Source of the DNA: an uncultured Dehalococcoidia bacterium
GTDB lineage: Bacteria > Chloroflexota > Dehalococcoidia > Lucifugimonadales > G958296245
NCBI GenBank assembly: GCA_958296245.1
Contig: OY282458.1
Coordinates: forward strand, 806,001 to 870,000
Length of the DNA stretch: 64,000 nt
Direction: 5' to 3'
The position numbers and the translations under genes were made by a program. The notes beneath the pieces were generated by a model. It made no database searches, was not told the origin of the DNA, and was given only the letters and a program-made list of their open reading frames with translations. Positions within the stretch are counted from its first letter, which is position 1. Each line of letters opens with the position of its first letter. This document shows positions 1 to 64,000 of the stretch, in pieces.

Positions 1-1002
1 CGGGGTCGGATCGCCGGACCGGCTGACCCCTCTGAGCTCCGGGTGGCGGTTGTAGAACGAATCGCCAACGCTGAGGTAGTCCTGCGGCGGCGGGCTGCGG
101 AAGTTGGACACCCGGTACCCGGCGTGAAACTCCAGACCGATCTTGTGGGCGTAGTCGATGGCGGTGCGGAACGGGTCGATCCCCTGCTCGCGGAAGGCAC
201 GCCAACTCTCGCCGACGAAGCGCTCCCCCGGGCGGCTGAAGTCGCCCACGTGCTCGTAGGTGTGCATCCTCCCTATCTTGGTGGAGTACTGGAGCATGTC
301 CCCGCCGCCCGCTTCCCAGTAGAGGCGCGAGAAGTCCGAGTCCTCCAGGGGCGCAATGTCTCTGCACAACTCCTCCGCCGTCGTTGGCCTGTAGGCGAAC
401 ATGAGCGACCAGGCGTCGTTATGGGCAAAGAGGCGCCCGGTATCCGTGCGGCGGCGGTCCGCCTCCACCGCTTCGACTTCGCCGGCGGAGAGAGGCGTAA
501 GCTTGACGTACGCCACCCTGGCGTTCGTACACAGATACGAACCGGGCTCGTCGCCGGGGGCAGTCCTATTCCCCGCCTGACCGAGTACGATGTCCTGGCC
601 GGTCAGGTCGCCGACTTTCCAGAACAGCTCATGGACGATCGCGCCGCGCTCCTCCTGGGGCGGCAACGATAGCAAGCTGGACTGCTCGTCGCCGCTGAGC
701 CTCGCCAGCACGGAGACCGGCTCGTTGAGCAGACCATGCCTGACGTAGGCGCCTATCGATATGGCGTGATAGCCGGAGACCCCAACGGGGCAGACCACTT
801 CGGGCGCCGCTGTTTCGGGGCCGGCCGTAAGCATTGTGCCCGAGACCCCGTCCGCCTCGTAGTCCATGAGCCGCCAGTGTCGACGGCGCGGCTCTCGGGA
901 CAGGGCGGCGTTGGGCCGGCACCGGCTCATGTCCGATATGAAGAGGGGTTCGCCCCCAAACCTCTGGTCTACCGGCAGGTCAACCATGTCGCTTCCGCAC
1001 AT
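1..1002 (-). CDS. Glycosidase-like (probable TIM-barrel) protein, C-terminus cut by window edge
   Basis: An open frame on the minus strand runs without a stop from about 1002 to the left edge, so only the first ~334 residues are present. The first ATG at 1002 (protein begins MCGSDMVDLP) is chosen because no earlier start is convincing; an AAGGA lies about 16 nt upstream. The N-terminal ~180 residues look like a beta-rich domain. The rest contains IDPFRTAIDYAHKIGLEFH and later YNRHPELRG, the kind of wording seen in GHL10-like and related hypothetical glycoside hydrolases, where a helix ends in a strand of a TIM barrel. No catalytic carboxylates can be assigned from the part that is visible. 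It is transcribed away from the giant gene. The frame is convincing; the family assignment is only a resemblance. Confidence 0.6.
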   Translation of the reverse strand, partial: MCGSDMVDLPVDQRFGGEPLFISDMSRCRPNAALSREPRRRHWRLMDYEADGVSGTMLTAGPETAAPEVVCPVGVSGYHAISIGAYVRHGLLNEPVSVLARLSGDEQSSLLSLPPQEERGAIVHELFWKVGDLTGQDIVLGQAGNRTAPGDEPGSYLCTNARVAYVKLTPLSAGEVEAVEADRRRTDTGRLFAHNDAWSLMFAYRPTTAEELCRDIAPLEDSDFSRLYWEAGGGDMLQYSTKIGRMHTYEHVGDFSRPGERFVGESWRAFREQGIDPFRTAIDYAHKIGLEFHAGYRVSNFRSPPPQDYLSVGDSFYNRHPELRGVSRSGDPTP

Positions 1003-1062
1003 GATAACGCAAGATCCGTCCTTTTTGGGCGCCCATTGATCGATTTTGTGTAACCGTCCCGG

Positions 1063-1135
1063 ATCAGAGGCCGCCTCCTGGGAGCGCGGGCGTCTCGCCC
1101 GCACCACCTCTAAGATTCCGGCTAATCTGGGGCAA
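1063..1135 (-). repeat. Partial copy of MITE-like element 2
   Basis: This stretch matches the inverted sequence of 31390-31475: GCCTCCTGGGAGCGC, then the hairpin GCGGGCG-TCT-CGCCCGC, then CACCAC, then AGATTCCGGC. It lies between two near-identical copies of CGATTTGTGTAACCG (about 1041-1056 and 1141-1155), which could mark an insertion. Only the inner part of the element is present, without the terminal repeats seen at 31341-31484. Confidence 0.6.
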
Positions 1136-1151
1136 GTTTTCGATTTGTGTA

Positions 1152-1235
1152 ACCGTTCAGACTTCGTGAGGTTGTCTCGACTGGCGTAGTCCCGATAAAA
1201 GCGGGCGTCTTTTGGTCCCCGCGCCGAGGGAGTTC
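1152..1235 (-). repeat. Partial copy of MITE-like element 1
   Basis: CCGTTCAGACTTCGTGAGG, then CGACTGGCGTAGTCCCGATAA and CGTCTTTTGG, match one end of the element at 27654-27883 and, in the same orientation, 55241-55300. The other end of the element is not present here. Confidence 0.6.
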
Positions 1236-1258
1236 TACGGGATATGCGCTCTACCTTA

Positions 1259-1279
1259 AAAGTAGACCGAAAGTAGACC
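1259..1279 (+). promoter_or_regulatory. Tandem direct repeats, possible regulator site of the giant gene
   Basis: AAAGTAGACC occurs twice (1259-1268 and 1270-1279) at an 11-bp period, about one helical turn, so both copies face the same side of the DNA. They lie ~97 bp upstream of the -35 box of the giant gene and ~60 bp upstream of the hexamer tract. The arrangement is typical of activator or response-regulator sites; the regulator is unknown. Confidence 0.4.
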
Positions 1280-1320
1280 CCTCTGGACCGCGCACTGCGT
1301 CAGTTGGAGGCATATCATTG

Positions 1321-1374
1321 ACGGGTACGGGTACGGGTACGGGTACGGGTACGGGTACGGGTACGGGTACGGGG
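1321..1374 (+). repeat. Hexanucleotide tandem repeat (ACGGGT)8 plus one variant unit
   Basis: Eight perfect ACGGGT units are followed by ACGGGG, ending 1 bp before the -35 hexamer at 1376. The tract is intergenic, so a gain or loss of units would not shift a frame but would change the spacing between the promoter and upstream sites in 6-bp steps. Confidence 0.95.
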
Positions 1375-1375
1375 A

Positions 1376-1405
1376 TTGAAAACGCGAGGTTCCGGCGAGT
1401 AGAAT
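1376..1405 (+). promoter_or_regulatory. Sigma-70-type promoter of the giant surface-protein gene
   Basis: TTGAAA (1376-1381) and TAGAAT (1400-1405) are separated by 18 bp. The predicted transcription start is near 1412, giving a ~60-nt 5' UTR before the ATG at 1472. The same -10 (TAGAAT) is found at the marR promoter. The 469-bp gap 1003-1471 otherwise holds only the repeats listed. Confidence 0.6.
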
Positions 1406-1471
1406 ACCCACGTATTGAAGAGTTGAAATTGCGGATGGCGTCACGTGCATGTACCTAGGGGTACTCTGAAA

Positions 1472-4400
1472 ATGGGCGGGCATCGCCGTCTTAATTGGAA
1501 AATGGCCGCGGCGGGGTTGCTGGCGGTTGTGTTGGCGTTTGTGTCCGCGGACGGGGGGCGCGCGCAGACGGCCACCGAGCCGGACAAGGTAACCGACCTG
1601 ACCGCAGCCGCGGACGCAACCAACGGCGCTACGCAGATCAACCTGTCTTGGAGCACGCCCTCCGACGGCGGGTCTCCCTTGGCCGAATACGAGCTCCGGC
1701 GCAAGACCGGGTCAACCAGCTACGTGCTGGTGTCGGCGAACATTGGGGGAAGCGCGACGAGCTACTCGGACACGGGGCTGACGCCCGGCACTACGTACAC
1801 CTACGTCATCCGCGCCGTCAACGCCGAAGGCGAAGGGCAGTGGTCGACCGACGCCTCCGCGTCGACGGACGCAACCCCGCCCGCCGCCGTGTCGGACCTG
1901 GCGGCAACCGCCACAAGCGCGACCACGATGGGCCTGACGTGGACCGCGCCCAACTCGCACGGAGCCAACATCAGCGGCTACACCCTCCAGCGCAAGGCTG
2001 GCTCCGGGAGTTACGCGGCCGTATCGACGACCATAACGGGCACCGCAACCAGCTATTCGGACACGGGCCTGACGCCCGGCACTGCGTACACGTACCAGAT
2101 TCGCGCCGTGAACTCCGAGGGCGACGCGGGGTGGTCGAACGCCGCATCCGCAACGACGCAGGCCGCCCAGCTTCCGTCGGCGGTAACGGACCTGATGGCA
2201 TCCACCACAAGCGCGACTGAGATCGACCTGGAGTGGACCGCGCCCGCCGACGGCGGCTCCCCCATCACCCGCTACACCCTCCAGCGCAAGGCCGGCTCCG
2301 GGAACTACGAGGACGTATCGTCGGCCATAGGGTCAAGCGCATCCAGCTACTCGGACTCCGGCCTCACCTACTTAACGACGTACACCTACCACATCCGCGC
2401 CGCCAACTCCGCAGGCAACGGGGTCTGGTCCAACGAGGCGTCGGCAACGACGGACGCGGTGGCCCTTGCACAATGCAACCCATTTGGGGCCGGTTGTTTT
2501 GAACCCGACCCCATAGCAGACCTCTCCGCAACCAAGGACGCAACTAACGGCGCAAGGGAGATAGACCTGGCCTGGTCCAGGCCCCGCAACGGGGGGGCTC
2601 CCATCCTCCGCTACACCCTCCAGCGCCAGGCCGGCTCCGGGAGCTTCGGGGCCGTATCGTCGAGCATAGCCGCCGGCGCGACCACCTACTCGGACTCGAG
2701 CCTCACGCCCGCAACGACGTATACGTACCGCATCCGCGCCGAGAACTCCGTGGGCGGCGCGTCGTGGTCGAACACACCCTCCGCAACGACGGACGACGCC
2801 CCGCCGGACGCCGTGGCTGACCTGGCGGCAGCCAGGGACGGGACCAACGGCCGGACGGAGATTGACCTGACGTGGAGCACGCCGGCCGCCAACGGAGAAG
2901 ACATCACGGACTACACGCTTCAGCGCAAGAGCGGGGGCGGGAGTTACGCGGACATTGCGACTTCGACCATCGAGGTCGGCGATACGAGCTATTCGGACAC
3001 GGGCCTCATGCCCGGCACTGCGTACACGTACCGGATTCGGGCCACGAACTCCGAGGGCGACGCGGGGTGGTCGAACGATGCGAGCGCAACGACGCAGGCC
3101 GCCGCCGCGCCCGCGCGCATAACGGACCTGTCCGCAACCTCCCCAAGCTCGCACCAGGTCAACCTGACGTGGACCGCGCCCGCCGCCAACGGCGCAGCCA
3201 TCACGAGCTACACGCTTCAGCGCAAGGTCGGTTCCGGGAGCTACACGGAGGTATCGTCGACCATAGCGGCAAGCGAGACGAGCTACTCGGACACGGGCCT
3301 CACGCCCGAGGTGACGTACACGTACCAGATTCGCGCCGTGAACAGCGTCGGCAACGCGGTGTGGTCGAACGAAGACTCCGCAACGACGGTCCGAGCGGAG
3401 AGGCCGAGCGTGCCGTTCGACGTGCGGGGCGAACAGCTTGGCGGGAGCGCCACGGCGGGGCCGACCGGGACCCGACTGAGATGGGAGAGAGCTAACGGCG
3501 ACGATGATCTTTATCAGGCCTTTATTTACGAAAGAGGCAACTGGGACCGGCGGATAGGGGTTATCCTACGACCCTTCCCTCTTGACACATGGGATCTTCA
3601 TCGCTCGAATCTCAATCACGGCACGACGTACCGGTACCGCGTGCGCGCGTTCAGCTACGAAAGCCGCGACGGGCCGTTTGGATACGCCGACATTACTGTG
3701 GGCGCTCCGGCCGCTGGAACGCTCAGCGCTCCCACCGTTAGCAACGCTTCGGTGGTTTTGAGCTGGACGGCGTCGACCAGGGTTTTCGGCAACCCCATCA
3801 CGGGGTTCCGGGTGGAGCGGAGGATAGGCCACACCGGGCCGTGGGACCTGATTACGACCGCGACCTCCACAGCCACTACCTATACGGACGACACGGCGAC
3901 GGGCAACACGACGTACCGGTACCGCATACGCGCGGTGAACTCGGTGGGTGTCGGGGACGCGACGCGGCAGCAGAGCGTGACGCTGGGCGCCGGGCGTCCC
4001 GGCGCACCGACGGGGCTGAGCGCGACCGCTTCCGGGTGGTCGGCTGTAGACCTGACGTGGACCGCGCCCGCCTCCGACGGCGGAGACGACATCACCGGAT
4101 ACACGCTGCATCGCAAGGCCGGCTCCGGGAGCTACGCGACCACGACTACGTCCATAGGGGCAAGCGCGACGAGCTATTCGGACACGGGCCTCACGGCCAA
4201 CACCGCGTACACGTACCGGATACAGGCCGTGAACTCCCACGGCGGCGGCGGGTGGTCGAACGAGGAGAGCGAAACGACGGGCACCCGGGCGCCGGACGCG
4301 GTGTCGGACCTTACGGCGACCGTGGACGCGACCAACGGCGCGACTGAGATAGACCTGTCGTGGACCGCGCCGGTGGACAACGGGTTGGCCATCACGGGCT

Positions 4401-7400
4401 ACACGCTGCAGCGCAAGAGCGGGTCTAGGAGTTACGCGGACGTATCTACGAACATAGCGGCCAGCGCGACCAGCTACTCGGACACGGGCCTCATGCCCAA
4501 CGTTACGTATACGTACCGGATTCAGGCTAGGAACTCCGCCGGCGCCGGGGATTGGTCGAACGAGCTGGACGCGACGACGGACGTCGCCCCGCCCGCGGCC
4601 GTGTCGGACCTGTCGGCAACGAAGGACGGGACCAACAGCTCGACGGAGATAGACCTGTCGTGGACTGCGCCCGAAGACAACGGGCGGGAGATAACGGGCT
4701 ACACGCTTCAGCGCAAGAGCGGGTCCGGGAGTTACGCGAACGTATCTACGAGCATAGCGGCCAGCGCGACCAGCTACTCGGACACGGGCCTCACGCCCGG
4801 GACTACGTACACGTACCAGATTCGGGCCACGAACAGCGTGGGGGACGGGGATTGGTCGAACGAGCCGAGCGCGACGACGGACGCAGTTCCGGACGCCGTG
4901 TCGGACCTGACGGCAACGAAGGACGCGACCAACGGCTCGACGGAGATAGACCTGACGTGGACGGCGCCCGCAGACAACGGCGCCGCCATAACGGGTTACA
5001 CGCTGCAGCGCAAGAGCGGGACCGGGAGCTACGCGGACGTAGATACGAACATAGCGGCCAGCGCGACCAGCTACTCGGACACGGGCCTCACGCCCGGGAC
5101 GAAGTACACCTACCAAATCCGCGCCGCCAACTCCGTGGGGGACGCGGCGTGGTCCAACCAGCCGTCCGCAACCACGGACAAGGCCGCGCCCGCGGCCGTG
5201 TCGGACCTTACGGCAACGAAGGACGCGACCAACGGCTCGACGGAGATAGACCTGTCGTGGACCGCGCCCGCCGACAACGGCGCCGCCATAACGAGCTACA
5301 CCCTCCAGCGCAAGAGCGGTTCCAGGAGCTTCGCGGACATTGCGACTACGACCGCGACCAGCTACTCGGACACGGACCTCGCGCCCGGCACGGAGTACAC
5401 GTACCGCCTGCGGGCCGTTAACTCCGTGGGCGACGGCGCCTGGTCCAACGAACCCAGCGAAACGACGGACGCCATCGCGCCCGCCGCCGTAACGGACCTG
5501 TCGGCAACGAAGGACGCGACCAACGGCGCGAGAGAGATAGACCTGACGTGGACCGCGCCCGCCACCGGCGGCTCCGCTATAACGAGTTACACGCTGCAGC
5601 GCAAGAGCGCCGGGGGCTACGCGAACGTATCTACGGGCATAGCTGGCAGCGCGACCAGCTACTCGGACACGGGCGTTACGCCCGGGACTACGTACACGTA
5701 CCGGATTCGGGCCACGAACTCCGTGGGCGACGCGGGGTGGTCAAATGAAGACAGCGCGACGACGGACACCGCCGCGCCGGACAGGATAACGGACCTGACG
5801 GCAACGAAGGACGCGACCAACGGCAGGACGCAGATCAACTTGTCGTGGACCGCGCCCGCCTCCAACGGGGCATCCATAACGAGTTACACGCTTCAGGTCT
5901 TAAGCACTGATCCACGGTTCCTGACTTGGACGGCGCTGACGGCGCCATCGGCAAGCGCAACGAGCTACTCGCACACGGGCCTCAGGCCCGCAAGCTCGTA
6001 CCAATACCGGATTCGGGCCACGAACTCCGAGGGCGACGCGCCGTGGTCGAACGTACCCCTCAGATCTACGGACACCGCCCCGCCGGACGCCGTAACGGAC
6101 CTGTCGGCAACCAAGAGCGGCGCTAGGAGGGTCAACCTGTCGTGGACCGCGCCTGCCGCCAACGGGGAAGCCATAACGAGTTACACGCTGCATCGCAAGG
6201 TTGGGTCCGGGAGTTACTCGACCACGACCACGTCCATAGCGGGCAGCGCGACCAGTTACGGGGACACGGACGTTACGCCGGGGACGACGTACACGTACCG
6301 GATTCGGGCTGTGAACAGCGTGGGGAGCGCGGGGTGGTCGAACGAAGACAGCGCGACGACGGACAACGCAGCGCCGGACTCCATAACGGACCTGTCGGCA
6401 GCCAGGGACGCGGACAACCCCGCGAGGAAGCTGAACCTGACGTGGACCAAGCCCGCCGCCAACGGGCGTCCGATAACGAGCTACGAACTTCAGGTCATAA
6501 CCAGCGCTGATCCGTTTCCCCTTTGGAGGCCGCTGCCGGCGCCATCAACGGCAACCACAACTTACTCGCACACGGGCCTCACGCCCGGAGCGACGTACTC
6601 CTACCGGATTCGGGCCAGGAACTCCGTCGGCGTCCCGGCGTGGTCCGGGGACAACGTATCCCGCTTTTTGCGGACGGCCTCCCTCCCGCCGGACAGGATA
6701 ACGAACCTTAGGGCGACGAAGGACGCGACCAACGGCGCGAGGGAGATAGACCTGTCGTGGAGCGCGCCCGCCGCCAACGGGGCCAACATCAGCGGCTACA
6801 CGCTGCAGCGCAAGGTTGGATCCGGGAGCTTCACGGACTTATCTACGAACATAGCGGCCAGCGCGACCAGCTATTCGGACGCGGGCCTCACGCCCGGGAC
6901 GACGTACGCGTACCAGATTCGGGCCACGAACTCCGAGGGCGACGCGGATTGGTCGAACGAAGACAGCGAGACGACGGACACGGCAGTACCGGACGCCATA
7001 ACGGACCTTACGGCGACCAAGAGCGGCGCTAGGAGGGTTGACCTGACGTGGAGCACGCCCGCCGCCAACGGCGCCGCCATCAGCGCATACACGCTGCAGC
7101 GCAAGGCGGGGTCCGGGAGTTACGCGGACGTATCGTCGACGATAACGGCAGCCTCGACCAGTTACGCGGACACTGTTACGCCCGGCATGACGTACAAGTA
7201 CCGGATTCGGGCGGTGAACAGCGTCGGCAACGCGGATTGGTCGAACGAGCCGAGCGCGACGACGGACAACGCAGTACCGGACGCCATAACGGACCTTACG
7301 GCGACCCCCACGGCCTCTGATCCGCACCGTTCCGTGGACCTTGTGTTCACCACGCCTGCAAACAATGGAGCTGCCATAGACCGGTACTCGGTTAGGCGGC

Positions 7401-10400
7401 GCTGGGGTACGCCTACCCTGACGCAGTGGAAGCTGGTATCGCCGAGCGATACGGTGGTAGACGGGAGCAAGACCAGCTACACCTGGGACAACCTCGATCC
7501 CAACACTGCGTATAGGTTCGACATCATTCCTCGCAACTCCGTCGGCAACGGCGAGTTGTCCAACGTGGCGAGCGTAACGACGGAGGCGACCGCGGCGCCG
7601 GACGCGATAACGGACCTGGCGGCGACCTCCACGAGCGCGAGGGGGATCGACCTGACGTGGACCGCGCCCGACGCCAACGGAGAACCCATCAGCGGCTACA
7701 CCCTCCAGCGCAAGACCGGCGACGGGAGTTACGCGACCACGACCACGACCATTGAGGGAGGCGATACGAGTTATTCGGACACGGGGCTGACGCCGGCGAC
7801 GAAGTACACGTATCGCCTGCGCGCCAGGAACTCCGTGGGCGCCGGCGGGTGGTCGAACGAGCTGGTCGAGACGACGCCCGCGGCGGTACCGGACGCCGTA
7901 ACGGACCTGTCGGCGACGAAGGACGCGACGAACGGCGCGAGGGAGATTGACCTGTCGTGGAGCGCGCCAGCCGCGAACGGGGCCGCCATCACGGGCTACA
8001 CGCTCCGGCGCATGGAGCCCGGGGTAACTTGGGAGACGGTGGCGGACAGCATCACGACCACTTCGTACTCGGACACGGGCGTGAGGCCGGCGACGGCGTA
8101 CAGTTACTACGTGTACGCCACGAACTCGGTAGGGGACGGTCCGTGGTCCGAGACTGCCAGCGCGACGACGGACGACGCGGCGCCGGACGCGGTGGATGAC
8201 CTGTCGGCGACCTCCATGAGCGCGAGGGAGATTCTCGTGGAGTGGACCCCGCCGGCCGCGAACGGGCAGCCGATAGGGGGCTACACGCTGCAGCGCAGGG
8301 CCGGGGTCGAGGTCTACGAGGACATCGCGACCACGACCATTGCGGCAGGCGCGACGAGTTATTCGGACACGGGGCTGACGCCGGCGACGACGTACACGTA
8401 CCGCCTGCAGGCCAGGAACTCCGTGGGCGCCGGCGGGTGGTCGAACGAGGCGTCCGGAACGACGCACAACGACGCGCCGGACGCGGTGGATGACCTGTCG
8501 GCAACCGCCGCGAGCTCTGACCCGCACCGCGCCGTGGACCTCCAGTGGAGCGCGCCCGCCGCCAACGGAGCCGCCATCGCGAGTTACCGGCTGGAGCGCA
8601 AGGTGGACGGGGGGAGCTACGAGGTTGCGAGCTCGACCCTCGCGGCAGCCGTGACCAACACCGGCTATTCCATTCACACGGACACGGGCCTGACGCCCGG
8701 CACGAAGTACACGTACCGGATTCGGGCGACGAACTCGGTGGGCGACGCGGGGTGGTCGAACGAGCCGATCGCAAGGACGAACGCGGCCCAGGTTCCGTCT
8801 GCCGCAACGCTGTCGGCGGCCAAGGACGGCGCGAGGGCGATCAACCTGTCGTGGGCGGCGCCCGCCGACAACGGGGCGGACATAACGAGTTACACGCTGG
8901 AGCGGAAGAGAGGGTCTGGGAGCTTCGCGCCGGTGTCGTCGACCATAACGGCGACCTCGACCAGCTACAGGGACACGGGCCTCACGCCCTGGGAGACGTA
9001 CACGTACCGGATTCGGGCCGTGAACAGCGTGGGCGACGCGGGGTGGTCGAACGAGCCGAGCGCGACGACGGATCAAGCCCCGCCCGGGCGCGTAACGAAC
9101 CTGGGGGCGACCAAGCTCGGCGCGAGGTCTATCCGCCTGTCGTGGAACACGCCCGCCAACTACGGCCGCAACTTCGCGGGTTACCGGCTGGAGCGCAAGG
9201 CCGGCTCCGGGAGCTGGGAGCTGGCGTCGGATTCCATAGCGGACTTCGCGATAGTCCACACGGACACGGGCCTCACGCCCGGCACGAGGTACACGTACCG
9301 CATACGCGGCAAGAATGCCCTAGGCAACGCGGAGTGGTCGAACGAGCCGAGCGCGACGACGGACACGGCAGTACCGGACACGATAACGGACCTGGCGGCG
9401 ACGAAGGACGCGACGAACGGCGCGACGGAGATCAACCTGACGTGGACGGCGCCCGCCGCCAATGGCGCAGCCATCACCGGATACACGCTCCAGCGCAAGG
9501 CCGGGACCGGGAGCTACGTGGGCGTGTCTCCCGGGCCTCTCGCGGGCGTAACCAGCTACTCGGACGTTGCGCTTGCGACCTCGACGGCGTACACGTACCG
9601 GTTGCGGGCGACGAACAGCGTGGGCGACGCGGGGTGGTCCAACGAGCCGGTCGCGACGACGGACGCGGGCGGCGGCGACGCGCCGAGCGACGGGCCGTTC
9701 GACCTGCGCGGCGAACAGAATGGCGGGAGCGCCACGCTGCCGCCCACCGGGAGCCTGGTGAAATGGGGCGACGCTCCCGGCGCAACGTCGTACCAGTTCC
9801 AGTACTCCACGGACGGCGGGACGACATGGGCGCCCGACCCCCCGTTCGGTTACGGCGCCAGCAGCAAGGAGCATGGACTCGGCAGCACCCATATCACTGC
9901 GGGCACGACGTATTGGTACCGCGTGCGCGGGGTGAACGGCGGCGGGGTAGGGGCGTGGGACACGATTGACATTACGCCGGGCGCTCCGGCGGCGTATTCC
10001 GGGTTCACCGCGGCCGTCAGCGACGCGTCGGTGGCTATAACGTTGGGCACGGCGCCGACCAGGGTTTTCGGCAGCGCCATCACCTCTATCCTGGTGGAGC
10101 GGAGGATAGGCAACACCGGGCCGTGGGAGCGGGTGGCAACCTTGGGCGCGGGAAGCGGGGTCTGGACGGACAGCACGGCGGTGGGCAACACGACCTACGT
10201 GTACCGCGCGCGGGCGGTGAGCGTGGTGGGGGTTGGGGATCCGTCGCCGCAGAAGAGGGTGACGCTGGGTCCTGGTCGTCCCGGCGCTCCGACGGGCTTG
10301 AGCGCGACCGCTTCCACGGCGTCGGGCGTAGACCTGACGTGGACGGCGCCCGACGACAACGGAGGGGCCGCCGTTTCGGGATACGTCCTCGAGCGCTCGG

Positions 10401-13400
10401 CCGGCTCCGGGGCCTACACGGTGGTGTCGTCGGCCATAGCGGCAAGCGCGACCAGCTATGAGGACACGGGCCTCACGCCCTCGACGGCGTACAAGTACCG
10501 CATCCAAGCCGTGAACGCGCACGGGACCAGCGGGTGGTCGGGCGAGGCGTCCGCAACGACGCCCGCCACCTCCAAGCCCGGGCGCATAACGGACCTGGCG
10601 GCAATCCCTGACCCGACCGACGGCGATACTGAGATTCTCCTGGGGTGGACGCCGCCGGCCGCCAACGGCCCCGCCATCACGGGCATAACGCTCGAGCGCA
10701 AGACCGGCTCGGGGAGCTACGAGGTCATCGCGACTTCGACCATACCGACAAGCGCGGTCAACTACGTTGACGAGGGCCTCACGCCGGTGACGGCGTACAC
10801 GTACCGCATGCGGGCCACGAACTCCTTGGGCGACGCGGCGTGGTCGGACGAGGTGAGCGCAACGACGCGGGCCGGCGTTCCGGACGCCATAACGGACCTG
10901 TCGGCAACGCTCTCGTCGTCTGACCCGTACCGCGTCGTGGACCTGTCGTGGACGACGCCGGCGGGCAACGGGGCCAACATCACCGGCTACCGGCTGGAGC
11001 GCAAGGCAGGGTCTGGGAGCTTCACGCTGGTGTCGTCGTCCATAGGGGCGAGCGCGACGAGCTATGAGGACACGGGCCTCACGAACGGCACGACGTACAC
11101 CTACCGCATCCGCGCCGTGAACTCGGCGGGCGACGCGGATTGGTCGAATGAACGGATCGTGATGACGACGGCGGCGGGGGCTCCGGCGACCATAACGGAC
11201 CTTTCGGCGACGAAGGACGCAACCAACGGCGCGAGGGAGGTTAACCTGGCGTGGACGGCGCCCGCCTCCGACGGAGCCGCGATAACGAGATACGAGCTCG
11301 AGCGCAAGGCCGGGTCCGGGAGCTACGCGGTTGCGAGCTCGACGATAGCGGCCAGCGCGACCAGCTACGAGGACACGGGCCTGACGCCGGGGACGACGTA
11401 CACCTACCAGATTCGGGCCGTGAACAGCGTGGGCAACGCGGCGTGGTCGAATGAGCCCGCCGTGACGACGGACAACGCCCCGCCGGACGCCGTAGATGAC
11501 CTGGGCGCAACTGCCTCGACCTCCGACCCGTACCGCACCGTGGAGCTGACGTGGACCGCGCCCGTCGCCAACGGGGCCAACATCACCGGCTATCGGCTGG
11601 AGCGCATGAGCGGGTCCGGGAGCTTCACGCTGGTGTCGTCGTCCATATTGGCGAGCGCGACGAGCTACACGGACACGGGCCTGACGGCAGGGACCTTCTA
11701 TACGTACCGCATCCGCGCCACGAACTCCGTAGGCAACGGCGAGTGGTCGGGCGATTCGGGCGTGACGACGCGGGCCGCCATCGCACCGGACGCCATAACG
11801 GACCTGGCGGCGACTTCCACGAGCGCGAACTCGATTGTCCTGGCGTGGACCGCGCCCGCCGACAACGGGGCCGTCATCAGCAGCTACACAATCGAGCGCA
11901 AGGAGGGGTCCGGGAGCTATGCCGCGTTGTCGAGCGGACCTGGCGCGAGCGCGACCACCTTCACCGACACCGGCCTCACGCCCGCGACACAATACACCTA
12001 CCGCCTGCGGGCTTGGAACTCCGCGGGCGCGGGCGGGTGGTCCAACCAACTCAGCGCAACGACGGACAACGCCGAGCCCGCGCGCATAACGGACCTGTCC
12101 GCAACCGCCGCAAGCGAGACCACGGTCCGCCTGACGTGGACCAAACCCGCCGCCAACGGCGCCGCCATAACGAGTTACACGCTTCAGCGCAAGAGCGGGA
12201 CCGGGAGTTACGCGGACGGAGCGACTATCCTAGGGATAGGGGCAAGCGCGACGAGTTATTCGGACACGGGCCTCGATCCGGCGACGACGTACACGTACCG
12301 CCTGCGGGCAGTCAACTCCGTGGGCGACGCCGCGTGGTCGAACGAAGCGCCCGCAACGACGCCCGCAGCCGGGGCTCCGGACGGCGCGAATGACCTTGCG
12401 GCGACGAAGGACGCAACCAACGGCGAGACGGAGATCGACCTGTCGTGGACGGCGCCCGACGACAACGGGGAGTCGATAACGAGATACGAGCTTCAGCGCA
12501 AGGCCGGGGGGAGCTACACGGACGTATCTACGACGATAGGGGCAAGCGCGACGAGCTATTCGGACACGGGCCTCACGCCCGGGACGACGTACACGTACCG
12601 CCTGCGGGCCGTGAACAGCGTCGGCGACGGGGCGTGGTCGAACGAACCCTCCGAAACGACGGACAACGCCGCGCCCGCCGCCGTGTCGGACTTGGCCGCA
12701 ACCGCCGCAAGCGCGACCTCGATCAACCTTACGTGGACCGCGCCCAATAACCACGGAGAAACCATCACCGGCTACACGCTTCAGCGCAAGAGCGGCTCAG
12801 GGAACTATGCGGACGTATCGACGTCCATAGGGGCCAGCGCAACCAGCTACTCGAACATGGGCCTCACGCCCGCTACGGCATACATGTACCGCATCCGCGC
12901 CGCCAACTCCGAAGGCGACGGCGCATGGTCCAACGCGCCCAGCGCAACGACGGGCAACGCCGCGCCCGCCGCCATAACGGACCTTACGGCAACCAAGGAC
13001 GCAACCAACGGCGCGACGGAGATAGACCTCGCCTGGACCGCGCCCAACAACCACGGTGCCGCCATCACCGGCTACACGCTTCAGCGCAAGAGCGGCTCAG
13101 GGAACTACGCCGACGTTTCACCCGCACCCTCTGCCAGCGCAACCAGCTACTCGGACACGGGCCTAACGCCCAACGTTACGTATACGTACCGCATCCGCGC
13201 CAAGAACTCCGAAGGCGACGCAGAGTGGTCCAACGAAGACGACGAGACGACGGACTTCGCCCCGCCGGACGCCATAACGGACCTTACGGCAACCAAGGAC
13301 GCAACCAACGGCGCGACGCGGATTAACCTGACGTGGAGCACGCCCCCCGACAACGGGCGGGCGATAACGAGCTACACCCTCCAGCGCAAGGCCGGCTCCG

Positions 13401-16400
13401 GGATATACGCCGACGTATCGACGAACATTGGGGCCAGCGCAACCACCACCACGGACAGGAGCCTCACGCCCGCAACGACGTATACGTACCGGATCCGGGC
13501 TGTGAGCAGCGCCGGCGGCGCAGAGTGGTCCAACGAAGACAGCGCGACTACGGACAACGACGTGCCCGCGGACATAACGGACCTTTCGGCAACCAAGGAC
13601 GCAACCAACGGCTCGACGCAGATCAACCTGACGTGGAGCGCGCCCGCCAACCACGGAGAAGCCATCACGGGCTACACGATCCAGCGCATAAGCGATGATC
13701 GACCGATGTGGACGAACCTTCCGGTCGCGGCAAGCGCGACCAGCTACTCGGACACCGGTCTCACGCCCGGACAGGAACACGCGTACAACATTCGGGCCAC
13801 CAACTCCGTAGGCGACGCGGAGTGGTCCAACTCCGCTCTGGCGACGACGGACGCCGCCGCGCCCGCGACCATAACAGACCTTACCGCAACCAAGGACACA
13901 ACCAACGGCGCGACGGAGATTGACCTGGCCTGGACCGCGCCTTTCGGCAACGGCGCCGCCATCAGCGGCTACACGTTGCAGCGCAAGAGCGGCGGAGGGA
14001 ACTACGCGGACGTTGCGACTTCGACCATAGCGGCAGGCGATACCAGCTACTCCGACACCGGCCTCACGCCGGCGACGGAGTACACGTACCGCCTGCGGGC
14101 CGTGAACTCCGTAGGCAACGCGGAGTGGTCGAACGAAGACAGCGAAACGACGGACAACGACGCTCCCGCGCGCATAATGGACCTGTCCGCAACAGCCTCA
14201 AGCGCGAACGACATCCGCCTGACGTGGAGCACGCCCGCCGCCCACGGCGCCGTCATCAACGCCTACGAGCTTCAGCGCAAGGTTGGCGTAGGGAACTACA
14301 CGACCGTTACATCCGGACCTTCTGTGGGCGATACCAGCTTCAGCGACAGCGGCCTCACGCCCAGCACTGCATACACGTACCGCCTGCGGGCTAAGAACTC
14401 CGTCGGCAACGGCGAGTGGTCCAACGAGGCGTCCGACACGACGCCCGCGCCCGGGGCTCCGTCGGGCGCGTCGGACCTTGCGGCAACCAAGGACGCAACC
14501 GACGGCGCGACGGAGATCGACCTTACGTGGAGCACGCCCGCCGACAACGGGTCCCTTATCACCGGCTACACCCTCCAGCGCAAGAGCAGCACAGAGGGCT
14601 ACGCCGACGTGTCGACGGAGATAACGGCAACCTCAACCAGCTACTCGGACACCGACCTCACGCCCGCTACGGCATACACCTACCGCATCCGGGCCGTGAA
14701 CAGCGTCGGCGACGGAGCGTGGTCCAACGAACCCAGCGTAACGACGGACGACGCCGCGCCCGCCGCCGTGGCGCCCCTTGGCGCAACCGCCGTAAGCTCG
14801 ACCTCGATCCGCCTGTCGTGGTCTGCGCCCGCCGCCCACGGAGAGGCCATCACCGGATACATGCTCCAGCGCAAGAGCGGTTCCGGGAACTACGCGAACG
14901 TATCGACGAACATAGGGGGCAGCGCAACCAGCTACACGGACACGGGCCTCACGCCCGCGACGACGTACACCTACCGCATCCGCGCCGCCAACTCCCTCGG
15001 CAACGGACCGTGGTCCAGCGACGCCGGCGCAACGACGAACGACGCAGCGCCCGCCGCCGTGTCGACCCTTACGGCAACCGCGGACGGCGCGACGGAGATA
15101 GACCTTTCGTGGACCGCGCCCGCCAACCACGGAGAAGCCATCACGGGCTACCGCTTGGAGCGCAAGGCCGGCTCCGGCGCCTTCACGCTGGTGTCGTCGA
15201 CCATAGCGGCCGGCGCGACCAGCTACACGGACACCGGCCTCACGCCCGCAACGGCGTACACGTACCGCATCCTCGCCGCCAACTCCATAGGCGACGGAGC
15301 GTGGTCGAACGAAGACAGCGAAACGACGGACAACGCCGAGCCCGCCGCCATATCGGGCTTTACGGCAACCAAGGACGCAACCAACGGCAGGACGCAGATA
15401 AACCTGTCGTGGTCTGCGCCCGCCACCAACGGCGCCTCCATCATCAACTACACCATCCAGCGCAAGGCCGGCTCCGGGAACTACGCGACCGTAGCGACGA
15501 GAGGGGCCAGCGCAATCAGGTACTCCGACACCGGACTCACCCCCGGAACGGCCTACACCTACCGCATCCGCGCCAATAACTCCGTAGGCGCCGGCGCGTG
15601 GTCCAACGAACCGTCCGCAACGACGGACAACGCCAAGCCCGCGCGCATAACGGACCTGTCCGCATCCGCCACAAGCCGGACCGAGGTCCGTCTTACCTGG
15701 ACCACGCCCGCCAACCACGGCTCCGCCATCACCAGCTACCGCCTGGAGCGCAAGACCGGCTCCGGGAACTACGTGCTGCAGGCGTCGTCGCCCATAGCGG
15801 CCGGCGCGACCAGCTACGCGGACACGAGCTCCATCACGGCCAACACTGCATATACCTACCGCCTGCGGGCTGTGAACTCCATCGGTAACGCGGACTGGTC
15901 CAACGAAGCGTCCGACACGACGCCCGCAGCCGGGGCTCCGGCGGGCGCGGCGGACCTTACGGCAAACAAGGACGCAACCAACGGCAGGACGGAGATTGAC
16001 TTAGCTTGGACCGCTCCCGCCGACAACGGCGCCGCCATAACGAGTTACACCCTCCAGCGCAAGGCCGACATGGGGACCTACGCGAACGTATCGACGACCA
16101 TAGGGGGCAGCGCGACCAGCACCACGGACACCGGCCTCACGCCCGGCACTGCATATACCTACCGCCTGCGCGCCGTCAACTCCGTCGGCAACGGCGCATG
16201 GTCCAACGAACCGTCCGCAACGACGGACAACGCCCCGCCCGCGACCATAGCGGGCTTTACGGCAACCACGGACGCAACCAACGGCGCGACGCAGATTGAC
16301 CTCGCCTGGACCGCGCCCAACAACCACGGCGCCGCCATAACGAGCTACACGCTTCAGCGCAAGAGCGGCGGAGGCGTCTACGCGGACGTTTCACCCGCAC

Positions 16401-19400
16401 CCTCTGCCAGCGCAACCAGCTACTCCGACACCGGCCTCACGCCCGCAACGGCGTACACGTACCGCATCCGGGCCGTGAACTCCGTCGGCAACGCGGACTG
16501 GTCCAACGAACCCAGCGCAACGACGGACGACGCCCCGCCCGCGGCCATAGCGGGCTTTACGGCAACCAAGGACGCAACCAACGGCGCGACGGAGATTGAC
16601 CTCGCCTGGACCGCGCCCGCCAACCACGGAGAAGCCATCACCGGCTACACCCTCCAGCGCAAGAGCGGCTCCGGGGTCTACGCGGACGTAGCGACGAACA
16701 TCGCGAGCAGCGCAACCAGCTACTCGGACACGGGCCTCACGCCCGCTACGGCATACACGTACCGGATTCGGGCCGTGAACAGCGTCGGCAACGCGGAGTG
16801 GTCCAACGAACCCAGCGCAACGACGGACAAAGCCGCGCCCGCGGCCGTGTCTACCCTTACGGCAACCAAGGACGGAACCAACGGCGCGACGGAGATAGAC
16901 CTGGCCTGGACCGCGCCCGCCAACCACGGAGCCGCCATCACGGGCTACAGCTTGGAGCGCAAGGCCGGCTCCGGCGCCTTCACGCTGGTGTCGTCGTCCA
17001 TCGGGGCCAGTGACACCAGCTACTCCGACACCGGCCTCACGCCCGCGACGGCGTACACGTACCGCATCCGCGCCACGAACTCCATCGGCGACGGCGCGTG
17101 GTCCAACGAACCCAGCGAAACGACGGACAACGCCGCGCCCGCGGCCGTAACGAACCTTTCGGCAACAGCCGCAAGCTCGGTCGCGATCCGCCTGTCGTGG
17201 TCTGCGCCCGCCACCAACGGCGCCGCCATCATCAACTACACCCTCCAGCGCAAGGCCGGCTCCGGGAACTACGCGACCGTAGCGACGAGACATGCCAGCG
17301 CAATCAGGTACTCCGACACCGGACTCACCCCCGGAACGGAGTACACCTACCGCATCCGCGCCACGAACTCCGTAGGCGCCGGCGGATGGTCCAGCGAAGC
17401 ATCCGCAACGACGAACGCCGCCGCGCCCGCGCGCATAACGGACCTCACGGCAACCAAGGACGCGACCAACGGCGCGACGGAGATTGACCTGTCGTGGACC
17501 GCGCCCGCCACCAACGGAGCCGCCATCAGTAGCTACACTCTTCATGCCAAGACGGGATCCGCCCCCTACGCGCTGGTGTCGTCGAACATAGCGGCCGGCG
17601 CAACCAGCTACTCGGACACGGGCCTCACGCCCGCTACGGCATACACGTACCAGATTCAGGCTGTGAACAGCGTCGGCGCCGGCGCATGGTCGAACGAAGA
17701 CAGCGATACGACGGACAACGCCGAGCCCGCCGCCGTGGCGGACCTGTCGGCAACCAAGGACGCAACCAACGGCGCGACGGAGATTGACCTTTCGTGGACC
17801 GCGCCCGCCGCCAACGGAGCCGCCATCAGCAGCTACACCCTCCAGCGCAAGAGCGGCTCAGGCGTCTACACGAACGTATCGACGACCATAGCGGCCAGCG
17901 CAACCAGCTACTCGGACACGGGCCTCATGCCCGCAACGACATACACGTACCAGATTCGGGCTGTGAACAGCGTCGGCAACGCGGACTGGTCCAACGAACC
18001 CAGCGAAACGACGGACGCCCTCGCGCCCTCGGCCGTGTCGGACCTGTCGGCAACCGCCCCAGGCTCGACTGCCATCGACCTGTCGTGGACCGCGCCCGCC
18101 GCCAACGGCGCCGCCATCAGTAGCTACACGCTCCAGCGCCAGGCCGGCTCCGGGACCTACACGGACGTATCGACGTCCATAGCGGCCGGCGCAACCAGCT
18201 ACTCGGACAGCAGCCTCACGCCCGCAACGGCGTACAAGTACCGGATTCGGGCCGTGAACAGCGTGGGCAACGCGGGATGGTCGAACGAGGCCAGCGCAAC
18301 GACGAACAACGCCGTGCCCGCCACAGTGGGGGACCTGGCGGCCGCGCCCGCGTCCGCTAACCCGTACACCTCCGTGGCCCTGACCTGGACCGCGCCCGCC
18401 GCCAACGGCGCCAACATCACCAGCTACACCCTTCAGCGCAAGACCGGCGGAGGGAGCTACGCGAACGTAGCGACGAACATCGCCGCCGGCGCAACCAGCT
18501 ACACGGACACGGGCCGTACGTCCGGGACGGCATACACGTACCAGATTCGGGCCGTGAACAGTGTCGGCGAGGCGTCGTGGTCGAACCAAGCTACCGTAAC
18601 GACGACGGCCGTCGGCGCGCCCGATGCCATAACGGACCTGTCCGCAACCAAGGACGCAACCAACGGCGCGACGGAGATCGACCTGTCGTGGACCACGCCC
18701 GACAACAACGGGAATCCGATACTGAGCTACACCCTCCAGCGCAAGGCCGGCTCCGGGACCTATACGGACGTATCAACGTCCATCGCGGCCGGCGCAACCA
18801 CCTACTCGGACGCCGGCCTCACGCCCGCGACGGCGTACACGTACCGCCTGCAGGCTAAGAACACCACCGGCGCCGCCCCGTGGTCGAACACACCGAGCGT
18901 AACGACGGACACCGCCCCGCCCGCAGCCGTGGCGAATCTGGCCGCCGGCGCCGTGTCCTCAGACCCATACCGCTCCGCGGCCCTGACGTGGACCGCGCCC
19001 GCCGCCAACGGGGCCAACATCACCGGCTACCGGCTGGAGCGCAAGGCCGGTTCCGGCTCCTTTACGCTGGTGTCGTCGTCCATCGCCGCCGGCGCAACCA
19101 GCTACTCGGACACCGGCCTCACGCCCGGCACGACGTACACGTACCGCATCCGCGCCGTGAACTCCGTGGGCAGCGGCGCGTGGTCCAACGAACCCACCTA
19201 CACGACGACGGCCACCTCCGCGCCGGACGCCGTGTCGGACCTGGCGGCCGCGGGCGGGTCCTCTGACCCGTACCGCACCGCGTCCTTGACGTGGACCGCG
19301 CCCGCCGCCAACGGAGCATCTATCACCGGCTACCGCCTGGAACGCAAGGCCGGTTCCGGCTCCTTCGGGCTGGTGTCGTCGTCCATCGCCGCCGGCGCAA

Positions 19401-22400
19401 CCAGCTACACTGACACGGGCCTCACGCCCGGCACGACGTACACGTACCGCATCCGCGCCGTGAACTCCGCCGGCAACGCGATGTGGTCCAACACAGACGA
19501 CGTAATAATGGTTAGCACCACCGCGCCCGACACCATAACGGACCTCTCCGCAACCAAGGACGGGACCAACGGCGCGACGGAAATCGACCTGGCGTGGTCC
19601 ACGCCCAACGCCAACGGAGAAGCCATCACCGGCTACCGCCTGGAGCGCAAGGCCGGTTCCGGGAACTACGGGCTGCTGTCGTCTTCCATCGCGGTCGGCG
19701 CAACAACCTACACGGACACGGGCCTCACGCCCGCGACACAATACACCTACCGCCTGCGGGCTACGAACTCCGTCGGCGACTCGGCATGGTCCAACGAACC
19801 CAGCGACACGACGGACAACGCCGCGCCCGCGCGCATAACGGACCTGGCCGCAACCGCCGCAAGCGCGAACGCGGTCAGCCTCACGTGGACCGCGCCCGCC
19901 GCCCACGGAGCCGCCATCAACCAGTACTCGGTCGAGCGCAAGGTAGGGTCCGGGAGCTATGTTGCACTGTCATCCGCACCTAGCGCATCCGCAACCAGCT
20001 ACACGGACTTCAGCGCCACGCCCGCAACGACATACACGTACCGCCTGCGGGCTTGGAACACCGAGGGCGGAGGCGATTGGTCCAACGGGGCGCTCGCCAC
20101 GACGCCCGCAGCCGGGGCTCCGGACGCCGTGGCGGGCCTTACGGCAACCAAGGACGCCACCAACGGCGGGACGGAGATTGACCTGGCTTGGACCGCGCCC
20201 GCCACCAACGGCGCCGCCATCACCGGGTACACGCTTCAGCGCAAGGCCGGCTCAGGGACCTACACGAACGTATCGACGTCCATCGCGGCAGGCGCAACCA
20301 GCTACTCGGACACCGGCCTGACGCCCGGCACTGCATATACGTACCGCATCCGCGCCGCCAGTTCCGCGGGCAGCGGCGCATGGTCCAACGAACCGTCCGC
20401 AACGACGGACAACGCCGCGCCCGCCGCCGTGTCTAACCTTACGGCAACCAAGGACGCAACCAACGGCGCGAGGGGGATTGACCTCGCCTGGACCGCGCCC
20501 AACAACCACGGCGCCGCCATCAGCGCCTACCGGCTGGAGCGCAAGGTAGGCTCCGGCGCCTTCGCGCTGCTGTCGTCTTCCATCGCGGTCAGCACAACCA
20601 GCTACACGGACACGGGCCTCACGCCCGCAACGGCATACACGTACCGCATCCGCGCCACCAACTCCGTAGGCGACGCGGCGTGGTCCAACGAGGCCAGCGC
20701 AACGACGGACGCCGCCCCGCCGGACGCCGTGACGGGCCTTACGGCAACCACGGACGCAACCAACGGCGCGAGGGAGATAGACCTATCGTGGACCGCGCCC
20801 GCCGCCAACGGCGCCGCCATCAGCGGCTACCGGCTGGAGCGCAAGGCCGGCTCCGGCTCCTACGGGCTGGTGTCGTCGACCATAGGGGCCGGCGCGACCA
20901 GCTACTCGGACACGGGCCTCACGCCCGCAACGGCGTACACGTACCGCATCCGCGCCGTGAACTCCGCAGGCAACGCGGCGTGGTCGAACGATCCCAACGT
21001 AACGACGGACAACGCCGCGCCCGCACGCATAACGGGCCTGTCCGCAACCGCCGCAAGCTCGACCGCGATGCGCCTGTCGTGGACCGCGCCCGCCGCCCAC
21101 GGAGCCGCCATCAGCGGCTACCGGCTGGAGCGCAAGGCGGGCTCCGGCCCCTACGGGCTGGTGTCGTCGACCATAGGGGCAGGCGCAACCAGCTACACGG
21201 ACACGGGCCTCACTCCCGGGACTAGATACACGTACCGCATTCGCGCCGCCAACTCCGTCGGCGACGCGGCGTGGTCCAACGAGCCCAGCAGAACGGCGCG
21301 GGACCCCGCCGCGCCCGCGGCCATAACGAACCTGTCGGCAACCAGGGACGCAACCAACGGCGCGAGGGAGATCGACCTTACGTGGACCGCGCCCGACGAC
21401 AACGGAGCCGCCATCACTGGCTACACGCTCCAGCGTAGGGCAGGCTCCGGGAGCTACGCGAACGTATCGACGTCCATAGCGGCAGGCGCAACCAGCTACA
21501 CGGACGCGGGCCTCACGCCCGGGACTAGATACACGTACCGCATCCGCGCCGCCAACTCCATCGGCGACGGCGCATGGTCCAACACACCCAGCGCAACGAC
21601 GCGGGCGCCCGTCGCCGACACGCCGCCTCCGACGGACGACGGCGGCGGTGGCGGCGACGGCGGCGGTGGCGGCGGCGGTGGCGGTGGAGGCGGCTCTGCC
21701 GACCCTCCCGCGGCGAACGTGATCGCCTTGGAGCCGGCCGCGATGTCGTTCACCGTCCGTCAGGGTGGCGGCGGCCTACCGCCTAAGGCGTTTGCGGTGT
21801 GGAACACCAAGTCCGAAGACATGAACTTCAGCGTGCTCAAGAACGTGCGCTGGTTCACCGCAACGCTCTCGCAGGGCAGCTCGAACGGCCCCGACGACCG
21901 GGTCGAGGGGTCCGTGTCCTTGTCCGCGAACGCGGCGGGCCTGGAGGTGGGCACGTACACCGGGCTGCTGCGGATAGCGTCGGACACCGCCGAGAACTCG
22001 CCGCAGAGGGTGACGGTAACGCTGACTGTGCTCGGCCCCGCAACGGCCTGGGACGTTGTGAGGCCCGGCCGGAGCGCGCAGATAGAAACGCCGGACGGCT
22101 CCGTGCAACTGACGGTGCCTGCGGACGCCGCGTCCGCAGGGGTCGAGATCAGGATGAAGAGGCTGGACGTCCCGACGCTGGCCGCGCCGCCCGCCGAGAG
22201 CGGCCCCGTCACGCTGGCCGTGGAACTGGACACGTTCGACGCGGACACCGGCCTACTGAAGCCCACGCAGTACTCGTCCGCCGTGAGCCTGCGCTTCCGC
22301 CTGCCGGATGACGAAGGCGCGGCGTGCGGAGACGGTCGCGCGCGCGTGTACCGCGTGGCGGACGAAGGCGGCTGGACGCTGCTCACGCACCGCTGCGAGA

Positions 22401-23224
22401 CAGACGATTTGGGCCGCGTGTGGGCCGTCGTCGCGCTCTCGAGCTTCAGCCGGTACGTGCTGACGATAGGCGGCGCGCGCACGCCGACCCCCGAGCCCGT
22501 GACAACGCCCACGCCGACCCCCGAGCCCGTGACGCCCACGCCGACCCCCGTGGCGACGTCCACGCCGACCCCCGTGGCGACGTCTACGCCTGCGCCGACT
22601 GCTACGTCCACGCCGACTGCGACACCCACGCCCGCGCCGACTGCTACGTCCACACCGACTGCTACGCCCGCGCCGACTGCGACGCCCACGCCCGCGCCGA
22701 CTGCGACGCCCACGCCCGCACCGACTGCGGCGCCCACGCCCGCGCCGACTGCGGCGCCCACGCCCGCGCCGACTGCGGCGCCGAGGCCCGCGCCGACTGC
22801 GACGCCGACACCCGCGCCGACTGCGACGCCGACGCCCACGCCTGCGCCGACCGCGACGCCCACGCCCGCACCGACTGCGACGCCAACGCCCGCACCGACC
22901 GCAACGCCGACACCCGCGCCGACTGCGACGCCCACGCCTGCACCGACCGCGACGCCGACACCCGCGCCGACCGCGACGCCAACACCCGCGCCGACTGCGA
23001 CGCCCACGCCCGCGCCGACTGCGACGCCCACGCCCGCGCCGACCGCGACGGCGACACCCGCGCCGACTGCGACGCCCACGCCCGTAGTGGCGCCAACGGT
23101 CCAGCCGGAAGAAGGTGGAGGCGGCGCCCTGTGGCTGATCCTTGGCAGCGTGCTCGCGGCCATCATCGCCGCAGCCGCCGGCGGGTTCTTCTACCTCAGG
23201 TTCTACCGCGAACCGCAGCGCTGA
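1472..23224 (+). CDS. Giant secreted FN3-repeat surface protein with membrane anchor
   Basis: About 7,250 aa. The ATG at 1472 is preferred to a GTG at 1445: AGGGG lies ~11 nt upstream and a signal peptide follows at once (GGHRRLNWK, hydrophobic AAAGLLAVVLAFVSA, then GGRAQ). Residues ~40-6710 are about 67 fibronectin-III-type modules of ~99 aa by my count, each with an LxWTAP strand, a YTLQRK or YRLERK strand, SATSYSDTGL, YTYRIRA and W(S)N. Units 7 and 28 (FDVRGEQ/FDLRGEQ) are divergent. After the array come a poly-Gly linker (~21640-21700), a BACON-like domain (~21720-22050), a beta domain with an ETPDGSVQLTVP stretch (~22080-22480), a Pro/Thr stalk (22485-23090) and a membrane helix (WLILGSVLAAIIAAAAGGFF) with a short basic tail. 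The likely role is a long adhesin or matrix fibre; the ligand is unknown. There is no LPXTG motif, enzyme domain or cohesin. Confidence 0.9.
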   Translation: MGGHRRLNWKMAAAGLLAVVLAFVSADGGRAQTATEPDKVTDLTAAADATNGATQINLSWSTPSDGGSPLAEYELRRKTGSTSYVLVSANIGGSATSYSDTGLTPGTTYTYVIRAVNAEGEGQWSTDASASTDATPPAAVSDLAATATSATTMGLTWTAPNSHGANISGYTLQRKAGSGSYAAVSTTITGTATSYSDTGLTPGTAYTYQIRAVNSEGDAGWSNAASATTQAAQLPSAVTDLMASTTSATEIDLEWTAPADGGSPITRYTLQRKAGSGNYEDVSSAIGSSASSYSDSGLTYLTTYTYHIRAANSAGNGVWSNEASATTDAVALAQCNPFGAGCFEPDPIADLSATKDATNGAREIDLAWSRPRNGGAPILRYTLQRQAGSGSFGAVSSSIAAGATTYSDSSLTPATTYTYRIRAENSVGGASWSNTPSATTDDAPPDAVADLAAARDGTNGRTEIDLTWSTPAANGEDITDYTLQRKSGGGSYADIATSTIEVGDTSYSDTGLMPGTAYTYRIRATNSEGDAGWSNDASATTQAAAAPARITDLSATSPSSHQVNLTWTAPAANGAAITSYTLQRKVGSGSYTEVSSTIAASETSYSDTGLTPEVTYTYQIRAVNSVGNAVWSNEDSATTVRAERPSVPFDVRGEQLGGSATAGPTGTRLRWERANGDDDLYQAFIYERGNWDRRIGVILRPFPLDTWDLHRSNLNHGTTYRYRVRAFSYESRDGPFGYADITVGAPAAGTLSAPTVSNASVVLSWTASTRVFGNPITGFRVERRIGHTGPWDLITTATSTATTYTDDTATGNTTYRYRIRAVNSVGVGDATRQQSVTLGAGRPGAPTGLSATASGWSAVDLTWTAPASDGGDDITGYTLHRKAGSGSYATTTTSIGASATSYSDTGLTANTAYTYRIQAVNSHGGGGWSNEESETTGTRAPDAVSDLTATVDATNGATEIDLSWTAPVDNGLAITGYTLQRKSGSRSYADVSTNIAASATSYSDTGLMPNVTYTYRIQARNSAGAGDWSNELDATTDVAPPAAVSDLSATKDGTNSSTEIDLSWTAPEDNGREITGYTLQRKSGSGSYANVSTSIAASATSYSDTGLTPGTTYTYQIRATNSVGDGDWSNEPSATTDAVPDAVSDLTATKDATNGSTEIDLTWTAPADNGAAITGYTLQRKSGTGSYADVDTNIAASATSYSDTGLTPGTKYTYQIRAANSVGDAAWSNQPSATTDKAAPAAVSDLTATKDATNGSTEIDLSWTAPADNGAAITSYTLQRKSGSRSFADIATTTATSYSDTDLAPGTEYTYRLRAVNSVGDGAWSNEPSETTDAIAPAAVTDLSATKDATNGAREIDLTWTAPATGGSAITSYTLQRKSAGGYANVSTGIAGSATSYSDTGVTPGTTYTYRIRATNSVGDAGWSNEDSATTDTAAPDRITDLTATKDATNGRTQINLSWTAPASNGASITSYTLQVLSTDPRFLTWTALTAPSASATSYSHTGLRPASSYQYRIRATNSEGDAPWSNVPLRSTDTAPPDAVTDLSATKSGARRVNLSWTAPAANGEAITSYTLHRKVGSGSYSTTTTSIAGSATSYGDTDVTPGTTYTYRIRAVNSVGSAGWSNEDSATTDNAAPDSITDLSAARDADNPARKLNLTWTKPAANGRPITSYELQVITSADPFPLWRPLPAPSTATTTYSHTGLTPGATYSYRIRARNSVGVPAWSGDNVSRFLRTASLPPDRITNLRATKDATNGAREIDLSWSAPAANGANISGYTLQRKVGSGSFTDLSTNIAASATSYSDAGLTPGTTYAYQIRATNSEGDADWSNEDSETTDTAVPDAITDLTATKSGARRVDLTWSTPAANGAAISAYTLQRKAGSGSYADVSSTITAASTSYADTVTPGMTYKYRIRAVNSVGNADWSNEPSATTDNAVPDAITDLTATPTASDPHRSVDLVFTTPANNGAAIDRYSVRRRWGTPTLTQWKLVSPSDTVVDGSKTSYTWDNLDPNTAYRFDIIPRNSVGNGELSNVASVTTEATAAPDAITDLAATSTSARGIDLTWTAPDANGEPISGYTLQRKTGDGSYATTTTTIEGGDTSYSDTGLTPATKYTYRLRARNSVGAGGWSNELVETTPAAVPDAVTDLSATKDATNGAREIDLSWSAPAANGAAITGYTLRRMEPGVTWETVADSITTTSYSDTGVRPATAYSYYVYATNSVGDGPWSETASATTDDAAPDAVDDLSATSMSAREILVEWTPPAANGQPIGGYTLQRRAGVEVYEDIATTTIAAGATSYSDTGLTPATTYTYRLQARNSVGAGGWSNEASGTTHNDAPDAVDDLSATAASSDPHRAVDLQWSAPAANGAAIASYRLERKVDGGSYEVASSTLAAAVTNTGYSIHTDTGLTPGTKYTYRIRATNSVGDAGWSNEPIARTNAAQVPSAATLSAAKDGARAINLSWAAPADNGADITSYTLERKRGSGSFAPVSSTITATSTSYRDTGLTPWETYTYRIRAVNSVGDAGWSNEPSATTDQAPPGRVTNLGATKLGARSIRLSWNTPANYGRNFAGYRLERKAGSGSWELASDSIADFAIVHTDTGLTPGTRYTYRIRGKNALGNAEWSNEPSATTDTAVPDTITDLAATKDATNGATEINLTWTAPAANGAAITGYTLQRKAGTGSYVGVSPGPLAGVTSYSDVALATSTAYTYRLRATNSVGDAGWSNEPVATTDAGGGDAPSDGPFDLRGEQNGGSATLPPTGSLVKWGDAPGATSYQFQYSTDGGTTWAPDPPFGYGASSKEHGLGSTHITAGTTYWYRVRGVNGGGVGAWDTIDITPGAPAAYSGFTAAVSDASVAITLGTAPTRVFGSAITSILVERRIGNTGPWERVATLGAGSGVWTDSTAVGNTTYVYRARAVSVVGVGDPSPQKRVTLGPGRPGAPTGLSATASTASGVDLTWTAPDDNGGAAVSGYVLERSAGSGAYTVVSSAIAASATSYEDTGLTPSTAYKYRIQAVNAHGTSGWSGEASATTPATSKPGRITDLAAIPDPTDGDTEILLGWTPPAANGPAITGITLERKTGSGSYEVIATSTIPTSAVNYVDEGLTPVTAYTYRMRATNSLGDAAWSDEVSATTRAGVPDAITDLSATLSSSDPYRVVDLSWTTPAGNGANITGYRLERKAGSGSFTLVSSSIGASATSYEDTGLTNGTTYTYRIRAVNSAGDADWSNERIVMTTAAGAPATITDLSATKDATNGAREVNLAWTAPASDGAAITRYELERKAGSGSYAVASSTIAASATSYEDTGLTPGTTYTYQIRAVNSVGNAAWSNEPAVTTDNAPPDAVDDLGATASTSDPYRTVELTWTAPVANGANITGYRLERMSGSGSFTLVSSSILASATSYTDTGLTAGTFYTYRIRATNSVGNGEWSGDSGVTTRAAIAPDAITDLAATSTSANSIVLAWTAPADNGAVISSYTIERKEGSGSYAALSSGPGASATTFTDTGLTPATQYTYRLRAWNSAGAGGWSNQLSATTDNAEPARITDLSATAASETTVRLTWTKPAANGAAITSYTLQRKSGTGSYADGATILGIGASATSYSDTGLDPATTYTYRLRAVNSVGDAAWSNEAPATTPAAGAPDGANDLAATKDATNGETEIDLSWTAPDDNGESITRYELQRKAGGSYTDVSTTIGASATSYSDTGLTPGTTYTYRLRAVNSVGDGAWSNEPSETTDNAAPAAVSDLAATAASATSINLTWTAPNNHGETITGYTLQRKSGSGNYADVSTSIGASATSYSNMGLTPATAYMYRIRAANSEGDGAWSNAPSATTGNAAPAAITDLTATKDATNGATEIDLAWTAPNNHGAAITGYTLQRKSGSGNYADVSPAPSASATSYSDTGLTPNVTYTYRIRAKNSEGDAEWSNEDDETTDFAPPDAITDLTATKDATNGATRINLTWSTPPDNGRAITSYTLQRKAGSGIYADVSTNIGASATTTTDRSLTPATTYTYRIRAVSSAGGAEWSNEDSATTDNDVPADITDLSATKDATNGSTQINLTWSAPANHGEAITGYTIQRISDDRPMWTNLPVAASATSYSDTGLTPGQEHAYNIRATNSVGDAEWSNSALATTDAAAPATITDLTATKDTTNGATEIDLAWTAPFGNGAAISGYTLQRKSGGGNYADVATSTIAAGDTSYSDTGLTPATEYTYRLRAVNSVGNAEWSNEDSETTDNDAPARIMDLSATASSANDIRLTWSTPAAHGAVINAYELQRKVGVGNYTTVTSGPSVGDTSFSDSGLTPSTAYTYRLRAKNSVGNGEWSNEASDTTPAPGAPSGASDLAATKDATDGATEIDLTWSTPADNGSLITGYTLQRKSSTEGYADVSTEITATSTSYSDTDLTPATAYTYRIRAVNSVGDGAWSNEPSVTTDDAAPAAVAPLGATAVSSTSIRLSWSAPAAHGEAITGYMLQRKSGSGNYANVSTNIGGSATSYTDTGLTPATTYTYRIRAANSLGNGPWSSDAGATTNDAAPAAVSTLTATADGATEIDLSWTAPANHGEAITGYRLERKAGSGAFTLVSSTIAAGATSYTDTGLTPATAYTYRILAANSIGDGAWSNEDSETTDNAEPAAISGFTATKDATNGRTQINLSWSAPATNGASIINYTIQRKAGSGNYATVATRGASAIRYSDTGLTPGTAYTYRIRANNSVGAGAWSNEPSATTDNAKPARITDLSASATSRTEVRLTWTTPANHGSAITSYRLERKTGSGNYVLQASSPIAAGATSYADTSSITANTAYTYRLRAVNSIGNADWSNEASDTTPAAGAPAGAADLTANKDATNGRTEIDLAWTAPADNGAAITSYTLQRKADMGTYANVSTTIGGSATSTTDTGLTPGTAYTYRLRAVNSVGNGAWSNEPSATTDNAPPATIAGFTATTDATNGATQIDLAWTAPNNHGAAITSYTLQRKSGGGVYADVSPAPSASATSYSDTGLTPATAYTYRIRAVNSVGNADWSNEPSATTDDAPPAAIAGFTATKDATNGATEIDLAWTAPANHGEAITGYTLQRKSGSGVYADVATNIASSATSYSDTGLTPATAYTYRIRAVNSVGNAEWSNEPSATTDKAAPAAVSTLTATKDGTNGATEIDLAWTAPANHGAAITGYSLERKAGSGAFTLVSSSIGASDTSYSDTGLTPATAYTYRIRATNSIGDGAWSNEPSETTDNAAPAAVTNLSATAASSVAIRLSWSAPATNGAAIINYTLQRKAGSGNYATVATRHASAIRYSDTGLTPGTEYTYRIRATNSVGAGGWSSEASATTNAAAPARITDLTATKDATNGATEIDLSWTAPATNGAAISSYTLHAKTGSAPYALVSSNIAAGATSYSDTGLTPATAYTYQIQAVNSVGAGAWSNEDSDTTDNAEPAAVADLSATKDATNGATEIDLSWTAPAANGAAISSYTLQRKSGSGVYTNVSTTIAASATSYSDTGLMPATTYTYQIRAVNSVGNADWSNEPSETTDALAPSAVSDLSATAPGSTAIDLSWTAPAANGAAISSYTLQRQAGSGTYTDVSTSIAAGATSYSDSSLTPATAYKYRIRAVNSVGNAGWSNEASATTNNAVPATVGDLAAAPASANPYTSVALTWTAPAANGANITSYTLQRKTGGGSYANVATNIAAGATSYTDTGRTSGTAYTYQIRAVNSVGEASWSNQATVTTTAVGAPDAITDLSATKDATNGATEIDLSWTTPDNNGNPILSYTLQRKAGSGTYTDVSTSIAAGATTYSDAGLTPATAYTYRLQAKNTTGAAPWSNTPSVTTDTAPPAAVANLAAGAVSSDPYRSAALTWTAPAANGANITGYRLERKAGSGSFTLVSSSIAAGATSYSDTGLTPGTTYTYRIRAVNSVGSGAWSNEPTYTTTATSAPDAVSDLAAAGGSSDPYRTASLTWTAPAANGASITGYRLERKAGSGSFGLVSSSIAAGATSYTDTGLTPGTTYTYRIRAVNSAGNAMWSNTDDVIMVSTTAPDTITDLSATKDGTNGATEIDLAWSTPNANGEAITGYRLERKAGSGNYGLLSSSIAVGATTYTDTGLTPATQYTYRLRATNSVGDSAWSNEPSDTTDNAAPARITDLAATAASANAVSLTWTAPAAHGAAINQYSVERKVGSGSYVALSSAPSASATSYTDFSATPATTYTYRLRAWNTEGGGDWSNGALATTPAAGAPDAVAGLTATKDATNGGTEIDLAWTAPATNGAAITGYTLQRKAGSGTYTNVSTSIAAGATSYSDTGLTPGTAYTYRIRAASSAGSGAWSNEPSATTDNAAPAAVSNLTATKDATNGARGIDLAWTAPNNHGAAISAYRLERKVGSGAFALLSSSIAVSTTSYTDTGLTPATAYTYRIRATNSVGDAAWSNEASATTDAAPPDAVTGLTATTDATNGAREIDLSWTAPAANGAAISGYRLERKAGSGSYGLVSSTIGAGATSYSDTGLTPATAYTYRIRAVNSAGNAAWSNDPNVTTDNAAPARITGLSATAASSTAMRLSWTAPAAHGAAISGYRLERKAGSGPYGLVSSTIGAGATSYTDTGLTPGTRYTYRIRAANSVGDAAWSNEPSRTARDPAAPAAITNLSATRDATNGAREIDLTWTAPDDNGAAITGYTLQRRAGSGSYANVSTSIAAGATSYTDAGLTPGTRYTYRIRAANSIGDGAWSNTPSATTRAPVADTPPPTDDGGGGGDGGGGGGGGGGGGSADPPAANVIALEPAAMSFTVRQGGGGLPPKAFAVWNTKSEDMNFSVLKNVRWFTATLSQGSSNGPDDRVEGSVSLSANAAGLEVGTYTGLLRIASDTAENSPQRVTVTLTVLGPATAWDVVRPGRSAQIETPDGSVQLTVPADAASAGVEIRMKRLDVPTLAAPPAESGPVTLAVELDTFDADTGLLKPTQYSSAVSLRFRLPDDEGAACGDGRARVYRVADEGGWTLLTHRCETDDLGRVWAVVALSSFSRYVLTIGGARTPTPEPVTTPTPTPEPVTPTPTPVATSTPTPVATSTPAPTATSTPTATPTPAPTATSTPTATPAPTATPTPAPTATPTPAPTAAPTPAPTAAPTPAPTAAPRPAPTATPTPAPTATPTPTPAPTATPTPAPTATPTPAPTATPTPAPTATPTPAPTATPTPAPTATPTPAPTATPTPAPTATPTPAPTATATPAPTATPTPVVAPTVQPEEGGGGALWLILGSVLAAIIAAAAGGFFYLRFYREPQR
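1570..21606 (+). repeat. ~300-bp tandem module array (about 67 FN3 units)
   Basis: The coding DNA of the giant gene is a tandem array with a ~300-bp period. Adjacent units are often identical over tens of bases (for example around GCGACCAGCTACTCGGACAC), most strongly in the 3' half from ~13 kb on. Units 7-9 (about 3397-4281) are paralogous to units 28-30 (about 9665-10563), and multi-unit blocks recur further downstream, so the array grew by single-unit and block duplication. Such an array is a hotspot for recombination and for assembly collapse. Confidence 0.9.
22485..23090 (+). repeat. 24-bp tandem repeat coding for the Pro/Thr stalk
   Basis: A near-exact 24-bp unit (CCCACGCCCGCGCCGACTGC plus GACG and variants) coding PTPAPTAT is repeated about twenty times. 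It is preceded by looser PTPEPV and PVATST units. The peptide should form an extended polyproline-type, probably glycosylated stalk that lifts the array away from the membrane. Repeat number is likely to vary between strains. Confidence 0.9.
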
Positions 23225-23232
23225 ACCCGCAA

Positions 23233-23270
23233 CGGCGCGGACGCCCCTCGCGGGCGCACTCCCCGCGCCG
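23233..23270 (+). terminator. Possible terminator of the giant gene
   Basis: Inverted repeat CGGCGCGG (23233-23240) and CCGCGCCG (23263-23270), with a second GCCC/GGGC pairing inside, starts 9 bp after the stop codon. The following T-rich stretch (TTTTGGTTTGTTT) begins 11 bp further on, so this is only a fair match to an intrinsic terminator. Confidence 0.35.
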
Positions 23271-23273
23271 CGC

Positions 23274-23302
23274 TGGACAGTTTTGGTTTGTTTCAGTAGA
23301 AT
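23274..23302 (+). promoter_or_regulatory. Promoter of the marR-ABC operon
   Basis: TGGACA (23274-23279) and TAGAAT (23297-23302) are separated by 17 bp, each hexamer one base off consensus. Transcription would start near 23309, inside the palindrome described next. Confidence 0.65.
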
Positions 23303-23304
23303 AG

Positions 23305-23319
23305 TTCGCGTAAGGCGAA
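23305..23319 (+). promoter_or_regulatory. Palindromic operator candidate for the MarR-family regulator
   Basis: TTCGC-GTAAG-GCGAA is a perfect 5-bp inverted repeat with a 5-bp centre. It begins 3 bp after the -10 box and covers the predicted start of transcription, the usual place for an autorepressing MarR dimer. It lies ~18 bp upstream of the marR ATG. Confidence 0.5.
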
Positions 23320-23336
23320 GTTTTTAGAGGCGGGCG

Positions 23337-23846
23337 ATGGTTGAAGATCGGGATGGTCTGGCTAAGCGCTTCGTAGAGGCCATGCAGTGCATATCCGTTC
23401 AGATGCGGTCTCAGCCTCCCGCCGGGCGCGTCGGCCCGGAGTTGACGATGCCACAGACGAGGACGTTGTTCCACCTGAGCGGAGGCCCCAAGAGAATGCG
23501 GGAAATTGCTTCCTTCCTCCACACGGGCATGCCGTCCGCAACCAGCATGATCGACCGGTTGGTAAAGAAGGGGCTGGTGCGGAGGGTCGAGGACCCTGAC
23601 GACCGCCGGGTGGTCGCCTGTGAGCTTACGGGCGGCGGAACGGATGCGGTGGAGCGGTTCTGGAGGGTGAGCCGAGATCGGGCCGAGTCGATGGCCGACG
23701 CCCTGGCGGACGAGGAGTTGGCGCAGGTGGCCCCGGCGCTGGAGGTCTTGGCCGCCGCCGCCCGCCGTGATTCGGCGGGGTCCGGAGAGCATGAGAGACG
23801 CGGGGCCGCCCCGGCGGGTCAGGCCGTAGCCGTTAAGAGGGGCTGA
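23337..23846 (+). CDS. MarR-family transcriptional regulator
   Basis: 169 aa, usual MarR size. It shows the winged-helix core: TMPQTRTLFHLS, then MREIASFLHTGMPSATSMIDRLVKKGLV (helix-turn-helix) and the wing VRRVEDPDDRRVVACELT with the conserved DxRR of the family. Helices at both ends should form the dimer interface; the last ~25 residues are low-complexity. A GAGG lies ~6 nt before the ATG. The stop codon is 3 bp upstream of the first ABC gene, so the three genes form one operon. By analogy with other marR-ABC-ABC operons it is probably a local repressor released by a lipophilic compound or drug; the ligand is not evident. Confidence 0.9.
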   Translation: MVEDRDGLAKRFVEAMQCISVQMRSQPPAGRVGPELTMPQTRTLFHLSGGPKRMREIASFLHTGMPSATSMIDRLVKKGLVRRVEDPDDRRVVACELTGGGTDAVERFWRVSRDRAESMADALADEELAQVAPALEVLAAAARRDSAGSGEHERRGAAPAGQAVAVKRG

Positions 23847-23849
23847 GGT

Positions 23850-25649
23850 ATGGCGGTGATTGCGGACAGCCGCCGGGCAGCGGAGCCCTCGACCCTTGCG
23901 GTGCTCATACGTCTGTCAAGGTATGGGATCAATCACAAGAGATACATGGCCGGTGCGTTTCTCGCGTTGGCGGGAGCCGCCGCCACTGCGATGTTCGTCC
24001 CCTATCTCCTCGGCGTCGCTATTGACATGGCCGTCGAGAGCGGCTTGGAGCGCGACCTCCTCGTGGTCGCCGGCGCCATTCTCGCCGTAAGTGTGTTGCG
24101 GGGCATATTCGGCTACGGGCAAAACTATCTGTCCGAGGCGGTAGCCGAGAAGGCTGCCTACGACTTGCGGAACGACTTCTTCCGGAAGCTCCAGGGCCTT
24201 AGCTTCGGCTTCCACGACCGCCAGCAGACGGGCAATTTGATGTCCCGGGCCACGGCTGACGTCGAGGTGGTGCGCCGGTTCATCTCCATGGGCCTGATTC
24301 GGGGGCTGTCCACCGTCTTGATGATCGGAATAGTTGCCACCCTCATGCTGACGGCCAACTGGCGCCTTGGTCTCGTTTCTCTGGCTTTCGTGCCCCCCAT
24401 ACTGTGGCGGGCCGTCGTGATGTCGCGGGGGCTCAGGAAGACGTGGAACGACGTGCAGGCAGAGACCGGCCACATGACTACCGTACTCCAGGAGAGCCTA
24501 GCCGGCATCAAGGCCGTCAAGGCGTCCGGGGCTGCGGAACACGTGTCGGCCAAGTTCGAGGAGAAGGCCTCCGTCCTACGAGACCTCACGTACTCGGCGT
24601 TTCGGGTGTTCGCGTCGCAGGGGTCTTTGATAACCTTCATATTCACGAGCGCGACCGGAGCTATCCTCTGGATGGGAGGCCGCGAAATTGCTGCCGGGAG
24701 GCTCACGCCCGGCGAGTTGGCCTCCTTCATCCTCTACATTGGCCTGCTCATGATGCCGGTGCGAATGGTCGGTTGGCTTGTCAACACCTTCGCGCGCGCC
24801 GCGTCGGCCGGCCAGAGGCTCTACGACGTACTGGACGCCGAGTCCCCCGTCCGGGACCGGCCGGCAGCCCGAGCAATGCCGCGGCCCACAGGCCGCGTCA
24901 GGTTCGAAGACGTGTCTCTGCGGTACGAACCCGGGCGCGGGCCCGCCGTGCATAACGTCAATCTGGAAGCTGGCCAGGGGCAGATGGTCGCCATACTCGG
25001 CGCCTCGGGATCCGGTAAGAGCACGCTCGCCCACCTGATACCCCGCTTCTACGACCCAACGGAAGGGATGGTATCCATCGACGGGGTTGACGTCCGCGAC
25101 TACACGCTGGCGTCGTTGCGGAACAACATCGGCATCGTGCTCCAGGACGTGTTCGTCTTCACTGCGTCGCTACGCGACAACATAGCATACGGCGCCCCCG
25201 ACGCTTCCCGGCGCGAGGTCGAGCGCGCCGCCAGGGTTGCCAACCTTCACGACTTCATAGTGGAGCTGCCCGAGGGGTACGACACCTGGGTAGGCGAGCG
25301 CGGGGTTACACTGTCAGGCGGCCAGCGGCAGCGGCTCGCCATTGCCAGGACCATCCTGCTGGACCCGCCCATATTGATCCTGGACGACTCGACCTCCAGC
25401 GTCGACACCGGCACCGAGTACGTGATCCAGCAGGCGCTCGCGGAGGTGGTCAAGGGCAGGACGACGTTCGTAATAGCGCACCGACTGTCCACCGTGCGGC
25501 AGGCGGACTTGATCCTGGTGCTGGAGAACGGCCAGATAGTGGAGCGCGGCGTCCATGAGGAGTTGATGGCCCTGGGCGGCCGATACCGCCGCATCCACGA
25601 CCTGCAACTCAGCCCGCCGGCGGCCGCTTCCGGGGGAGGCGCCGCATGA
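23850..25649 (+). CDS. ABC exporter half-transporter, degenerate-site subunit
   Basis: 599 aa: a six-helix exporter-type membrane domain (~residues 30-330) fused to a nucleotide-binding domain. Visible motifs: Walker A GASGSGKST (~384), Q-loop VLQDVFVF, signature LSGGQRQR (~488), Walker B ILILDDSTSSVD and switch IAHRLSTV. The residue after the Walker B aspartate is Asp, not the catalytic Glu, as in the degenerate half of heterodimeric exporters (TM287/288, BmrCD, LmrCD). It overlaps the next gene by 4 bp (ATGA), which implies co-translation and assembly with it. The expected role is ATP-driven export of lipophilic compounds; the substrate is unknown. Confidence 0.92.
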   Translation: MAVIADSRRAAEPSTLAVLIRLSRYGINHKRYMAGAFLALAGAAATAMFVPYLLGVAIDMAVESGLERDLLVVAGAILAVSVLRGIFGYGQNYLSEAVAEKAAYDLRNDFFRKLQGLSFGFHDRQQTGNLMSRATADVEVVRRFISMGLIRGLSTVLMIGIVATLMLTANWRLGLVSLAFVPPILWRAVVMSRGLRKTWNDVQAETGHMTTVLQESLAGIKAVKASGAAEHVSAKFEEKASVLRDLTYSAFRVFASQGSLITFIFTSATGAILWMGGREIAAGRLTPGELASFILYIGLLMMPVRMVGWLVNTFARAASAGQRLYDVLDAESPVRDRPAARAMPRPTGRVRFEDVSLRYEPGRGPAVHNVNLEAGQGQMVAILGASGSGKSTLAHLIPRFYDPTEGMVSIDGVDVRDYTLASLRNNIGIVLQDVFVFTASLRDNIAYGAPDASRREVERAARVANLHDFIVELPEGYDTWVGERGVTLSGGQRQRLAIARTILLDPPILILDDSTSSVDTGTEYVIQQALAEVVKGRTTFVIAHRLSTVRQADLILVLENGQIVERGVHEELMALGGRYRRIHDLQLSPPAAASGGGAA

Positions 25650-27535
25650 TGCACGGGGGCCCGGGAGGCGCCGGGTGGATGCGCGGCGCCATGATGCGGG
25701 GAGGCCAGCACCCCGGCCGGTTCGGCCGGATGGACTTGGACGACGGCGGGGGAGGAGCCCCATACGACCACAAGGTCGTCGTCCGGCTGATGGCCTACTT
25801 CAAGCCGTACAAGTGGCACGTAGCGGCTACGGTAGTGGCCATGCTGGCCTACTCGGCTACCGTTGTGGCGTTGCCGTGGACCGTCAAGTGGACCATAGAC
25901 TCGTTCATTCGCCCGGGCGACCTGTCCGGCCTCAACGTCGCGGTGGCGGCCTTCGTATCGGTGGCGCTCTTCCAGTACCTGAGCGGCTACCTCCATCAGA
26001 GGCTCATGGCGCTGGTCAGCCAGCGCGTGCTGTACACGCTGAGGGTGCGGCTGTTCAACCACCTTCAGCGGCTGTCCCTCTCCTTCTTCGACCGCAGCGA
26101 AGTGGGCATCCTGATGTCGCGCGTCCAGAACGACGTGCAGCAGCTCCAAGCCTTCACGGAGGTGTTCCTGACCAGCTTTGCCAACGTGCTGAGCCTCGTG
26201 GGCATAGTGGCGGCGATGATCGTCATGGACGCGTCGCTGGGCCTGATGACGCTGTCCGTGGCGCCCGTCCTGTTCGTCGTCCTGGTGCTGTGGCAGAGGG
26301 CGGCCCGCGGCACCTTCATGCGCGTGCGCGGGGCGATTGCCGTCGTGAACTCCGGCCTCCAGGAGAACATCTCCGGCGTGCGCGCCGTCCAGAGCATGAG
26401 CCGGGAGCAGGCCAATATCCGCCGGTTCGGGCGGGCCAACTACGATAACCTGGAAGCCAACCTCCGAGCGGGCCGGCTGACCGCAGCGCTGCTGCCGTCG
26501 GTGGAGATGATGACGGCGGCCGGGCTCGCGATGGTGGTCTTCTTCGGCGGCAGGCAGGTATTGAGCGGAGAGTTGGAGGTGGGGGTGCTCGTAGCCTTCG
26601 CCCTGTACATCCTACGCTTCTTCGATCCGGTGCGGCAGCTCACCATGGAGTACAGCCAGCTTCAGCGCGCCATGGCCGCGGGGGCGCACATCTTCCAGCT
26701 CTTGGACGAGGAGCCGGAGATAGTCGACCGCCGGGGGGCGGCGAGTCTGAGTAGAGTGCGCGGCGAGGTGCGTTACGAGGGGGTATGGTTCGAATACGAG
26801 CCCGGGGCGCCGGTGATTCGCGGGGTGGACCTGCGCATCCGGCCTGGGGAGACTGTAGCCCTCGTCGGCCCCACCGGCGCCGGCAAGACCACCATGGCGT
26901 CGCTCCTGATGCGCCATTATGACGTCACCAGTGGGCGGATCACGATAGACGGCAAAGACCTGCGCGAGGTGTCGCTGAACTCACTGGCGCGCCAAATGAG
27001 CATGGTCCCGCAGGAACCGGTACTCTTCTCCGGGGCCATCGCCGACAACATACGCTTCAACCGGACCGACTTGAGCGACCGGCAGGTGGCCGAGGCGGCC
27101 AGGGCGGCCGGCGCGGACGAGTTCATCAGCAAGTTGCAGCAGGGCTACGACACGCCGCTCAACGAGCGCGGCGGCAACCTGAGCGTCGGACAGCGCCAGT
27201 TGATCAGCTTCGCCAGGGCGCTGGCGGCAGACCCGCGAATCCTCATTCTCGACGAGGCCACGGCGAACATCGACACGTACACCGAGTCGCTCATCCAACA
27301 AGCCCTTGGGGAGCTGCTGCGAGACCGGACCTCCATCGTCATCGCCCACCGCCTGTCCACCATACGCAACGCGGACCTCATAGTCGTGATGGACCAGGGC
27401 GCCATAGCTGAGATGGGCGGCCACGACGATCTGATGGCGCGCGGCGGCCTTTACGCCCGGCTGCACTCCCTGGCGTCCGGCGGCGGAGAACCGGCCCCGC
27501 GTCCATCTCCATCGAGCTATGGGGGCATTGCCTGA
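25646..27535 (+). CDS. ABC exporter half-transporter, catalytic subunit
   Basis: 629 aa with a Gly/Met-rich N-terminal tail (~30 residues), a six-helix membrane domain and a nucleotide-binding domain. Walker A is GPTGAGKTT (~408), Q-loop MVPQEPVLFSG, signature NLSVGQRQL with Val in place of Gly, Walker B ILILDEATANID with the catalytic Glu, and switch IAHRLSTI. The pattern is complementary to the previous subunit: the competent ATP site would combine this Walker A/B with the upstream LSGGQ, and the other site is degenerate twice over. That is strong sequence evidence for an obligate heterodimer. It is the last gene of the marR operon; a stem-loop follows. Confidence 0.92.
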   Translation: MMHGGPGGAGWMRGAMMRGGQHPGRFGRMDLDDGGGGAPYDHKVVVRLMAYFKPYKWHVAATVVAMLAYSATVVALPWTVKWTIDSFIRPGDLSGLNVAVAAFVSVALFQYLSGYLHQRLMALVSQRVLYTLRVRLFNHLQRLSLSFFDRSEVGILMSRVQNDVQQLQAFTEVFLTSFANVLSLVGIVAAMIVMDASLGLMTLSVAPVLFVVLVLWQRAARGTFMRVRGAIAVVNSGLQENISGVRAVQSMSREQANIRRFGRANYDNLEANLRAGRLTAALLPSVEMMTAAGLAMVVFFGGRQVLSGELEVGVLVAFALYILRFFDPVRQLTMEYSQLQRAMAAGAHIFQLLDEEPEIVDRRGAASLSRVRGEVRYEGVWFEYEPGAPVIRGVDLRIRPGETVALVGPTGAGKTTMASLLMRHYDVTSGRITIDGKDLREVSLNSLARQMSMVPQEPVLFSGAIADNIRFNRTDLSDRQVAEAARAAGADEFISKLQQGYDTPLNERGGNLSVGQRQLISFARALAADPRILILDEATANIDTYTESLIQQALGELLRDRTSIVIAHRLSTIRNADLIVVMDQGAIAEMGGHDDLMARGGLYARLHSLASGGGEPAPRPSPSSYGGIA

Positions 27536-27546
27536 CGCGGCGTCTT

Positions 27547-27578
27547 GCCTTCCATAGCCTGAGGAGCTACGGGAAGGC
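27547..27578 (+). terminator. Stem-loop after the ABC operon
   Basis: GCCTTCC (27547-27553) pairs with GGAAGGC (27572-27578), and TAGC pairs with GCTA inside. It lies 12 bp after the stop codon. There is no U-run, so the terminator call rests on position and stem only. Confidence 0.4.
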
Positions 27579-27653
27579 GAGATAGGCCCACCCGCCTGAT
27601 GCGGGCGGTTCGGCGTCACCGTCAAGCCTCGGGTCAGTCAGGGCGAAGCTTAA

Positions 27654-27883
27654 ACTGTTCACTCTGTGAGACCCGAAGGGGGGAGTCCGGAGAGGTTTCT
27701 CCCCCTCCGGCAGGGGGCCCTCAGACCCCCTGCGCGGCAAACACCGGGAGCAGGCGATTCTTTCCCTCTGGCAATGGTCTGGGGGCTGCGCCCCAGTACC
27801 AAGGGGCGGGCGGGTGGGGATCAAAGACGTCTGCTCTATCGGGGCTACGCCAGTCGAAAAGGGCCTAACGAACTCGGAACAGT
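27654..27883 (+). repeat. MITE-like element 1, longest copy (A)
   Basis: About 230 bp, bounded by imperfect terminal inverted repeats: left ACTGTTCACTCTGTGAGACC, right (reverse complement) ACTGTTCCGAGTTCGTTAGG. Inside are short GC-rich hairpins (CAGGGGG/CCCCCTG, GGGGGCTGCGCCCC) and the stretch GGGGATCAAAGACGTCTGC. The inverted copy at 55241-55410 matches it closely by eye over both ends. It contains no gene. The gap 27536-27961 holds this element, the stem-loop above and the tRNA promoter. Confidence 0.75.
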
Positions 27884-27923
27884 TATCTATGACAGAATCA
27901 TAGACCGTTGACACATTAAGGTC

Positions 27924-27951
27924 TTGACTAAAGAAGCCGCGAAGCCATAAT
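27924..27951 (+). promoter_or_regulatory. Promoter of tRNA-Gly
   Basis: TTGACT (27924-27929) and CATAAT (27946-27951) are separated by 16 bp and end 10 bp before the first base of the tRNA, a standard position for a stable-RNA promoter. Confidence 0.6.
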
Positions 27952-27961
27952 CTCAAGTAAC

Positions 27962-28036
27962 GCGGGAGTAACTCAGCGGTAGAGTTCCTGCCTTCCAAGC
28001 AGGATGTCGCCGGTTCGAATCCGGTCTCCCGCTCCA
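27962..28036 (+). tRNA. tRNA-Gly (anticodon TCC)
   Basis: A full cloverleaf is visible. The acceptor GCGGGAG pairs with CTCCCGC, the D-loop contains AGCGGTAGA, the anticodon stem CCTGC/GCAGG closes the loop CTTCCAA with anticodon TCC, and the T-arm is CCGG-TTCGAAT-CCGG. The CCA end is encoded (28034-28036). Confidence 0.97.
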
Positions 28037-28091
28037 CCTCGATGAAACGCGCCCAGGCCGAGGACCGGGCCACGGCAAGGAGACCATATCT

Positions 28092-28901
28092 ATGGAAGTC
28101 ACCGAACATCGCCCCGGGATGTTTAGCTGGGCGGACCTGGAGACGCCGGACCCGGAGGGGTCCAAGGCGTTCTACACCGAGATTCTGGGGCTGACGGCTA
28201 CCGATTTGCCGGTACAGCAGGGCATGGTCTACACGATGCTCTCTAAGAACGGCAAAAACGTTTGCGCCATCTACCGAATGCCTGAGGAACGGATGCCTCA
28301 GGAGGTGGAGCAGATGACTAGGCGGCATCCTGTATGGCATAGCTACTTCACGGTGAAGAGCGCGGACCAGGCTGCCGCCCGGGTAACCGAGCTCGGCGGC
28401 GCCGTGCTGATGGGGCCGGTAGACGTGATGGATTCGGGCCGGATGGTGGTGTCCCGGGACCCCGCGGACGCTGTCTTCTTCGTCTGGGAGCCGAAGAACC
28501 ACATAGGCGCTCAGGTCTTTGGCGAGCCGGGAGCCCTAGCCTGGAACGAACTGTACACAAACGACACCGAGGCGGCCGCGAGGTTCTACACAGGCCTCTT
28601 CGGCTGGTCGGTGAACAAGACGGCCAGCGCCGACGGAGGAGAGTACACGGAATACCGACTCGGCGGCGCGTCGGCGGCCGGCATGATGGCCATCAGGAAG
28701 GAATGGGGCGAGGTCCCCCCTAACTGGGCGGTCTACTTCGCAGTTGCCGACCTCGACGCCTCGCTGGACAAGGCGAATAGCCTCGGCGCAAACGTGGTGA
28801 TGTCACCCATGGAAGTTGAGCACGTGGGCCGTTTCGCGTTCCTGTGTGACCCGCAGGGGGCCCACCTAGCCCTGATCCAGCTCTCGCGTCCGGCCTCGTG
28901 A
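28092..28901 (+). CDS. VOC-superfamily protein with two glyoxalase-like domains
   Basis: 269 aa made of two tandem VOC (glyoxalase/bleomycin-resistance/dioxygenase) modules. The first is ~residues 8-130 (GMFSWADLETPDPEGSKAFY, ending RDPADAVFFVWEP), the second ~145-265 (WNELYTNDTEAAARFYTGLF, ending CDPQGAHLALIQL). Each shows the beta-alpha-beta-beta-beta order with FY(T) in the helix. Proteins of this two-domain type are small cytosolic enzymes or binding proteins, often metal-dependent, and the substrate cannot be predicted. GGAG lies ~10 nt before the ATG. It stands alone between tRNA-Gly and the convergent ccm genes. Confidence 0.88.
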   Translation: MEVTEHRPGMFSWADLETPDPEGSKAFYTEILGLTATDLPVQQGMVYTMLSKNGKNVCAIYRMPEERMPQEVEQMTRRHPVWHSYFTVKSADQAAARVTELGGAVLMGPVDVMDSGRMVVSRDPADAVFFVWEPKNHIGAQVFGEPGALAWNELYTNDTEAAARFYTGLFGWSVNKTASADGGEYTEYRLGGASAAGMMAIRKEWGEVPPNWAVYFAVADLDASLDKANSLGANVVMSPMEVEHVGRFAFLCDPQGAHLALIQLSRPAS

Positions 28902-28994
28902 AGGACAAAGGGCAGGTCCCGCTGACTACGATACAGCGTGACGCGCTCGATCTGTTCGGCGAGTCATCCTCCGACTGACGCGGCGTGAGGTGAA

Positions 28995-29023
28995 GGCGCG
29001 GCGCTGAGTGACGGAGCCGCGCC
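28995..29023. terminator. Hairpin between convergent genes
   Basis: GGCGCGGC (28995-29002) pairs perfectly with GCCGCGCC (29016-29023) over a 13-nt loop. It lies between the VOC gene (+) and ccmB (-), so it may end transcription from both sides. No clear T-run. Confidence 0.5.
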
Positions 29024-29031
29024 CCCTTGCG

Positions 29032-29703
29032 TCAGTCCTCGACCACTGCTACGAAGGCCACGGGGCATACGACCAGGAACACCGCGTCGAACACTGCCAG
29101 GAGCCCTATCCATTGCCACGCCTCCACGGACTGCGCGGCCCCAAGCGATAGACTCGACGCCTCCACAGCCGCCACGATTAACGGTACGGCCACGGGGAAG
29201 AATAGGATGGGCAGCATCACCTCGCGCGCCCGCGTGTTCACCGCTATGGCTGAGAAGAGAGTCCCGACCGCCGCTATGCCCAGGGTGGTCAGCAGCGCAA
29301 TAGGGACGAGCTCAGCCGCCGCGTCCGCTACGTCATAGAGCACTATGAAGACGGGGAGGACGACGACCTCGACGAGGGTCATGAACACGAAGCAGGCGAG
29401 CATCTTGCCGAAGTAGATCGTGTCCCGGCTCACCGGAGCCAGCATGAGGCCCGTCAAGTTGCCGTGGTCCTTCTCCTGGGAGAACGAGCGCGCCAACCCT
29501 ACAACCCCGCCGAACACGATGGCGACCCAGAGGACGCCGGGCGCCACCAGTGCTATAACCCTTGGGGTCGGCTCGAACGCGAAGCTGAAGACGACGATGG
29601 TCATCAGGGAGAAGACCAGCACGGGGACGACGAAATCCCGCGTGCGCAGTTCGAGCAGGACGTCCTTCCACATCAGGGCCAGTACCGGCCCTAGGAAGCT
29701 CAC
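29032..29703 (-). CDS. ccmB: Heme exporter subunit CcmB
   Basis: 223 aa, the usual CcmB length, with about six hydrophobic helices. The N-terminus carries the family's conserved block (WKDVLLELRTRDFVVP, then FSLMTIVVFSFAFEP) and the loop LARSFSQEKDHGNLTGLMLAP. With CcmA it forms the membrane complex of cytochrome c maturation system I. It overlaps the end of ccmA by 4 bp (ATGA) on the minus strand. No ccmC, E, F or H lies beside it, so the rest of the pathway must be elsewhere or missing. Confidence 0.9.
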   Translation of the reverse strand: MSFLGPVLALMWKDVLLELRTRDFVVPVLVFSLMTIVVFSFAFEPTPRVIALVAPGVLWVAIVFGGVVGLARSFSQEKDHGNLTGLMLAPVSRDTIYFGKMLACFVFMTLVEVVVLPVFIVLYDVADAAAELVPIALLTTLGIAAVGTLFSAIAVNTRAREVMLPILFFPVAVPLIVAAVEASSLSLGAAQSVEAWQWIGLLAVFDAVFLVVCPVAFVAVVED

Positions 29704-30431
29704 GGCTTCGCTCCCACGTCTTCCTCAGAGGCTTCCCCCCGCGCCGGAGAGGCCGCCGCGCCCCCGGCCGGGAGGTGCATCCGGCGCTCGGAGCCAACCG
29801 TGGGAGCCGGGTTGTGCGTAGTCATCACCACCGCGCCGCCCGACCCTGCAACGCCGCTCACCACCGACTCCAAGAGACTCAGGGCGTGCCGGTCGAGGCC
29901 GGTCTCCGGCTCGTCCATGAGGAGAATGGACGGCTCGTGGAGCAGCGCCCTTGCTATCGACACACGCTTCCGTAGGCCGTGGGACAGCGTCTCCACCCTG
30001 TCGCCTAGCCTGGGCCGCACCCCCAGGCGGTCTGCCGCCGCCTCCACGCGGGCATCCAGCCTATCGAGGCTGAACATACGCCCTGTGAATCTCAGGTTCT
30101 CGCGGACGGTCAGGCCGTCGTAGAGCAGCGGTTCGTGGGTTACGGCGCCGATGAGCCTGCGGGCCATACTTCCCATACGGCTCAGCGGCAAGCCGTCCAC
30201 CTCGATGGAACCCGCGTCAGGCCGCGTCAGGCCTGCTAGGACCCTTATCAAAGTCGTCTTGCCGGCGCCGTTGGGACCGGATACCGAGAGCACCTCCCCC
30301 CACCGCACCTCCAAGCTCAGGCTGCGCAGCACGGGAGTTCGCCCAAAGGCCTTGCAGAGACCTTCCACGCGGATCGCCGCCGGGCCCTGCGCGTCTGCGT
30401 CGGCCTCAGGAGTGTTGGTCATCCGTGGCAT
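29700..30431 (-). CDS. ccmA: Cytochrome c maturation ATPase CcmA
   Basis: 243 aa, a single ABC ATPase domain: Walker A GPNGAGKTT, Q-loop VTHEPLLYDGLTV, Walker B SILLMDEPETGLD and switch MTTHNP. The signature reads LSHGLRKRV instead of LSxGQ, an unusual variant. The last ~30 residues are a low-complexity tail. The call as CcmA rests on the overlapping ccmB downstream; on its own it would only be a short ABC ATPase. An ATG at 30422 (MTNTPEA) is an alternative start. It powers release of holo-CcmE in known systems. The gene diverges from queF across a ~240-bp gap. Confidence 0.85.
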   Translation of the reverse strand: MPRMTNTPEADADAQGPAAIRVEGLCKAFGRTPVLRSLSLEVRWGEVLSVSGPNGAGKTTLIRVLAGLTRPDAGSIEVDGLPLSRMGSMARRLIGAVTHEPLLYDGLTVRENLRFTGRMFSLDRLDARVEAAADRLGVRPRLGDRVETLSHGLRKRVSIARALLHEPSILLMDEPETGLDRHALSLLESVVSGVAGSGGAVVMTTHNPAPTVGSERRMHLPAGGAAASPARGEASEEDVGAKP

Positions 30432-30572
30432 GAGGCTATGGGCCTGAATCCTTCACGCGCCGTTATGGCGTCCGCGCGAGTGACAGGCCCGACGGTGTGA
30501 CTGTATCTATACAATTGGACGTGAGGCCGCCATGAGGTAAGGGTATCCTGCCCTATCTCCGCCAAGAAGGGA

Positions 30573-30608
30573 GGGCTGCAAGGAAGCCATGAGCGGTTTC
30601 TGCAGCCC
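30573..30608 (+). promoter_or_regulatory. Structured leader of queF
   Basis: The outer stem GGGCTGC (30573-30579) pairs perfectly with GCAGCCC (30602-30608). The inner stem GAAGCC (30583-30588) pairs with GGTTTC (30595-30600) with one G-U. An almost identical arrangement with compensatory changes precedes gyrB (31756-31792). It is followed by CGCTAACTGAT (CGTTAATGAT at gyrB). It does not match a preQ1 riboswitch that I recognise, although queF is a common target of one. Confidence 0.5.
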
Positions 30609-30675
30609 GCTAACTGATATTATATGCGAGGCTGGGGAGTCGGCGCGCCGAGCCCGCACTGAGGGAGACGCTCCT

Positions 30676-31098
30676 GTGGCAACGATAGAGAGCCTGCTTC
30701 ACGAGTACGACGCGTTGAACAAGCGGTTCGAGGCGAGGGCGCAGACCGCGATAGATCCCACGTGCTTGCTCGTCTTCGACTACGAATACCCCGAACAGGA
30801 ATCCGAAGTCGTCATCGCCTCGGAGGAGTTTACCGCGGTGTGCCCGTGGAACGGCCTCCCCGACTTTGGCACGCTGACGGTCAGCTACGTCCCGGGCAGG
30901 TCGTGCATTGAGCTCAAATCGCTCAAGTACTACCTGCTGTCCTACTCAGGGGTGGGGATCGTCCAAGAGCACGCCGCGAACCGCGTCCTGAGAGATCTGG
31001 TCCGCGCCTGCCGGCCCCGGAGCATGACGGTGGTCTTGGACTACAAGCCCAGAGGCGGCCTTCACACCACCGTAACCGCCAGCTACAACCCCGGCTGA
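30676..31098 (+). CDS. queF: NADPH-dependent 7-cyano-7-deazaguanine (preQ0) reductase
   Basis: 140 aa from the GTG at 30676, which has GAGGGAG 8 nt upstream and gives the N-terminus MATIESLLHEYDALN. An ATG at 30589 is open in frame but lies in the loop of the leader hairpin and would add a tail atypical of the family. Family motifs: EEFTAVCPWNGLPDFGTL with the catalytic Cys (C56) and Asp (D63), and SYVPGRSCIELKSLKYYLLS matching the ESKSLK signature, with Glu at E79. This is the short unimodular type (Bacillus QueF is 165 aa). It reduces preQ0 to preQ1 in queuosine synthesis. No other que gene is nearby. Confidence 0.92.
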   Translation: MATIESLLHEYDALNKRFEARAQTAIDPTCLLVFDYEYPEQESEVVIASEEFTAVCPWNGLPDFGTLTVSYVPGRSCIELKSLKYYLLSYSGVGIVQEHAANRVLRDLVRACRPRSMTVVLDYKPRGGLHTTVTASYNPG

Positions 31099-31210
31099 CG
31101 CGCCGCAAAGCCCAACATGGGCAGTGCGCCGCCATTGGGACCACCGGATGTTGTGGTATACTCCGTGCACTTGGAGCAGGCCACGCGCCGGGCCGTCTAG
31201 GAGTGGGCAC

Positions 31211-31271
31211 GCCCCAATAGCAGGCCTCAGATTCCTCACTCCGCCGGCTCTGCGTTCGGAATGACGGGTTG
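31211..31271 (+). repeat. Dispersed repeat family 3 (R2), copy 1
   Basis: CCCAATAGCAGGCCTCAG, then ATTCCTCACTCCGCCGGC and TGCGTTCGGAATGACGGG, recur in inverted orientation at 34069-34122 with few differences. It lies in the 721-bp gap 31099-31819 between queF and gyrB, which holds repeats and the gyrB promoter region but no gene that I can support. Confidence 0.6.
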
Positions 31272-31340
31272 GGTGGCGCGGCGGGGGATTTGGGCAGGCT
31301 TTCACGGTTCGACTCATAGAGGCTGAACAGCTACGCGGAA

Positions 31341-31484
31341 GCCTGTCCCAGATAGTAGGCGGTGTCGTTTCATTAGGAACGGCGCTACACTCATCCGCCT
31401 CCGGTGCAGGCCGGAATCCTAGGGGTGGTGCGGGCGAGACGCCCGCGCTCCCAGGAGGCGCCTACTAACTTTGGGACAGACCCG
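31341..31484 (+). repeat. MITE-like element 2, full copy
   Basis: 144 bp with imperfect terminal inverted repeats: left GCCTGTCCCAGATAGTAGGC, right (reverse complement) GTCTGTCCCAAAGTTAGTAG. The interior holds the hairpin GCGGGCG-AGA-CGCCCGC. Partial inverted copies lie at 1063-1135 (interior) and 40203-40245 (left end). No coding potential. Confidence 0.65.
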
Positions 31485-31687
31485 CTGCACGGCCAAGGTT
31501 TTGATTTATGTCTAAGAAAGTCGTAAGATATGGGGGTGCAATCGTATTGAATTTCTGCTCCGCTATGCCGTCCACTTAGGTGGAGGCGCACGTAGTCCGC
31601 GCCGTGTGGGCGCTTCCGCTTGGGAGGTCCGCTAGGCTTTCGGGGCTACGGGTTGTGCAGAGGGGCGAAGCCCCTCAATGCTGGGAG

Positions 31688-31725
31688 TCTGAGGGCCTGC
31701 CGAAGGGGTGTCCCTCAGATATAAT
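31688..31725 (+). promoter_or_regulatory. Hairpin element and -10 box upstream of gyrB
   Basis: TCTGAGGG (31688-31695) pairs with CCCTCAGA (31712-31719), and a consensus TATAAT (31720-31725) follows at once. No good -35 is seen at the right spacing. Related elements lie at 35173-35197 and 53011-53036, so the -10 box seems to travel with a repeated hairpin. Confidence 0.5.
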
Positions 31726-31755
31726 CTCTTCCACACTCCCAGGCTAGGTAAGGAA

Positions 31756-31792
31756 GGGTTGCAAGGAATCCGGAAGCGTCTTCCCGCAGCCC
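31756..31792 (+). promoter_or_regulatory. Structured leader of gyrB
   Basis: The outer stem GGGTTGC (31756-31762) pairs with GCAGCCC (31786-31792, one G-U), and the inner hairpin is GGAAG-CGT-CTTCC (31772-31784, counting the extra unpaired bases). It matches the queF leader in sequence (TTGCAAGGAA, GCAGCCCG) and shape. The gyrB ribosome binding site follows 16 nt later. Confidence 0.5.
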
Positions 31793-31819
31793 GTTAATGA
31801 TGACTGACAGGAGATCTGT

Positions 31820-33769
31820 ATGGTAACGACCAATGTCAATATGGATGCTGAGGCATACACTGCCGGCGACATCCAGGTACTGGAGGGGATGGAGGCTGTC
31901 CGCAAGCGGCCTGGGATGTACATCGGCGGGACCGGCCAGAGCGGGCTCCATCACCTGGTCTTCGAGATCGTCGATAACGCGGTCGACGAGTTCATGGCGG
32001 GCCGCGCCTCCCGGGCCGACGTGCATATCCGGCAAGACGGCACGGTCTGCGTCCGCGACGATGGTCACGGCATCCCGATCGAGACTCACAAGGCCACGGG
32101 CAGGTCGGCTGTGGAGACGGTGATGACGACACTCCACGCAGGCGGCAAGTTCGGCGGCAAAGCGTACTCCGTCTCCGGGGGGCTGCATGGCGTGGGCGCC
32201 TCGGTGGTCAACGCGCTCTCCAAGTGGATGCGCGTCGAGGTCTACCGCGAGGGGATGGTCTACCACCAGGAGTTCTCGCGCGGCAAGCCCATTACCGACC
32301 TCCTGTCGGCGCCCCTCGATGATACGGAGGCGAACAGGCGCGGGACCTCGATCATGTTCCAGCCCGACCCGGAGATATTCCCGTCGATCGACCTGGACTT
32401 CAATACGCTGTCCCAGCGATTCAAGGAGATGGCTTTCCTCAACAAGCGGATGGAGATCCACTTCAAGAGCGACTGGCACGTCTCGCTATGGCCGAACAAC
32501 GAGGTCACGTACTACTTCGACGGCGGCATCGCCAGCTTCGTCAGCCACCTGAACGAGAACAAGTCCCCGCTGCACAAGGAGCCGATTTACGTCGAGAAGC
32601 AGGTCAACGGCACCAGAGTCGAGGCTGCCCTCCAGTACACCGCCAATTTCACCGAGTTCGTCTACGCCTTCGCCAACTGCATCAATAACGTCGAAGGCGG
32701 CACACATCTCACCGGCTTCAGGAGCGCGCTTACCCGGGTTCTGAACGACTACGGCCGCAAGCAGAAGCTACTGAAGGACAACGAGCCCAACCTAGCCGGC
32801 GAGGACACGAGGGAAGGGCTGACCGCGGTGGTCAGCGTCAAGTTGGGAGACCCGCAGTTCGAGGGTCAGACCAAGGAGAAGCTGGGCAACCCCGAGGTAC
32901 GCAACCAGGTCGAGGGGGTGGTGGCCGAAGCGCTGTTCACCTACTTGGAGGAGCACCCGCAGGACGGACGGCGGATCATCGACAAGTGCGTCACGTCTCA
33001 GCGCGCCAGGGACGCGGCCCGAAAGGCGCGGGACCTGATCATCCGCAAGAACGCTATGGACGGCGGATCCCTGCCCGGCAAGCTGGCCGACTGTTCGGAC
33101 AAGAACCCGGAGAACTGCGAGATCTATCTCGTGGAGGGCGAGTCCGCCGGCGGCACGGCCAAGATGGGCAGAGACCGGGCCAATCAGGCGGTGTTGCCGC
33201 TGAGAGGCAAAATACTCAACGTCGAGAAGGCGCGGGCCGATAAGATGCTCGCGCACGAGGAGATACGAGCGCTCACGATCGCCCTCGGCGCCGGGTTGGG
33301 CGAAGACTTCAACCTCGCCAAGCTGCGCTACCACCGGATCATCATCATGACGGACGCCGACGTTGACGGCTCGCACATCCGCACGCTGCTCCTGACGTTC
33401 TTCTTCAGGAACATGCACCCGCTGATCTCCCGCGGACATCTCTACATTGCCCAACCCCCCCTGTACAAGATCACCGCGGGCAAGAAGGAGCAGTGGGTGT
33501 ACACCGAGAGCGAACGGGAGAGGGCCGTCGCAAACCTCAACGGCTCCAGCCGATTCAACATCCAGCGCTACAAGGGCCTCGGGGAGATGACGGCGGACCA
33601 GCTCTGGGACACGACGATGAACCCCGAAGATCGCACGCTGCTACAGGTATCGCAGGGGGACGCGTCTGACGCCGATCACATCTTCTCCGTCCTGATGGGC
33701 GACGTGGTCGAGCCGAGGCGGAACTTCATCCAGACCCACGCCCTAGAGGTCAAGAACCTGGACGTGTAG
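31820..33769 (+). CDS. gyrB: DNA gyrase subunit B
   Basis: 649 aa, full length. The GHKL ATPase domain has EIVDNAVDEFMAG, DDGHGIP and GGLHGVGASVVNALS; the transducer domain follows; the TOPRIM domain has EGESAGGTAKMGRDR and IMTDADVDGSHIRTLLL; the C-terminus has QRYKGLGEM. Most GyrB proteins have EGDSAGGSAK, so D to E and S to T changes are present next to the metal site, but the acidic residues needed are kept. AGGAG sits 7 nt before the ATG. Topoisomerase IV ParE is the alternative; length and domain order favour GyrB. gyrA is not adjacent. Confidence 0.93.
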   Translation: MVTTNVNMDAEAYTAGDIQVLEGMEAVRKRPGMYIGGTGQSGLHHLVFEIVDNAVDEFMAGRASRADVHIRQDGTVCVRDDGHGIPIETHKATGRSAVETVMTTLHAGGKFGGKAYSVSGGLHGVGASVVNALSKWMRVEVYREGMVYHQEFSRGKPITDLLSAPLDDTEANRRGTSIMFQPDPEIFPSIDLDFNTLSQRFKEMAFLNKRMEIHFKSDWHVSLWPNNEVTYYFDGGIASFVSHLNENKSPLHKEPIYVEKQVNGTRVEAALQYTANFTEFVYAFANCINNVEGGTHLTGFRSALTRVLNDYGRKQKLLKDNEPNLAGEDTREGLTAVVSVKLGDPQFEGQTKEKLGNPEVRNQVEGVVAEALFTYLEEHPQDGRRIIDKCVTSQRARDAARKARDLIIRKNAMDGGSLPGKLADCSDKNPENCEIYLVEGESAGGTAKMGRDRANQAVLPLRGKILNVEKARADKMLAHEEIRALTIALGAGLGEDFNLAKLRYHRIIIMTDADVDGSHIRTLLLTFFFRNMHPLISRGHLYIAQPPLYKITAGKKEQWVYTESERERAVANLNGSSRFNIQRYKGLGEMTADQLWDTTMNPEDRTLLQVSQGDASDADHIFSVLMGDVVEPRRNFIQTHALEVKNLDV

Positions 33770-34034
33770 ACCTGTAGGGGAACCCCCTCCAAGACATCGA
33801 CCTTTCTTTCGTCGAAGCTGCAACTCTTGATGCCGCTCTCACAACTCCGCGCCAGGCCGGTAGCGCTTTTGTGTTCCTGCCCCGTCGTGATCAACGAATT
33901 CCAGTATTGAGGCCAACTCTTCCTCACGGGTCTCCTATTGGCGTGCCTGTCAGGGCCCAAGAGTGCATCCTTTGCAATCCTTTCAGCAAGGTGGGTACGG
34001 CCTACCGTCAATAGTCAGCCCCGCTGGGGTTCTT

Positions 34035-34056
34035 GTTCGGTCTCATGAGACTGAAC
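34035..34056. repeat. 22-nt near-perfect palindrome
   Basis: The core GTCTCATGAGAC (34040-34051) is perfectly self-complementary, and the flanks GTTCG/TGAAC extend it with one G-T pair. It lies in the 604-bp gap 33770-34373 after gyrB. Apart from this, a repeat at 34069-34122, an AT-poor stretch similar to it up to 34200 and a promoter near 34291, I see nothing in that gap. Confidence 0.5.
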
Positions 34057-34068
34057 CGTGAGAGCCTC

Positions 34069-34122
34069 CCCATTCCGAACGCAGCGCCAGCGGAGTGAGG
34101 AATCTGAGGCCTGATATTGGGA
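34069..34122 (-). repeat. Dispersed repeat family 3 (R2), copy 2
   Basis: CCATTCCGAACGCAGCGCC, then AGCGGAGTGAGGAATCTGAG and GCCTGATATTGGG, are the reverse complement of 31211-31271 with a few changes. A related string (AGATTCTTCGTCGCTGCGC, then AGAATGACA) follows at about 34150-34190. Confidence 0.6.
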
Positions 34123-34290
34123 AGGTCCATTCATAGACGGCCCGCGTGTGCAAGGACTTTAGATTCTTCGTCGCTGCGCTCCTCAGAATGACAAGCAGGG
34201 CAGGGCGATGGGAATGACTACGGGGGAGGGCAATTCCCTACACCCCTCGCCAAGTCCGAACGGTTACCGTCAGGAGGCCGCCCTGTGCTA

Positions 34291-34296
34291 TATAAT
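34291..34296 (+). promoter_or_regulatory. -10 box of the GPP34-family gene
   Basis: A consensus TATAAT sits 78 bp upstream of the start codon. The matching -35 region (CGTCAG at 17 bp) is poor, so the promoter call rests on the -10 alone. Confidence 0.4.
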
Positions 34297-34373
34297 AGTC
34301 TCCCCCGGCGGGGCCGCAGCCGTGCCCGGGTGGCCGCTGAGCGGGCTAATACTTCTGAAAGAGGGAAAGCGCC

Positions 34374-35024
34374 ATGCTGAGATTCGCCGAGGAGATCATC
34401 CTGCTCCTGCTCGACGACCGAGGTGGGAAGTTTGCGCGCGTGCCCAGTTGGTCGTTGAACTATGCGCTTGCCGGCGGCGTGCTGATGGACCTGGCGCTTG
34501 AGAACCGCATCGACACCGATCTGGAGAAGCTGGTTCTACTCGACGCCACGCCCATCGGCGACAGTCTGCTCGACCCGACCCTGGCCGACATCGCAGCAGG
34601 AGAGGAGCGGGACGCCCGCTTCTGGGTGGAGCGGACGGCTGACCGTTCCCAGGCAGTCTATGACGAGGCGCTCTCACGGCTGGTCGCCCTTGGCATCCTG
34701 GAACGCAGGGACGACCGCTTCCTGTGGGTGTTTCAGTCTAGGCGGTACCCGGTCATCGACGGTAAGGCCGATCGAGAGGTCAAGCTGCGTATCATGGGCG
34801 TGCTCTTCGGAGACGAGATACCGGACCCCCGCGACGTAGTGACCATCTGCTTGGCCGACGCTTGCGGCATCTTCAAGAACCTACTGTCCAAGCAGGAACT
34901 CAGCAGCGCCGCCGCGCGGATCGAACAGGTGCGCAAGTTGGACCTCATCGGTCAGGCCATGTCTCAGGCTATCCACGACATCGAGCTATCGGTCGCCGCT
35001 TCGGTGCAACCCCACATTTACTGA
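34374..35024 (+). CDS. GPP34 (Golgi phosphoprotein 3)-family protein
   Basis: 216 aa. The N-terminus has the family hallmarks LLLLDDRGGKF and LNYALAGGVLMDLALENRID, followed by the short strand KLVLLDATPIGDSLLD and a mostly helical remainder (EALSRLVALGILERR..., RYPVIDGKADREV). Eukaryotic GOLPH3 binds phosphatidylinositol-4-phosphate and Golgi enzymes. In bacteria the family is widespread in Actinobacteria and some Chloroflexota, but its role is not known; binding acidic membrane lipid is a guess. GAGGGAAAG precedes the ATG at good spacing. It appears monocistronic. Confidence 0.85.
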   Translation: MLRFAEEIILLLLDDRGGKFARVPSWSLNYALAGGVLMDLALENRIDTDLEKLVLLDATPIGDSLLDPTLADIAAGEERDARFWVERTADRSQAVYDEALSRLVALGILERRDDRFLWVFQSRRYPVIDGKADREVKLRIMGVLFGDEIPDPRDVVTICLADACGIFKNLLSKQELSSAAARIEQVRKLDLIGQAMSQAIHDIELSVAASVQPHIY

Positions 35025-35172
35025 CCTGACATATGCGCGCAGCCGGTCAGTTGCGCCCCCCGCCTCTGCGTACCACGGCCGCCATCCCGTCGGTGGCCGC
35101 GCCCGCGTCGACGTAGGAGCGGAGAAGCTAAGGAAGGCCCGACGTGAGCCTACGCAAAGTCTCTGCGGCTAA

Positions 35173-35197
35173 TTTGAGGGTGTCCCTCAGAATATAG
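35173..35197 (+). promoter_or_regulatory. Hairpin/-10 element similar to the one at gyrB
   Basis: TTTGAGGG (35173-35180) pairs with CCCTCAGA (35184-35191) over a 3-nt loop, and AATATAGA follows. The order GTGTCCCTCAGA then AT-rich then TTCC is the same as at 31708-31730. The downstream stretch 35219-35262 also resembles the gyrB and queF leaders (GGAAGG, TTGAAGGA, CGGAAG, CCCGCAGCC) but the stems pair less well. Confidence 0.45.
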
Positions 35198-35326
35198 AAA
35201 ATCCCTTCTCCTTCCTGCCCAGGAAGGTCTTGAAGGAGATACGGAAGGGACCTCCCGCAGCCTGCCCGGCTTGCGCGAGGCTGGCCCGCCGCCGCTCGCC
35301 CGGGCTCAGGTCGAAAGCCCGGCTGA

Positions 35327-35335
35327 TGCTATCAT
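35327..35335 (+). promoter_or_regulatory. Extended -10 before the Gfo/Idh/MocA gene
   Basis: TGCTATCAT is an extended -10 (TGnTAxxxT) 70 bp upstream of the ATG at 35405. The -35 is poor. It may be the true promoter, with the hairpin element further upstream as a second one. The gap 35025-35404 holds nothing else. Confidence 0.4.
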
Positions 35336-35404
35336 CTTGTCCGCTGCCGGGGCGCGGGCCGGTGAGCGCCAAACGCGGGAGCCGTCTGAGGAGGGAAGGC
35401 GTCT

Positions 35405-36463
35405 ATGGACAAAGTAAAGCTTGCCATCGTTGGTTGCGGCACCATATCCGTAATGAACGGGCCGGGCTACGTGAAGCACGAGAGGTGCGAGGTAGCGGCC
35501 CTCTGCGACCCCTTGAGAGAGAGAGCGGAGACCCGCGCTAAGGAATGGGGAATCACCCCGAAGATATACACCAAGTACGAGGACGTGCTCAACGACCCCG
35601 ACGTCGACGCGGTTGAACTGCTAACGCCGACGCCGCTCCACGCTCAGCAGATAGTCGACGGGCTCGAAGCGGGCAAGCACGTTTCCTGTCAAAAGCCCAT
35701 CTGCAACAACCTAGCTGAGCTCGATGCGATAGCCGGCGCCGCCGCCCGCGCGGAGACGCTGTTTCGCGTCACTGAGAACTTGCTGTTCTTCCCCCCGCTG
35801 ATGAAGGCCAAAGAGCTGCTGGACTCCGGCGCCGTGGGGGACCCGTCCCTTCTACGTATCCGTGTCATCAGAGGGCGTGGGACCCTTGGGAGAGCCATAA
35901 CCATAGAGCCCGACTCCAAGACTTGGCGCCGCGACCCGAAGTCCAACACAGGAGGTTACCTGTTCGACGGGGCCTGGCACATGTACGCCGTGGCCATGGC
36001 GTGGCTCGGCGTCCCCGAGAAGGTGTTCGGAATGCTGACCGCCACGGAAGACTTCTGGGAGGAACTGCCCAGCACGGTGTTGTGGAAGTTCAAGGACAGG
36101 GAATGCCAGGCCGTATTTCAGTTCCTACTAGCGCAGAACATGCCGATGAGGAACGACTACGTAGCCTCCGATGAGTTCTACGAGATACAGGGCTCGGATG
36201 GGCTGCTGTGGGTGACGGCCCGCAACGGATTCCTCGACATGCCGCCGCTCGTGCTGCACAGGGGCGCGGAAACCAAGGGGATCGAGGCGCCGGCGGACTG
36301 GAGGGAAGGGTTCGATGGCGCTGCGAGTCATTTCGTCGATTGCATCCTGTCCGGCGAGCAGCCGGTGATGGACGTCCGCTTTGCCAGGAGGGTACTGGAG
36401 ACGACCCTAGCCGTATACCGGGCCGCAGAATCCGGGAGGGCAATCGACCCGCGCCTATCCTGA
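35405..36463 (+). CDS. Gfo/Idh/MocA-family NAD(P)-dependent oxidoreductase
   Basis: 352 aa. The Rossmann domain starts at once: KLAIVGCGTISVMNGPGYV, then ALCDP, then YEDVLNDPDVDAVELLTPTPLHAQQIVDGLEAGKHV. The usual EKP motif reads QKP (CQKPICNNLAE) and keeps the catalytic Lys. The C-terminal alpha/beta domain contains GGYLFDGAWHMYAVAMAW with the expected Asp/His pair. Members oxidise or reduce sugars, inositols and related polyols; the substrate is open. GAGGGAAGG lies ~6 nt before the ATG. The gene is convergent with the NCS2 permease. Confidence 0.9.
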   Translation: MDKVKLAIVGCGTISVMNGPGYVKHERCEVAALCDPLRERAETRAKEWGITPKIYTKYEDVLNDPDVDAVELLTPTPLHAQQIVDGLEAGKHVSCQKPICNNLAELDAIAGAAARAETLFRVTENLLFFPPLMKAKELLDSGAVGDPSLLRIRVIRGRGTLGRAITIEPDSKTWRRDPKSNTGGYLFDGAWHMYAVAMAWLGVPEKVFGMLTATEDFWEELPSTVLWKFKDRECQAVFQFLLAQNMPMRNDYVASDEFYEIQGSDGLLWVTARNGFLDMPPLVLHRGAETKGIEAPADWREGFDGAASHFVDCILSGEQPVMDVRFARRVLETTLAVYRAAESGRAIDPRLS

Positions 36464-36549
36464 TGGGAAGGTCTTGAGCGGGGTTGCGGCGACTGGGCTT
36501 CGGCGGGCTCGGAGCCGCCCGCAAATAGCAGCCTGGGCCATGGTCTTCA

Positions 36550-38310
36550 TCACGTCCCGGGAGGGGCGACGCGAACGGTGATTATGTCTATGTTGTGGTA
36601 CTGCTGATGCCGTACGGACGAGGCAAAGCTCCGCAGCAGCCGCAGCGAAAGCTCCTCTTCTACCGGGGTTTCCGAGTCGTGCTGCTGGAGTTGCCGGAGT
36701 TGGTCCTCGACGTTCGCTTCGTTTCCTCCTCCGATGAACTCCAGATCCGCCACCGGACCATCGCTGGACGCCACTACGACCAATCGCCGCTCATCTGAAG
36801 CGTCTTCGTCTTCTTCCAAGTCCAGATTCAGATCAAGTGGGGCTAACGTCAGTAGAGTTTCCTCCGCAACCGCGCTCAGCCGATCCTTCATCGCGGCATC
36901 CCAACCTCTGCGAGCGGCAAACTTGGTGATAAATTCATTGAGGTCCGGCAGGGCGTCGACGTGGAGCCGCGACTGAAAACGCATGCGCCGCGGGTTGGTG
37001 AGCTCCAGATATAGAATCATCAGTATCGCGGCGAATCCTCCGGTTGTGACGCCGCTCGTGATCAACGTCTGCCATACCGGGCCAAGGTTGGGCAGGGTGA
37101 ATAGCTCAAACTGGAAAGCCGCGCCGATCCAGAAGCAGACGCCCGCAACTATAACCTTTTGGTTGTTCTGTTCGGTCTGGATGACTGTCCGCGCGCCGTC
37201 CACGAACAGGGTCCCGGTCACCACGATGAGGTATCCCGTCATTACCGGCCCCGGTATGGTGCTGAGCAGCCCGGACACCTTGGGCAGAAACGCCAGCGCG
37301 ATGAATAAGCAGCCGATGACGTATCCCACCCTGCGGGAAGCGACACCCGTTATCCGAGTGAATGAAACGATGCCCGGGCTGATGATGTTGGGCACGGCGC
37401 CTGCGATGCCGGCGAGGAGATTGCTCACCCCGGCGCCCGTAAGCGCTCCCTGCACCTGCCGGAAGTCGACGGCCCGGCTCTGACGCCACGAGACCCGCTG
37501 CAGGGCAATGGCTTCCCCGTTCGCCTGAATGGAGATTATCACGCCGAGGAACAGAAACGCTGGAAGCAGAGTCAAGAATGGTATACCGAAGTCGATCCCC
37601 AAACCGGGCCATTCACTCGGAAGACCCACCCATGAAGCCAGCCTCACCCGCTCGACGTCGTAGATGCCGAATGCTGCGGCGACTGCGCAGCCAACGGCTA
37701 TACCGGCCAGGGGCCCCCAGAGTCTCAATACTGGCGAGCCGCGGAGGGTGAGAGCGGCGACAACGACCAGGGTAGCCAGTGTGGTCAAAGGCGCCGCCGT
37801 GGGGTCGGATTCCGACGCGCGGTCCAATAGACCGAACACAACGGAAGCCAAGGTGATGGAAAGTATCATCATCACCGTGCCGCTCACCGTTGGCGTGACG
37901 ATTCGCCTCAGAATGACCAGCCACCTGGAGATAACTATCTGAACCGCGGCCGTGACTAGGGTCAGAGTCGTTAGCGTTGCCGGCCCCCCATCCACAAGCG
38001 CCGTGATGCAGAACGGGATCGAGAAGGCCGCCGTGAACATGGGCAAAACGGCGCCGGCTCCGACGAGCCCGAGGCGGCGTACCTGTAGCAGCGTGGACGC
38101 CCCGACGACTACCAGGGAGGCAAAGACCATCCACGCCAGGTAGGGCTCATCCCTTCCTGATGCTTGGGCCACTATGACCGGCGTTACCAGCAGAGTGGCG
38201 GAAGCGATTAGGCTGAACTGCGCGCCGAGACCCAGGGATGTCAGGAAGGAAGGGTTCTCGTGCGCCTCATAGCGCGGGTTCCGAGCTGTTGTAGTCAGAT
38301 TGCCTCCCAT
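36550..38310 (-). CDS. NCS2-type nucleobase permease with extra C-terminal domain
   Basis: 586 aa. Residues ~15-440 are a uracil/xanthine permease (NCS2) core with about 12-14 helices; the family loop appears as FLGVIISIQANGEAIALQ and the later half as ITGVASRRVGYVIGCLFI. After the last helix (~445) comes ~140 soluble residues: LPDLNEFITKFAARRGWDAAMKDRLSAVAEETLLTL, an acidic stretch, strands LVVVAS and DLEFIGG, then LSLRLLRSFASSVRHQQYHNIDIITVRV. This tail resembles the GHKL fold of RsbW-type anti-sigma kinases, but the ATP-binding Asn of the N-box is not visible. Proton- or sodium-coupled import of a purine, pyrimidine or similar compound is expected. The next minus-strand gene upstream is the ThDP enzyme; the molybdenum hydroxylase operon diverges beyond it. 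Confidence 0.82.
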   Translation of the reverse strand: MGGNLTTTARNPRYEAHENPSFLTSLGLGAQFSLIASATLLVTPVIVAQASGRDEPYLAWMVFASLVVVGASTLLQVRRLGLVGAGAVLPMFTAAFSIPFCITALVDGGPATLTTLTLVTAAVQIVISRWLVILRRIVTPTVSGTVMMILSITLASVVFGLLDRASESDPTAAPLTTLATLVVVAALTLRGSPVLRLWGPLAGIAVGCAVAAAFGIYDVERVRLASWVGLPSEWPGLGIDFGIPFLTLLPAFLFLGVIISIQANGEAIALQRVSWRQSRAVDFRQVQGALTGAGVSNLLAGIAGAVPNIISPGIVSFTRITGVASRRVGYVIGCLFIALAFLPKVSGLLSTIPGPVMTGYLIVVTGTLFVDGARTVIQTEQNNQKVIVAGVCFWIGAAFQFELFTLPNLGPVWQTLITSGVTTGGFAAILMILYLELTNPRRMRFQSRLHVDALPDLNEFITKFAARRGWDAAMKDRLSAVAEETLLTLAPLDLNLDLEEDEDASDERRLVVVASSDGPVADLEFIGGGNEANVEDQLRQLQQHDSETPVEEELSLRLLRSFASSVRHQQYHNIDIITVRVAPPGT

Positions 38311-38355
38311 CGAGTGTTCATCTACCCACTCGGGAACGCCCCGTGAAGATGCCGC

Positions 38356-40032
38356 CTAGTGCCGTCCGCCTATCCAGCGGGCGATAGCCCTCTCCCCTCG
38401 GGGACTGACGGCCCGCTGGATGGGGATATTGAGGAGCGAGGGCCGTCCGGAAGCGACGGCCCTCTCGAAGGCGGGACCGATGTCTTCAAACTCCTCGACC
38501 AACTGACCGAAGCCGCCAAGGCCGTCGGCCACCTTATCGTATCGGGTCTGGTGGAGGTCCGTTGCGACCGGCTTCCCGTACACGGCAAGCTGTATCTGGC
38601 GATCGATGCCCCAGGCCGCGTCGTTTCCGAGAACGACCACGATGGGTACGTCGTGCCGGACCGCCGTGTCGAGCTCCATTCCGTTGAATCCGAAGCCGCC
38701 GTCTCCGCTGAACACGATCACGCGCCGGCCGGGGTCGGCCAGCTTCAGGGCGATCCCTGCGGGGACGGCCATGCCCAGCATCCCCAGAGTCGGGAAGTAC
38801 CACCAACTCCTCGGCGCTCGGGCTGGCAGGTATGCCCTCCCGAAGTGGCAGAAGTCGCCGGCGTCGAAGACCAGATGGTCGTCGCTGCGGAGCAGGGGCT
38901 TGAGGGCCTTGAAGACCTGCGCGGCGTGCATCGGGGCCTTTGGGCCGGTCGAGGGTATGGCGGCACTGAGCCAGCTTTCGCGCTCCGATTGCAGTTCCCC
39001 CGACCAGTCCAGTTCCGGCCACGTATGGCCCCGGGCCTCGTCGGTCATCTGTCGCAGCACCGCGTCCACACTGCCTGCGATCCCAACGGCAGGGTCGCGG
39101 TTACGCCCGATCTCCACCGCTGAAGGGTCCACCTGAATGATTTTCGCGTCGGCAGCAAAGCTTGGGGGCATTGCGTAACCGACCACGAAGTCCTGCTTTC
39201 GCCCAAGCAGCAGCACGAGGTCGGCCTGGTTGGCGATCCGGGCCGCGCCATTGAGGCCGGGGTCGTAGAAGCCTCGGCACTGCGGATGGTCATCCGGCAC
39301 AAGCCCCCTTGCGTCTCCCTCCGTCATTACCGGTATCCTCGTGGTCTCGATGAACTCGGCCAGCGCCTCCCCGGAGCCGGAGTAGCTCGCAGCCGTGCCC
39401 GCGATGGCCAGAGGTCGTGAAGCGGCCCGGATTAGAGAGATAGCCTCCTTCACCTTGGACGGGTCTCCCCACGAGGAGGCGTCGTCCGGCCGGGTCATGC
39501 GGTGGAATACGACGTCATCCTCGGCAACGGCCTCTTCCTGCACGTCTATCGGTATGGTGAGATGCACCGGGCCCCGCCGGCCGCTGTACGCTTCCCTCAG
39601 GGCGTGCGAGACCATCTGGGGTATCCGCTTCGGGTCGGCGACCATCCAGGAGCCTTTGGTCACGGGCGCCGCCATCCCGACCTGGTCGATTTCCTGGGTG
39701 GCGCCGCGGCCAAGGTCGGCGAGCGGCGCCGAGCCGCTGATGGACAGCACGGGCCCCTCGGAGTGCAGCGCGCTGGTTAGCCCGGGAATGGCGTTAGCGA
39801 ATCCGGGAGTCGTGTACATGGCCACGCCCGGCGCGCCCGTGACCCTCGCCCAAGCGTCGGCCATGTGTACCGCGGCCGCCTCGTGGCGGGTATCCACGAA
39901 CCCAAAGCCCATGCCGCTAAGGGCGTCGAGCGCCGGCAGCACGTGGTCGCCTGCCAGGGTGAAGATATTCCGCACACCTTCGGCCCGCAGGGATCTGCCC
40001 AGTATCTGGCTTCCCGTTAGCTTTCCTGGCAC
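38356..40032 (-). CDS. Thiamine-diphosphate enzyme of the acetolactate synthase-like family
   Basis: 558 aa from the GTG at 40032, which has GGGAG 5 nt upstream; an earlier frame to 40101 overlaps the promoter and is rejected. Three domains are recognisable: the PYR domain with the activating Glu (DTRHEAAAVHMADAW), a central domain (IAGTAASYSG, LVLLLG, IIQVDPSAVEIG) and the PP domain with the ThDP/Mg motif GDGGFGFNGMELDTAV ... GND. It decarboxylates or ligates a 2-oxo acid or acts on a 2-hydroxyacyl-CoA; family wording does not decide which. The conserved Glu argues against glyoxylate carboligase, which lacks it. It lies 45 bp upstream of the permease gene on the same strand and probably shares its transcript. 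Confidence 0.85.
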   Translation of the reverse strand: MPGKLTGSQILGRSLRAEGVRNIFTLAGDHVLPALDALSGMGFGFVDTRHEAAAVHMADAWARVTGAPGVAMYTTPGFANAIPGLTSALHSEGPVLSISGSAPLADLGRGATQEIDQVGMAAPVTKGSWMVADPKRIPQMVSHALREAYSGRRGPVHLTIPIDVQEEAVAEDDVVFHRMTRPDDASSWGDPSKVKEAISLIRAASRPLAIAGTAASYSGSGEALAEFIETTRIPVMTEGDARGLVPDDHPQCRGFYDPGLNGAARIANQADLVLLLGRKQDFVVGYAMPPSFAADAKIIQVDPSAVEIGRNRDPAVGIAGSVDAVLRQMTDEARGHTWPELDWSGELQSERESWLSAAIPSTGPKAPMHAAQVFKALKPLLRSDDHLVFDAGDFCHFGRAYLPARAPRSWWYFPTLGMLGMAVPAGIALKLADPGRRVIVFSGDGGFGFNGMELDTAVRHDVPIVVVLGNDAAWGIDRQIQLAVYGKPVATDLHQTRYDKVADGLGGFGQLVEEFEDIGPAFERAVASGRPSLLNIPIQRAVSPRGERAIARWIGGRH

Positions 40033-40080
40033 GAGATCTCCCAAGAGCAGGGTACCGATGCGGAGCAACAGTCTAGCATG

Positions 40081-40108
40081 ATTGTATTCCCGGCCTCCCA
40101 AGTGTCAA
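40081..40108 (-). promoter_or_regulatory. Promoter of the ThDP enzyme-permease unit
   Basis: On the minus strand a perfect TTGACA (40108-40103) and TACAAT (40086-40081) are separated by 16 bp. Transcription would start near 40074, ~42 nt before the GTG at 40032. Confidence 0.7.
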
Positions 40109-40127
40109 GAGTCTTGGATAGGCGTAA

Positions 40128-40195
40128 CTCTTCAGACTTCTGTGAGACCGAAGGGGGGGATCCGGACAGGTCCTCGCCTGCGCCGGAAAGACGGG
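40128..40195 (+). repeat. Partial copy of MITE-like element 1
   Basis: CTTCAGACTTCTGTGAGACC, GAAGGGGGGGATCCGGACAG and the following TCC-rich stretch match the left third of 27654-27883 in the same orientation. The gap 40033-40394 holds this, a piece of element 2 and two divergent promoters. Confidence 0.55.
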
Positions 40196-40202
40196 TGGGT
40201 GT

Positions 40203-40245
40203 GGCGCCGTCCTAAATGAAACGACACCGCCTACTACTAATCTGG
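40203..40245 (-). repeat. Partial copy of MITE-like element 2
   Basis: GGCGCCGTCCTAAATGAAAC, then GACACCGCCTACTACTAATC and TGGG, are the reverse complement of 31347-31385, that is, the left terminal repeat and adjoining part of the element. Confidence 0.6.
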
Positions 40246-40270
40246 GTAGATTCCACACGCTCTACCCCAC

Positions 40271-40299
40271 TTTACCCCCAAGCCCCATCTTGTTATACT
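40271..40299 (+). promoter_or_regulatory. Promoter of the molybdenum hydroxylase operon
   Basis: TTTACC (40271-40276) and TATACT (40294-40299) are separated by 17 bp. Transcription would start near 40306, just before the structured leader. Confidence 0.6.
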
Positions 40300-40314
40300 T
40301 GCCCTGATTTCCTT

Positions 40315-40376
40315 GGGAGTTTCCGCCCTCGAGGGCGGCCCTCGTCCCAGATCGGGGCGGAGGCCCTTAAACTCCC
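40315..40376 (+). promoter_or_regulatory. Three-way-junction leader RNA, candidate riboswitch or cis-regulator
   Basis: The closing stem GGGAGTTT (40315-40322) pairs perfectly with AAACTCCC (40369-40376). Inside, CCGCCC-TCGA-GGGCGG (40323-40338) is a 6-bp hairpin directly stacked on it, and CCTC...GAGG (40340-40343/40360-40363) with CCC/GGG inside forms a second hairpin. The strong ribosome binding site AAAGGAGG follows 4 nt later. A molybdenum cofactor riboswitch would suit the operon, but I cannot match the known consensus. Confidence 0.5.
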
Positions 40377-40394
40377 TGACAAAGGAGGCGTTCA

Positions 40395-41267
40395 TTGAAG
40401 TGGATTGACTATGCAAGTCCCCACAGCGTTGAAGAAGCGGTAAGTTTGCTCTCCCAGAATTGCGGCAGGGCGAGAATTCTCGCCGGCGGCACCGACCTGC
40501 TCGTCCAGTTGCGCAACGCCGCCCTGAAGCCTGACCTCGTCATCGACGGTAAGGGGATACCCGACCTCAACGAGATCACCTTAGACCCTGAGGATGGCCT
40601 GACGCTGGGAGCAGCGGTGCCCTGCTACAAGGTCTACGGCAACCGGGCGATAGCGCGCACGTATCCGGGCCTCATAGACGCCGCCTCCATCATCGGGGGC
40701 ATCCAGATCCAGGGAAGGGCCTCCATCGGCGGCAACCTGTGCAACGGCACGCCCAGCGCCGACACGATACCGGCGCTAATAGCTCATAGCGTGACCTGCA
40801 ACGTCGCCGGCCCCAACGGCAGGCGTCAGGTCGCGGTCGAGGACTTCTGCACCGGGCCGGGCCGCACCGTGCTCGAACCCGACGAAATCCTGGTTTCCCT
40901 GCATTTCCCACCGCCTCCGGCGGGCTTCGGGGCGCGTTACATACGCTTCATCCCGCGCAACGAGATGGACATCGCCGTAGCCGGCGCAGGGGTATCCGTC
41001 GTACTCGATAACGGCAACTTCAAATGCGCCAGGGTCGCCTTGGCTGCCGTTGCCCCCATCCCCCTCTTCGTGAAGGAGGCCGGGGAGGCGTTGGCTGGCA
41101 AGCCCGTGAACGCCGAGAGCATCGCGGAGGCCTCCAAGGCCGCGAGGGAAGCCGCCACACCCATCAACGACATGCGCGGCACCGTGGAATTCCGCAAGCA
41201 GCTATGCGAAGTTCTTACCAGAAGAGCGCTCAACACTGCGGTCGAGAGAGCCAGGGGAGGGGAATAG
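40395..41267 (+). CDS. Molybdenum hydroxylase FAD-binding subunit (CoxM/XdhB type)
   Basis: 290 aa. The TTG start at 40395 is set by AAAGGAGG 6 nt upstream; the protein begins MKWIDYASPHSVEEAVSLL as usual for the family. FAD motifs ARILAGGTDLLVQLR and IGGNLCNGTPSADTIPALIA are clear, and the C-terminal CO_deh_flav_C domain is present (IRFIPRNEMDIAVAGAGVSV). It carries electrons between the Fe-S subunit and an acceptor. The next gene starts immediately after its stop. Confidence 0.92.
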   Translation: MKWIDYASPHSVEEAVSLLSQNCGRARILAGGTDLLVQLRNAALKPDLVIDGKGIPDLNEITLDPEDGLTLGAAVPCYKVYGNRAIARTYPGLIDAASIIGGIQIQGRASIGGNLCNGTPSADTIPALIAHSVTCNVAGPNGRRQVAVEDFCTGPGRTVLEPDEILVSLHFPPPPAGFGARYIRFIPRNEMDIAVAGAGVSVVLDNGNFKCARVALAAVAPIPLFVKEAGEALAGKPVNAESIAEASKAAREAATPINDMRGTVEFRKQLCEVLTRRALNTAVERARGGE

Positions 41268-41753
41268 ATGCCCGCCAAGACGTACGTGCACACAAGGATC
41301 AACGGCGAGGACGTGGAGTTCCTTTGCGAGCCGCGCCAGAGCCTGCTGGAAGTCCTCCGGGACAACCTGCAGCTCACCGGCAGCAAAGAGGGCTGTAACG
41401 ACGGAAACTGCGGCGCCTGTACCGTGAGCTTGGACGGGCGGATAGTGGACTCATGCCTGGTGCTCGGGGTCGAAGCGGCAGAGCGGGAGATACTCACCAT
41501 CGAGGGAGTAGCGACGCCGGCGGGCCTGCACCCCATTCAGCAGGCCTTCTTGGAGAACGCTGCCTTGCAGTGCGGGATATGCACCCCCGGCTTCATCGTC
41601 GCCTCCAAGGCGCTCTTGGAGCAGAACCCGTGTCCCACCGAGCACGACGTCCGCTTCTGGCTGGCTGGGAACCTGTGCAGATGCACCGGCTACGATAAGA
41701 TCGTGCGGGCGGTGCTGGACGCAGCCAATCGAATGCAGGGGGTGAAGGCATGA
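41268..41753 (+). CDS. Molybdenum hydroxylase [2Fe-2S] subunit (CoxS/XdhC type)
   Basis: 161 aa, the normal length. The N-terminal plant-ferredoxin-type cluster is held by C43, C48, C51 and C63 (GCNDGNCGACTVSLDG ... DSC). The C-terminal four-helix domain binds a second cluster through C102, C105, C137 and C139 (QCGICTPGF and CRCTGYDKIV). All eight ligands are present, so the electron path from the Mo site should be complete. It overlaps the large-subunit gene by 4 bp (ATGA). Confidence 0.95.
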   Translation: MPAKTYVHTRINGEDVEFLCEPRQSLLEVLRDNLQLTGSKEGCNDGNCGACTVSLDGRIVDSCLVLGVEAAEREILTIEGVATPAGLHPIQQAFLENAALQCGICTPGFIVASKALLEQNPCPTEHDVRFWLAGNLCRCTGYDKIVRAVLDAANRMQGVKA

Positions 41754-44044
41754 CGCTCACCTACGAACCGAACATCGTCCTGGCCAAGAAGGAGTTTGAG
41801 GTAGTCGGCACGCGCCCCATTCGCCATGACGGCGTCGACAAGGTGACCGGGGCCGCCAAGTACGGCGAGGACTACGTCACGGCGGGTATGCTCTTCGCCA
41901 AGTGGCTCCGCAGCCCTCATGCCCACGCCAGAATCAAGTCCATAGACACCAGCAAAGCAGAGGCCCACCCGGGCGTCAGCGCCGTGGTCACCGGGCGCGA
42001 CCTCCCCGAAACCAAGCCCGGAGAGGTCTGGAACGGCGCCCTCGGCGCGTTCGACCTCAAGCGCATGCGTGAGAACAACCTCGCAACTCAGAAGGTCCTC
42101 TACAAGGGCCACCCCATCGCTGCGGTGGCAGCCCCCAGCGCTCACGTGGCCGAGGAGGCCGTCGACCTTATCGAGGTCGAATACGAAGTCCTCCCCTCCG
42201 TCATGACCGCCCCCGAGGCCATGAAGGAAGGCGCGCCCATCCTGCACGAGGACATGCGCACCCAGGAGCTCGACACGAAGGGCGAAGAGCCTTCCAACGT
42301 CAACGAGCACATCCAGCACTCCATCGGAGACGTGGAGAAGGGCTTTGCAGAGGCCGACGTCATCGTCGAGCGGTCCTTCGACACGGCCACCGTACACCAG
42401 GGCTACATCGAGCCTCACGCCTGCACCGTCAGTTGGAATAGAGACGGGCGGGTGCAGATATGGACCAGTACGCAGGCGCCCTTCGACCTTCGCGACATGA
42501 CGGCCGGTATCCTCGGCCTAGAGCCGACCGACATCAAACTCACCCCGCTGGAGATAGGCGGCGGGTTCGGCGGAAAGTGGGAGACCTACGGCGAGACTGC
42601 GGCGGCCCTGCTTTCCAAGAAGACCGGACGCCCCGTCAAGATGCTGATGACCCGCGCCGAAGAGTTGGAGGGCACCGGGCCCACCCCAGGCTCCCACGTG
42701 CGTGTCAAGATGGGCGCCACCAGGGAAGGAAAGCTGACGGCCGCCCAAGCGTTCATCGCGTTCGAGGCAGGCGCATATCCCGGCAAGAACCCGGTGGGCG
42801 CCGGCGCCATGTGCGTCTTCGGGCCGTACGACGTCGAAAATCAGCTGGTGGACGGCTACGACGTCGTAGTCAACAAGCCCGTGACCGGCGCTTACCGCGC
42901 CCCCGGCGCACCGAACGCCGAGTTCGCCTCTGAATCCGTGATGGACGAAATCGCCGTCAAGCTCGGCATCGACCCCATCGAACTGCGGCTTATGAACGCT
43001 TCCAAGGAGGGTACCAGGCGGGTCGACGGACCGACCTTCAAGAGGATCGGATGCGTCGAGGTGCTGGAGGCGATGAGAGACCACCCACACTACACCGCCC
43101 CCCTGGAGGGCGAAAACACAGGGCGCGGCGTGGCTGTCGGCTACTGGTTCAACGTCGGAGAGCAGTCTAGCGTTAACATCAATGTCAACAAGGATGGCAC
43201 GATCAGCCTTATCGAAGGCTCAACGGACATCGGCGGGACCAGGACGTCCATCGCGATGCAGGCCGCCGAAGCCCTGGGCATCCCGGCTGAGGACGTTCAT
43301 CCGTCGGTGGTCGATACCGATTCAGTCGGGTATACCCTCGGCACCGGCGGCAGCAGGGTAACCTTCGCCACCGGATGGGCCGCGTACCTAGCCGCTGAGG
43401 ACGTGAAGAAGGCGGCTATCGAGCGCGCGGCCAGCATCTGGGACGTCGACGCCGAGTCGCTGGAGATGAACAAGGGCGTCATCAGCTCCAAAGCCGACCC
43501 GGAGCTCAGGATGACCTTCAAGGAGATCGCCGCCCGCATGGATGAGACAGGCGGGACCATCGTTGGGTCCGCCAACGTAAACCCATCGGGCGAGGGCGGG
43601 GCGTTCGCCGGCCTGATCGCGGACTTGCACGTCGACCCCGATACCGGCAAGACGGACGTGCTCCGGCTAACCTGCGTGCAGGATGCAGGCAAGGCGATCC
43701 ACCCGAGTTACGTCGAGGGTCAGATGCAGGGCGGGACCACCCAGGGCGTCGGCTGGGCACTGAACGAAGAGTACTTCATGGACGCGGAAGGCCGTATGGC
43801 TAACAACACCCTGCTCGACTACAGGATGCCAACGTCCCTAGACCTTCCGATGATCGATACGGTCATCGTAGAGGTCGCCAACCCAGGCCACCCGTACGGG
43901 GTCCGAGGCGTTGGCGAAGTCCCCATCATACCCCCGCTGGCGGCGGTATCCAACGCGATAAACGCAGCGGTGGGCGTGCGGCTGCGGCAGGCTCCCATGA
44001 AGCCGAATGCGATCCTGGAGGCCCTCCAAGGCAACGGCGGGTAA
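41750..44044 (+). CDS. Molybdenum hydroxylase large (Mo-binding) subunit
   Basis: 764 aa. The xanthine dehydrogenase-family fold is evident from GTRPIRHDGVDKVTGAAKYG at the N-terminus, the cofactor loop IGGGFGGKWETYGE, TGAYRAPGAPNAEFASES and the C-terminal catalytic Glu in GVRGVGEVP. The active-site loop is not the AYxCSFR of aerobic CO dehydrogenase, so this is not CoxL; AYRAPGAP is common in hydroxylases of aromatic and N-heterocyclic substrates. The substrate cannot be fixed, but an NCS2 permease nearby suits a purine-like or other heterocyclic compound. With the two preceding subunits it forms the usual (LMS)2 enzyme. Confidence 0.92.
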   Translation: MTLTYEPNIVLAKKEFEVVGTRPIRHDGVDKVTGAAKYGEDYVTAGMLFAKWLRSPHAHARIKSIDTSKAEAHPGVSAVVTGRDLPETKPGEVWNGALGAFDLKRMRENNLATQKVLYKGHPIAAVAAPSAHVAEEAVDLIEVEYEVLPSVMTAPEAMKEGAPILHEDMRTQELDTKGEEPSNVNEHIQHSIGDVEKGFAEADVIVERSFDTATVHQGYIEPHACTVSWNRDGRVQIWTSTQAPFDLRDMTAGILGLEPTDIKLTPLEIGGGFGGKWETYGETAAALLSKKTGRPVKMLMTRAEELEGTGPTPGSHVRVKMGATREGKLTAAQAFIAFEAGAYPGKNPVGAGAMCVFGPYDVENQLVDGYDVVVNKPVTGAYRAPGAPNAEFASESVMDEIAVKLGIDPIELRLMNASKEGTRRVDGPTFKRIGCVEVLEAMRDHPHYTAPLEGENTGRGVAVGYWFNVGEQSSVNINVNKDGTISLIEGSTDIGGTRTSIAMQAAEALGIPAEDVHPSVVDTDSVGYTLGTGGSRVTFATGWAAYLAAEDVKKAAIERAASIWDVDAESLEMNKGVISSKADPELRMTFKEIAARMDETGGTIVGSANVNPSGEGGAFAGLIADLHVDPDTGKTDVLRLTCVQDAGKAIHPSYVEGQMQGGTTQGVGWALNEEYFMDAEGRMANNTLLDYRMPTSLDLPMIDTVIVEVANPGHPYGVRGVGEVPIIPPLAAVSNAINAAVGVRLRQAPMKPNAILEALQGNGG

Positions 44045-44050
44045 GACGGC

Positions 44051-44314
44051 TTGGCTACGGTTTTCATCCCGTCGCTTATGCGGAAGCTCACCGACGGCAG
44101 AGAGCAGGTAGAGGTGAGCGGGGGCACCGTGCGCCAGATAATCGCCAGCCTGGACGGCCAGTACCCGGGTATCAAAGATCGGCTTGTGGAGAACGGACGC
44201 GTGAAGAGGAATATCTCGGTTGCCGTCGACGGAGAGGTTTGCCGCCTCGGGCTGCTGGAGAAGGTCCAGGAGAACAGCGAGGTCCACTTCATCCCCGCCG
44301 TGGGCGGTGGGTGA
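44051..44314 (+). CDS. MoaD/ThiS-family sulfur carrier protein
   Basis: 87 aa. A beta-grasp protein: MATVFIPSLMRKLTDGREQV, then VRQIIASLDGQYPGIKDRLVEN and EVHFIPAVGGG. The C-terminal GlyGly needed for adenylation and thiocarboxylation is present with one extra Gly. The TTG at 44051 is 6 bp after the large-subunit stop, with no strong ribosome site, so it is probably translationally coupled. MoaD-like proteins donate sulfur to molybdopterin; the position right after a Mo enzyme suggests this, but other members serve thiamine, cysteine or thio-acid synthesis. Confidence 0.85.
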   Translation: MATVFIPSLMRKLTDGREQVEVSGGTVRQIIASLDGQYPGIKDRLVENGRVKRNISVAVDGEVCRLGLLEKVQENSEVHFIPAVGGG

Positions 44315-44347
44315 CGAACCGCTGGCCGGTAGTAGATCGTCTACAGC

Positions 44348-44378
44348 GGCGGAGGCGGGTAAGCATCCCGCCTCCGCC
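44348..44378 (+). terminator. Strong hairpin between the moaD-like gene and the aldolase gene
   Basis: GGCGGAGGCGGG (44348-44359) pairs perfectly with CCCGCCTCCGCC (44367-44378) over the loop TAAGCAT. The 12-bp GC-rich stem has no T-run after it. It may end or attenuate transcription, or protect the upstream mRNA from 3' decay. Confidence 0.5.
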
Positions 44379-44402
44379 CGTATCAGGAGCTAGGGGGACC
44401 CG

Positions 44403-45323
44403 GTGGCCTGCGACAGAATCAGAGGGGTAATCGTCCCTGTAGTCACGCCCTTGACGCCCGACTACGAGGTGGACATCCCCTCGCTGAGGCGCTTGGTTGG
44501 ATACCTGATCGACAACGGCGTCCACGGTATCTGGGCTGCCGGCACCACCGGTGAGTTCGCGGCGCTCACCGGCGAGCAGCGAGCGGTTGTGACCGAGACG
44601 GTAATAGATGAGGTGAACGGCCGCGTCCCCGTGATCGCCAACGTATCGGGGGCAGGGACCGAGGCTGCTGTCAAGCTGGCCGCCGACGTCCAAGAGCTGC
44701 CGCTGGAAGGAATCGCCGCCACCCCGCCTTACTACTACCCATGTGCGCAGGATGAGTTACTGGATCACTACCGGCACATACGCGACCGCGTAGGACTGCC
44801 CCTTTGGGTGTATAACATTCCGGTGACGGTCAAGACCGTCGTCGAGCCGGCGACCATGGCCACTCTCGCTTCCGAAGGCGCCGTGGTCGGCGTGAAGGAC
44901 TCGTCGGGCGCGGGCGAGCTGCTCGCGCAGCTCGTGGCCCTGGGCGAGCAGGGCGGCTTCGAGATGTACCGTTTCCTGGGCACCGTCTTCCGCATAGGCA
45001 CCGCCGGCGCGGTCGGCGCCCACGGGGTTATCCCGGGGATAAGCAACTTCGTCCCCGGCGTCGCGGCCAGCCTGTGGGAAGCGGGAGAGACCGGCGACCG
45101 GCAGGAGGTCACCCGCCAGACGGCGTTGCTGATGTCCGCCGCGAGAGTGACCCGGCTCGCCGCAGGCGGCGGGCCCAACGCGGCCACGTTCTCCGGGATA
45201 AAGTCGGCCCTGAAGGCGATGGGCATCATCGACCACGACACGGTCACCCGGCCCCTCCGTTCGCTTTCCGAAGAGGAGAAGGAGCAGATACCGCCGATTC
45301 TAGAAGACCTTGGTCTGAGCTGA
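44403..45323 (+). CDS. DapA-family class I aldolase/lyase
   Basis: 306 aa, a single TIM barrel of the dihydrodipicolinate synthase/N-acetylneuraminate lyase family. GTTGE at 47-51 binds the carboxylate, Y137 (VYNIP) and the Schiff-base K165 (GVKDSSG) are present. The GTG start at 44403 has AGGGGG at good spacing. True DapA is one possibility, but the setting after a molybdenum hydroxylase favours a catabolic lyase on a 2-oxo acid. A pyruvate-type substrate is expected for the family; the exact reaction is open. Whether it shares the upstream transcript depends on the hairpin at 44348. Confidence 0.88.
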   Translation: MACDRIRGVIVPVVTPLTPDYEVDIPSLRRLVGYLIDNGVHGIWAAGTTGEFAALTGEQRAVVTETVIDEVNGRVPVIANVSGAGTEAAVKLAADVQELPLEGIAATPPYYYPCAQDELLDHYRHIRDRVGLPLWVYNIPVTVKTVVEPATMATLASEGAVVGVKDSSGAGELLAQLVALGEQGGFEMYRFLGTVFRIGTAGAVGAHGVIPGISNFVPGVAASLWEAGETGDRQEVTRQTALLMSAARVTRLAAGGGPNAATFSGIKSALKAMGIIDHDTVTRPLRSLSEEEKEQIPPILEDLGLS

Positions 45324-45451
45324 CTTCTCCACCGGAAGGGAACGCGCCGTTAGACGCGCGGCGGCGGCCTTTGGTATATTGGAGTACAGGCTGCTGAAGA
45401 TACGTGGAGTGCAGAGCCCCCATGCCGGGAGCTGGGAGCCGTCGCCCCACA

Positions 45452-45457
45452 TATAAT
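45452..45457 (+). promoter_or_regulatory. -10 box of the methyltransferase gene
   Basis: TATAAT in the context CACATATAATC, 72 bp before the ATG; no good -35. TCCCAG (45472-45477) and CTGGGA (45493-45498) can pair in the leader. The ATATAATC then TTCC pattern recalls the gyrB promoter. Confidence 0.4.
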
Positions 45458-45528
45458 CGGTTCCGTTCCTGTCCCAGAAGAGGCTTTATTTCCTGGGATT
45501 TGCCCTAGCCGCGCTGCGGAGGACTGCA

Positions 45529-46347
45529 ATGGCGTCCAACGACTTCGGTTTCAAGAGCTTCTCGAGCAATCGCTTCTACGCGGAACAGAACGCCCACCTC
45601 GTGGACATGGTGGAGGTCGGCTCGGGCCAGTGCATCATCGACCTCGCCTGCGGCACAGGCGGCGTTACGCGGATAATCGCAGGCCGGCTCAAAGGCGCCC
45701 GCGATTCCGTGATAATCGGGATAGACCATTCGGCCTCAGCGCTCAAGCAGGCGATTGAGGACCTGCGGGATGTTCGCGACGCGGCGGTCCAGTTCGTCCA
45801 GAGCAGCGTCGAGAACATCTCCGGGACGGTCAAGGGCAGTGCGGACGCGGTGATATTCTGCAACGCCATCCATTACGTCCCGGACAAGGGCGCGCTGCTG
45901 AACGAGATAGCCAATACCCTAAAGCCCGGGGGTAAGCTTGCCTTCAACACGTCCTTCTACACGGGAGCGCACCTCCCGGAGACGGTGCAGTTCTACCGGC
46001 GCTGGATGATGAAGGCGGCTAGGGCCTTGCGTAGGGAGTACGGCCTGTCCCCGTCCAGGGCTGACAAGGTCGAGGCCCGTAGGCACCTGTCGCCGGAGGA
46101 GTACCGCGGCCTGCTGGAAGGCCACGGATTCCGGGTCGCCAGGCAGGAAGTCGAGACTGTAAAGGTACCCCTCCAAGGCTGGCTGGACATCAGTTCGTTC
46201 GAGGATTTCATCGTAGGGATCATGCCGGGCGTTCCCCTCGACAAGGCCAGCGCGGCCCTCAAGTCGGGCTTGACCCAGACCTTTGAGGAGATGAACCTCC
46301 GCTACGTTCCCCGCAACTGGTTGGACGTAGTCGCCGTCAGGATGTGA
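45529..46347 (+). CDS. Class I SAM-dependent methyltransferase
   Basis: 272 aa. Motif I is IIDLACGTGGVTRII, the acidic residue ending strand 2 is in IGIDHSASAL, motif IV is ADAVIFCNAIHYV and motif VI KPGGKLAFNTSF, all in the usual order of a Rossmann methyltransferase (methyltransferase-11/25 group). The C-terminal ~110 residues, from the FYTGAHLPETVQFYRRWMM stretch on, are an added helical region that probably shapes the acceptor site. The acceptor is unknown; small molecules or quinone/lipid precursors are typical for the group. GGAGG lies ~6 nt before the ATG. It may be cotranscribed with the phosphatase gene 44 bp downstream. Confidence 0.85.
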   Translation: MASNDFGFKSFSSNRFYAEQNAHLVDMVEVGSGQCIIDLACGTGGVTRIIAGRLKGARDSVIIGIDHSASALKQAIEDLRDVRDAAVQFVQSSVENISGTVKGSADAVIFCNAIHYVPDKGALLNEIANTLKPGGKLAFNTSFYTGAHLPETVQFYRRWMMKAARALRREYGLSPSRADKVEARRHLSPEEYRGLLEGHGFRVARQEVETVKVPLQGWLDISSFEDFIVGIMPGVPLDKASAALKSGLTQTFEEMNLRYVPRNWLDVVAVRM

Positions 46348-46391
46348 CCCCTCCCTAGCGGCGGCTTCGGCAGCTACCCGCACCCGTTCCC

Positions 46392-47015
46392 ATGCCCCCC
46401 GAGCTACGGATAACCCTCATGCGGCATGGCCGCTCGCGCGCCGACGACGAGATGGTGCATGAGGGAAGATACGACGCGCCGCTAACCGAAGTCGGACGGG
46501 ACCAGGTTAGGTCGCGGGCGAGGGAGTGGAAGCGCGCTGCCGTCACGTTCGACCTGATCGTTGCCAGCACCCTGGCCCGCGCCTCCGAGAGCGCGCGGAT
46601 CGTTGGGGAGGTGCTGGACGTCCCCGTAGAGCATGACCTCGACTGGATGGAGCGGGACAACGGCCCGTTGGCAGGGCTTCCTTTCGACATGGCCGCGGAG
46701 AGGTATCCCAGACCCGACTTCACCAACCCGTTTCAGCCCTACGCCGCCGGAGAGGGCGAGAGCGGGTGGGACCTTCTGACGCGCGCCGCGGGCGCCCTGC
46801 AGCGCATCGTCAGAAGGGGACCGGGGTCGTACCTGGTGGTGGCCCACGGCGGCGTCCTCAGCGCCGCCATGTACTGCATTCTTGGCGTCTCACCGCCGCC
46901 CACCGGAAGCGGGGTACGCTTCGCCTTCGGTGACGCCTGCTTTGTGCGCACCTCGTACAACCCCGACCGGCACCTCTGGACCATTCGCGAGATGTCTTCC
47001 GGGAAGTTGCTTTAG
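46392..47015 (+). CDS. Histidine phosphatase (phosphoglycerate mutase-like) family protein
   Basis: 207 aa. The phosphohistidine motif is LMRHGRSR (H12), with the supporting Arg in VASTLARASESARI, the acid/base Glu in DWMERDNGPLAGL and the second His in LVVAHGGVLSA. The family includes phosphoglycerate mutases, alpha-ribazole phosphatase (CobC) and broad-specificity sugar phosphatases; nothing in the neighbourhood settles which. It ends 13 bp from the convergent dnaK. Confidence 0.88.
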   Translation: MPPELRITLMRHGRSRADDEMVHEGRYDAPLTEVGRDQVRSRAREWKRAAVTFDLIVASTLARASESARIVGEVLDVPVEHDLDWMERDNGPLAGLPFDMAAERYPRPDFTNPFQPYAAGEGESGWDLLTRAAGALQRIVRRGPGSYLVVAHGGVLSAAMYCILGVSPPPTGSGVRFAFGDACFVRTSYNPDRHLWTIREMSSGKLL

Positions 47016-47028
47016 GCCTCGAACGCCC

Positions 47029-48936
47029 CTACAGCTCCCGGAACTCTCCCTCCACCGTTCCGTCGGGCTTGCCTTTGGAGCCGCCCCCGTCCTGAGGCGG
47101 CGCGCCGTCCGGCCCCTTGGGCTGTTCGTCGGATTGTCCGTAGATGAGCTGCCCCACCTTGGTCATCGACTGCTGTAACTGGTCGAGGGCGGTCTTGATG
47201 CGTCCCGGGTCGTCGGCTTCCACAGCCTCCCTGACCTCTTTCACCCCAGCCTCTATCTCCTGCTTGAGATCGTCTGGGATCTTGTCCTTGTTCTCTTCGA
47301 GCAGCTTCTCGGCCTGGTAGGCGGTGTTCTCTGCGTTGTTGCGGAGCTCGACCTCCTCGCGCTTGCGCTTATCCTCCTCGGCGTTCGCCTCGGCGTCCTT
47401 GACCATGTTGTCGATCTCGCTCTGGGAGAGGCCGGAGCTTGCGGTGATGGTGATGCGCTGCTCCTTGCCTGTGCCCGTGTCCTTCGCGGACACGTTGAGG
47501 ATGCCGTTGGCGTCTATGTCGAAGGTGACCTCGATCTGCGGCGTCCCTCTGGGGGCTGGCAGAATGCCGTCGAGCATGAAGCGGCCGATCGACTTGTTAT
47601 CCCCTGCCTGGGAGCGCTCGCCTTGAAGAACGTGCACCTCCACACTGCTCTGACCGTCCGCCGCCGTGGTGAACACCTCGGACTTGGCTGTGGGTATCGT
47701 CGTGTTGCGCGGGATCAGGGGCGTCGTAACGCCTCCAAGGGTCTCGATGCCCAGGGTAAGGGGGGTCACGTCCAGCAACAGAATGTCTTGGACGTCGCCC
47801 TGGAGCACCCCGGCTTGTATGGCAGCGCCAACGGCGACGACCTCGTCCGGATTGACTCCTTGGTGAGGCTCCCTGCCGAACAGGTCCTCGACGACCTTCT
47901 GTACCGCGGGCATCCGCGTCATGCCGCCCACTAGAATGACTTGCTGAACGGCGTCTGCGGCTATCCCCGCGTCCTCCAACGCCTGCCGGCACGGGTGGAT
48001 GGCCCGCTGTACTAGATCGGAGACGAGCTGATCGAGCTTGGCCCGCGTCAAGGTCATCACCAAGTGCTTTGGCCCCGAAGCGTCCGCGGTGATGAACGGT
48101 AGGTTGATCTCGGCTTGAGTTAGGGATGAGAGGTCGATCTTGGCGCGCTCGGCAGCCTCCCGCAGGCGCTGCAGGGCCATCCGGTCCTGCTTGAGATCGA
48201 TTCCCTGTTCGCGCTTGAACTCCTCTGTTATCCAGTCCACCACCCGCTGGTCGAAGTCATCTCCGCCCAGGTGAGTGTCCCCGTTGGTGGCCTTCACCTC
48301 GAAGACGCCCTCCCCCAGTTGCAGGATGGTAATGTCGAATGTGCCCCCGCCCAGGTCGAAGACCGCGATCGTCTCGTCGGAGTCCTTATCGAGGCCGTAC
48401 GCCAGCGACGCGGCAGTGGGTTCGTTGATGATTCGCAGCACTTCCAGGCCAGCTATGCGCCCCGCGTCCTTCGTCGCGTTGCGCTGGCTGTCGTTGAAGT
48501 AAGCAGGCACCGTGATGACGGCCTGCGTCACCGTCTCGCCCAACTTGGACTCGGCGTCCTGCTTGAGCTTCTGAAGCACCATGGCGGAGACCTCGGGAGG
48601 GGCGTGCTTCTTACCCCCCATCTCGACGCAGGCGTCGCCGTTGGAGTGGGCGGCTACCTTGAACGGAACGAGGCCGACGTCGCGCTGTACGATCTCATCG
48701 TTGAAACGGCGTCCCATGAAACGCTTGACCGAGTAGACGGTGTTCTCGGGATTGGTCACCGACTGGCGCTTGGCGGTCATGCCGACGTACCGTTCCCCCG
48801 TCTTGGGGTTGGCCCCCACGACGGACGGAGTAGTTCTGCCGCCTTCGGCGTTTTCGAGCACCCTCGGCTCGCCGGCTTCGATTACGGCCATGCAGGAATT
48901 CGTGGTCCCCAGGTCAATACCCAACACTTTAGACAT
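47029..48936 (-). CDS. dnaK: Chaperone DnaK (Hsp70)
   Basis: 635 aa, full length. N-terminal ATPase: [17 protein letters not shown], then [13 protein letters not shown] and [13 protein letters not shown]. Substrate-binding domain: [13 protein letters not shown] and [14 protein letters not shown]. The C-terminal lid ends in an acidic, Gly-rich tail. A GrpE-dependent type is indicated by its neighbour. AGGAG lies 8 nt before the ATG and inside the last codons of grpE, 3 bp upstream, so the two are translationally coupled. Third gene of the hspR-grpE-dnaK operon; no dnaJ follows. Confidence 0.97.
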
Positions 48937-48939
48937 TAG

Positions 48940-49497
48940 TTAGTCTCCTTTATCCTCTGTTTCGTCCGGCTGCGACGCAGGCCCGGGCTCCTTGGCTACG
49001 ACCACCTGTGCGGCCCGCAGGACCTTGTCGTGGAACATATAACCTTCCCGGAAGACCTTGGTCACCATTCCGGGCTCGCACTCCGTCGTCTCCTCGTAGT
49101 GGACGGCTTCCAGGTGCCACGGCTCGAAGGTTCGACCCAGCGCCTCTATCTTCTGCACGCCCGACGTCTCCAAGACGCTCTCGATGTTACGCATCACGAG
49201 ATTCAGGCCGTCGAGCCAGCCGGGCGCCACCGCGTCCTCGGGCACCATGTTCAGGGCGCGTTCGAGGTCGTCGACGACGCCTATCACCTTCAACAGAATG
49301 TCGGCGCTGGCTTGGCGGCGGGCCTCGTCGATCTCGGCGGCAGCGCGGCGCCGGTAGTTGACCAAGTCGGCTTGGGAGCGCTGGGCCAGCCTGCGGAACT
49401 GGCCCTTCTCGCGGAGCGCTTCCTCCAGCTCGGCTTGAAGATCCGGGAGGGACTTTTCATCCTCAGGCGCGCAGCCCGTCGTCTCTTCGTCGTTCAT
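48940..49497 (-). CDS. grpE: Nucleotide exchange factor GrpE
   Basis: 185 aa. A long N-terminal coiled-coil helix (LPDLQAELEEALREKGQFRRL ...) is followed by the four-helix and beta-wing region: LLKVIGVVDDLERAL, VMRNIESVLETSGVQKIEALGRTFEPWHLEAV and FREGYMFHDKVLRAAQVVVAK, the family signature. It releases ADP from DnaK. It lies 28 bp downstream of hspR. Confidence 0.95.
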   Translation of the reverse strand: MNDEETTGCAPEDEKSLPDLQAELEEALREKGQFRRLAQRSQADLVNYRRRAAAEIDEARRQASADILLKVIGVVDDLERALNMVPEDAVAPGWLDGLNLVMRNIESVLETSGVQKIEALGRTFEPWHLEAVHYEETTECEPGMVTKVFREGYMFHDKVLRAAQVVVAKEPGPASQPDETEDKGD

Positions 49498-49525
49498 GAG
49501 ATGCGATGCCCCCCGCGGCTCTCCA

Positions 49526-49984
49526 CTACGCCTCTCTCGCCTCGTGGGCGTGGATTAGCTCGAACAGCTCGTCAAGGCTCACGTCCACGAACTCCCCCAG
49601 CCTCTCGGCGGGAACACGCGGGAGGCCGGCCTTGATCTCCAGCATACGGTTGAACAGCTGTAGCATGAGCTGAACGCCCGCAAGGTTGAGCCCCAAGTCG
49701 CCGACCAAGTGCTTTATCAGCCTGAGGCGCACGATGTCCTCTTCCGAGTAGAGGCGCAACATCCCAACGGTCCGGGAGGGCCGGATCAGGCCCGCCCGTT
49801 CGTACTTCCGCAGCGTCTGGGGATGCATCTCCAGAATGCGCGCTGCAACGCTTATGATGTAGACGCCCTCTACACCCTCGGTCCCGCTGTCTATCCCGAC
49901 GCCCGACCCTAACCTGAACAGGGCCGCTGCCGTTCTACTATTCGGAACCCGGCTCTCGCGGCGTCTTTGTGGACCGGAAGTCAC
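49526..49984 (-). CDS. hspR: MerR-family heat-shock regulator, HspR-like
   Basis: 152 aa from the GTG at 49984. The frame stays open further upstream to 50233, but that would run through the promoter at 50034-50062, so a start below ~50027 is required; GTG 49984 is the best candidate, with GAAGG ~12 nt before it. The core YIISVAARILEMHPQTLRKYERAGLIRPSRT and RLYSEEDIVRLRLIKHL is the HspR version of the MerR winged helix. The C-terminal helix follows, without metal-binding Cys. HspR represses dnaK operons and is released when DnaK is busy with unfolded protein; the operon position supports this. Confidence 0.85.
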   Translation of the reverse strand: MTSGPQRRRESRVPNSRTAAALFRLGSGVGIDSGTEGVEGVYIISVAARILEMHPQTLRKYERAGLIRPSRTVGMLRLYSEEDIVRLRLIKHLVGDLGLNLAGVQLMLQLFNRMLEIKAGLPRVPAERLGEFVDVSLDELFELIHAHEAREA

Positions 49985-50033
49985 GGGGAATCTGCCTTCT
50001 GCCTTTCCCTGACACCTGGGATACGATGGCCTT

Positions 50034-50062
50034 AGTATAAGGATTGATTCGACTTGTGTCAA
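50034..50062 (-). promoter_or_regulatory. Heat-shock operon promoter with HAIR-like operator
   Basis: On the minus strand a perfect TTGACA (50062-50057) and TATACT (50039-50034) are spaced by 17 bp. The -35 lies inside CTTG-ACA-CAAG (50063-50053), an inverted repeat whose half-site resembles HspR-binding HAIR elements (CTTGAGT ... ACTCAAG). The spacing is shorter than in a canonical HAIR box. Confidence 0.65.
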
Positions 50063-50174
50063 GGGTTCTGCTGCGATATATTTAGGAGGAGTGATACCCG
50101 GTTGTGGGTGAATCCTGATCCGCAGGGCTGCATACAACCTAAGCCTACGGCATTCCGGAAGGGGGTAAGTAACA

Positions 50175-50381
50175 ATGCTGCTGTTCAAGTCATGCCCGAG
50201 GTGCAACGGCGACGTCAACGTCAACCATGACATGTATGGGCACTACAAGAAGTGTCTACAGTGCGGCTTCATGGAGGACGTGCAGACGGCCGACGAGGCC
50301 CTGGCTGCCGCGGTTGCTAGAGCCGGCTTCATCGGGCCAAAGCGGGGAAGTAAGCAGGCGCCGGTGGCTAAAGTCGCCTAG
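50175..50381 (+). CDS. Small zinc-ribbon protein
   Basis: 68 aa. Two CxxC knuckles, SCPRCNGD and KCLQCGFM, 18 residues apart, form a one-zinc ribbon (residues 7-31). The rest is a helix (ADEALAAAVARAG) and a basic tail. An AGGGGG ribosome site precedes the ATG. Function is not known; similar tiny ribbons often bind nucleic acid or act as partner subunits. It diverges from the heat-shock operon and has no partner on its own strand. Confidence 0.8.
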   Translation: MLLFKSCPRCNGDVNVNHDMYGHYKKCLQCGFMEDVQTADEALAAAVARAGFIGPKRGSKQAPVAKVA

Positions 50382-50468
50382 CGACTGGGCCATGGCGGGC
50401 TGCGAAGATACGGTGCGCGTGGGGGGTCAGCGTCCCGGTGCCGGGAGCCTGGGGCGCCCCGAAGCCCG

Positions 50469-51977
50469 TTAGACCAGTTCGACCAGAATATCGTGGTGGC
50501 CCGAGGCGCCGTTGGGCACCGTGGCCGTCCTCCGATCAGTCTGAACAGCGCCGTTGCCGTCCGTCGCGCGGACTCGGACCTCCGCAAGCGTGGACGACCC
50601 CGGAAGCACCCGAGCCTTCCAGATGATCCAGGTGTAGGCCGACAGCGCCGCTGTCGTCTCGTCCACCTCGGCCCAGGTATCCCCTGCGTCGAGACTCAGC
50701 TCCACCTTTGCAATGCCCCTGTCGCCGGCGAAAGCCACGCCGCCGACAGGGAAGGCTCCCCTGGGTCGGGTCGTCCTGGTCGCGGGAGTATCGATCCGCG
50801 ACATCGTCTTGACTACCGGATCATCGGTCCAACCCCGTTGCTGCCAGTAGCCCAGATAGTCGATGGCCACAGGCTCTATCTTTGTCAGCCACTTCACGCT
50901 CTTGAGCCCGAAGAAGCCCGGGACGATCAGCCTCGCCGGGAAGCCGTGGCTCACCGACAGGGGCTCCCCGTTCATCTCATAGGCTATCAACACCTCGTCT
51001 CTCATAGCCCGCTCCACGGGGATACTCTCGCTGTAGCCGTCCTCAGACTCGAACACCACGTCTACCACGCCTGGCCGCAGCCCCGCCCGCTCGATGACCG
51101 TCCTGAGCGGCGTCCCACGCCACGACGCGGTGCTAATCAGGTCTCCCCCAACCTCGTTGCTTATGCATTCCAGAGTCACGAACTGCTCGCTGGCGGGCAG
51201 GGCGGTCAGCTCTTCGTAGGTTAGTCTGTACGGCGTCTCCACGAGGCCCCCTATCTCCAGGCCCCAACGTTCCGGGTCGATCGCCGGGTCGATGAAGTTC
51301 TTGGAGATCACGTAGAATTCCTCGTTCGGCGTCACCTCGGACGAAAGCACGCCCTCGACCCTGAAGCTGCGGCTATTGGACACCTGCGACCGGGCGCGGT
51401 CGACCAGGAATTTCCCGCCCACGGCCAGCACGGCCAGGGCCGCCGCCCATCCCAATGCCCTACGCAGCAGGGCGCGCCGTCCGTAACCCGCGCCCTCTTC
51501 GTCGATGACCGCCTCCCCGAAGAGGGCGGCAAGCACAATCCCGTAAACGGCATAGGCAGCAAGGCTGACGGCCATGAAGGAAAATGCGCCGCCCCTGACG
51601 CCGGCGCCGAACACCCCTCCTCCAAAGAGGGGCGCCAGGGTCAACATGCTGATGACCCACAGAGCGCCCGACACCATCAGGGCGCGCGGCCACTCCCGCT
51701 CCGGTACCGGCAGCCGCGCTGTCAACTGCCCGTAGCAAATACCCACCGCGCTGCCGAACATGACCTGCGCCGCCAGGAGTCCGACGAACATTGACGGCTT
51801 GGCAGAGGTAGATAGCCTCTCGAGGAGGAAGTCGATCACGGTAGGGTGCAGGGTGGCCGTGAGCCAGTCCGCCGCAAGCTCCGTGATGGTCAGGGAGCCG
51901 ATGAGCAGGCGGACCGCTGCCGTCGCTAAGACCATGGCGAGGCCGGCGGCCAAGCCGCGCATGAGGTCGGCCGCCAT
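50469..51977 (-). CDS. Membrane-anchored sulfite oxidase-family molybdopterin oxidoreductase
   Basis: 502 aa from the ATG at 51977, which has AGGA 8 nt upstream; a TTG at 52007 would overlap the previous gene. About five hydrophobic segments occupy residues ~5-190 (for example MFVGLLAAQVMFGSAVGICYG). Then comes an oxidoreductase-molybdopterin domain with the Mo-ligand Cys C271 (VTLECISNEVGGDL), SWRGTPLRTVIERAG and SHGFPARLIVPGFFGLKSVKW. A C-terminal Ig-like dimerisation domain follows. No heme domain. Plants, animals and bacteria use relatives to oxidise sulfite or reduce sulfoxides; here the membrane part suggests an extracytoplasmic catalytic domain fed by the quinone pool or a cytochrome. 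It is 11 bp downstream of the isomerase gene. Confidence 0.87.
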   Translation of the reverse strand: MAADLMRGLAAGLAMVLATAAVRLLIGSLTITELAADWLTATLHPTVIDFLLERLSTSAKPSMFVGLLAAQVMFGSAVGICYGQLTARLPVPEREWPRALMVSGALWVISMLTLAPLFGGGVFGAGVRGGAFSFMAVSLAAYAVYGIVLAALFGEAVIDEEGAGYGRRALLRRALGWAAALAVLAVGGKFLVDRARSQVSNSRSFRVEGVLSSEVTPNEEFYVISKNFIDPAIDPERWGLEIGGLVETPYRLTYEELTALPASEQFVTLECISNEVGGDLISTASWRGTPLRTVIERAGLRPGVVDVVFESEDGYSESIPVERAMRDEVLIAYEMNGEPLSVSHGFPARLIVPGFFGLKSVKWLTKIEPVAIDYLGYWQQRGWTDDPVVKTMSRIDTPATRTTRPRGAFPVGGVAFAGDRGIAKVELSLDAGDTWAEVDETTAALSAYTWIIWKARVLPGSSTLAEVRVRATDGNGAVQTDRRTATVPNGASGHHDILVELV

Positions 51978-51987
51978 TGAGCGTTTC

Positions 51988-52908
51988 CTATGCCTGGACG
52001 TCGCCAATGACCTCTTTCACGTATTCCAAGCTGCGGCGGTCGGCGTAGAGGGCGTCCCCGGCCTTGGCGCCTTCCACCGCGAGGTAGCCGTCGTACCCCG
52101 CCTCGTGCATGGCATGGATAGCAAAGCGGTAGTCGATCTCGCCGTCGGGCAACGGCACGCGGAGGAATATAGAGTGGCGGTTCTCCGGGATGTGTACCCT
52201 GATGAGATTCTTGCAGTGCCAATACTTCGAGCGCGGCGCTAGGGCGGCAATGGCCTGCTCGGAAGTCTCCTCCGGCGTCTCGAACGTCCAGAAGATGTTG
52301 CCTAGGTCCGGGTTGGCGAACACGTGGGGACTGTCGATCAAGTCCAGCATGTGCAACGTAGACCAGCTATTGTCCGTGATCGAGTGCTGATGCACCTCCA
52401 GGGTCACGCTCAAGCCCCTGTCGCCCGCCGTCTTGCCCACTTCGCGCAGCACCCCGGCTGTACGCTCGAAGTCCTCCACGGAAGCGGTCCGGCTGGAGCC
52501 CTGCGATACCGGTTCGCCTACGAACGCCCCCGGCTGGCCGGGATACCGCGGGGGCGTGCCCGTGCCGGTATTGACGACCTCGGCGCCAAGCCACGACGCC
52601 GCGTCCACGACCTTTTCGATGGTCTCCCTGTTCGCCGCCGCCGTCCTGGGGTCGTGGTAGCCTCCGCCTCCCCTTACGGCCACGCACGGCACGCCGTGGT
52701 CCTCCAACTCCCTGCGGAGCTCATCCGCCCTCTGCCTGGTGGCCTCCATCCCCCCCACAGACTCCAGACCAAGCTCCAGTCCGTCGAATCCAACGCGGCT
52801 AATATACTTCAGGAAGCGGCTCCTCGCCTCGCCCTTGGGCAACTCGAGCGAGTCCCCTCCTGCGTCCGGATACGAAACGGCGCGGCGGAAAGCGTAAGCT
52901 ATCTTCAT
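51988..52908 (-). CDS. Sugar phosphate isomerase/epimerase-like TIM-barrel protein
   Basis: 306 aa from the ATG at 52908 (MKIAYAFRRAVSYP), chosen because AGGAGGGG lies 8 nt upstream; an in-frame start 45 nt earlier lacks this. It is a xylose isomerase-like barrel (AP endonuclease 2 family). Likely metal ligands appear in order: VTLEVHQHS (Glu), ANPDLGN (Asp), KYWHCKN (His) and YLAVEGA (Glu). This family covers epimerases and isomerases of sugars and inositols and some hydrolytic enzymes; the substrate is open. It is cotranscribed with the Mo oxidoreductase. Confidence 0.85.
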   Translation of the reverse strand: MKIAYAFRRAVSYPDAGGDSLELPKGEARSRFLKYISRVGFDGLELGLESVGGMEATRQRADELRRELEDHGVPCVAVRGGGGYHDPRTAAANRETIEKVVDAASWLGAEVVNTGTGTPPRYPGQPGAFVGEPVSQGSSRTASVEDFERTAGVLREVGKTAGDRGLSVTLEVHQHSITDNSWSTLHMLDLIDSPHVFANPDLGNIFWTFETPEETSEQAIAALAPRSKYWHCKNLIRVHIPENRHSIFLRVPLPDGEIDYRFAIHAMHEAGYDGYLAVEGAKAGDALYADRRSLEYVKEVIGDVQA

Positions 52909-53010
52909 TGCACTACCCCTCCTGAGCTCGGGTGTCATGCGGACACCCTTCAAGCAATTATCTCAAAACCAATACGAGCAATGTAGAGAGAATCCGCCCC
53001 CTCTGCCGGG

Positions 53011-53036
53011 AGTCTGAGGGTCCTCTCAGATACGAA
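53011..53036 (+). repeat. Third copy of the TCTGAGGG hairpin element
   Basis: GGGAGTCTGAGGG, then CTCAGATACGAATC and TTTCCC, match 31684-31730 in order. The TATAAT at gyrB is TACGAAT here, so its promoter function is probably lost. There is no plus-strand gene downstream. Confidence 0.45.
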
Positions 53037-53055
53037 TCTTTCCCTTTAGTTGGCA

Positions 53056-54258
53056 TTAGTATTCTTGAGCAAGGTCCACGATGCGGCTGCCGATCGCGAG
53101 CGACGCGGTGGCCGCCGGCGAGGGCGCGTTCAGCACGTGAATCGACTTAGGGCCTTGGACTATCGCGAAGTCCTGCACGAGCCGCCCTTTGACATCGACG
53201 GCCTGGGCCCTTACTCCCGCGCTGCGATTCACCAGATCGTCCTTCCGCACCTCCGGGACGAGTGTCTGGAGCGACTTGGCGAGCCTGCCCTTCACGGCGG
53301 ATCTATACTGTTCGCGCACCCCCGAACGCCAGTGGGTGCGCGCCATTCGCCAGAAGCCCCCGTACCTCAGGGTTTCCCATAGCTCAACCGCGTCGACGTC
53401 CAGGCTCCGGTAGCCCTCCCGCGCGAAGGCCAGAACGGCGTTGGGGCCTGCCTCCACAGTTCCGTCGATCCGCTTGGTGAAGTGTACCCCCAGGAACGGC
53501 AGGCGCGGGTCTGGGACCGGATAGACAAGCCCGTTTACCAGGCGGGAGCTCTCAGGGGTCAGGGAGAAGAACTCGCCCCTGAAGGGGACTATGCGGAGCC
53601 CCGGCTCGATGCCCATGTCCAAAGCCAGTCTGTCGGCGTACAGACCCGCGCAGTTGATCAACAGGCTGGCCGTCACTTCTCCCAAGGACGTCCGTATCCG
53701 CACGCCTTCCCGGTCCGCATCCAGTCCGATCACCTGCGCCCTCGTCAGCACCTCTCCACCGTTCCCGGTCAACTCATGGGCGAAAGCCCTGGCGACCGCC
53801 GCGTAGTCCACGATACCCGTCTCGGGAGAGTGGACGGCCCGGATGCCCGCCGCGTGCGGCTCGATCTCCCGCAGCCGCTCCGGCCCGATGACCTCGACGC
53901 CCGCCACGCCGTTCATCCGGCCCCGCTCGTGCAGATCCATCAGGCGGGGCACCTCGTCATCGTCCACAGCCACTATGACCTTTCCGCACGTCTCGTAGGG
54001 GATGCCGCGCTCATCGCAGAACCGTCGCAGCATCTTGCTTCCGGCGTAGCAGAAGCTCGCTTTGGCGGAGCCGGGGGCGTAGTAGATCCCCGCGTGGATG
54101 ACGCCGCTGTTGTGCCCCGTCTGATGCTGGGCTATGTCGTCCTCCTTCTCTAGGAGGACGATTTTTGGTCGCGGGAGCCGCCGGGCCAGCAGCATAGCCG
54201 TGGAAAGCCCGATGATCCCCCCGCCGACGACGGCAATATCGTAGCGACCGTTGCTCAC
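53056..54258 (-). CDS. lhgO: L-2-hydroxyglutarate oxidase
   Basis: 400 aa, full length. The FAD-binding Rossmann motif is YDIAVVGGGIIGLSTAMLLARR with Glu in VLLEKE. It has the family stretch QTGHNSGVIHAGIYYAPGSAKA, the mid-domain ETGIVDYAAVARAFA and the C-terminal VNRSAGVRAQAVD. LhgO oxidises L-2-hydroxyglutarate to 2-oxoglutarate and passes electrons to the quinone pool, repairing a by-product of malate dehydrogenase or finishing lysine/glutarate breakdown. The start is ATG with few alternatives. It lies 74 bp downstream of the VTT-domain gene and ~150 bp upstream of the isomerase gene. Confidence 0.92.
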   Translation of the reverse strand: MSNGRYDIAVVGGGIIGLSTAMLLARRLPRPKIVLLEKEDDIAQHQTGHNSGVIHAGIYYAPGSAKASFCYAGSKMLRRFCDERGIPYETCGKVIVAVDDDEVPRLMDLHERGRMNGVAGVEVIGPERLREIEPHAAGIRAVHSPETGIVDYAAVARAFAHELTGNGGEVLTRAQVIGLDADREGVRIRTSLGEVTASLLINCAGLYADRLALDMGIEPGLRIVPFRGEFFSLTPESSRLVNGLVYPVPDPRLPFLGVHFTKRIDGTVEAGPNAVLAFAREGYRSLDVDAVELWETLRYGGFWRMARTHWRSGVREQYRSAVKGRLAKSLQTLVPEVRKDDLVNRSAGVRAQAVDVKGRLVQDFAIVQGPKSIHVLNAPSPAATASLAIGSRIVDLAQEY

Positions 54259-54331
54259 CGCGAGATTCTAGCATAGGGGAGCGGCAAACCCCGTTTTGGG
54301 GCGAGGCGCGCCGCGCAGGCAGGCTTGAGTC

Positions 54332-54946
54332 CTACAGCCAGGGCAAGAGCTTGACGCCATAGAAGCAGGCGTACGCGACCGCCATGCCCTTGATGGTCTT
54401 GCCGGCCCACACGATTATCAGAAATCTGCGAATAGGGTAGTTGACGCCGCCCGCCACTATCCCCACGATGTCGAAGAAGGGATTGGGGATGATGGACACC
54501 ACGAAGAGCATCACCGTCCCCCGGCGTACGATGAGCCTGCGCAACGTGTGATAGAGCTTGCGGCGCTCGATAACGCCCTTCCCCCCGAAGCCTATGGCAT
54601 AGGCGGACAGCTCCCCCACTGCCTCGCCCACCCCCGAAAGCAGCCCCAATATGATGGGGTTCAGCTCCAGCCCTCCTGCCCCACATACCGCGATGAGCCC
54701 GGGGACCGTGAACACGATGCCGGCGGAGCCGATGAAGCTGAAGAAGAGTACGCCCGGGTATCCTACCCTCTTCCAGAAGTCGAGGTCGGTAATATCCGAG
54801 AATAGTATCGTGATCAGGGTGACGGTCAGCACCGACGCGAGGCCGGCCCCAAGCGCGATGAACTGAAGCCGTCTGTGGGATGGCAGGCGAGAGCTCCGGT
54901 GAGCTTGGGCTGAGCTTTCGCCGCCGGGTTCTCTGATGGTGCTCAA
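54332..54946 (-). CDS. VTT-domain (SNARE-associated/DedA-like) membrane protein
   Basis: 204 aa with a basic, Ser-rich N-terminus and about five hydrophobic segments. The VTT domain is visible as FFSFIGSAGIVFTVPGLIAVCGAGG, GEAVGELSAYAIGFGGKG, and SIIPNPFFDIVGIVAGGVNYPIRRFLI, with the re-entrant loop Pro residues and the Asn-Pro pair. Family members flip or scavenge lipids such as undecaprenyl phosphate or phospholipids; the exact lipid is unknown. It may begin the minus-strand run down to 50469. The gap 54947-55448 upstream holds only repeat DNA. Confidence 0.85.
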   Translation of the reverse strand: MSTIREPGGESSAQAHRSSRLPSHRRLQFIALGAGLASVLTVTLITILFSDITDLDFWKRVGYPGVLFFSFIGSAGIVFTVPGLIAVCGAGGLELNPIILGLLSGVGEAVGELSAYAIGFGGKGVIERRKLYHTLRRLIVRRGTVMLFVVSIIPNPFFDIVGIVAGGVNYPIRRFLIIVWAGKTIKGMAVAYACFYGVKLLPWL

Positions 54947-55240
54947 GGGCGCCTTCCACTCCGCGCCTCATGGGACCACGAGCCCCGCCCGCAACGCGGC
55001 GCGTAGCCCCGGGCCACCCTTTCGCCTCTCGCCTGACGGCTCCGACTCGCATAGAGTCGTCCCAGTGACGTCAGGGCGCATCGGCCCGCCGGCCGGCTTC
55101 CAGGCTCTGACACTACTTTAATTCCTCCGCGGCGTAACTTGAGCAATGAGGTCTACCCCGTCCCCTCCCAGCACTTGCAGCCCCCCAAGCAACAGTGTAC
55201 CGACTTGTGGAGGGACTAGGAAGCCAATTCCGTGGGCGTA

Positions 55241-55410
55241 GTTGTTCAGAGTTCGTGGGTCCTTTTCGACTGGCGTAGCTCCGATAAAGCAGACGTCTTT
55301 GATCCCGACCCGCCGCCCCTTGGTAGCTGGGGGCACAGCCCCCCAACCCCCTGCCGGAAGGGAGAACCCTCTCTGGACTTCCCCCTCCGGGTATCACAGA
55401 GTCTGAACGG
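55241..55410 (-). repeat. MITE-like element 1, copy B
   Basis: About 170 bp. Read on the minus strand it starts CCGTTCAGACTCTGTGATAC and ends CACGAACTCTGAACAAC, so its ends are inverted repeats of each other. Interior pieces (GGCTACGCC-type GAGCTACGCCAGTCGAAAAG, GATCAAAGACGTCTGC) match copy A at 27654-27883, with ~60 bp missing in the middle. Confidence 0.7.
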
Positions 55411-55448
55411 TTTCCAGTGGAAGCCTCGGCCTTCCTCAGTGGTCCGGC

Positions 55449-58400
55449 CTAACGCAGGGGCGCGAGACCGGCGCGCCCGGGCGGATAGACGCGGAATATA
55501 CCCCACAAGCCCGCCTCCCTGTACGGCTCCCTGTGGTCCCCGTAGACGTAGTCGCCGGGCGGACCGGCGCCGCCTTCCACCATCATCGTCACCGCCTCCA
55601 GCGGTCCGACCTGCACGGAGCTCAACAGACTGGAGCCGGGGCGCCCCGGCTCCAACGGCCACCTGTGGCCCTCTATGGTGAATACGTGCGCTTGCTCGCC
55701 GTAGGGCGCCAGGACGCGCACCCTCACGGGGTCGCCCGAGTACGCCTCCATCGTTGGCGTCGACGGATCTCCATACTCTCCACCGACGATTGGGGAGGCG
55801 TGGAAGCTCAGCCCGACCACGCCCGCCACCTTCTCCGCGTAGGGCATCAGGTGCGTGCCGATCAATGGGTCCTCGTCGTGCAGGAACAGGGTGAAGTCGC
55901 GGTAGCTCGGTTGACCGGGAGGATGTGCGTCCACGCGCCACGCCGCCCTTCCCGCCATGTCTTCCCCGGTCGCCGGGTGCGTATACGCAGTACCCTTCAT
56001 GCCCACGATGATAGCGCCGTACAGCCCGAGGGCCGGATTTCGCAGCACGTCGCCCCAGTCCCGCAGCATCGCTACGGTCTCCCCCACCTCCGGGTGGGCA
56101 TAGAAGGTGTACCTGCGCGCCCCGCCGGGAGGCGTCGCCTGCTGGGGGTTGCGTCCGGCCTCCGCGCCATAGGAATCGGAAGGGTCGAACGCGAGCATGT
56201 CGGCGTGGATGGACACGGCCCCGCCGCGCGTCGCGTTTGTCAGCTCCAACGCGATGCAGTCACCCACGTTCACGTGGAGCACCAGCGGCTCCACGCCTTT
56301 GGCCCCCGCGAGGATAGGCTCGACGTCCCGGTCGAGCGCGTACGCCTTTCCGAGCGAGCCGCCGAGCATGGGCATGGGCACGTCAATAGCCGTGACCGCA
56401 AATTCCTTCACAGGGGCCTCGTCTGGGCAGACACGCCCCGGCTGAGACGTGCGCGTCTCCCGCCCCGGCAGGGCCATCAGGCTGGGTTCCCCTGGGGGGT
56501 GCACGCGTACGATGCCCCAGCTTCCCTCCAGCATCTTGAAGGCGCGACCGTTGTAGTAGAGATAGTCCCCCGGCAGCCCTTGAGGCCCGCCGGCCCGAGG
56601 CGCCGCCAAGTCGTACCTCTCGGATATCCCCACGTGAACCGTGTTGACTGGCGGCGACCTATTGCTGTGGGGCTCGGTGCTGAACCAGTGCCCGTCCAGG
56701 TGCCACGTGTGGACGTCGTTGGCCGCCGAGACCAGCGTCCGTATCACGATGGGGTCTCCAACGTGAGCTTCCAGTACGGGCGTGGCGGGGTCGCCGTGCT
56801 CCGTGCTGCTGAACAGGCGGGCGGGGTCCCCGCCCCTCGATGCCAGCGGTTCGACCCGTAAGTTCAGCGAACTGCCGCTGGAGTCCCCTGAGTTCGTCAG
56901 CGGGTTGCCGTCCTGAATGAACATGACAAGCTCGCGAAAGCTTCCGGTCACGTCGGCTGACACCGTTTCGACGGTATGCACGTCGGCTATCGGGCCGCTG
57001 CTTATCTCGGCGCCGGTGTACGGGTCGTGGTAGGTCGACCCGGGCGGCTCGGAGATGAACGCGCCGAACAGTCCATGCTCCCACGACGTCAGGGCGCTGA
57101 CGTGGTCGTGGAAGTAGGCCGTCCCAAACTGCACGTCCGGGTACCAGCGGTAGCGCACGAACTCCGCACTGACGATCTCACCGGCGGAGTGGCCGTACTC
57201 GAGAGGCTCGTCGAACACCAGCGTGTCCCCCTCGACGGCCTCGATGCGGCGGATCTCGAACGTCTCCGTCTGGTCCATGCCCACCCCGACCAGGATGCCG
57301 GCTTGGAACCTCGCGGCGCTGTCCAGGGCGAGCCGCACCGAGCCGGCCGCCGCCGGCTTGGCTGCCGCCTCCCCCTCCGAGGTGAACGGCCGTACCGACT
57401 GCTCGTAGCCGAATCCGGTGGATACGCCGTCGCTGGCGAGTATGTCGAACTGCACGAAGTGGACGTGGACGTTCACCTTGCTGAAGAATCCGTTCTCGCT
57501 GCTGTCCTCGAGCTCGCTCTTCAGGAGGATGTCCACACAGTCCTCACCCGCGTTGCCGCGAATGGCCAGAGGGACCCTGTGGTCGTTGTCGGCCCGCACC
57601 TTCTCCTCGTCCTCTTTGAGGACGTACAATTGGCCTGCCGGGTCGATCAGGCCGGCTCGCTCGTTCAGGACGATGGGCACGTTTATGGCATGGAGGACGA
57701 GCTCCTTCAGCTTGGTATCCGGCGGGCACAGGCTCCCGGGTCCGCTTTCGCCGGGTACGGGAGGACTGCGGCCGCGCGACGCGGGGCTGAGGAAGGGGGC
57801 CGGGCCGTGGCCCGGCGCGAACGGAGGCCGCTTTCCAAGGTGAGGGCGTAGGAACGGGTATGCCAGCTTGCCCGTGAGCGGATCGAAGTAGAAGGGCAAT
57901 CTGTCCCCCCGGCGGCCCTCCGGCGGCCCCGGTCCGGACGAGCCCCAAGGCCGCACGGCGGCGCCCTCAAGCTCGTTGAGGTAGAGGTATCCGACCTTCT
58001 CCCAGTCCAGCACGGACGCGTCATAGCCCCGCGCTGCGCCCGCCGGAGGCAACTGGCGCTCTACCAGGTCCGGGAGGCTCCCCTCCGTGACCGCAAGCTG
58101 CCCGCCCCCCCAGCTTACAAACGTATCCAATAGCTGCTCTGACGTAACCGCCCGACGCACGCGGCCCGCGCGGTCGGGAAGCTCCAAGAGCGGCGGCATC
58201 TCGTCTTGGGAGGCCTCCCCGTCCTGCAAGGTGTTGTAAACGCGCCAGAACGTCCACATACCGGCGATGTAGTGGTGGGCCACGTGGCAGTGGATCAGGA
58301 AGTCGCCCACCGACTGTTGACATCCGCCCGCGCCGCATTCCGCCTCTACGTCATACGTCTCCGAGGGGCCAACCGCCTGAGAATCTATCCTGGAGGATGC

Positions 58401-59648
58401 CTTCGGAAGCAGAGACGGCCTCTTGACGAGCCCCGCGTCGAATCCGGTGGGCTCTACGCCGGGCTGCCGCCGCCAGCGGACGGCCCCGCCGTGTACGTGG
58501 TGGACGTGGAATACCTCTGAGCCGCCGTGTACGAGCCGCTGCTTCACTGGGTCGCCAAGGTATGCCCTGGCTATGGGGGTGGCCGGGTCCCCGAAGACGT
58601 AGGAGCTATACGCCTGCGATACGTCGAAGAAGCCAACCTGTTCATGCTGCAACGCCATGCGGTTCATGAAGGGCTCGCTGCGATAGTTGAGGGCGCGGCT
58701 GCCGGGGCGGTAGGCTGACGTGAACGGGTCCACCTGAGCTACCGGGGCGCCGTTCCTGTCCAGGTGCCGGTAACGCTCGTTGCCGATCTCGTGGTAGACG
58801 ATGGCGAGCTCTCGGAAGTCGCTGCTGCCCGGGCCGTCTATGATGACGTCCCAGCCGCTGCGCAGCTCGGCTCCGGTGCGAGGATCTATGTAGACGGAGC
58901 CCGACTTCTCGACGATCACGGCGCCGAATAGTCCGTGACCCGTCTGGCGCCGGGCGTCGCCGTGGCTGTGGAAGTAGTGGGTCCCTTCCGGCTCGTTCTC
59001 GTCCACCCTCCACTCGTAGACGACGCTCGACCCCGGGGCTGCTCTGGCCTCGGGATTGGCGGCGACGGCAGGGGCCCCGCTGTCGGCGACGTACAGGCTG
59101 CTGCCGTGTAGGTGGAAGCTCGCGGGCATGTCCACCAAGTCGTTGCGCAGCCGGACGCGCAGGCAGTCGCCCTGATTGACGCGCAGGATGAGGGGCTGAA
59201 TGGCGTCGCCCTGAAGTCCGAGGGAGACCGCCGGCTCGGCCTCTCCGGCGCGGGCGGCGCGGTTCTGCGACTCCTCACGCCGGACGTCCGATAAGTCTTC
59301 CTGCAAGACGTACATCAGGCCGTTGGGGTCGTAGTCTAAGAATCGGTTTAGGGTAATCTCGACGTGGACGGCGGCTATGTGGAACTCGCGGACGGGAGAG
59401 CCGGGCTGACAGCGTTCGCCGCCGGACACGGTCTCCCCGTCCGTGCTCCCGAGCAGCGCCCCTTCCGAGCCCCGATGCCCGGACGGCGCCCCGGTCTGCT
59501 GTTCCAACCGCTTCTGGAGAACGTCCCCGGGGGAGGCTTCTTCGCCCCGGCTGCAGGCTGCCACTACCATAACGGCGAGCGCCGCAACGGACACGAACCC
59601 GACGACGGCATGAGCGGCCAGCACAGCCCCTCTGACTCCCCTGCGCAC
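55449..59648 (-). CDS. Large multicopper oxidase-like lipoprotein with about six cupredoxin domains
   Basis: 1,399 aa. The GTG start at 59648 has AGGAGG ~6 nt upstream. The signal peptide ends in a lipobox (VMVVAAC, Cys32). Three repeated ~400-residue units follow, each a cupredoxin pair. Unit 1 has all four copper motifs: HLHG (~179), HYFHSHGD (~224), FHVHHVHGG (~380) and HCHVAHHYIAGMW (~452), giving type 1, 2 and 3 copper sites. Unit 2 (from ~640) keeps HVHF, YFHDHV and HTWHLDGHW but lacks HCH. Unit 3 (from ~1095) has only scattered His (SIHADM, AHVFTIEGHRW). The six-domain plan is like ceruloplasmin and the manganese oxidase MnxG. A membrane-tethered oxidase of metal ions or small electron donors, using oxygen, is likely. 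It lies 25 bp downstream of the cupredoxin gene. Confidence 0.85.
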   Translation of the reverse strand: MRRGVRGAVLAAHAVVGFVSVAALAVMVVAACSRGEEASPGDVLQKRLEQQTGAPSGHRGSEGALLGSTDGETVSGGERCQPGSPVREFHIAAVHVEITLNRFLDYDPNGLMYVLQEDLSDVRREESQNRAARAGEAEPAVSLGLQGDAIQPLILRVNQGDCLRVRLRNDLVDMPASFHLHGSSLYVADSGAPAVAANPEARAAPGSSVVYEWRVDENEPEGTHYFHSHGDARRQTGHGLFGAVIVEKSGSVYIDPRTGAELRSGWDVIIDGPGSSDFRELAIVYHEIGNERYRHLDRNGAPVAQVDPFTSAYRPGSRALNYRSEPFMNRMALQHEQVGFFDVSQAYSSYVFGDPATPIARAYLGDPVKQRLVHGGSEVFHVHHVHGGAVRWRRQPGVEPTGFDAGLVKRPSLLPKASSRIDSQAVGPSETYDVEAECGAGGCQQSVGDFLIHCHVAHHYIAGMWTFWRVYNTLQDGEASQDEMPPLLELPDRAGRVRRAVTSEQLLDTFVSWGGGQLAVTEGSLPDLVERQLPPAGAARGYDASVLDWEKVGYLYLNELEGAAVRPWGSSGPGPPEGRRGDRLPFYFDPLTGKLAYPFLRPHLGKRPPFAPGHGPAPFLSPASRGRSPPVPGESGPGSLCPPDTKLKELVLHAINVPIVLNERAGLIDPAGQLYVLKEDEEKVRADNDHRVPLAIRGNAGEDCVDILLKSELEDSSENGFFSKVNVHVHFVQFDILASDGVSTGFGYEQSVRPFTSEGEAAAKPAAAGSVRLALDSAARFQAGILVGVGMDQTETFEIRRIEAVEGDTLVFDEPLEYGHSAGEIVSAEFVRYRWYPDVQFGTAYFHDHVSALTSWEHGLFGAFISEPPGSTYHDPYTGAEISSGPIADVHTVETVSADVTGSFRELVMFIQDGNPLTNSGDSSGSSLNLRVEPLASRGGDPARLFSSTEHGDPATPVLEAHVGDPIVIRTLVSAANDVHTWHLDGHWFSTEPHSNRSPPVNTVHVGISERYDLAAPRAGGPQGLPGDYLYYNGRAFKMLEGSWGIVRVHPPGEPSLMALPGRETRTSQPGRVCPDEAPVKEFAVTAIDVPMPMLGGSLGKAYALDRDVEPILAGAKGVEPLVLHVNVGDCIALELTNATRGGAVSIHADMLAFDPSDSYGAEAGRNPQQATPPGGARRYTFYAHPEVGETVAMLRDWGDVLRNPALGLYGAIIVGMKGTAYTHPATGEDMAGRAAWRVDAHPPGQPSYRDFTLFLHDEDPLIGTHLMPYAEKVAGVVGLSFHASPIVGGEYGDPSTPTMEAYSGDPVRVRVLAPYGEQAHVFTIEGHRWPLEPGRPGSSLLSSVQVGPLEAVTMMVEGGAGPPGDYVYGDHREPYREAGLWGIFRVYPPGRAGLAPLR

Positions 59649-59673
59649 AGACGCCTCCTTGGGGCCTACCCGT

Positions 59674-60921
59674 TCAGCCGTCGTACTGGATGACCCGTAT
59701 CGTGCCCTCCATACCGAGCTCTCGGTGAACGGCGCAGAAGTAGTCGAAGACGCCCACCTGAGTAAACTTCAACGTGAACTCTTTGCCCCCCGGCGAGCCG
59801 TCGAACCCCATGAGCCCGGAGCTATAGTAACGGGCGGGATCGAAGTTCTTGGACGGGATCACGGGCTGGACCACGTCGGGGTTCACGATCAGAGCCGGCG
59901 GCCACTCGCTGCCGACGGTCTGCACGAACTCGGGAGGCGGAGCCGCCGGGTCGAACACGAGGGAGTGGCCCGCCGTGGGGAAGTTCCACGAAACGGTGTC
60001 GCCCACCCTGAGGGTCAGCTCCTTGGGGATGAAGTCGAGCAGCTTGGACTCATCCGGCCCCAGCGCGGCTTGGACCAGCCACAGGTCCGAGCCGTCCAGC
60101 ATCCGCTCCCGGTAGATGACCTCTCCGCCGGGGTCCTCCACGGCGTAGGGCCCCAGGGCTTGGAGGAACTCCTCCGAGAACAGGTAGTTGCTGGACAGGT
60201 GCCTTATGTCCCCCAGCACCGACGTAGCCTCCCGCATCTGCTCGGCGAACTCCGCTAAGGGGCGTATCTCATCCGCTGCGCGGGCGTCGATAGTTGCCTG
60301 GTCGTCGACCTCGCCGGCGCCGTCGACGACCACCACGACCCCCCGGGCCACCACGTCGCCCCGGAGCGTGAGGTGGTTCAGGTCGATGAATTCGTAGGAT
60401 CCCGGTACGTCGAACCGGACCGTGAAGGTATCGTTAGGCTCGAATCCGGGCGCGATCGGATCCTTGGACATTATGCCCGAGCTTACGAACCTGCTGCCGT
60501 CGTACGCCTCCACGGGTGCGCCCGGAGCACGTGTCGGCAGGTTGGACCAGGGGTTCAACATCTGGTCCCCGTTGGAGCTGCCCGGCACTGGGACCAGGTC
60601 CGAACGGGCAGGGATCCTTGGAGGCGCGGCGCCGCCAAGGAACGAGACCGTGCGCGCCTCGTCGCTGTTGAGCTTCCAAGTTACCGTGTCTCCGGCGCGG
60701 ATGCGGATGGTCGATGGGAAGAAGCCGTTGAGGGAGATCGTGTCCTGGCCTCCTCCGACGAGCGCCGTTAAGCGCCTGCCCTCGGGCGCCGCGGCAGGTT
60801 CCTCCACGGCGGCGGCCGCCTTTGGAGTTGGGGCCTCCGCGGGACTCTCCACGCCGCCGCACGCAGACGCGAGTACGGCAAGGGCGGCGCTCAGGCCGAT
60901 TGCTATCTTGAGTCTCTTCAC
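59674..60921 (-). CDS. Cupredoxin-domain lipoprotein, likely electron-transfer partner
   Basis: 415 aa. The signal peptide ends in a lipobox (VLASAC, Cys21), then a Pro/Ala/Glu linker. Two plastocyanin-like domains follow. The C-terminal one has a complete type 1 copper site: His in TAGHSLVF and C396, H399, M404 in YFCAVHRELGM. The N-terminal one has the fold (IRIRAGDTVTWKL ... YEFIDLNHLTLRG) but no Cys, so it should not bind type 1 copper. The two are joined by ~110 residues, partly helical (AEFAEQMREATSVL). The start codon is GTG. It is the first gene of a two-gene operon with the multicopper oxidase and probably shuttles electrons to or from it at the outer face of the membrane. Confidence 0.85.
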   Translation of the reverse strand: MKRLKIAIGLSAALAVLASACGGVESPAEAPTPKAAAAVEEPAAAPEGRRLTALVGGGQDTISLNGFFPSTIRIRAGDTVTWKLNSDEARTVSFLGGAAPPRIPARSDLVPVPGSSNGDQMLNPWSNLPTRAPGAPVEAYDGSRFVSSGIMSKDPIAPGFEPNDTFTVRFDVPGSYEFIDLNHLTLRGDVVARGVVVVVDGAGEVDDQATIDARAADEIRPLAEFAEQMREATSVLGDIRHLSSNYLFSEEFLQALGPYAVEDPGGEVIYRERMLDGSDLWLVQAALGPDESKLLDFIPKELTLRVGDTVSWNFPTAGHSLVFDPAAPPPEFVQTVGSEWPPALIVNPDVVQPVIPSKNFDPARYYSSGLMGFDGSPGGKEFTLKFTQVGVFDYFCAVHRELGMEGTIRVIQYDG

Positions 60922-61124
60922 CGAGTTAAGCTACGTCCGCTCACGCCTACGAGAACAGATCAACTGCCAGGGGCCGAGTCCTCCAGCCGCCATATTACCC
61001 ACCGGAGCGTCGACCCGTCGCTCTCTTGTTCAACGCGGCCCGGCCTTCGCCCCTAAGCTGGGCCGCCGCCTGCCCGCATACGACCACGGCGGAATGAGAC
61101 GCCGCGGGCTTAGAGACGCGCGTC

Positions 61125-62564
61125 TCATGCTTCGCCTACTCTGAAGGCGTAGAGCTTCGCGTTCCGCAGATAGAACTTGAGCCTGATGTCTTTGCCCTTG
61201 AGCTCATCCAGCGAAAGCTTCTCCCGCCACGTGACGCGGTGGGCGATCGAGTCGCCGTCGAACACGGCGCACTCCTCCATGGAATATCCTCGGAACTGTA
61301 TGCCGGCCTCGTCCAGCACCGCCACCCCGGCCATGCCGCCCCGGGCGGCGGCGTTGATAGTCAGCGGGCCGCCCTCGCACCGCATCGGCTTGGTAACGAG
61401 CGCGCCCGTCTCATCGCCGCCGTCCACAGAAACGAAGCCGTCCAGGCGCAGCTTCGCCAGGCAAAGGGGGCCGCTGCGGCCGGTAACTCCGTGCTCGAGC
61501 GCGCCCGGCGAGTAGTAGAACCACAGTTCGTCATTCACCGCCACCGGCCCGCGGGCGGCGTATATCTCGCCGGAGTCGATGGTCCCGGGAGGGCCGTTTG
61601 GGATGAACGGCTTCCTGTCGCCGGCCCTCTCCCAATTTACGCCGTCCCTGCTGGAGCTGAGCTGCACGTCGATGGTGCCGAAGTTGCGCTGCTTGGGCTC
61701 CTCGGGACGTGCGTGGTAGGCATAGAGCAGGCCGAGGTAGTGCCTCTCGTACCTGAATACCGGCATCCCGTAGAACTCCATGGCAGGTGGATCGAGGGAA
61801 TCCGGCGCCAACACCTCCTCCGGATCGGTCCAGTGGATGAAGTCGCCGCTGGTCGCCCGGCCGATGCGCCGGGTGGTGTTCCCCTCCTTGGTCGTGGGCC
61901 GGGCGTAGGCGACGTAGCTGCCTGCCGGATCGTCCCAGCCAAGGAGCATGTGGTTGTCGCTGGCCCTCGTGATGACCGGGTTCCCGTGGTACTTCGTCCA
62001 CCTCAACCCGTCGGGGGAGAATGCGACGGACACCCCCTCGCCGGTGTTGGGCGTACCCCTCGGGTCCCAGTCCCGCGCCTCGAAGAAGAGCGCCTTGTAG
62101 AGCCTGTCCGGGTCTGGGTCGCGCTCGTCCTTGATGATGTTTGCGAACGACGCATCCGGGATCAGGATGTTGTTGTGTCTCGATCCCGCGAACTCGGTCA
62201 AGCCCATGTTGGGCCGCTTCCAGTGTACGCCGTCCTGCGACGTCGCGTAGCAGATGGAGTAGTGCAGGTTCTTGAGGTCGAAGTTGAGGAACTCGAACGG
62301 GGTGCCTCTGAGGTCGAGGCCCATGTGGGCGACGCCCATGCCTCCCATTCCCTGATACCACATCCTGAAGCTCCCGTCGGGGTCGCGCCACACGGTCCCG
62401 TATAGCTGAAGCCTGCCCTCCCAGGGGTAGAGGGGGAACATGACGGGATTGCCGACGTATTTCGCCGGTTGGTTCAGCGTCCGCCTGACGCCGTGCTTCT
62501 CATCTATTACCAGATCGTCGATGAAAAGCTGCTTGCCGGCGCCTATATTCAAGGCCACAGGCAT
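61125..62564 (-). CDS. Five-bladed beta-propeller glycosidase-like protein
   Basis: 479 aa. Repeating blades carry the wording of GH43/GH32-type propellers: FRMWYQGMGG, HYSICYATSQDGVHWKRPNMGL, SVAFSPDGLRWTKYHGNPV, GRATSGDFIHWTDPEEVL, QLSSSRDGVNWERAGDRKPF and LWFYYSPGALEHG. A C-terminal beta-sandwich (from ~385) holds LDELKGKDIRLKFYLRNAKLYAF, common in this group. An N-terminal LFIDDLVIDEKHGVRRTLN is typical of similar hypothetical proteins in Planctomycetes and Chloroflexota. No signal peptide is seen. The activity on sugars is inferred from fold only. AGGAG is 9 nt before the ATG. Confidence 0.72.
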   Translation of the reverse strand: MPVALNIGAGKQLFIDDLVIDEKHGVRRTLNQPAKYVGNPVMFPLYPWEGRLQLYGTVWRDPDGSFRMWYQGMGGMGVAHMGLDLRGTPFEFLNFDLKNLHYSICYATSQDGVHWKRPNMGLTEFAGSRHNNILIPDASFANIIKDERDPDPDRLYKALFFEARDWDPRGTPNTGEGVSVAFSPDGLRWTKYHGNPVITRASDNHMLLGWDDPAGSYVAYARPTTKEGNTTRRIGRATSGDFIHWTDPEEVLAPDSLDPPAMEFYGMPVFRYERHYLGLLYAYHARPEEPKQRNFGTIDVQLSSSRDGVNWERAGDRKPFIPNGPPGTIDSGEIYAARGPVAVNDELWFYYSPGALEHGVTGRSGPLCLAKLRLDGFVSVDGGDETGALVTKPMRCEGGPLTINAAARGGMAGVAVLDEAGIQFRGYSMEECAVFDGDSIAHRVTWREKLSLDELKGKDIRLKFYLRNAKLYAFRVGEA

Positions 62565-62582
62565 ATGCCCAACTCCTAGAGG

Positions 62583-62659
62583 TGGTCGGGGTGCTGGGAC
62601 TTGAACCCAGGACCTCGTCGTCCCGAACGACGCGCGCTACCAAACTGCGCCACACCCCG
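62583..62659 (-). tRNA. tRNA-Pro (anticodon CGG)
   Basis: Read on the minus strand: acceptor CGGGGTG with CACCCCG, D-arm GGCGCAGTTTGGTAGCGC, anticodon stem CGTCG/CGACG around the loop TTCGGGA (anticodon CGG), T-arm CTGGG-TTCAAGT-CCCAG, and encoded CCA (62583-62585). Confidence 0.97.
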
Positions 62660-62733
62660 ACGATACAGATTGTATCCCCCCGCGTGCAGTGTGAGCAAGG
62701 GCAAGGCAATTCTGCAATTCTGCCGGGGCGCGG

Positions 62734-63468
62734 TTAGCGCGCCAGCGCGAGACCCCACACGGAGTGGGCGCCCGCGCTCTTCAAAGGTTTGGCGCAGGCT
62801 GACATCGTGCCCCCGGTGGTGACGACGTCGTCGATTATCAGCACGTCGACGCCGGTTACCTCACCCATGCACTGGAAGGCGTCCTCGATGTTGTGCCGCC
62901 GCTCTTCCGGGCTCTTCATCGTGACCTGAGGGGCCGTGTCCTTCGTGCGGGTCAGAAGGCGTTCGTCCAAGCGTATGCCCGTTGCCTCGCTAACCGCCCG
63001 CGCGAGCAACGCAGACTGGTTGTAGCCCCTGTCCCTCTCGCGCCGCCGGTGCAATGGAACAGGCGCCAGCACGTCGGCTTGGAGGGGGCGGGATGCGAGG
63101 TGGGCAGCCATGAGGCGGCCCAGCTCGGGGGCAGAGGTGCGCACGTTGGCGTACTTGAGGTTGTGTACCAGGTCTCGGACTGGGCCTTGTAGGAGATAAG
63201 GAGCCGCGACGCCGTCGAAGTGAGGAGGCGTCGAGCTGCACAGACGGCAGTAGACCTCCCTTCCCGGTCTTGCGCAGGACCTGCAGTACGGCGCGGAGAG
63301 CCTGGGCAGGGCGGGTTCACAGTCCGTGCAGACGAACCGGCCCTCCCGCCGGCACACCGCGCAGGAAGGCGGGTAGAGCAGGTCGAGCGCCGAGTTGGTC
63401 AGCCGGGACAGAAGCGTTAGCGCGTCCGTAGCGAGACTGCCCATCCCGGCAGAGGCGTCCTCACCCAC
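62734..63468 (-). CDS. comF: ComF-family phosphoribosyltransferase-like protein
   Basis: 244 aa. A double zinc-ribbon is at the N-terminus (SCAVCRREGRFVCTDC, then YCRSCARPGREVYCRLC). The ComF signature LKYANVRTSAPELGRLMA and PVPLHRRRERDRGYNQSALLARAVS follows, then the PRPP-binding loop VLIIDDVVTTGGTM. In Bacillus, ComFC acts in uptake of transforming DNA; in many non-competent bacteria the protein persists with an unclear nucleotide-related role. An internal ATG at 63444 is an alternative start. No other competence gene is in view. Confidence 0.9.
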   Translation of the reverse strand: MGEDASAGMGSLATDALTLLSRLTNSALDLLYPPSCAVCRREGRFVCTDCEPALPRLSAPYCRSCARPGREVYCRLCSSTPPHFDGVAAPYLLQGPVRDLVHNLKYANVRTSAPELGRLMAAHLASRPLQADVLAPVPLHRRRERDRGYNQSALLARAVSEATGIRLDERLLTRTKDTAPQVTMKSPEERRHNIEDAFQCMGEVTGVDVLIIDDVVTTGGTMSACAKPLKSAGAHSVWGLALAR

Positions 63469-63508
63469 AGGCCGGTATCATCCCACTGGCGCCCGTCTGA
63501 GGCGCGGG

Positions 63509-64000
63509 TTAAACGTGCTGAAACTTCTGGACCCTGTCGCCCGGTGACAGTTCCGCCACGTAGATGCTGCCCTCCGAGTCGACGCAGATACCATGGGCCG
63601 ACACCAGAGTCCCCTTTCCGGGGCCCCTGTCGCCGTGCCAGCGCGTAATGAGGTCGCCGCTCTCGGTCCAGATGCTCACGCCTCCGGCGGCTGTCTGTTC
63701 CACCACGTAGACGACGCCATCCTTGACGTAGATGTCCCCTGGCATGAGGAGGTCGGTCCACTGGTCCAGATAGGCGCCTTCGCCGTCGAATATCTGGATC
63801 CGGTTGTTCTCGCGGTCGCACACCAACACCCGCCCTTGCCCGTCAACGGCCAAGTTGTGAACCAGCGCGAACTCCCCGGGGCCGGTCCCGAAGTTGCCCC
63901 ACGACTTGATCAAGTCTCCGTCCGGGCTGAACTTATGGACTCGCTTGTTTCCGTAGCCGTCGGATACGAAGATGCTCCCGTCGGGCGCGATTGCAAGCCC
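63509..64000 (-). CDS. NHL-repeat beta-propeller protein, N-terminus beyond window
   Basis: The last ~163 residues of a frame that stays open to the right edge. Successive NHL-type blades are visible: GLAIAPDGSIFVSDGYGNKR, HNLAVDGQGRVLVCDRENNR, PGDIYVKDGVVYVVEQ and HGICVDSEGSIYVAELSPG. Propellers of this kind include peptidyl-alpha-hydroxyglycine lyase-like proteins and many extracellular or periplasmic binding proteins. The missing N-terminus prevents a call on secretion. It lies 40 bp upstream of the ComF gene on the same strand. Confidence 0.8.
   Translation of the reverse strand, partial: GLAIAPDGSIFVSDGYGNKRVHKFSPDGDLIKSWGNFGTGPGEFALVHNLAVDGQGRVLVCDRENNRIQIFDGEGAYLDQWTDLLMPGDIYVKDGVVYVVEQTAAGGVSIWTESGDLITRWHGDRGPGKGTLVSAHGICVDSEGSIYVAELSPGDRVQKFQHV

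Follow-up and report, generated by a model that had tools for sequence, protein, structure and literature searches.

The stretch of DNA analysed here (the window, 64,000 nucleotides) covers bases 806001-870000 of genome G000, the single 2.69-Mb contig of an uncultured Dehalococcoidia bacterium that is the sole representative of its family in the genome set. Near its left end lies a giant gene on the forward strand (1472..23224) encoding a protein of 7,250 aa, a length consistent with a start at the ATG at 1472, with which the start codons of the homologues align. By inspection, the protein consists of tens of FN3 domains, a glycine-rich linker, a stalk rich in proline and threonine (TPTPAPTA) and a C-terminal transmembrane helix, the apparent membrane-spanning segment having approximate bounds of 23126..23206 (forward strand). 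A Pfam scan of the protein ends found 20 FN3 stretches in the first 2,185 aa and 15 in the last 2,074 aa. The N-terminal segment (1472..1567, forward strand) is signal-peptide-like, is common to the homologues with the start codon aligned, and judged from its sequence is an apparent signal peptide.

Upstream of the giant gene is a divergent gene on the reverse strand (1..1003) with a likely ATG near 1001-1003, for which no Pfam match was found when the open reading frame at 1-1107 was scanned. Two dispersed repeats are also seen in this region. The one at 1149-1220 (GTAACTGTTCAGACTTCGTGAGGTCCTTTTCGACTGGCGTAGCCCCGATAAAGCAGACGTC...), about 70 bp long, has around 20 copies in 464 kb of the genome (the window plus a 400-kb sample, also used for background rates of arrays) and probably more than 100 copies in the whole genome. 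The other, at 1056-1122, contains a GCGGGCGTCTCGCCCGC hairpin, is flanked by direct repeats of CGATTTGTGTAACCGT-like sequence and has more than 10 matches in the genome.

The hexamer array and the putative promoter region

Between the divergent genes is an array of hexamers (1321..1374, forward strand) comprising eight perfect ACGGGT units at 1321-1368 and a variant unit, ACGGGG, at 1369-1374, after which a single A separates it from a promoter-like pair; TRF reports 8.8 copies at 1321-1373, with 100% matches over 53 bp. The preliminary description, which had eight units plus a variant ending 1 bp before TTGAAA-N18-TAGAAT, agrees with both the sequence and TRF. Its placement of the tract in an intergenic region before a 7,250-aa surface protein is likewise sustained, as the array lies beside a divergently transcribed neighbour at about 100 bp from an ATG that aligns with homologue starts, and as both a signal peptide and a C-terminal helix are apparent. 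The array is unlikely in length and rare in sequence: period-6 runs reach at most 19 bp in 30 Markov copies of the window, as opposed to the 53 bp observed, so that a chance origin was rejected. Three or more consecutive ACGGGT units are found nowhere else in the 2.69-Mb genome, and a run of four is absent from the 246 other genomes of the order among the 247 searched. A DNA match to the array in genome G039 was discarded as an unrelated coding GT-repeat region, and Rfam and tRNA scans at the array locus found nothing. Within the 464 kb, a single further array is comparable in length, a heptamer, (CTGGTAT)10 followed by (GGTATCC)5, at G000:C1:162955-163057 (L102:12955-13057); it sits between divergent genes with no evident surface gene beside it.

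The promoter-like pair itself (1376..1405, forward strand) consists of TTGAAA at 1376-1381 and TAGAAT at 1400-1405 with a spacing of 18 nt, and is a weak match. One site of this type occurs in 700 bp where shuffled sequences give 0.3, a value near chance level, and neither a conserved -35/-10 across the six giant FN3 genes nor any homologue counterpart at the position of 1376-1405 was found. Another candidate is the 21-nt element TTGAAATTGCGGATGGCGTCA (1423..1443, forward strand), which is shared with the homologues in G014, G098 and one of the two in G022 (G022a), lies just upstream of the gene and is almost absent elsewhere in five genomes. It could be part of a core promoter, an operator or a leader element, and possibly it is this element that serves as promoter or operator.

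Unstable tracts upstream of giant genes in relatives

When the proteins of 250 genomes from the order were searched for N-terminal homologues of the FN3 giant, five close ones emerged, two of them in G022 and one each in G010 (OY282442.1, from an uncultured Dehalococcoidia bacterium), G098 and G014, all from genomes of 1-6 contigs that represent four other families. Upstream of the gene, a G20 tract ends 57 bp before the ATG in G010, a C24 tract ends 55 bp before the ATG in G098, stopping a few bases before the 21-nt element, and a G16 tract lies about 306 bp upstream of the start adopted for the G014 homologue; both G022 copies (two of the five) have no upstream tract. The context of the G16 tract (L061, L062) is itself repetitive, being flanked by near-identical copies of about 150 bp. 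At the DNA level the gene in G010 is about 81-84% identical to that in G000, and the match stops at window position 1487, the regions upstream being unrelated. The ACGGGT hexamer is therefore not conserved upstream of the homologues, whereas hypermutable tracts are, in three of five. The presence of distinct repeats at comparable positions, their flanks being unrelated, points to separate origins of the tracts and to selection for an unstable tract at that place.

A comparable arrangement is seen for another giant gene, which is preceded by four of the poly-G/C tracts in the five genomes surveyed below. Members of this second family are about 80% identical among genomes, and the two that were scanned contain He_PIG domains; the search of the order gave 12 loci, 11 of them intact. 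The intact frames range from 1,335 to 9,728 aa, mostly 6,700-9,700 aa, with 10 of the 11 exceeding 6,600 aa. Tracts of C14-C21 stand upstream in six of the intact loci, five of them at roughly -70 to -105; the G000 member (L124, G000:C1:2563469-2571469), a He_PIG protein of 9,004 aa, has C14 at -186 to -200. In G005 (L191:1089-1474), the gene for a giant of 7,142 aa is preceded by 19.3 perfect copies of a 20-bp unit, the last of which stops 26 bp short of the ATG; this unit is similar to a leader motif found in the family. Altogether poly-C or another repeat is found upstream of seven of the 11 intact members and no upstream tract in the other four. The occurrence of C14-C21 in some members and a 20-bp array in another indicates that in this family as well the type of repeat changes at a retained position.

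Poly-G/C tracts and genes that differ in frame

Taken together, five genomes of 1-6 contigs hold 45 G or C tracts of at least 13. Inspection of neighbouring genes together with Pfam places many of these within or next to genes that encode family-2 glycosyltransferases (L123, L144), an epimerase (L133) and UDP-glucose dehydrogenases (L125, and L155 by sequence likeness); others are in or beside genes for DNA methylases (L122, L137, L141, L145), LRR surface proteins (L126, L146) and uncharacterised membrane proteins, and several are unassigned or lie in doubtful frames. This set of glycan, methylase and surface-protein genes is what a phasome usually contains. Eight of the 45 tracts stand no more than about 310 bp upstream of an open reading frame of at least 1,200 aa, against about 0.24 expected (P ~2e-10), where both limits, of distance and of size, were chosen once the data had been inspected and the expectation assumes 40 giant genes per genome, extrapolated from the 400-kb sample.

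Of 247 genomes of the order, 78 contain poly-G tracts, some of them at contig ends of fragmented assemblies, where they may be artefacts; such contig-end tracts were left out of the analysis. An assembly artefact as the general source of poly-G was rejected in view of the 1-6-contig genomes, the unique flanks in both orientations and the differing lengths in duplicates. In G014, a duplicated membrane-protein gene (L143, L150) is 92% identical over 2.2 kb with the same flanks, and carries G17 in one copy and G21 in the other. The frame with G17 is open (667 aa), whereas that with G21 shifts and stops, the remainder being open in another frame, so that by its sequence the duplicate is a natural ON/OFF pair. 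A tandem pair in G022, with near-identical flanks, carries G14 and G16. Together, the two pairs indicate that tract length changes in this lineage. A separate observation concerns a 7.9-kb stretch (L128/L159) that is 100% identical between G010 and C6, a small contig of G022; misbinning of C6 is probable.

A probable promoter-proximal switch and its alternatives

Among the marks of a contingency locus, the hexamer array displays a long, perfect and slippage-prone tract, a place in a regulatory region (intergenic and upstream of the giant gene), and a target that is a surface structure, the FN3 giant with its apparent signal peptide and C-terminal anchor; a DNA methylase would be the other customary target. 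The array is likely to be a promoter-proximal simple-sequence contingency locus and one of a lineage-wide set. A repeat of almost nine units before a giant gene, with different unstable repeats in relatives, probably constitutes a random expression switch, and the hexamer would most likely be a promoter-type member of what may be a repertoire of simple-repeat phase variation in Dehalococcoidia. The preliminary description had proposed a phase-variable promoter with the repeat abutting its -35 box. The idea of a phase-variable, promoter-proximal repeat has gained strongly, on comparative grounds, from the other hypermutable tracts before homologous giants and from the open and broken pair in G014. 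Its finer points are conjectural, namely that the tract adjoins the true -35, that each unit has an effect by rotating the upstream DNA through half a turn, and that the number of copies varies within this species; the -35/-10 pair is near chance level and unconserved.

From these arrangements we infer slippage of the array, an effect on transcription and a benefit. Slipped-strand mispairing at replication would add or remove 6-bp units, and each change in unit number would shift both the spacing and the rotation (6 bp being about 206 degrees of helix) of upstream DNA relative to a promoter or operator downstream of the array, which could be the pair at 1376-1405 or the conserved element at 1423-1443. 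Sister cells would then carry differing amounts of the giant FN3 surface protein. The array would be part of a lineage-wide group of loci, mostly poly-G/C, located at the genes for giant surface proteins, for enzymes of surface glycans and for DNA methylases, and the benefit would be a surface layer that is varied against phage, host or neighbours.

An unlikely alternative, though the least remote of those considered, is that the array lies in a transcribed leader, with the promoter upstream of 1321 and unit number altering the structure, stability or translation of the 5' UTR. Repeats in the 5' UTR act in this way in some pathogens, as in uspA2 of Moraxella, and this reading would suit both the weak, unconserved -35/-10 downstream of the array and the tracts of the homologues, which likewise fall between other sequence and the ATG. 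However, a scan of 900-1600 scored no promoter-like site upstream of the array, and the conserved 21-nt element sits downstream of it. The possibility that the array is a neutral microsatellite, produced by slippage and without effect on the gene, appears more doubtful still: although the repeat is not conserved, some homologues have no tract at all and the heptamer, the other long array in G000, has no evident surface gene, different kinds of repeat recur before homologous giants in separate families and eight of the 45 tracts stand before giant genes.

The least probable of these explanations, and a very improbable one, is that a G-quadruplex formed by the array starts gene conversion among the FN3 repeats in the manner of gonococcal pilE, giving antigenic variation instead of expression switching. 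Its appeal is that (GGGTAC)n matches the pattern G3N3G3N3G3N3G3, as do the poly-G/poly-C tracts, and that the giant gene offers tens of similar FN3 units. Against it, such motifs are common (69 in the 464 kb), in G005 the corresponding place is taken by a 20-bp array whose unit is different and less G-rich, and the tracts of methylase and sugar genes need no role for a G-quadruplex. A pilE-type system combines a G-quadruplex with silent donor copies; here the motif is present, but a search of the G000 genome for another gene with the same N-terminus gave none, and all the FN3 DNA matches from a genome search fall inside the giant gene.

A promoter-proximal contingency locus has several known counterparts. 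In sabA, an adhesin gene of Helicobacter pylori, a T-tract adjoins the -35, and slippage shifts the core promoter relative to upstream elements, acting as a rheostat (PMC4081817). The likeness is a simple repeat beside a -35-like site at a surface-protein gene, with the putative -35 here being near chance level and unconserved; the difference is that sabA has a homopolymer with measured effects, whereas a hexamer (poly-G/C in relatives) and a putative promoter are found here. In nadA of Neisseria meningitidis, operators lie on either side of a TAAA tract, and the distance between them depends on the number of repeats (PMC2791445). This too is a multi-base array in the promoter region of a surface-protein gene, but nadA has the repressor NadR and IHF, while the present locus has a candidate site only, the 21-nt conserved element. 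At the level of genomes, the Campylobacter phasomes described with PhasomeIt likewise comprise many hypermutable simple-repeat loci per genome with predicted phase variation (PMC6321876); those considered here differ in belonging to uncultured Chloroflexota, in the many tracts that are intergenic before giant surface genes and in including one open and broken pair.

Simple-repeat phase variation has been described mostly in host-adapted pathogens, for example proteobacteria and mycoplasmas. No papers on phase variation or slippage in Chloroflexi, Chloroflexota or Dehalococcoidia were found in PubMed Central, a search whose scope leaves aside most subscription papers; the mechanism is already known, and its presence in this lineage appears to be undescribed. 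For the whole order, we consider moderately probable a complete phase-variation repertoire in which giant surface proteins (5,000-9,700 aa) are promoter-switched by whichever hypermutable repeat arose, be it a hexamer, poly-G, poly-C or a 20-bp array, and frameshifts do the switching in the genes for glycan enzymes and DNA methylases, so that the type of repeat would turn over and the position of the switch would be kept by selection. If true, such a turnover of repeat types among homologous genes would be good comparative evidence for selection on mutability itself. Should this hold across uncultured Chloroflexota families, their cells would face strong and fluctuating selection on the surface, for example from phage or from an animal host, perhaps a sponge or some other animal if such genomes in general are a guide.

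Follow-up and report, generated by a model that had tools for sequence, protein, structure and literature searches.

The genes queF and gyrB of an uncultured Dehalococcoidia bacterium share a 5' leader sequence, and the locus raises the question of what this leader is. An earlier note on the 64,000-nucleotide stretch analysed here (contig OY282458.1, positions 806,001 to 870,000; hereafter the window) took it for a structured RNA composed of the outer stem GGGYTGC/GCAGCCC, a strand AAGGAA and an inner hairpin with compensatory base changes; the letters it cited are in the sequence. The shared leader is probably the right end of a relic, promoter-bearing, Correia-like MITE, which would serve unrelated genes as promoter and 5' untranslated region. 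According to this explanation a non-autonomous MITE of about 150-210 bp, with terminal inverted repeats of about 16 bp, would have inserted with 4-bp YTAR duplications, bringing along a TATAAT, then a GC-rich hairpin and then the terminal repeat. With its right end just 5' of a ribosome-binding site, the element would have become promoter and 5' untranslated region; such insertions would have been retained before dozens of unrelated genes, and the remaining copies would have decayed.

Copies in the window

A sequence-only model, R1, was built from 19 aligned copies without any assumed structure. It matches the window three times, and together with the terminal repeat and the left arm the following features are recognized:

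30549..30615, + strand, partial MITE right end before queF (R1 match, E 7e-16)
30597-30612, minus strand, terminal repeat in the queF leader (match of the terminal 16-mer)
31649..31695, + strand, left arm of the gyrB copy, GTGCAGAGGGGCGAAGCCCC...GGGAGTCTGAGG (87% identity to element consensus positions 19-63)
31720..31725, + strand, TATAAT of the gyrB copy, proposed as putative -10 box (letters; conservation and context)
31726..31799, + strand, MITE right end before gyrB with hairpin, leader and terminal repeat (R1 match, E 1e-17)
35199..35265, + strand, third, decayed copy (R1 match), 139 nt upstream of an oxidoreductase-like gene with ATG at 35405

The leaders of queF and gyrB, both among the 19 seeds of R1, share homologous sequence, each forms the 5' leader of an unrelated gene, and one sequence model fits both. 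The gene names given previously are right: QueF (TIGR03139, PF14489) starts with GTG at 30676 (gene call), and GyrB (TIGR01059) with ATG at 31820, downstream of the right end. The left arm of the gyrB copy recurs elsewhere in the genome (DNA search). TATAAT is absent at the usual place in the queF copy. The third copy corresponds to the weaker relative noticed before at 35219-35262; it is not a seed of R1 and matches with E 9e-5 in the window and E 0.004 in the genome-wide search. Within the window the bare 13-mer GGGYTGCAAGGAA, with up to two mismatches, has four matches versus 2.0 expected, which is non-significant; the shared motif is significant because it recurs genome-wide (57 copies at E<=0.005), not from its count in the window. 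Between queF and gyrB, at 31182-31492, lie two more interspersed repeats with many genome copies, one with GTTCGGAATGACG and the other ending GGAGGCGCCTACTAAC; the genome is rich in interspersed repeats of this kind.

A genome-wide repeat family

The genome searched comprises 2.69 Mb. DNA searches at E<=10, one with each leader, listed 48 and 36 matches, many of them short or to other portions of the repeat. R1 gave 83 matches at E<=0.1, of which 57 had E<=0.005; the other 26 (E 0.005-0.1) are omitted from the context counts given below. The exact leader 20-mer had no match in a contig collection that may leave out the genome itself.

The copies are small, noncoding and follow the layout TAGCAGGCTGCGGAAA...TATAAT...hairpin...GCAGCCTGCTA, over about 150-210 bp. 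Many carry TAGCAGGCTGCGGAAATGCGGGGTGTGCAGAGGGGC upstream, and the leader end TTTCCGCAGCCTGCTA is its inverse; the end pattern of the family is CAGG(G/C)TGCTGAAAAA. With up to two mismatches, the terminal 16-mer occurs at 28+33 = 61 sites in the genome, one of which is the queF leader itself, versus 1+0 for a backwards-read control. Both ends are visible in several copies, e.g. 2474770-2474944 and 1067721-1067877. The letters of the proposed outer stem are present before queF (GGGCTGC 30573-30579, GCAGCCC 30602-30608) as well as before gyrB (GGGTTGC 31756-31762, GCAGCCC 31786-31792), and the 3' strand of this stem is the right terminal inverted repeat of the MITE. The downstream CGYTAA(C)TGAT of the earlier note is in part this same repeat, namely its end (CTGCTA/CTGTTA), and for the rest flank.

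Fourteen end pairs, inspected by eye at the start of the longest frame, contained no recognizable transposase that would mark an autonomous partner, and none of the PF01609 transposase loci examined is flanked by MITE ends.

Left arms also occur in tandem clusters, at 286266-286492 with a spacing of about 67 bp (locus L095, 284300-288500), and several left-arm copies lie at 702457-703462 (locus L098, 700700-704700). In the short copy at 1337997-1338044 (L046:1440-1560) the ends CCTAACAGGCTG...CAGCCTGTTAGG flank the leader only; this copy is internally deleted, with the leader kept before an endonuclease IV-like gene.

Relatives and target duplications

Of 40 genomes belonging to the same order, 9 carry the element. 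A pattern for its core had at least 120 matches in named genomes, and all listed records are Chloroflexi/Dehalococcoidia MAGs; the pattern required CAGATA, and this sample has no bearing on the retention of TATA in relatives. Among 147 genomes of the order, R1 has matches at E<=1e-6 in the genome itself and in three more, whose loci show the right end of the relatives' type.

Other Dehalococcoidia contain the same MITE with intact ends, CTAGCAGGGTGCTGAAAAA...TTTTTCAGCACCCTGCTAG, and 4-bp target duplications. The duplications were assessed in 94 distinct copies from relatives, 62 with both ends recognized and 32 lacking a recognized end. Identical flanking 4-mers were found in 27 of the 62 two-ended copies (shuffled mean 12.4; none of 10,000 shuffles as high): 13 CTAG, 6 TTAG, 4 CTAA, 3 ATAG and 1 GTAG. 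Direct duplication of a non-palindromic target is the signature of insertion, and non-palindromic flanking 4-mers were direct in 14 cases versus inverted in 1. In the genome itself the duplication is kept in just 2 of 27 two-ended copies, and these copies therefore look old. The low number of retained duplications and the partner search with no match count against the MITE reading.

Position and orientation relative to genes

The earlier note had stated that copies scattered without relation to gene starts would be just another repeat. Genes were called by a codon-usage script on 103 pieces totaling 472 kb. A first count gave 47 of 57 copies whose right end faces a co-directional gene, and a second gave 48 of 57, the two counts differing at recF. 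The element, although a repeat, is thus associated with gene starts. At sites between tandem genes, 32 copies share the direction of the genes and 4 oppose it (p=1e-6).

In relatives, where both neighbors are known for 79 of 100 copies (1 copy overlapped a gene), the tandem sites are 36 with versus 12 against (p=4e-4), and left arms lacking the leader in the genome itself are 22 with versus 8 against. Because relatives and leaderless left arms show it as well, the orientation bias is family-wide and not specific to the leader; its difference between the genome and the relatives is non-significant (p=0.16). The repeat family at 31182-31492 offered too few copies (5 and 14) for an orientation control.

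The gene-facing right ends lie for the most part no more than 130 nt from the start codon, often immediately before AAGGAG. Such a position would also fit a neutral repeat whose insertion favors YTAR near ribosome-binding sites (CTAA directly followed by GGAG) and has no effect on expression; the intact copies of relatives are already biased, and for recent copies selection is unnecessary. A short, near-symmetric target, however, does not set orientation relative to transcription. Moreover, sites between divergent genes are more numerous here than those between convergent genes (16:5), unlike in relatives (14:17; p=0.04), and TATAAT is retained mainly in gene-facing copies, as described below. 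We consider neutral insertion an unlikely account of the family.

The 20 downstream proteins that were run have functions with nothing in common. Genes downstream of copies include gyrB, queF, lexA, tsf, rplK, purC, purH and argC, a hisIE-like and a dapA-like gene, and genes for an E1 dehydrogenase, a cobalamin adenosyltransferase, TrkH, RtcB and an ABC transporter.

Putative promoter

An exact TATAAT just upstream of the hairpin is present in 23 of 47 gene-facing copies versus 1 of 10 others (p=0.03); the single exception is recF, whose gene context is probably miscalled. In 43 aligned copies the TATAAT has a mean information of 1.24 bits versus 0.78 for all columns, and the columns adjoining it are kept about equally well. 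At the customary distance, inspection by eye found no -35 box; the promoter may therefore be weak or unusual.

The element probably supplies a promoter to the downstream genes; whereas homology and insertion of the copies are shown, transcription from TATAAT and retention of the copies by selection are what we infer. Counting against the promoter reading are the weak TATAAT contrast, the missing -35 box, the queF copy with its usual TATAAT place empty, and an orientation bias that extends beyond the leader. If the reading is true, tens of genes in one genome, housekeeping genes included, have a transposon end as promoter region.

Structure of the leader

The best-conserved stretches of the element include the segment TGCAAGGAAGCCGGAAGCG of the leader. 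This segment could conceivably have been gained by the MITE in this lineage alone and now be a common post-transcriptional address on dozens of mRNAs, as the target of an RNA-binding protein or sRNA or as a translation enhancer. We regard this as quite improbable; if true, a regulon including gyrB, lexA, tsf and purC would have been built by transposition.

The compensatory inner hairpin claimed for the two leaders does not hold, since the two hairpins occupy different alignment columns instead of being base-substituted versions of a single helix. When the leaders are aligned, GAAGCC of queF stands opposite GAATCC of gyrB, and the gyrB stem GGAAG opposite ATGAG of queF. When a transposon end is mistaken for an RNA stem, two leaders can mimic compensatory change.

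The larger claim of a conserved RNA structure finds no support in the covariation alignment, which comprises 37 matches from 32 loci, 34 of these matches being distinct: the 34 distinct copies show no covariation, an outcome that the earlier note had named as refuting its reading. Over the ten base pairs of the outer and inner stems, pairing reaches 82.3% versus 82.4 in shuffled alignments, with 1 double change versus 1.7 and a covariation score of 0.094 versus 0.096. All six slid registers gave at least as many double-change pairs, but fewer paired cells (35.7-58.5%). RNAalifold found a weak structure in the 19 seeds, with a covariation term of -0.06. Neither of the two leaders folds with unusual stability (z -0.42 for gyrB, -1.69 for queF); z ranges from +0.13 to -3.32 over ten folded leaders, three of which, gyrB included, are above -0.5.

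GGGCTGCAAGGAAGCC contains the outer stem's 5' strand, and the equivalent segment of the relatives reads like GGGGGACAGGGGGATGGTCG; because this segment differs there, relatives have no outer stem. Nor is the gyrB copy conserved: among the 29 gyrB upstream regions fetched for the 37 relatives with a match (two had less than 210 nt), one has the element, in reversed orientation, and the association with the same gene expected of a structured RNA was not found in these 29.

The statement that the leader matches no riboswitch class is borne out, as it reaches no Rfam family. At the gathering score Rfam yielded two tRNAs only in the window, and in seven loci searched at E<=5 no match came close to a cut-off. 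The best match, Clostridiales-2 with 28.7 bits versus a cut-off of 58.6, falls in a MITE of a relative (L114:1506-1625, sub-threshold E 0.004; L109, E 0.36), and the resemblance may be one of hairpins alone.

A structured cis-regulatory RNA of many genes, riboswitch or protein-binding leader, that was merely spread by the transposon would agree with copies lying in sense direction before start codons, with the conservation of TGCAAGGAAGCCGGAAGCG and with the good folding of some single leaders (z down to -3.3), but is very unlikely given the absent covariation, the relatives' missing 5' strand, target genes that share no common pathway, the single reversed gyrB element and the lack of an Rfam family. 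As part of the MITE explanation, GGGYTGC/GCAGCCC is probably a local hairpin formed by lineage-specific sequence and a transposon end, its pairing not visibly selected.

Comparison with known systems

The analysis removes a candidate riboswitch and replaces it by a MITE family, with a putative promoter, in Dehalococcoidia, a host group known mostly from metagenomes. With preQ1 riboswitches the sole likeness is that one copy lies before queF; they differ in that the window has no Rfam match to them and 56 of the 57 copies lie before or beside other genes. Literature searches found no description of this Dehalococcoidia MITE family.

In organization only, the family is like the Correia elements (CREE/NEMIS) of Neisseria, which likewise are small MITEs with terminal inverted repeats and target duplication. 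Terminal repeats and internal sequence probably differ, and so do the host, Dehalococcoidia here, and the target, which is TA for Correia elements and YTAR for the present family. Furthermore, the copies in this genome are mostly decayed and their promoter is putative, unlike in Correia elements. MITEAba12, BrickBuilt, QMITE1 and SonMITE_1, whose hosts belong to other phyla and which are likened here by description and not by sequence, are named in a part of PMC10969869 as MITEs with sigma-70-like promoter sequences. For Correia elements, passages of the published accounts describe sigma-70-like promoters and many copies just upstream of genes (PMC10969869; PMC2229807), and a promoter carried by a MITE just upstream of a gene has its published precedent in these elements (PMC10969869).
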